This document shows, piece after piece, positions 1-23,419 of a DNA stretch of 23,419 nucleotides. Position 1 is the first letter of the stretch, and every line of letters begins with the position of its first letter. The translations under genes were made by a program, and so were the position numbers. The stretch comes from Ectocarpus siliculosus (lineage: Eukaryota; Sar; Phaeophyceae; Ectocarpales; Ectocarpaceae): contig FN648897.1 in assembly GCA_000310025.1 (NCBI GenBank), positions 1-23,419 of the forward strand, written 5' to 3'. Under the pieces are notes generated by a model. It worked only from the letters and a program-made list of their open reading frames with translations. It was not told the origin of the DNA and did no database searches.

Positions 1-990
1 GAGTGCACCAGTTTCCCTTCCTACCACCGGGAGCGTTTCCCGCTGATTTCTTGTTTTTTCAGAAGCATTGTTCCATAGTATGCCCTTTTTTCTTGCAATA
101 AGTGCAGAATTTAATAGACGCCGTTGTTGCTGTCATGGCAGAAGAACGGCCCTTCGTGGCGCGCGAAAGCCCGCTTGCAGCGGTGCGGTTACCATACATG
201 TTGCGCATGGTTTCCATCGCCGCGTGAAGATCGTAATCACGTCGCGATTCCGCATTTGCCCGTACTTGCGAAAATTCCTCAGGCAGTCCGTTCAGAATGA
301 TGCCAAAGATCTCGTCATCATCAACAATCTTTCCCCATGACTTTTAGCTCATTTCTAAGAGAAAAAAGCTCCTGGAAGTATACATCCGGGTCTTGACCAG
401 AAGGCATAACCCGGTAAGTTAGTTCCTGCTGCAGAAGAATTTTTCTGATACGGGTCGAATTTTTGTACTTAGATACCAAACCATTCCAAGCTGCAATTCC
501 ATCCGGTAGCATGCCGTCCTCCGGGTGGAACTGAAGGAAGTAGCTCGCCGCAGGTCCTTTTATGTGAAGCTGTAAGAAGTTGAAAGAGGTGCTGGTTGCT
601 ATTATGCCAACCGCGTATGTCTTCTGCAATGATGATATTTTCATCCATGTCCCACATGATGGAGCCCGGAGTCCCTGCAGCGGTGGTGCTATCACTACCA
701 TCAGCATCGCCGGCGCCGCTTCCGCCTTCTGGCTCTTCGGCGATGGTATCCATGACTCCCGAACCTGTTTTGTCGTCCTCGGATGTAGTTCCGCACTCGC
801 CTTCGCGCGAGAACCGGCCTGATGAATCGCGTGAGCGTCCACGCCCGCGCTGTTGAACCAGGCGGGGTTTTGGGCAGGGACGCCCGCGCAGAATGTCTGC
901 AATGCCCTTGTCTTTGGAACTAAGAACACTGACTGCGTGGCGGCGCCAGACTTCGAAGCCTGTGCCGTTGAATTTGCCGACCGCTTTCAT
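1..990 (-). pseudogene. Copia-type Gag, broken by two frameshifts and a stop
   Basis: Gag packages the retrotransposon RNA. The frame opens with an ATG at 988-990 and encodes KFNGTGFEVWRRH, the usual copia Gag opening. An unusual Gly/Ser/Asp/Glu-rich insertion follows. The reading frame changes near 560-590, after which come AAWNGLVSKYKN and DPDVYFQELFSLRNEL, both typical of the UBN2 Gag core. A second shift at about 328-335, in a GGGGAAAG run, is needed to continue into DEIFGIILNGLPEEF and a CX2CX4HX4C zinc knuckle (first Cys codon 104-106, last 65-67). A TGA at 59-61 directly follows the knuckle, and coding-like sequence continues to base 1. The three lesions make it a pseudogene. The Gly/Asp-rich insert is not typical of copia Gag and may be specific to this lineage. 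Confidence 0.82.
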
Positions 991-1007
991 AAGCTAGTCG
1001 ATACCGT
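991..1007 (-). other. Possible primer-binding-site remnant between LTR and gag
   Basis: The minus-strand sequence between the putative LTR end and the gag ATG contains GGTATCGACTAGC. This resembles the TGGTATCAGAGC initiator-Met tRNA complement used by many copia elements, but with several differences. Its position is right and the match is weak. Confidence 0.22.
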
Positions 1008-1334
1008 TGCTAGCAGACGGTGAATCTCCCATGCTGCTGCTTTCTCGAATGTTGAACGAGTCGATGACGTGTGTTGAATATCGCGTGAACAGTTGACAGT
1101 CCCGCGTATGACGTAAGTACCGCTAATTTGCGTGTACCTTATTTTCTCGGTGATGAATGCCGATGGTGGTGCTGACGGCGATGAATGCCGATGTAGTGGC
1201 AAGCGTCTCTTGTGTGCGTGCCTATATCTTGGCTAAGCTGCTGAAGAACCTGCCGAACTAATGGTTTGTGTACCGTTTACCTGATGTCCCGTCGAACTCA
1301 GGTCTTTCCTTCTCGAAAAATGGGGGGTTTGACA
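1008..1334 (-). repeat. Putative 5' LTR of the copia element (about 327 bp)
   Basis: On the minus strand this segment begins TGTCAAACCCC and ends in CA, the canonical TG...CA limits of an LTR, and lies immediately upstream of gag with only a short leader. A TATA-like ATATAGG occurs near 1221-1228. There is no second copy in the window, so the limits rest on position and the terminal dinucleotides only. Confidence 0.42.
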
Positions 1335-1354
1335 TTTTTGTGTAACGCCGTGAG

Positions 1355-2180
1355 ATATCTCATGGGCGCCCATGGGCCCCCATGGAACCCCATGAGGTCG
1401 ATATTATGGTGACCCATGGGGGTCCATGGGTCCCATGGGCCCCCATGAGAACAATCTCATGGGAACCCATGGGCCCCCATGAGGTCCAATGAGAATCCCA
1501 TGGGACCCCATGAGAAATCTCATGTATTGTCATGGGGGTCCATGGGAGCCATGGGTCCCCATGGACCACGATAAAAATCGATAATCTCATGAGATATCTC
1601 ATGGGGTACCATGGAAAACCACCCCATGGTGTCCCATGAGATTGGCCATGGGGTCCGTAAATATAATTTTTTATCGTTCGCCATGAGCCCTCATGGCGTG
1701 CTATGGGGCACCATGAGATCCCATGAGAAACAAAACCGAAAAAGCGAAAAAAGTGGAATTTAAATAAAAGCTATGGGCCTCATGAGGCCTGATGGCGCCC
1801 CATGAGGCCCCATGGGGCACCATGGGTCACCGTAGAGTCTACCAGTTTATTTTGTTAATTTCAATAAAATTGGTAGCCCGTGGGGGTCCATGAGGAAGTC
1901 GTGTCTCCCCATGGCGCCTCATGAGAACCGACGGGGTATAATTAAAATTTAACTATTTTATTTATTTCCTAATATTACGCGTTTCCCTGTCGGATATTTT
2001 TTTTTTTCAAATTTATCTTCGAAACCCCATGGGGTACCGTGGGATACCGAGGGTCACCATGGGTGACGACGAAGTGCACTATGGGTGGCCATGGGCCCCA
2101 ATTTTATGCTGGCCATGGGGCACCATGAGAAACCTCACGCATGTACCACGGTGGGGCACCATGAGCTACCATGAGAAAAA
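1355..2180. repeat. CATG-rich imperfect palindromic array
   Basis: By eye I count about 43 CATG tetranucleotides in about 820 bases, where chance would give about 3. Most sit in [C/T]CATG[G/A], forming CCCATGGG, CCATGG, CTCATGAG and CCCATGAG words separated by about 6-25 bases of C/G runs. The array is interrupted by short A+T-rich pieces near 1660-1770 and 1840-2020. Both strands read alike because the core is self-complementary. ORFs through it give Trp/Pro/Gly/His/Met-rich translations and are not genes. Confidence 0.9.
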
Positions 2181-2213
2181 TTTTATGATATTATGTAAAA
2201 ATAATGTACTTTT

Positions 2214-2500
2214 TTCCTGAAAACAATATTATTATATATATTTTATATTTATATATATATAAATATATAAATATATAAAATATAAATATTATCAATTATT
2301 ATATTATTATATAATTATATAATAATTATATATATATATAAAAAATATATATATATATATATATTTATTAAATTTATTTATATAAATATATATATTTAAA
2401 TATATAAATATATAAAATATAAATATTATCAATTATTATATTATTATATAATTATATTATTATATAATGTAGTTTTCTGAAAACAATAATATTATTATGA
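2214..2500. repeat. Near-pure A+T block with internal duplication
   Basis: Almost every base is A or T, largely alternating TA runs able to form cruciforms. A CTGAAAACAATA word followed by ATTATTAT occurs at both margins (about 2217 and about 2477). Together with the internal repeat this suggests that a unit was duplicated. No coding potential is visible. Confidence 0.9.
2261..2457. repeat. Exact 60-bp direct repeat pair (2261-2320 and 2398-2457)
   Basis: The two 60-base segments are identical base for base, offset by 137 bases, within the A+T block. The intervening 77 bases are TA-rich. Perfect identity points to a recent duplication or to continuing correction by unequal crossover. Confidence 0.9.
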
Positions 2501-5500
2501 TAAAATACATATTCATCATAATTTTTATTATACGAAGGAACTACGTGTATTTTAATAAAGAAGAACTGCGGAAAATAAAGATACAGTTTCTGTTATTATT
2601 ATATTCGATGTACAAAATAAATGTAGATGCCTCGCTTAGTTCTTCTGTACTAATATTCGCCTTAGTTGGGTTGATTTTAACTTAGTTTCTGCCTTTGCAT
2701 TATATCACGGAGAGTGTTCAGAGTTCGTGTGGAGTAACGGACTCCGATCCGAAGAACGGTCCGGAATTACTGTAACCAACCGTGATAATTAATTCCGAGA
2801 ACAACGGAAAGGCAATCAACACGGCATGGCATTATTATCGGAGACACCGCACACCGCACGTCCAAGCTCCCAAAGAATCGACTGTCCGCGTCGGCGCTCC
2901 TACCGGGCGCAGGTAAGTCCCTACCTTTGCCGTGTGCATGCTGTGGTACCTGGCTGGCAGACATGCTGCCGTTGTTTTAGAGTGATCAGCAGCACCGTAC
3001 CCCCCAAGGGAGGAACAAACGAACGTATCTGAATCCTTGCGTCGCCGTATTTAGAACGATGCCTTTTTTTGTACACCTACTACCTGCACAAGAAGCCGGA
3101 ACGGGTGTGTGTGACGTCCTACACGGCGTGGACGTCGGAGACTATATCTCGCCTCCTCACACACGCCCCAAACGAATCACATACACACGCAGCACGTCGC
3201 TTAGTCTAAAGACGGACACGCAGCAGCAGTAGGGATGGAAGAGGGAAAAAGGAAGAAGGATAACGGTATGTAGGCGCGACAGGCGGTGGGTCCAAAACAA
3301 AGTCAGGAAAAAAGCAGGAAGGCCGCGCAACGTAGAATACTCCATAGTCTAGAGGGAGGTGGGTGACGTCCACTACTGCTGTACATGTGAACGCCACCAG
3401 CAGCAAGACGTTACCGCCCGTCATACTTGTGGCCCTGCCGGAACCCTCTCTTTCTGTATATGGGATATGGCGGTCTACAGCAGTATACATTAAAAAATTT
3501 TATTCCCGCCTGCTCTCTCGGGTGCTGCTGCTGCTGCTGCGCTCTCAACAACAGCGAGTACACGCGGGGAAGCGTGACCTTGAAGTGCATGCAGCAGCTG
3601 AGAGGCCCGCCGCTAGCTCCTCCTGGTGCGCACTCTGTAGATCCGCTTGCGTTGCAGTCTTTGATGTGTGGAGCTTAATGTCATCGACGGCGTTCGAGGT
3701 TCGAGAGTGTATTTTGAGCGCCGGATGACCGACGGTGTTGTTGAGGGGCTACCTCGCACCTTGAACGTAAAACGGACAGGTGTGACCGTGTGTCAGCGTG
3801 AGAAAAGCTCGCTGAGTGATGAGGGTCTTTCCTGTGTAGTCCCGCATCGTGACCCTGCTTTGCGCTAATGTCTTTTGTCTGTGCTTTCACTATTTTTTGC
3901 ACCGTCCCTGTTCTGATCATTCTGAATATACATGTATGTGTCTTGCGGCGTCCTCCATGGCCAGGGGTGCCGTCGCTTTCGCCGCCGCTTGGAACACAGG
4001 GGTTGGGAGAGAAAATGGAAAGAGGCGGCGCCTGGCGAAACCTTGAGCCCGGGTCCGCGACCGTCTCTGGTCGAATTGGGCAAGTCGAGGTGGTAGATGT
4101 TTTGGCTACCCTCGGATGGAAGACCGCTTGGTTGAAGTCCACTACTTCCTCTATCCTATAAGTAAGTTTTCGGTTAGCAGAAGTAGGCGAGGCATTGATT
4201 GTCAACCTTTGCATGGGGGCTTGAAGGGTGGAGCTCACGCACGAGGGAGGACCCCTGCTCCACGTGCGAGTTGGACGTATGGATAAATAGTGGTTTCAAC
4301 AGCAAGCTGGCAGAAGGTTCCGGGGTTGGCGTTTTGGTAGCGCCCTCAAGGTTGCTGAAATAGCGACAGGTTGAAAAGCGACGGCATTAATTATGTAAAA
4401 AAAGGTCGACATACATGCAGCGAAATTATTGAAAGTTCAATGCACGTTGATCGTGTGTAGGCGAGGGTTGGTGTGTTGTTGTCTGTAGGTCGCATGAGGT
4501 AAGTACGGATCTGAATTCTTGTCGGTCGTCTTTCGCGAACAGCATCCGTCCGTAGGTCAAGACTTAATGCAGGTATAGTCGCGTGCTCGGTTTCCACGCC
4601 TGCCGCTTGGTGGTGCGGTCCCCCACAATCTTAATCTGGTAGGTCCACGTCGTCTTCCGTGGAGTTCTGTTCGTCCCCAACACAAAGGCCCCTCTTCTTT
4701 ACATATATATTTATGTGGTTATCGAGCATGGGGTGAGGGTCCAACTCTCGACGTTTGGAGATATGGCAAAGGTATCAGGCATCAACAATCGAGGCAATGC
4801 CAAAGCATCGAAGCCGCACAGGAAATTTCGACGTAAAACGTGTGTGTGTGTGTTGGAGTGTATGCATCTGTATTGAAATAAGACTCTCCCCCCGTATTTG
4901 AGAGTCCTGCTGCCCTCGCATGTCGAAAGCCGTAGTTTTGAGGACGGCAGTCCTGGAGAGGGTGAACCCTGCGCTCGTACAATTATATGCATGGGGTTAG
5001 GTTCGTATTTCTCCTCACTATTTGCGAGCAGATCAGAATGAGAAGATCCCTTTGGCTCGTTTTGGTCGAATTGGGTGGCACTTTGGGCTTGTCTGTTGGC
5101 TGGGCATGGACCACTTGAGCTTAGCAAAGAAGGAAACAAGAGAAACCGGTGCCACGGTGACTTCGTCGGGGCCGTCGTTCGAAGGGGGGAGGGGGGCTTT
5201 CTGTCGTACATTGACAAGACGGGCATTGATATTGATATATATACATCTGTACTCCTATGCTGGCAAGATCACCGTGGCGGATCGTTAGCAAAAGCCGCAC
5301 GAGCGCACTGTTAGGTTTTGCATGAGCTTGAAAAGGGGTGCATCGCCACAGCTTCGGTGCAAGCCCTGTGGATGGTTTGTGGGAGGGAGGAGATCAAGGT
5401 CCGTGAACTCTTTACTTGGGGGTATGGCATTTCCCATAACTATACAACCCCCACTCTTCAGCAAGCTCATGATATTTGCACACGCTGGAACAAAAAACTA

Positions 5501-5905
5501 ATATCCTCACGTTCACAGGCCCGCAAGACCACCGTCAGGTACGGATGGGAGGAACATGTCCCCAGTCACCAGTTCAGACGATACACCGTAGACATTTCCA
5601 CCGCCATCATCACCTACGATATGGTGGCCGTTTCGTATTTGTCCTGAGGAGTGTGTCCCAGCAGGATCACCACACGTCGTTTCCTCATCAACCATTCTTC
5701 CATTAAACCCCAACGAGTAGATTGATAGTGTGACGAGCACGAAGGGCTCTTTACTTGATAACGGGTGACACATGTAGCTGTATTGATAATACACTAGGGT
5801 ACGGCAGTGCCGGCGCCCTCGCCTTAACATAGAAATCGAAGCGCCACTCGCATCAGACTTATCTCAATCTGCACCCCTGTCCAACTGCGAACAAAACCGC
5901 TAAAG
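2501..5905. other. Region without a supportable gene
   Basis: Several open frames up to 185 codons occur (minus 3681-4238, minus 4711-5226, plus 5318-5647, minus 5513-5830), but none shows a recognisable domain. Overlapping frames on both strands are equally open. A (CTG)n run lies at 3523-3540, a short (GT)n at about 4840-4854, and a G-rich stretch at about 5180-5200. The part just left of 5906 must contain the 3' untranslated region of the transposase gene. A transposon end could lie here, but I could not identify one. Confidence 0.5.
3523..3540. repeat. (CTG)n trinucleotide microsatellite
   Basis: Uninterrupted TGC/CTG triplets, about five to six units. Confidence 0.9.
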
Positions 5906-6036
5906 TCAGAGGCGGAACCGAGGCTCCTCCCGGAGCAATTTCTCCCTCAGGAGTAGCTCGTTGTGTGTGAACATGTTGACCATCAGGGTGAATCTGTTCA
6001 TGGTGCTTGACATCTTGGAGACGCACGGTCCCAGGC
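5906..6036 (-). CDS. KDZ transposase last exon: helical C-terminus
   Basis: The acceptor CCTCCAG|GC follows a pyrimidine-rich tract and supplies the two bases needed to finish the split Gly. The exon encodes VSKMSSTMNRFTLMVNMF, THNELLLREKLLREE and a stop. The 'k.M....F......N' pattern is that expected after the N-S-S-E motif in KDZ proteins. The intron before it is 730 bases. Confidence 0.8.
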
Positions 6037-9000
6037 CTGGAGGGTACACAACAATGGAAACGCGTCGACGGTTCGAAGTAGAGAATAAGCATAGAGTCAG
6101 GAGGCGACGCCAACTCCCCCGACATTTGATCAAACGTCGATTAGCACGGACATCGGATAGAGCGCACAAACCTACGAGGTTGGAGGTGGGTTGATGCATG
6201 ACGAAGTCTTACACATAAAGAGCAATTTTACGGACGTATAATTCGGCAATAAACACCTCGATACTTTTGTTGACGTTTGGGTGCATGTATAGACGGGGGA
6301 ACTGCTGTGTACGACCTTACCCAAAACGTACAAGTCGTCTTGTTGTCGCAGGACAAAGTGAGCGTAATTATTAGGTCGCCGTTGTTGGACTGGACCCCCA
6401 AATCGAAATAACCCCGTATTCAGCACCCCTGCGTAACGCCTTCGAGTCCGACAAGCGCAAGAATTGCTGAGCGCAAGGTTCACATTGAATCTGTAGGAGG
6501 TTTTCGTACGAATTGACGGTCCGTGATACCGTCAAGACCACGTCTCGGAGCTCGCGGTTAAGATCGCTCGCTGTTGATTTCATGTAGGTATATGGTGTCC
6601 ACCTACAGTAAACGCCCTCATTTCACGACAAGACCTATTCGCCAGTGTACTTCCGTTCATTCCGCGAATCTGGGTTTAACGCGAATCCCACCCCGCCGGC
6701 GCAACCATCGTGTCAGTCAACAAGAGCCCCCACAATAGTTCGTCCCCGTGCCAATAACTGCTTTACCGTGGAGGATGGAGTTCGAAGATTCTGCCCGTGA
6801 TGAATTCCAGCGAAAGGTCAGCTCGTCGACCCCGTTGTTGATCCATAGCAGGGGGTCGTCTTTTCTGTTGGGCGAGCAAAACTCGTAGCAGTCGGGTTCG
6901 TCATGATGAAGCGCGTGAAAGCTTGCGGCAGTCATTAACGACGATGTACGAGCAACAAACGGCGACGGGGGGGCGTGTAGACGTGTAGGTTAGTGAGCAT
7001 GAATATGCAATCGAAGGTTGAACAAAATCCGGAGAAGGTCGCGGTGGCGTGAGCCACAACAGATATTAGTACCTCAAACGATAGCAGCTCCAACGGCAGG
7101 AGCGGTCCTAATGTTCTACATTATGTGGATTTGTTGGGTAGTTGATTCCTAGACGATTCAAAATTGCGCGTACTTCCGGCTACGACCTCATCGTGGTATG
7201 ATTTGCGTCGGCTTGCTTTCAAAGTTCTGGCAACGGGTAAAATCAGACGTTCATCTCACCGGTCGACAATGTTGATTGTCATGGCCCATGTGGGGTCCGG
7301 GTGGCACAGTAGGAATCTGCGCCTTTTGCATCCCCGGTCGTAGAACAGGATCCCTGGGCGGTGAGCAGGATGTTGCCAGATGTCGTCGAGAGCAGACGCC
7401 ACCTCTGTATCCCCTTCGAACTCGATGATAGGAGACATCCCGGCCATAATCCCGCAGCTCCACGTGCATATCAGGTATCCGAACGTGTGCCGTGGGCCGA
7501 GCATACTGCGTAGGTACCTGATGCGGCGCGGCTGTTCAAGATTGACGCACGCCGGGGTCAGCGAGATCGGTACGTTGCTGAAATGTAGACCTCCGATGCA
7601 CAGACATGACAGCGTTTTGCACTGAGGTTCCGTACGTTAGAACACCCAACTATTTGCTTGAACACGCTGACGCACACAAGACATGGACTGCAACACTCCA
7701 CAACAAGAACATGTACCTATTCATGTAGTTGGTACGCATCGGGACGCCCACCTCTCGAGCATCTCCTGCTGCCCTCGCAGCGCTTGTGGCATGCCACCCT
7801 CCTCTTCTTATCCATTGGAGGTAGTACCTTTCCCATGGTCTGTGAAAGGCGCAAACCAGACTGTCCTCCTCCCGCAGTCTAGGGCAGGGTGGGTCTGTGA
7901 TGTTGCACATGTGGCCTCTCTTTTCCTCGTGATAAGTGCAAAACCTGACACATGGTGTGCACCGAACGCCAAGTGTTAGACAGTTTTAAACGTCCAGCTA
8001 CAGCGGCGTTAGTCGTCAGGGGTAGGGCCTGTCTACGGCAGCAGGGTCGGCAACGTTGTCCCGCTCGAGATGATTGGGGTTATGGTTCGTAGACGACCAT
8101 CATCGTACTATTGGTCAGGTAACGATGGTGACACGACTGGATGACTTGGTAAAGCACACATGAATTGGTAATTCAACAAGTCGTAACGAACGATGACTAT
8201 CACCCAAGACCGCAAACAACCCACCCACCCACCCACCCCCATGTTCTACCCAGAGCCCGGTCCGTGGCGAGAGGCCTGTCAGGTCAAAAAGCTCACCTTG
8301 ACCCCCGTGTACCGCAGAGGTCATCGGCGCAGCCGTACGTCGCACACTTAGGCCTCCTCACTGCCGTCAACCCGTCGCATACTGCGCCTCGTACGTGGAC
8401 CTCGGTTCCGTCAACTTCGATCCGCTGACAGCACAACCTGCATTCGTGCCTTGTGTACAGCCCCTCTCTCTGGATGTCTTCCAACAAGATGTCTAGTTCC
8501 GTTAGTAAACCTTTCCAGTTGTTAGCTCCCGATAGGTTCCCGCGTTCGTCGAGAATTGAAACCTCGACTGGTCTATCGGCACGGATAGGCTGGCCGGCTG
8601 GGGGTGCGTGCCAAAAGGGTCCTGTTCAAGTGGGGCCGCACACATCGACTTAGATTGCAAACGATTCACGCCACTGGCGTACGCCGACTTTCATATCTAG
8701 TTCGTCGTGACCAAGTCTGACGTTAGTTTGGTCGTTCGTGTAGTGAGCTCATTTCTGAACTGAGTTTGACTTCAGGTGCACGAGCGCGCGCGGTCTGCCA
8801 CTGCGCGTATACGGGGTGGTAGGGACTACACTTAGAAGGGGGGATCCCGAAATGAGGATGCCCCCGCGCGATTGCTTTGGGAGTTGCCTTCTGCGGAGTG
8901 CGGACATGGGTATCCAACAATTGTCCCTGCTGTACGATGTTCTGCAAGGACCCGGCGTCTGGAGGGAGCGTCTCTACCGTCCTTTTCGTTTAGATCAGCG

Positions 9001-11019
9001 ACAATCCATCAGCGCACCCCCGGAAACGAGCCATGACAAAGCTGAGGAAACATCGAGAGGAACTTGTGCCAAAACACGACACTCTCTCGTCGAAATGGTG
9101 CGTTTACATTTGTGTAGATACACAAAGGAACGCCCGTCCAGAATGACACGCATGTTGCATATGTAACCGCCCCCTCGCGATGCAGCACGACCTTCAGTAA
9201 TCCTGTCGTTACACAACACACTAGTTGTGGGAACCAGTGCACGAGTATTTTGAGTAACGTGGTATACCTCTGCAGGACGACGACCGCCGGGTATTGCACG
9301 CTAGGGTTCAGTTGGAGGCTGTACGGGGGGGCGTGTGGACGCCAAGGGTTATAACAAGTAGCGATCTGGCATACCTTTGCATTGGCGGTGTTTTAACAAC
9401 GTCCAAATGGCCGAGCCCTCCAACAGGACACGTCCTGATAGCCGTGATGTTCCACTGCCCCGTTCGCGCGGGACGGTGCGGTGGTGGACGTCCGCTTGAG
9501 TCTGGAACCCTGCCCTGCATGATTAAACAATTGTACAGAGATGATAATCAACCATCTGTGTCTTGGCAGGTAGTACCATGAAGACATTAACACGCGTAAG
9601 GCTGTACTTTGCTCTTGTTCTAAAGCCTTGAAGGTACATCCCCGTACAGTACCACACTAATGATGTGCACCAAGTGCAGTCTGCCGGATTCTTATCTCCG
9701 AGAGAAAGTTTTACAGGGTGGGTTCCATGTGTGTTTTATAATTCCGGTCGTCCCTCCGTCCAGCTGACCATGATTGCCACGAGACGCGAGGCCGTACTTG
9801 GAGGCGTCATAGTGCTGCGATCTCGTGACTGAGTGCGTTCATTCCGTGCGGCCGCACCACTCGTGATATATTTGTTTTACAACAGGAATCGCGACTAACG
9901 CTGTGTGTGTGCAAACTACCACAAGATTCACGCAACATTGGTACTGACCCCACGTGTACCAAGACAATCCCCGACGTTGAAAACCTCCACTCCGCTGTTG
10001 AGTTTACAATCTCTATGGGTCATATACTGTGCAGCGGATGAGGTTTCATAGTTTCCCGACCAAGTGTGTACGGTAGGCTAAGGCTTTCTCATAGTAGCGT
10101 TCGAGTTCTGTCCACTGTGTACGACGACGACAGGAACGCTTGTAAACACAAAATAAACGGCTTGGCATTGACCGCCAAAAATCGGGTCATGATATCGTGT
10201 TCTATCCGAGGGGCACTCTGCTGACGTGCAACAAAAAACTTGGACAACATGAATTCGGCGTACAGGTACAGGCACACTGTAGGCCAACCAGCAGGGACCA
10301 CAACACGTCATCAGTTACGTATTAGCGTAGTCAACCGCCTGACAATGGAGCGTGTAATGATTCAGCCACGTTGGAGATCCTCACCTGGTGGTGGCCTGTT
10401 CGATGGCGACGTGGTCCAAGAAATTGGTACAGAAGATAGCATGCCCCGATTTGTTCGCTATGAAGGGAGGAAGGTCACCATCGGACCACGCATTGTGGAG
10501 ATGCCAGTCACACTGCCCGCCATCGTACACACCATGTACCACTCGCTTGTCGAACATGTAACGTGTCCCACATCCGAATCTACATGTCTTCACTATGTTC
10601 CACGCCGGGTAGCAATCCTCTTTCGCGTATACTGTTGCCCATTTAGACCTTACTACGAGGGCACGACCGCAGCATCTGGTCCTCTCCGATGTGAACGTTC
10701 GCGACAAGTACTGTGGACGCGAACCCTCGGCGGGTCGGGGGAATGAGGCGCCCATCGCCGTCGGAATATCTTCGAGCGGGGATCGATCAAAAACATCCAC
10801 AATGCAGTCGTACTGCGCGGAAGTTAGACTAAAGTTGTCACGGAATCTCCGTTCGAAGAGTCTGCTGAGTGTCACGCTCTCCGGCCCCCCCTCTTCCGTG
10901 AAGCGCATGTGGTTGTGCTGGCGAAGATGCTGCAAGAGCACGATCATGTCCGTGTCGGAAGTACCATGGAATAGGCCGTTGACGGCGGTGATCCTGTGTA
11001 GGTCCGCGAACAGTGTCAT
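5906..11019 (-). CDS. KDZ-superfamily DNA transposase with cysteine clusters, multi-exon
   Basis: The enzyme is predicted to cut and paste a KDZ DNA transposon, using an RNase H-fold catalytic core. Exons I can place on the minus strand are 11019-10385, 8621-8297, 7944-7717, 7505-7260, 6921-6767 and 6036-5906 (stop 5908-5906). Every junction from 8621 onward is phase-consistent: AG|GTGAGC to CAG|GT, AG|GTACAT to CAG|TA, CG|GTGAGA to AAG|CT, CG|GTAAAG to CAG|GC. Domain order is a CxC5-like cluster, a linker, a CxC6-like cluster inserted after an AVCDG motif, FYDRGC, VDRFH, RWNSSRAESSNS, then a helical C-terminus. The likely acidic triad is Asp of AVCDG, Asp of YDRGC and Glu of RAESS (inference from family). 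No stop or frameshift occurs in the placed exons. At least one exon between 10384 and 8622 is needed to bring the phases together and is not firmly placed. The start at 11019 is the first ATG of the open exon. Confidence 0.85.
6767..6921 (-). CDS. KDZ transposase exon: VDRFH to catalytic glutamate
   Basis: The acceptor GCAAG|C restores the Arg of VDRFH across the intron. The exon continues HH...C...CSP, then RWNSSRAESSNSIL. The 'N(S/T)S..E..NS' motif is the most conserved KDZ block, and its Glu (codon 6791-6789) is the predicted third catalytic residue. The donor is CACG|GTAAAG, leaving one base. Confidence 0.87.
7260..7505 (-). CDS. KDZ transposase exon: second catalytic aspartate (YDRGC)
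   Basis: The exon encodes TWSCGIMAG, then an EGDTEVASALDDIW helix, then GILFYDRGCK and NIVDR. 'CG.i', 'v...L...w' and 'YD..C' are successive landmarks of the KDZ core. The Asp of YDRGC (codon 7339-7337) is the predicted second metal ligand. The donor CG|GTGAGA splits the Arg codon of VDRFH. Confidence 0.85.
7717..7944 (-). CDS. KDZ transposase exon: second half of CxC6-like cluster
   Basis: The acceptor GTCAG|G completes the split Arg of RFCTYH. The exon then reads HMCNITDPPCP and SLVCAFHRPWE, which gives the 'FC..H......C...C....C...HR..E' signature seen in KDZ-associated CxC6-like domains. The donor AATAG|GTACAT at 7717 is chosen because it is the one that joins in frame with the next exon. 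An alternative donor, GAG|GTGGGC, lies just upstream but breaks the frame. Confidence 0.78.
8220..8240. repeat. (CCCA)n microsatellite inside a KDZ intron
   Basis: About four to five CCCA units lie in the intron between 8296 and 7945. Confidence 0.85.
8297..8621 (-). CDS. KDZ transposase exon: linker and first half of CxC6-like cluster
   Basis: The acceptor is GAACAG|GA and the donor CAAG|GTGAGC. The exon encodes 107 whole codons. A hydrophilic helical linker (NNWKGLLTELDILLEDI) leads into HECRLCC, then GAVCDGLTAVRRPKC and YGCADDLC. The CDG aspartate (codon 8376-8374) is the probable first catalytic acid. The cysteines open a zinc-binding cluster that continues in the next exon with RFCTYH. 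Confidence 0.82.
8622..10384 (-). other. Unresolved internal part of the KDZ gene
   Basis: Exon 1 leaves two bases over and the exon at 8621 needs one preceding base, so at least one intervening exon of length 2 modulo 3 is required. A 53-base candidate at 10012-9960 (ATAG acceptor, G|GTACAC donor) fits both phases and encodes SGVEVFNVG. Another open stretch at about 9640-9515 encodes ALRVLMSSWYYLPRHR, resembling the 'R..L..A...Y.L' linker of KDZ proteins. Neither is secure. Confidence 0.3.
10385..11019 (-). CDS. KDZ transposase exon 1: CxC5-like cysteine cluster
   Basis: This exon has 211 codons plus two bases. Residues about 115-121 read RCCGRAL and residues 145-154 read TCRFGCGTRY, matching the C..C-x(n)-C..C...Y layout of the CxC5-like cluster associated with KDZ transposases. 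It is followed by PFIANKSGHAIFCTNFLD, which resembles the 'P-F...S....F...FL' segment that follows the cluster in relatives. The exon ends at CCAG|GTGAGG, a strong donor, in phase 2. The ATG at 11019 is in good context, but an upstream exon cannot be excluded. Confidence 0.75.
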
Positions 11020-12642
11020 CGTCTTGACAACGGACGAAACGTACGATACCTGTAATAGCGGACGCGCAACAGTATATGTCCATCATTTCTCTGTGTCGTG
11101 GACGTTTAATGCGCGAAGAAGATGACTGTGGCGAGCGGCCCCTACATAGAACAAGGTAGGCGGAACCTGTGTTCCGCAAGCATTTTCGTCGGTTGGGTGC
11201 CATTTCCTCCCCTGGACCCTCGTAATCTCCTTGAGAGGTCAACCGTTTGCAACACGATTGGACGCCTACCTACTTGCAGGTCCTGCGGACAAGCACGTAA
11301 TAAATCGTCGCTGGATTGACCCCGAACGGTGGGAGCTGGGATCGTTAGGAAAACATTCAGCCGCGAAGCACCGCACCAAGCCGAAGGGGGTAAAGTGTGG
11401 TTTGAATGCGAATACATACGTTGCGTGAACCGCGGTCCGAAGGCACAGCTTTTCTGTCATGTCCGGGGGCTGTTCCACTTGATACTTAGATGTATTCAAA
11501 AGCCATGTTTGGGTTTCTACATGTCACATGGCCTGTTCGTATTGGTTCGGGGCGGTGACCTTCGAGATAAGCGTTCGAGCGCGTGGGTGGAGGTGTACTG
11601 CCGCTGTGCGTCATCGGGGTTTTGTGGCCGGGTAAGACTCAGACTCAATTCGCGTACTTGCGCCGCGCTTTAGGCCGTCGTCGCAAAGCCGTCTGCCCCG
11701 CATGCTGTTGCTGCTACTGCTGTGTCGTCCGGAAGCCGGTAGGTATAGCCATGCGCCAGGTGTAACCTGGCGGGTTTTTGGTTGTGTTGAGTGGCGAGAA
11801 CCGACTGCTGCCCAAACAAACGGTATCAAATTCCTTAGGGTTAGTGGTGGGCACACCTACCTGTACCAGCGAGAAAACCGTCGAGGACGTGTACGCCTAC
11901 TGCCTACTACTGCGCGTTAGGCTCGCCTCGCCTTCGTAGGGGCGCAACTAAAATAAACAAGTTTAAAGCTTGGCGCGAAGCGCGCACAAGATCGGTCGGA
12001 GAGATACACGCAGATGTTACCAGTTATTGATGCAGGCTCACAGACCAGGTCAACACTGCCGCTGCACACGCTCATACCTCACCCAACACGACGAGTCAGC
12101 CGTGTACGCAGGACTGCTGCAGTTTGGCAGCGCGGGGACGAGTGAGTGTGTTTTATGTTGTGGACGAATCTGTCTCTCGGGAACTAGCCGCGATATCTGC
12201 TGCTCCTCCTGCTGCTGCTGCCGCCGCTCTGTGTCTGTGCACCTTATTTTGTCGACCTTGCGGTCGTACCTGAGGCGTAGGGCTCTGGAAATCGCCACCG
12301 ACGTCCCTATGTGTGTTTTTGGTCGCCATTGGCCGACAGCGTGTGTAAATCTCGTTGTCTCTCTGTTTTCGGATGCGGCTGTTGTGGGTCAAAAGAATAT
12401 CGGCAACCGGACAGACGGGCGAAGTATTTATTGACTCGGGTGTCCTTGATTCACTCGCTTATCCGCTGCTAGCCGAAGGCAACGGGTTTCGAAAATCGGT
12501 CTCGATGCTTCGTGTGATTTATTCATTAGGCCGCCCTTGTCCCGCGGAAATGCGTACAGATCAGGGTCGGGCGTGTTACGGATGCATCTGTGTATACATA
12601 GTAAGCTCAAAAGACCGGCCCGTATATATGTTTCGGGTCATG

Positions 12643-12666
12643 CAGCAGCAGCAGCAGCAGCAGCAG
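12643..12666. repeat. (CAG)8 microsatellite
   Basis: Eight uninterrupted CAG units follow a TCATG. CTG-rich stretches also occur near 11702-11720, 12200-12222, 13140-13160, 13388-13412 and 18332-18348, so CAG/CTG expansion is general in this DNA. Confidence 0.95.
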
Positions 12667-12977
12667 AGTCGCCTCCCTCGCTGGCGGTGCTGCCGACAGC
12701 AACCAACCGTCTCTGACAGTAGTCGAATCCGACCGCGTATTATGCGTACCTTTGGCTGCCCTTCGTCCCCCACCGTCTCGTGTGCTGCTGTGCTGGTTTT
12801 CTCGTGTGTCGTCTACGAGTTTGATGTGCTCCTGCTGCTGTGCTACATAGGTCTTCGGAGGATTCCCGCTCGTCGTTGCCCATCAACCAGTAATATACAT
12901 GTGATTGGTTGGAGGACCGGTATCTACCCCGTCCTACAGCTGTAGTGCCCATACTAAAACTACTCCGTTGTCCTAAA

Positions 12978-13451
12978 ACAGTTCTTCCGTATAAAAAAAA
13001 AAATCTTCCTACTACACTAGTATTGCCCTTCGAATGTGTCCGGTTCCGCGCATTGTGGGGATGGCTCCCCGGGATCGTCAAGGTTTTGTACCTGCGCCGC
13101 GCTATTGATTGTCTTCGCAAGAGCCGCATCCCCTGTCTGCTGTTGCTGATGCTGCTACTGGTTTTATCGCGCCGAAGTCATGGGCCATCAATGACTTTTG
13201 TGCCTGTTGCGAGCGGTATCTACACCCCTTGGTTCTATTATACCTCATTCTTCCGTAGTATAAAAAGTAGTATTGCCCTTCGTATGGGTCCGGTTCCGCG
13301 CGTTATGGGGATGGTTCCCCGGGATCAACCACGTTTTGTACCTGCGCCGCGCTGTTGTTTGTCTTCGCAATGGCCGTATCCCCTGTCTGCTGTTGCTGCT
13401 GCTGCTACTGGTCTTATCGCGCCGAAGTCATGGGCCATCAATGACTTTTTT
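12978..13451. repeat. Diverged tandem duplication, about 250-bp period
   Basis: A segment starting TTCTTCCGTA near 12978 and ending CATCAATGACTTTT near 13201 recurs from about 13250 to about 13450. The core from TAGTATTGCCCTTCG to the end matches at roughly nine positions in ten. A GGTATCTAC word about 65-75 bases upstream of the copies (12916 and 13215) suggests the unit starts earlier, so the whole unit is probably longer than the well-matched core. Confidence 0.85.
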
Positions 13452-13618
13452 TTGTGTCTGGTGCATGATGTATTGTACCAGTAATATGAACACCCGTCAT
13501 GTATAAACAGCAGTCTAGACCGATTACTTCCTCCTTCGATGAAGTTTGGAATACTCGAGATGAGCTCGGACAGAAGAACGTACTGAGTAGAGAGGACGGA
13601 GCGGTTTATAATGTGAAG

Positions 13619-13651
<33 letters not shown>

Positions 13652-13655
13652 CAAC
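13619..13655. repeat. (ACA)n microsatellite, about 11 units
   Basis: An uninterrupted ACA/CAA run. On the minus strand it produces meaningless poly-Cys and poly-Val translations. Confidence 0.95.
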
Positions 13656-13717
13656 ATAGATAATTCATGCCTGACCAAGCCTGCCCGTTTATTTTGGCGG
13701 GAACGCCTGGTTGCCGC

Positions 13718-13802
13718 CCTACATGTGCTTCGATTCGGCGCAGATATATGCTGTGCAACCCTACATGTGGTTCGAATTCGGCGCAGATATATGCTGTGCA
13801 AC
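13718..13802. repeat. 42/43-bp tandem duplication
   Basis: Copy 1 (13718-13759) and copy 2 (13760-13802) both run from CCTACATGTG through CGGCGCAGATATATGC to GTGCAAC. They differ by one substitution and one inserted base. Confidence 0.93.
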
Positions 13803-14600
13803 TGCTGTATCTCCATGCACCGAGGACGGATTGAGCCCATGGAATCAGTTGTGGTGGCTCGGGCGGATACTTCATATCGAATGCACAAACAAGTCTTGTA
13901 CATACTGCAGTTAGGTGCCGCAATGGAGCAAGGGGTAGTAGAGTGCACCGAAACGGAGTGACGCGTCCACGTGTCCCAACTTCAATACGAGATGAAATGC
14001 CGTTGGATGATGGGTAGACGAACGCAGAGGTCGAATGAACACAGCTGTAAGTTGGTCTGTAACGAGCACATCATATCCGACGTACAGCAGGCGGATCGAC
14101 GTTGTCCTATATATGTAGCCTCTCCGTAGTCCGCCTAATAATCTACCAATCACGGTTTATTTGTCTCGGACGCTCATCATACGGTTGAAACTAGTTATTT
14201 AGTTGAGACGTGTACAATCACGTGTATTGGGCCTACGTCTGAATATCTTGGCATGCGTTTCGCCGGCTTGTCGCATACATCCCCGGCCCTCGGCTACAGC
14301 ACTCACCAGTTTGTTGGCGATGACCCCACGTCAGGCCCGTCGTCACAGGTAGGCTTTTATGTTTGTGTATTTCTTGTTCCTCTGTGTTCGCTGGACGTAG
14401 GTTTTGTAGTCTGACGTCGCCCTCCTGTCCAACTGCAACTGCTCATGAAGATGGGGGCGCCGTGAAATGAAATAGTGGTACGTAAGTACATACATAGCGA
14501 GCGTACAGTACAACATGTATTGATTGGTCCCAGCAAGATTGGTCCGGTCACCAGCAATGGAAGCCTATTTGCCGACCACCGGAATACCAACCATCCAACT

Positions 14601-15189
14601 ATGTCAGCAGACCTTGATCATCGGGTGGAGAGCGTCACTACTACTGCGTCTAGGGTCGATGTCGGACTTAGGGGCCTCGTTAGCTTCGTCGCCACTTCAA
14701 TTACGCACGACTTTCAATATGCGCGTCGTAGCGAGGACCCAAACTCCCAGACGGTCGGATTGGATGCGCAATTTAGACTTGTCGATTGTGTCCCGAGTGA
14801 TCGCGCGGGTCGGGCGGTTCTGACATTCGTGAAGGAAGCCTTGAGTCAGGTGCGCGTCACCGGGACTGTGACACTAGTGAACGGGCAGAACATCTCGCGC
14901 AGGGATCAGCTGCTGATGCGGATTCACCGTATTTTACCGACGGAATCAGGAGCGGATGAGGGCAGTTCCGTGGACACCTTTGTTGCACGGGTCGCGCACC
15001 TCGGGCTTGAGAGGCTTTGCGGTGGTCAAGTGGAACTAGAAGACTTCCGGCTTAGTGAACATGACTTGAGCGACATGGGAGCGATTATTGAGAAGACTAG
15101 AGCCGTAGAGCGCCAGGAGCCTCGCCCCAGCCAAGCTGCTCAGACTACAGCACGTACAGCCCCGGCCTCCTTGGGTGCTCGAACCCGAT
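14601..15189 (+). CDS. Unknown gene, exon 1: globular N-terminal region
   Basis: The exon has 196 whole codons of mixed, well-balanced composition with helical and strand-like stretches (RAVLTFVKEALSQVRVTGTV, DTFVARVAHLGLERL, EHDLSDMGAIIEK). This is the longest non-repetitive open frame in the window apart from the transposase exon. The donor CGAT|GTGAGA leaves one base, which the next acceptor (CCCCAG|CT) completes to a Ser codon. A GTG-initiated extension to 14475 is possible by frame, but ATG at 14601 is the first standard start. Confidence 0.7.
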
Positions 15190-18100
15190 GTGAGATGTCT
15201 TTCTGTGGCGTATTTTCTTCATGCTCGTTGCACCATTGCGAGTTTCGTAACGAACAGTTTGTGTACAGCATAATCGCGAACACTATTATCGTAGTTAGGG
15301 CGGTGACGGTACCAGACTAGACACCGTTGTTTGCTGGTCCTGACCGGGTGATGTTTAAGGAGCACGGGATCCTTTTAGCTGCGGTACGATGCAACATTGA
15401 CGTATGTGGGCTCCGTATGCGATTGATTTGTAAACTAAAGAAAAATATTGTATCCGCTCTCCCCAATCTCTTCCCGAAATCTTTCCTTCGTTTGTGTTCA
15501 TACCCCAGCTAGTTCTAGGCGGTCGATACGCGACTCGGCCGGGGACTCTGCTTCCCCGGCGTTGGCGCCCAACGCGCCGTCAGTCACTACCCGTTCTAGA
15601 ACGGCAGCGCCTGTACTCCGCAGCTCTGGCGCGAGCGCTGGGACGGACGTGTCGATACGGGGCGATTCCGGGGGGGGGCAACCATTCACCTCTCCAGCTG
15701 ATACAAGAACCAACGGTCGACGTCGAGAGCAGCAATATTCGGGGTCCTCCTCAGGAGTGGCTCCCCTTTCCGCTACCGACGCACAGTCATTACGCACAGC
15801 TCCACTACCGAGGCACCACCCCACTGTCGGGCCACGCGTTACGGATTCCGCGAGCGAACGGGCTGAGCGGCGCGCGGCGGGAGAACGAACGTCACTCGCC
15901 GCACAAAGAGAGAGGGCTGATAGCCTACGAGCGGCACTCGCAGCTTCCAGCGCGAACGAAGCAGGTGGCGGGAGCAGGGCAGACAGCGACACCAGGGTTG
16001 TACAGGCGGGCAGGCTTGCGGTGAGCAGGCTGGTAGCGGGCACTATTGATATTCTCCTGTACATGTAGGTCACTCGTCGAAAGACGCGACGGTTGCAAAA
16101 AGTGCAAGCACAAACAAGCATGTAGGATTAGTTTTTGCGTTTTAATTTTTACGTTGAGCCTAGCAATTAATCTACGAATGCATCTCTATGTTTAGGAAAA
16201 GAGTCTGAGACAGGTTTGCAACGTTTGCTTAGTGCTGGACGCGAACCATTGGCACGCATATCGTCACACGTCCGCAAACTGATTTGCCGCCCGTCAGTTT
16301 ACCCGTACCAACATCCCGGCACCCGACTGCCGGCATTTACGTAAACATGGGTTAGATCGCGTTTTCCCTCCAAACGATTGGATCTGAAAAGCGAGGATGC
16401 ACATCTATCCCGTTTGATACCCTACGTATTTCGCCACATCGTGATAATAACCTTTCGTAATGGGTTGGGGGTTGTCCCTTGCAGTCTCTACTTCCTGGGC
16501 GACGCGAAGGAGGTCCCGCGGGCATCCCAAGCGATGAGACCCCGGCGGCACAAGCGCAAGGAATGCAGGACGAGGCAGAGGTACCGAACAACCCACCCGC
16601 CGCCCCGTCGGTGAGTTACATGTACGATGGCCGCAATTTTGGAGTTCCCGTGGCAGCCAATCGAGCATAGGTGGACTTTTCGTTCCTCCGTCGAGGCCTA
16701 TGATAAGAAGGATGTTTGTTCGACCTGAACATGCGCTTCGCTAGGTTTAGAACAGGTATTCGCTGTGTAGTCGTGGGCCCATGCGATGTACCGTGCGTTA
16801 GTCTATACGTGTGTATGGACGAAGGCCCTCTAGTCTAGGTCAGAACGGAAATTCAAACGAGCACTTACTGCTGTCCGTTGAACGCATAGACTACACCATC
16901 GCGAGGCGCCGCCGCTTGTCGTTTGTGTATCCGTCCGCACGGTGCCCGGTGTAAAACGTTCCGATTGTCACCGTCTGTGACCATACCTTCTGTCGAGTCT
17001 ATCTGTATCCTTCTTATAGCGTGGGGTTGACATTCGCACCCCCCATCTATTGACCACCCCGGTGTCGATGTATTTTGATAGGTATGGCGTTGCTCTTCTT
17101 CCCGACCTCGCGCGTACGCAAATCCATACCATGTTGACTTCATTGTACTTCCCGAGGCGAAGCCTGTCTCTTGGGGCGCGCCAGTCGCGCAGACCACGAA
17201 AGCATACAACATACGCGCAGACCACGAAAGGGACCCTCGTTTTAACCACATATACATATATACAACGACGACCACGACCACGACCACGACCACGACAACA
17301 ACGGCCTACAAAATTTTGTTTTATAGGTACAGATATATATACATGTACGTACGATACACACAGTCCTTTACACCCGCGAGACCGATCGACAAAGATCGTT
17401 TACTGCACAACGAAGAGGATGCCGAAATGAGGAGGTGTGTTCATCTGAGTACTGGCCCTGCTCCAACCTCCGACGCCGCCGTTCGACACGGGAGTGTCGT
17501 TGTTCGTGTTTCGTAGTTACTGCGGGTGTGTGTGTGCCGGGGGGGGTTGGGTGGGTACCACTAATGCAACGTAGTGGACGTAGATGGGGCACCGTTCATA
17601 TTGTCTCCGCAATCCTCCGTCTTAACGGGCAGGTCACATCAAATGAGCAAGGTTCGGTGGTTGCGCCCGTGGGAACGTCCACCGGAAGTATCTTCGCACC
17701 CCCGGCGCTAGGAGAGCAGAACGGCTCGGACTTAGTGGATTCCAACAACGCCGCCATGTCCCCGGTGAGTTGGTTCTTTTTTCACGCTAGCTCGGCGTCA
17801 TTTGCCCCTCCTCCGTGTGTTCCATGTGTACAACAAGTTCAGACAAAGGACATGTCTTGGGGTTTTTTCTTTTAATAACAAAATTTAACGCGATGTCGAT
17901 GTCCAAATGAGGAGCGATACGGAAAGGCCCACCGCTATTACCAGAAACGGCCCCTCTTCGGGCAATGCGCGTGTGGTCTCGCGTCACCCGCGGGACCACG
18001 GCCACCCACGCCCGAAGAGGCCTTGAACGTTTGTGTCGTCAAGTAACCTTATGAAGAAGGCTGTGCTTTGGGGGTGGGTATACATGTGATCGTAGTTCGA

Positions 18101-20728
18101 CCGTTTGTGTACTGGCCGCACGACAAGCAGCGGCCGCTACACCCACACCCACACCCCCCCTGCTTTGGGTGCGGTTGGCAGGAACACCCAACGTGCATGG
18201 GCGGTTGTAGTAGTCAGGGTGCATTGTATCCGACCGTACGGAAATCCCGAGAGTTTGATGCCAAACGTATCCGCGAAAACAGGTAATATTTGCTGTCGGG
18301 TAGTGCCGTGTGTGCCGTGTAACAGGGGTGATTGCTGCTGCTGCTGCAGTTGATAGGCTGTGCGTCCTACCAAAGCTGCGCCAAACCTAACTGTCGTGTT
18401 CATGATATGCTACTACGGCCGATGTGTGCTGCGCGGATATGATCTAAGATGTTATTTGAGGATGCGCGTGGGATTTAACGCCATCCGGCCGTACGCGCGA
18501 GCCGCCGTTTCGTATGTAGATAACCTATACGGCCTCTACCTGTACGAAGAGGTATGTGTCGCTCATTGCGGGAAACAGGTCGTAACTCTCCCACGCGGAT
18601 GGGACCGTATTTGGTACGCATTGATGTCCTCCTCGATGTCCTACACAAGCATTTACACGTGGGACACTACCCTCTTGCCTTGCCCCCTTAACAGGCTCAT
18701 CATCCGGACATGCCGACGACGACGTCGCCAGAACCCGACCAGATCACCACAGCGAGGATCAAGGTCCAGACTTTCTACAAGTACCGCAGAGTGGGCGAGC
18801 CAGTGCATGACTTCATACGGAAGGCAGAGGTCGAAGTCGCTACCTACGAGGAGATGCAAAGGCAGCGATCTGTCGGAGCACCACTCCCCGCCGCAGCTGC
18901 GACCGGTGGCGGCGGCGGACGCTCATACGACGAGTCACGGCGCAGCGTGAACTCGGCGATGCAGGGCAGGGATTCGCTCGACGAGTCCCGTCCTGCGGGA
19001 GATGGGTTGCAGCAACCTCCCAGCCGTACGCCTGCAACGACTCTCCTGCCCACACCACCACCCGCCAGTATAGCCACCCAGCACGCCCACACCGACTGCT
19101 GGGGCGAGACTTATCGCCCCCCGCCCGGTTGTTCTGGACGTCAACGCTTAGCCTTCGACCAGAGTCACCATGTTCACCGGCAGCCCCCGCCGCCCCTGCC
19201 TGGTGTACCCCCGAGTTATGCCGTGCATCATGCCAATCGTAATGCAACTCAATTCAACGAAGGTACGCACCTCGCGATAGGCGTACAGACCGAGGGCATC
19301 ATTTCTTTTGCTGTACATAATTTGGCATCCGGATGTTCGTAATTATGTCGACACTGCCTTCACCAAGTGCTAGAGCGTACTCGCGGATATAACGGGGCGG
19401 TTGGTGTACAGGTGCGTGTGTCGTTTGTGTATTGAAAATTTAATCAACTTTCGATTTACACAACCCAAGCGTGTGTTGTGATGTGATGTGCTGCGCCAAC
19501 GAGGAGCTGGTGCTTGTGCGCAAATGGGCCTATTTTCACTACCACCTGCCACTCTTGCGCGTCTGCGTCGTTTGTCAGTGTGATGTCTTGGTCTCTTCGT
19601 ATGTACCGTAGCGCAAGAGCAGCACTACCACGTGGAGTGTGTGTCCCGAGGATGCGCCGGTAACCACGTATAGCAGTGAGAGCTTTCCATGCACCCGTCT
19701 GTCGGCAGCACAATGTGGCACGTTAAAGGCACGCGCCCGGTTGTTCGCATCGCATTCAAGCACGGTTCGTCGTCGCACCGGGTGCTCCATGCAGTCGTGG
19801 TCGTCGCCGTATCCGAACGTTCTTTGGCCGTCCACGTCTGGTCCACAATGCTGTACCGAAAATAAAATCCTAGCTTATATGTTCCCCACACCGGCATGTA
19901 GATTACAGTCTCGTATGCATTTGGCAAATGCGTTGTTGATGATGCCACGAGAAGCACGGGGATGACAAGTAATCCTGACCATCAACGCCCACCCCTCGCA
20001 CCTACCAACCCCATGTCTGTTACCTCGCGGCCGTCAGGGACAGAAGACCTTCTCGATACACTGGCCGAGCGAGTCCTAGTTCGGCATCCTTCGGTGGGTT
20101 ACATGAGAATGACCATCGCCGTTTATCTCGATCTGAAGCGACGGGCACCAGGGAAGGGGGCGTTGGCCCACATCCTGGCTGTGGCCCGAATTTCTAACGG
20201 GAGCGCGAAGACATTTGAAAGGTTAGGCCGACCATGTCATGCACAAGTGTGTTGTAAACATCCGTAGAGGTCGCTTATTCCGTTCTTTGCTTCCCCACTA
20301 CATCGAAATGGTCTATAGTTTGAGATGACATTCCGACGCACACGACGCTGGTGGTGTCGATTGACGTACCGGATTGCTTCTCCCGCAGTCAATCCCGTCT
20401 GCCTGGTTGTCACCAAAGTACCCAAAAACGCCGCTGTATTACAGCCGGCTTGACTTCCTCGGTTACGCCACAGTTGTCACCAAGGTCTCCCTGGACAAGC
20501 CAGACGTATGATTGAAATTCTGGGCAAGGGATCGCCGACTAACAGGAGATGACGGCCAGAGGGTCGGCAGTATTTCCTGCAGTCGAAACGGAAGCACAAG
20601 GTCCTATACGTCAGAGGGGGGAGGACACCACGCGGTCTATGTACATCGTCTATCGGTATATTCTGTATCACCTCTGCCACAGCAAGACGAGGTCCATGCC
20701 TCTCGTCACATACGTCCTGTTCCGCTGA
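14601..20728 (+). CDS. Nine-exon gene of unknown function (about 777 aa)
   Basis: I do not recognise the product. The exon model is 14601-15189, 15509-16020, 16485-16610, 17633-17764, 18218-18282, 18449-18551, 18695-19262, 20038-20093 and 20546-20728, with the stop at 20726-20728. All exons join in one frame (2,334 bases, 778 codons with stop). Donors are GTGAGA, GTGAGC, GTGAGT, GTGAGT, GTAATA, GTATGT, GTACGC and GTGGGT; acceptors are CCCCAG, TTGCAG, GGGCAG, GTCAG, CTAAG, TAACAG, GTCAG and TAACAG. Residues 1-196 look globular, 197-310 are Ser/Ala/Arg-rich and disordered, 312-346 form a charged helix, 368-453 are Pro/Ala/Gly-rich, 475-509 contain an aromatic helix (AVSYVDNLYGLYLYEE), 510-600 begin with a helical segment (ARIKVQTFYKYRRVG), and the tail contains MYIVYRYILYHL. 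The start is the first in-frame ATG of the open exon. It is divergent from the transposase and could be its partner. Some small exons may be wrong. Confidence 0.55.
15509..16020 (+). CDS. Unknown gene, exon 2: disordered Ser/Ala/Arg-rich region and charged helix
   Basis: The exon is low in hydrophobics and rich in Ser, Ala, Arg, Gly and Thr. It ends in a charged helix, SERAERRAAGERTSLAAQRE and following, long enough for a short coiled coil. The opposite strand is also open here (15498-16121) because of the GC-rich codon content, but it has no splice-compatible partner that I can find. Confidence 0.6.
17270..17293. repeat. (GACCAC)4 minisatellite in an intron
   Basis: Four GACCAC units flanked by partial units, inside the intron between 16611 and 17632. 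The minus-strand reading gives a poly-Val artefact. Confidence 0.9.
18695..19262 (+). CDS. Unknown gene, exon 7: helical segment and Pro/His-rich linker
   Basis: The acceptor CTTAACAG|GCT is preceded by a pyrimidine tract, and the donor AACGAAG|GTACGC is strong. The first 55 codons encode a helical segment (ARIKVQTFYKYRRVG, HDFIRKAEVEVATYEEMQ). The remainder is a Pro/Ser/His/Gly-rich linker with PPPPLPGVPP. The frame choice rests on this helix; the other open frame is an Arg/Ser-rich shadow that stops at 18950. Confidence 0.6.
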
Positions 20729-22225
20729 CTCGACCTCGGAACGCCCCCGGTGGACTAACGCCCCGACATTCTTTCCGTGCTCGCTTTTGAATTCGTGGAG
20801 TATGCAGGAACACGAAACTTCTCGAAGATATGGGCACCGTCTTGAACGAAGCTGATTTTTTCACCACAGCATCTAGGCTCGAAGCGGGTCTCGGGACCGC
20901 TGCTCCGGCCGCCATAAGCGCGCCTGTTCCGGCATCTGCCAGCACGCCTGCGCAGGGGTCTGCTTCATCACCAGGGACCTGAACAGGCCGCGCAAATCTA
21001 CAGCGGTACACCATCTTCAGTACGTAGCGACGCAATGCCTGGCTGTAACGTCAAGCTACGGCAACAACTGAACAGCACGCCCGGGTGTGTTCCGTATGAA
21101 AAATACGAGACGCCGGAAGGGCACCCAAGTAACATAAGAGTCTTACTTGTGCCTGTTCTTCTTTCTGATTTAGCACCCTTTGAATAATGAGACGCAAGTG
21201 TATGGTAGGTCGGAGTCCCCGCGCGTGCTTCCGAACACGGGCGGCGTCAGGCTCGACGGCCAAATAACGAGCGCCAGGCGGTCGTTCTCAGTGTCTCGTG
21301 GCGTGAAAGTGTTGTCCCCTCTGTAGGCCCCACCTCTGTGCGTGGAAGCAGACATCTGTTTCCGCACGGAGACTCAGAGACAGCGGTCGTGTACGTGTCG
21401 CTGAGGTATTGGTGTGTTGCCTTTTTATTTCCGTGTCGTTGTCATGAGCATAGCCCACACGTTGTCTCTTTCCCTTGTCTCTGTCCGTTCTGGTCTTTGG
21501 ACTTTTCTCTTGCTTTCCTGTCCTTTTTGCGAGTCTAGTCTTACCTCGCTTAGTGTGTATAGGCGAGCGTGTTGTCCTAGGCTATCTGTCGTTGATTTCT
21601 ACCTACTTGCTTGTGTTGTGGTCTTTCGTGTTTTCCTGTATTTGGTTATAGGTTAGTTTTCCTGTGATCACGGGAATCGACCGCGTAAAGTCTTGTACTA
21701 CGAAGTATGGACAGAATAAGGCACCGGGTGCCGAGGTCGGATCGATATTAAAGTGAAGACAAAAGCAACAGTAAGAAGAGGTAATCGACCGGGCTTCTAG
21801 AGCCGATCTCAGTCCACGCTGTGAACCTCCTAGAACTACAAGCAGTTGTGTTTACCTCAGACGATTCAAAGAGTTCTTACTGTTGTTCGATAATCTGCTC
21901 TTGTCGGTTACGTGATAATAGCCAGTACCTGCTGTAGACATGCGGTGGCTCAGATTGACTCGTTGTCGACGATCCCCATCGACCTCCACACTCCACACAC
22001 ACACCGGCATGCAGCACGCATCAGCGCCCGTCCTGCTCCCACTGCCGCTGCTCAATGCTTTTGGCGTGTTGGTCGGGCTCGGGGGTCTCGCACATGAACC
22101 ACAACCAGCTCAGTGTAGGCGAAATGGTCGCGCACGACCTCTCCGACGGGAACGGGTAGATCGTAGGCAGCCAGTTCCGAGCTGCAGGCATGTACCGTAA
22201 TTGTGTGTGCTATGGCACCGGGTGC
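19775..22225. repeat. Three exact copies of the 11-bp palindrome GCACCGGGTGC
   Basis: Copies lie at 19775-19785, 21721-21731 (extended to a 13-base palindrome) and 22215-22225. Related CGCGCCCGGTGCC and CGCGCCCTGGTGCC words occur near 22351 and 22263. Such a word is expected far less than once in the window by chance. It could be a binding site for a dimeric protein or part of a dispersed repeat. Confidence 0.6.
20389..20505 (+). CDS. Candidate optional exon of the unknown gene
   Basis: A strong acceptor (CTTCTCCCGCAG) opens a 39-codon stretch in the same phase as its neighbours, closed by GAC|GTATGA. Including it leaves an intron of only 40 bases before 20546, far shorter than all others here, so it may be alternative or spurious. 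Confidence 0.25.
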
Positions 22226-22719
22226 GATCGGTTTATAAATCCTTTCTGTCTTGTTCCTTTATCGCGCCCTGGTGCCGTAACACACATGGGTGCGTAAACA
22301 CCAATACCGGTGCGGTAAATGCAATTACACCGTTCCGTGATCGATGTATCCGCGCGCCCGGTGCCAAAACCACGATGTGTGCCATCAGACGCACAATTGC
22401 GGACTATCGTACCGCAAAACACATGCGGCAAAAAGCAGTGTACCAATTCGTGACTTCACCGTAACGTGTCGAATCACCCACAAACGGGATATCCCCACTT
22501 CGGAGCAAGTTTTGTCTGAAATGGAGGGAGTGTTGGCCTCTACAGAGATCCATCCTAACGACACAGGGATGCTATCGTCGAAAGAGCTCAATGCTGATAT
22601 CCAGCCGGGAGAATAGATCCGACCTGGCGATGGCCTTCTGTGGTTGAAGCCGGAGGTGCTTACTCATGCCACAGTTACAAAGATAACACCAAGTCTATTG
22701 TTACTCATATCATGCACAC
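20729..22719. other. Intergenic region between convergent genes
   Basis: This region holds the 3' ends of the plus-strand unknown gene and of the minus-strand dioxygenase gene. A strong acceptor (GATTTTTTCACCACAG) at 20869 opens an Ala/Pro/Ser-rich stretch to a TGA at 20980-20982, which could be an alternative last exon. A T-rich plus-strand stretch (about 21410-21660) translates to a hydrophobic Leu/Val/Phe/Cys-rich string on both plus frames, best read as composition and not a membrane protein. The short motif clusters listed separately lie here. Confidence 0.45.
22271..22440. repeat. Cluster of GTGCSGTAA / TGCSGCAAAA-like motifs
   Basis: GGTGCCGTAA (22271), GGTGCGTAA (22289) and GGTGCGGTAA (22309) are spaced 18-20 bases apart, about two helical turns. 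Further related words follow: GGTGCCAAAAC near 22360, ACCGCAAAAC near 22411 and TGCGGCAAAAAG near 22425. The arrangement resembles sub-terminal transposase-binding repeats or an operator array, but this is unproven. Confidence 0.45.
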
Positions 22720-23419
22720 TCAGTCGACCAAGTCTATTTTTCCCGTTGCCGCCTGCGGACAACCAAGCGCACGGAGAAAGATGTGGAGACGAGCAAGCCA
22801 TGCAGCAGTACAACCGTCGCCGCCGTGTACGGATAGACCATGCCATAGTAATCCCCATCCACGCGGAATCTGGCATTCGACAGCTCTACCCTGCTCGTAG
22901 TTCTTGTGGACGTCAAGATGGCTGCCATCCACGATACGAAGGATAGTCCCCTCTTGAAACGCACACAACGCGGAATATGGAGGCGGCTGAGGTCGACTGT
23001 TTCCGCGAGTCGCCGCCTGTGTTCGGCCCGCCATCTGATCGGTGATCTTCTCCAATACCTGGTCCCGGTGTAAAACCTGCCGTCGTTCGGACCATTGGTG
23101 CGAGACACGGAGCGGTGCGAAAGAAAAAATAGGTGAAATGGTTTTTTGCCGGGTGACCATGCGTGAACACCGTCGAGAAACCCGCACGAAACACATCGCT
23201 ACTGAGCCGATGTTCACTTCACCTGTGCCAAGAGTCCCTCTAGACTGAGCAAGCAAGTGCTTATCTCCGCGAGGATCCGATCGTACCCCGGGTTGTCGAG
23301 AGCCCACAGCACGTACACCAGCGTTTCTTCCATGTCACCGGAGACACTACCAAAATCAGTGCCCAGATCACTAAGGGGAATCATGAGCCTGTCCTGACCC
23401 TTTATTCTCGTGTATCTCC
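22720..23419 (-). CDS. Fe(II)/2-oxoglutarate-dependent dioxygenase (partial, 5' end off window)
   Basis: The predicted enzyme couples 2-oxoglutarate decarboxylation to oxidation of an unknown substrate. One exon runs from the right edge to 23223 and ends LLAQ|GTGAAG in phase 0. The next starts at 23076 after GGCAG, so the join reads LLAQ-VLHRDQ. HRD (His codon 23070-23068, Asp 23064-23062) is the HxD iron motif. It is followed by YSALCAFQEGTILRIVDGSH, then IPRGWGLLWHGLSVHGGDG with the distal His (22827-22825), and RLHIFL with the 2-oxoglutarate-binding Arg (22791-22789). This spacing fits double-stranded beta-helix dioxygenases of the phytanoyl-CoA hydroxylase-like kind common in algae. Whether it acts on DNA, as TET/JBP enzymes do, cannot be told. 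The frame stops at 22722-22720, or splices out at CTCC|GTGCGC (22772). It faces the unknown gene tail to tail. Confidence 0.75.

Follow-up and report, generated by a model that had tools for sequence, protein, structure and literature searches.

The locus considered here raises the question of whether three neighbouring genes of Ectocarpus siliculosus travel as a single mobile element. The window, by which we mean the whole stretch of DNA that was analysed, is the entire contig C333 (23,419 bases). It carries a KDZ-type transposase gene on the minus strand (5906-11019), a middle gene on the plus strand (from 14601) and an oxygenase-like gene on the minus strand (from 22720), consecutively and on the strands given in a preliminary description that proposed a possible composite transposon. 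On balance, we lean towards the reading that the window, from 1323 rightwards, represents most of one giant (at least 22 kb) copy of a KDZ-type DNA transposon, with the latter two genes as cargo.

The transposase gene is recognizable as six conserved blocks, all on the minus strand. The N-terminal block (10384-11019) lies in an open frame (10384-11082) with a tentative ATG start at 11017-11019, and may resemble CxC5. Blocks A (8322-8570) and B (7770-7952) are parts of a CxC6 cluster and were placed by alignment A2, in which a relative matches CxC6. The same alignment defines block C (7259-7548), which carries a YDRGC motif that we take to be catalytic and is represented by 76 genome rows with the open reading frame 7259-7636, and block D (6738-6926; FHxxxH...C...C, RWNSSRAESSNS). 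The last conserved block (5906-6022, stop codon at 5906-5908) is an open frame that, by eye, looks like the end of the relative on C455. All six blocks are open in the window, which falls short of establishing the gene as a whole as 'apparently intact'.

The family assignment comes from comparison with relatives in the same genome. Pfam scans covered the minus strand of 5900-11400 and 19000-23419, plus selected open reading frames and blocks of both strands. In these scans no KDZ-related model matched the window's own transposase protein. Its sole Pfam match was to Defb50, at chance level (E 0.03-0.06). A match to CxC6 (E 6.9e-8) was obtained for one member of A2, a four-sequence alignment of the window transposase and in-genome relatives; by content, this member must be the C30 relative, which is 54% identical. 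A composite of exons from C21 and C30 exceeds the CxC6 cut-off (30.5 versus 27.5 bits), and the C455 relative matches the KDZ model, below its cut-off (E 0.027). Kinship via these in-genome relatives, and via them only, supports a transposase of KDZ/CxC6 type. The name 'KDZ transposase' can be kept on their account, but the window protein alone matches neither model.

One end of a mobile unit is sharply defined. At 1323 (1323-1344, plus strand; GGGGGTTTGACATTTTTGTGTA), four different and unrelated flanks give way to a shared sequence that continues into the KDZ gene. Twelve longer copies start at 1315-1323, and other rows begin further in. A genome-wide search for the left-end word with up to two mismatches returned 14 matches, 12 of them exact, with C362 and C365 representing one site. 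Read from sequence, this pattern supports a mobile unit of large size to which the KDZ gene belongs. Next to the end lies a subterminal array of CATGG/CATGAG words (1351-2200; repeat families D2, D4, D7 and D9), which number 23, 44 and 14 in the three 500-base bins from 1001 to 2500 and fewer than 6 in any other bin of the window. The array is followed by an AT-rich block (2213-2495).

These features belong to a left module (1323-5090) that genome copies reveal to be common to other elements. C24, C4 and C176 share approximately 1317-4147 of this module, and C123, C147, C89 and C367 share pieces of it up to 5090 and then diverge. Beyond its match, C4 consists of N. On C21, C172 and C3 the module breaks off at varying points, but these turned out to be N gaps, and LINE-like truncation of the module was rejected. 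At the short common word GGGCTT, the module joins a segment (5084-5432) that occurs in five other loci with 83-93% identity. Within this segment, 102 bases (5205-5306) are missing in C91 and C130; the five other loci lack them too, within slightly shifted limits. The join at 5084-5090 looks chimaeric.

Pieces of the block, approximately 4-13 kb long and 92-99% identical in DNA, recur on seven other contigs (C365, C362, C91, C130, C433, C363 and C297, the first two being one site), a repetition far above chance. C363 holds 13773-23419 in one piece, and C433 covers 11689-21714, interrupted by one insertion at 17258 and bounded by an N gap on the left. C365 and C130 reach their contig ends at 14195 and 12538, respectively. 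C91 switches to other sequence at 9818 with no N. C363 does likewise at 13773, where it passes into DNA that contains an array of CCATGGT words and the end word of a different family of elements. A segment between the KDZ gene and the middle gene (11908-12889) has 20 genome copies at 71-75% identity and is probably an old inserted repeat.

The preliminary description suggested looking for the same three-gene order on other contigs, and for KDZ copies lacking the two neighbours as evidence against a shared unit. The full order is present in the window only. KDZ copies without the neighbours do exist in other families: 69 of the 76 KDZ exon rows are at most 72% identical to the window, and none of them has a match to the middle gene or the oxygenase less than 1 Mb away. 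The close sister gene on C123 (75% DNA identity) has contig room for both genes and contains neither. The remaining seven rows belong to the window block (window, C362, C365, C91 and C130). Apart from the window, the contigs of these near-identical copies stop or turn into other sequence ahead of 14601, so they do not reach the positions of the two neighbours.

The middle gene belongs to no known family, as had been stated: its first block (14601-15200, plus strand, 200 amino acids), present in three copies (window, C363 and C433), has no Pfam match. Downstream on the same strand are a possible second block (15508-16020, in an open frame of 15439-16065, with a 2-base insertion in C433), a possible later block (18701-19261, four copies, dN/dS not below 1) and a weak possible last block (19959-20225). 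The frame of the last block is open in the window, and the base at 19997 is missing from C297, C363 and C433. The exon structure of this gene is uncertain. Matches to it occur in the window, C363, C433 and C297 only.

The oxygenase-like gene consists of two exons on the minus strand. Exon 2 (22720-23076) includes the stop codon, and its start was set by an AG acceptor and by alignment with a relative on C16. Exon 1 (23223-23419, donor CAG/GTGAAG) is cut by the contig end, because the window is the whole of C333 and the gene extends from 22720 to beyond 23419. On C297 the open frame of exon 1 runs about 386 bases further, and the DNA of C363, 99% identical to that of C297, extends 381 bases past the window end. 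Exon 2 encodes an H-R-D triplet (23062-23070), a distal H (22825-22827) and an R (22789-22791), presumably the metal and cosubstrate residues. From HRD to the distal H there are 81 residues, and the R follows after 12 more; the corresponding distances in the C16 gene are 79 and 15.

Family searches with this protein gave faint signals. No Pfam family, TET/JBP included, matched the window oxygenase at E values up to 1. The C24 relative matched PhyH below threshold (E 0.015, 16 bits versus a cut-off of 22), and the C16 relative gave unrelated sub-threshold matches and no oxygenase family. When the A3 profile was compared with PDB, 12 of 20 rows were named iron/alpha-ketoglutarate or alpha-ketoglutarate dependent dioxygenases, with weak scores (E of at least 0.26), and the best row was DhiD (E 0.03). 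The PDB matches were absent when the C24 fragment was left out, in alignment A1, which includes 17 residues of probable intron. The N-terminal half had no oxygenase match, and the predicted structure of exon 2 alone, also including 17 residues of probable intron, reached a mean pLDDT of 36.9, too low to assess a double-stranded beta-helix fold. A stretch with GSH, the distal H and the R resembles PhyH-like oxygenases such as asqJ and okaE in PDB. The name '2OG-Fe(II) dioxygenase' thus draws on the HxD...H...R pattern common with the C16 gene and on weak PhyH and PDB signals via relatives, but not on any Pfam match of the window protein itself. Motif and weak profile matches point to a PhyH-like rather than a TET/JBP enzyme, and, as cargo, an oxygenase of small molecules or proteins is more likely than a DNA-base oxidase of the TET/JBP type.

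Near-identical oxygenase genes are found in the window, C297 and C363 only, with the frame open in all three and identities to the window of 100% (rounded) and 97%. Scans of viral contigs with two short patterns each gave no relatives of the transposase alignment or of the oxygenase (alignment A1, with 17 probable intron residues in the query), and a viral origin of either gene was rejected. Two short patterns from A1 likewise found no prokaryotic oxygenase relatives among the genome contigs.

Sequence divergence between copies gives a mixed picture. Coding blocks diverge less than the rest of the sequence in three of six comparisons (C363, p 0.0008; C433, p 0.002; C91, p 0.002), and the difference is not significant in the other three (C365, p 0.31; C130, p 0.08; C297, p 0.54). 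The comparisons used six of eight alignment rows, leaving out the short C130_6500 and also C362, which shares its site with C365; alignments below 1000 bits were excluded. For none of the three genes is dN/dS significantly below 1, and one middle-gene block has a value above 1.

The right end of the unit was not found by following C363, C297 and C273 beyond the window. C363 stops after a further 381 bases, within an abundant repeat about 560 bases long. The part common to C297 and C273 (R 2860-14240, with R counted from the window end) was rejected as a right end because it resembles a different element into which a further one is nested. An opposite-strand partner on the same contig is lacking for all 14 left ends (fuzzy and genome-wide pattern, up to two mismatches). 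Past the window, C297 offers 16.4 kb of known bases, with one loose match to the left end, at R 9411 (19-base word, up to four mismatches), inside a nested element. A target duplication was not found either, and no copy in the assembly has both flanks. According to the accessible text of PMC12730594, target-site duplications measure 7 bp in Kyakuja and 8 bp in Zisupton, and terminal inverted repeats are present in Zisupton and absent in the described Kyakuja families. Terminal inverted repeats or target duplications enclosing all three genes, the signature that the preliminary description proposed to look for, were found neither in the window, nor in the C297, C363 and C273 extensions, nor in the genome-wide search for left ends. 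Because these searches yielded a left end alone, enclosure of the middle gene and the oxygenase by the unit is inferred, though likely. What can be retained of the 'possible composite transposon' is a mobile unit including the KDZ gene, with its left end and four flanks. A strict composite, in which two elements flank the cargo, is not supported by the sequence covered: a second copy of the element end appeared neither in the window, whose own right flank is missing, nor in the 16.4 kb past it on C297.

In a single giant element, the KDZ transposase would recognize the element ends, the left one at 1323 beside the CATGG word array, and would mobilize the entire block through a DNA intermediate. 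The block would carry, as cargo, the orphan gene of the plus strand and the PhyH-like oxygenase of the minus strand. This mechanism presumes a right end past the oxygenase gene, movement of the block by the window's own KDZ transposase and an oxygenase with enzymatic activity. Both putative cargo genes have few copies, and the near-identical ones are all on contigs of the window block.

The same arrangement might instead reflect two adjoining repeats, a KDZ element whose end lies somewhere within about 11-14.5 kb and another repeat containing the middle gene and oxygenase, the neighbourhood of the two having been duplicated. This is unlikely, though it deserves serious consideration: the KDZ gene and the putative cargo share a contig in the window only, the sister KDZ gene on C123 has no cargo, and a genuine break in C363 at 13773 has the word array immediately to its left. 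However, C433 and C365 both span 11689-14195, without a break at 13773 in either. The end word adjoining the C363 break belongs to a family inserted at several other places, so a later insertion explains this break equally well.

A segmental duplication, or a different mover in which the left module (1323-5090) is the mobile part and the KDZ gene its captured cargo, seems improbable. The chimaeric look of the join at 5084-5090 would fit the latter, as would the behaviour of C24 and C4, which continue together with other DNA past about 4147. A simple segmental duplication would not be expected to show four different flanks at precisely one end, and relatives of the left module without KDZ are to be expected, because giant Ectocarpus families whose genes have no transposase homology are reported in the available part of PMC12477816. 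Very improbable indeed is an ordinary mosaic of decayed repeats in which the middle gene and oxygenase no longer function. Some copies do show damage, with single-base insertions in the transposase blocks of C365 and C362 (one site, one insertion possibly an assembly error), a stop in the C91 transposase and one stop each in C297 and C433 within the matched frame of middle-gene block 18701-19261. Yet the oxygenase frame is open in all three of its near-identical copies.

A single giant element would have close counterparts. The accessible sections of PMC12477816 describe giant KDZ elements of up to 30.3 kb in Ectocarpus and giant families with additional transcribed genes. The locus resembles them in its KDZ transposase, size above 10 kb, additional genes and nested insertions, as well as in a transposase that is often broken and relatives without one. 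Their accessory genes are described as mostly of unknown function, and the word 'dioxygenase' is absent from the main text as available. Giant KDZ elements are thus already known in brown algae, and the PhyH-like oxygenase cargo may be the new part.

With the fungal TET/JBP-bearing KDZ transposons, as described in the available portion of PMC12730594, the locus has in common a KDZ-type transposase beside a gene with the iron/2-oxoglutarate oxygenase pattern. It differs in that the window enzyme is weakly of PhyH type and not at all TET/JBP. The accessible part of PMC13076208 reports brown algae to be without DNMT1, DNMT3 and DNMT5 and to have DNMT2-like tRNA enzymes only, and the role of the fungal TET/JBP enzymes is therefore not simply transferable. 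In Schizocladia, the sister group, PMC13076208 reports both DNMT1 and 5mC, so this reasoning applies on condition that the present genome, which has a brown-algal appearance, is that of a true brown alga. The parallel drawn in the preliminary description survives as one of layout, but not of enzyme family or methylation context. It is a long shot that the PhyH-like oxygenase of a brown-algal giant KDZ element could serve as an anti-silencing factor whose target is not 5-methylcytosine but some other mark (perhaps one on histones or RNA, or N6-methyladenine), a functional parallel to the fungal transposons in a lineage without cytosine DNA methylation.

If the three genes do not move together, the locus would be a further example of the giant KDZ elements described in Ectocarpus. 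If they do, a KDZ element would be paired with an iron-dependent oxygenase outside the fungi; the enzyme family would be another one, and the host clade is reported to be without DNA methyltransferases. The habit of carrying an oxygenase would then be separable from a need to remove 5-methylcytosine, and the locus would offer a concrete gene for testing.

From position 1323 onward the sequence forms a repeated block. DNA searches of the assembly (189 Mb in 492 contigs, of which the window is contig C333 in full) recover copies of this block at 92-99% identity on contigs C365, C362, C91, C130, C433, C363 and C297. The left end is sharp: 12 copies start at 1315-1323. Bases 1-1322 are the flank of the insertion and carry a copia-like gag remnant (Retrotran_gag_2, E 9.5e-6, 25.6 bits versus a cut-off of 27). 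Seven rows of matches to this flank end at 1319-1322, with one extra inner piece each on C143 and C122, and flank copies on C94, C143, C165 and C122 stop at about 1322. Adjoining the left end are an array of CATGG words and a block rich in AT; the terminal 21-mer has 14 occurrences genome-wide at no more than two mismatches (12 exact), never two of them on any one contig. C362 and C365 have a common flank and represent one site; the window, C365/C362, C91 and C130 provide four different insertion sites of the left end. The left module is also found in elements that continue with other DNA (C24 and C4), and it meets the rest of the unit at 5084-5090 across a short shared word. The unit therefore appears to be a mosaic, assembled first and mobilized later.

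The transposase gene is represented by six open blocks on the minus strand (5906-11019), four of which align with in-genome relatives. The preliminary description named it a KDZ transposase, an assignment that holds through its relatives but not in the window protein's own Pfam scan, where no KDZ-related model matched. In an alignment of four sequences, the window and its relatives, one member matches CxC6 (E 6.9e-8); by content this can only be the 54%-identical relative on C30, the sole other member with the cysteine-rich blocks. An exon composite from C21 and C30 scores above the CxC6 cut-off (30.5 versus 27.5 bits), and the C455 relative yields a KDZ match under cut-off (E 0.027). Kinship with these sequences points to a KDZ/CxC6-type transposase in the window. 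The blocks of C365 and C362 contain single-base insertions, one of which may be an assembly error given that these contigs represent one site, and the C91 gene has a stop codon. These lesions are in keeping with giant Ectocarpus families, whose transposases are reported to be pseudogenes in many cases (PMC12477816).

A genome search with one transposase open reading frame (7259-7636) gives 76 rows, its own included. Near copies on C362, C365, C91 and C130 are 95-98% identical over most of its length, and the remaining rows, short side pieces of these four excepted, reach at most 72%. The preliminary description had looked to KDZ copies lacking the two neighbors as evidence against a composite transposon. 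Such copies exist in other families, which account for 69 of the 76 rows; none of the 69 has a middle-gene or oxygenase match closer than 1 Mb. The contig of the nearest sister, C123 (75% DNA identity), is roomy enough for both cargo genes and has a match to neither. The trio is therefore a feature of the window's KDZ family, not of KDZ elements genome-wide. A separate stretch of about 980 bases (11908-12889) recurs in the genome, with 20 copies at 71-75% identity plus a few that are partial; for one copy, on C25, the distance to a KDZ row is about 11 kb.

The putative cargo to the right of the transposase comprises two genes. The middle gene, on the plus strand, starts near 14601, and none of its blocks scanned against Pfam found a match. 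Block 14601-15200 has three rows in the genome (window, C363 and C433) and open reading frame 18692-19339 has four (window, C297, C363 and C433). One block has a dN/dS of 1.07 to 1.65 and a stop within the C297 and C433 copies, and the last block has one base that is absent in all three other copies. The exon model is therefore weak and decay of the gene is possible.

The oxygenase-like gene, on the minus strand, has two exons separated by a GT-AG intron (23077-23222), and exon 1 runs past the window end onto C297. Its six genome rows are near-identical in the window, C297 and C363 and weak on C16, C4 and C24. The C16 gene is 29% identical and shares an HRD...H...R pattern, with spacings of 79 and 15 versus 81 and 12 in the window; the C16 stretch gave only unrelated Pfam models, all under cut-off, and the C24 relative gave a PhyH match under cut-off (E 0.015). 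A profile of the window, C16 and C24 sequences, searched against PDB at E up to 10, returned 20 rows: 12 named alpha-ketoglutarate dioxygenases, five unrelated proteins, and three top-ranked rows uninformative by name (DhiD and, twice, oxidoreductase; best E 0.03). An alignment in which C24 was absent and the window sequence was wrongly spliced drew no oxygenase from PDB. The assignment as a PhyH-like oxygenase, which leans on the C24 fragment, is therefore tentative; of the 2OG dioxygenase proposed earlier, the shared motif and weak PhyH and PDB signals remain. The distant relative on C16 lies in a partly low-complexity open frame of 944 amino acids (locus L045, 956-3787, minus strand), about 2.1 Mb from the closest KDZ row.

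In C363 (p 0.0008), C433 (p 0.002) and C91 (p 0.002), coding blocks had diverged less from the window than had the remaining sequence, and their divergence was not significantly lower in C365 (p 0.31), C130 (p 0.08) and C297 (p 0.54); all of these comparisons share the window as partner and are not independent. With very few changes, dN/dS values of 0.37-0.63 for the KDZ gene and 0.31-0.63 for the oxygenase were never significant.

The preliminary description sought the same three-gene order on other contigs and ends enclosing all three genes; the order occurs in the window only, and the shared left end at four sites was recovered but a right end was not, along C363 or C297. Two copies are cut before the cargo (C365 ends at 14195, C130 at 12538), that on C433 starts at 11689, right after an N gap, and C91 switches at 9818, without N, to 2366 bases of different sequence. 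C363 switches at 13773, also without N, to DNA with a CCATGGT word array and, slightly past it, the end word of a different family of elements. Either a later insertion or a genuine KDZ-cargo border could explain this break. Over their overlap, 11689-14195, C433 and C365 both run through 13773 unbroken. One unit holding both is the simpler reading, although it is not proven. Several of the unit's break points carry ends of another element family, words like GGATGGTCGTCGTGACGTGAC: C433 at 6895-8160, C363 near 3003, C297 at 2860 past the window end, and C273.

Beyond the window, C363 stops after 381 bases within a repeat that is very abundant and about 560 bases long, and C297 carries on through 16.4 kb of resolved sequence that contains low-copy DNA and nested elements, then reaches 7032 N. 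The repeat, at about 360-920 bases past the window end on C297, has 2406 first-look candidates and, compared on size alone, resembles Ectocarpus RTEX-N1 of about 600 bp (PMC12477816). A nested DNA transposon of 6.0 kb (C297 locus L012, reverse strand, 909-6932) has inverted ends of about 65 bases and many genome copies. It is missing from the C273 copy, where the diverged empty site reads GAA, and is bordered on both sides by TAA; TNA duplication is a Harbinger pattern (PMC12477816). A perfect 66-base palindrome, 14039-14104 bases past the window end on C297, is also missing from C273.

A giant KDZ-type element carrying a two-gene cargo is our best reading, with moderate confidence. For Ectocarpus, KDZ elements of up to 30.3 kb are reported, as are giant families that have extra transcribed genes and nested insertions and others without transposase genes; the word 'dioxygenase' does not occur in that paper's main text (PMC12477816). 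EsV-1-7 domains, reported there as proliferated in brown algae, gave at least 150 matches in this genome (150 scored among 880 candidates), and the 14 control genomes gave none; the genome is therefore taken to be of brown-algal type, although it may instead come from a close sister group. Fungal TET/JBP genes occur in Zisupton, Kyakuja, Dileera and other transposons, and two Kyakuja families are described as having 7 bp duplications and lacking inverted repeats (excerpts of PMC12730594). Among the papers listed in literature searches around this combination, none, judged by title and abstract start, reports a PhyH-like oxygenase within a KDZ element. Ectocarpus 5mC is given as negligible (PMC12477816); excerpts of PMC13076208 list DNMT1, DNMT3 and DNMT5 as absent from brown algae, and DNMT1 and 5mC as present in their sister Schizocladia. 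An anti-silencing role for the oxygenase is a testable idea, not a result. Giant KDZ-type elements are already known; an oxygenase cargo would be new.
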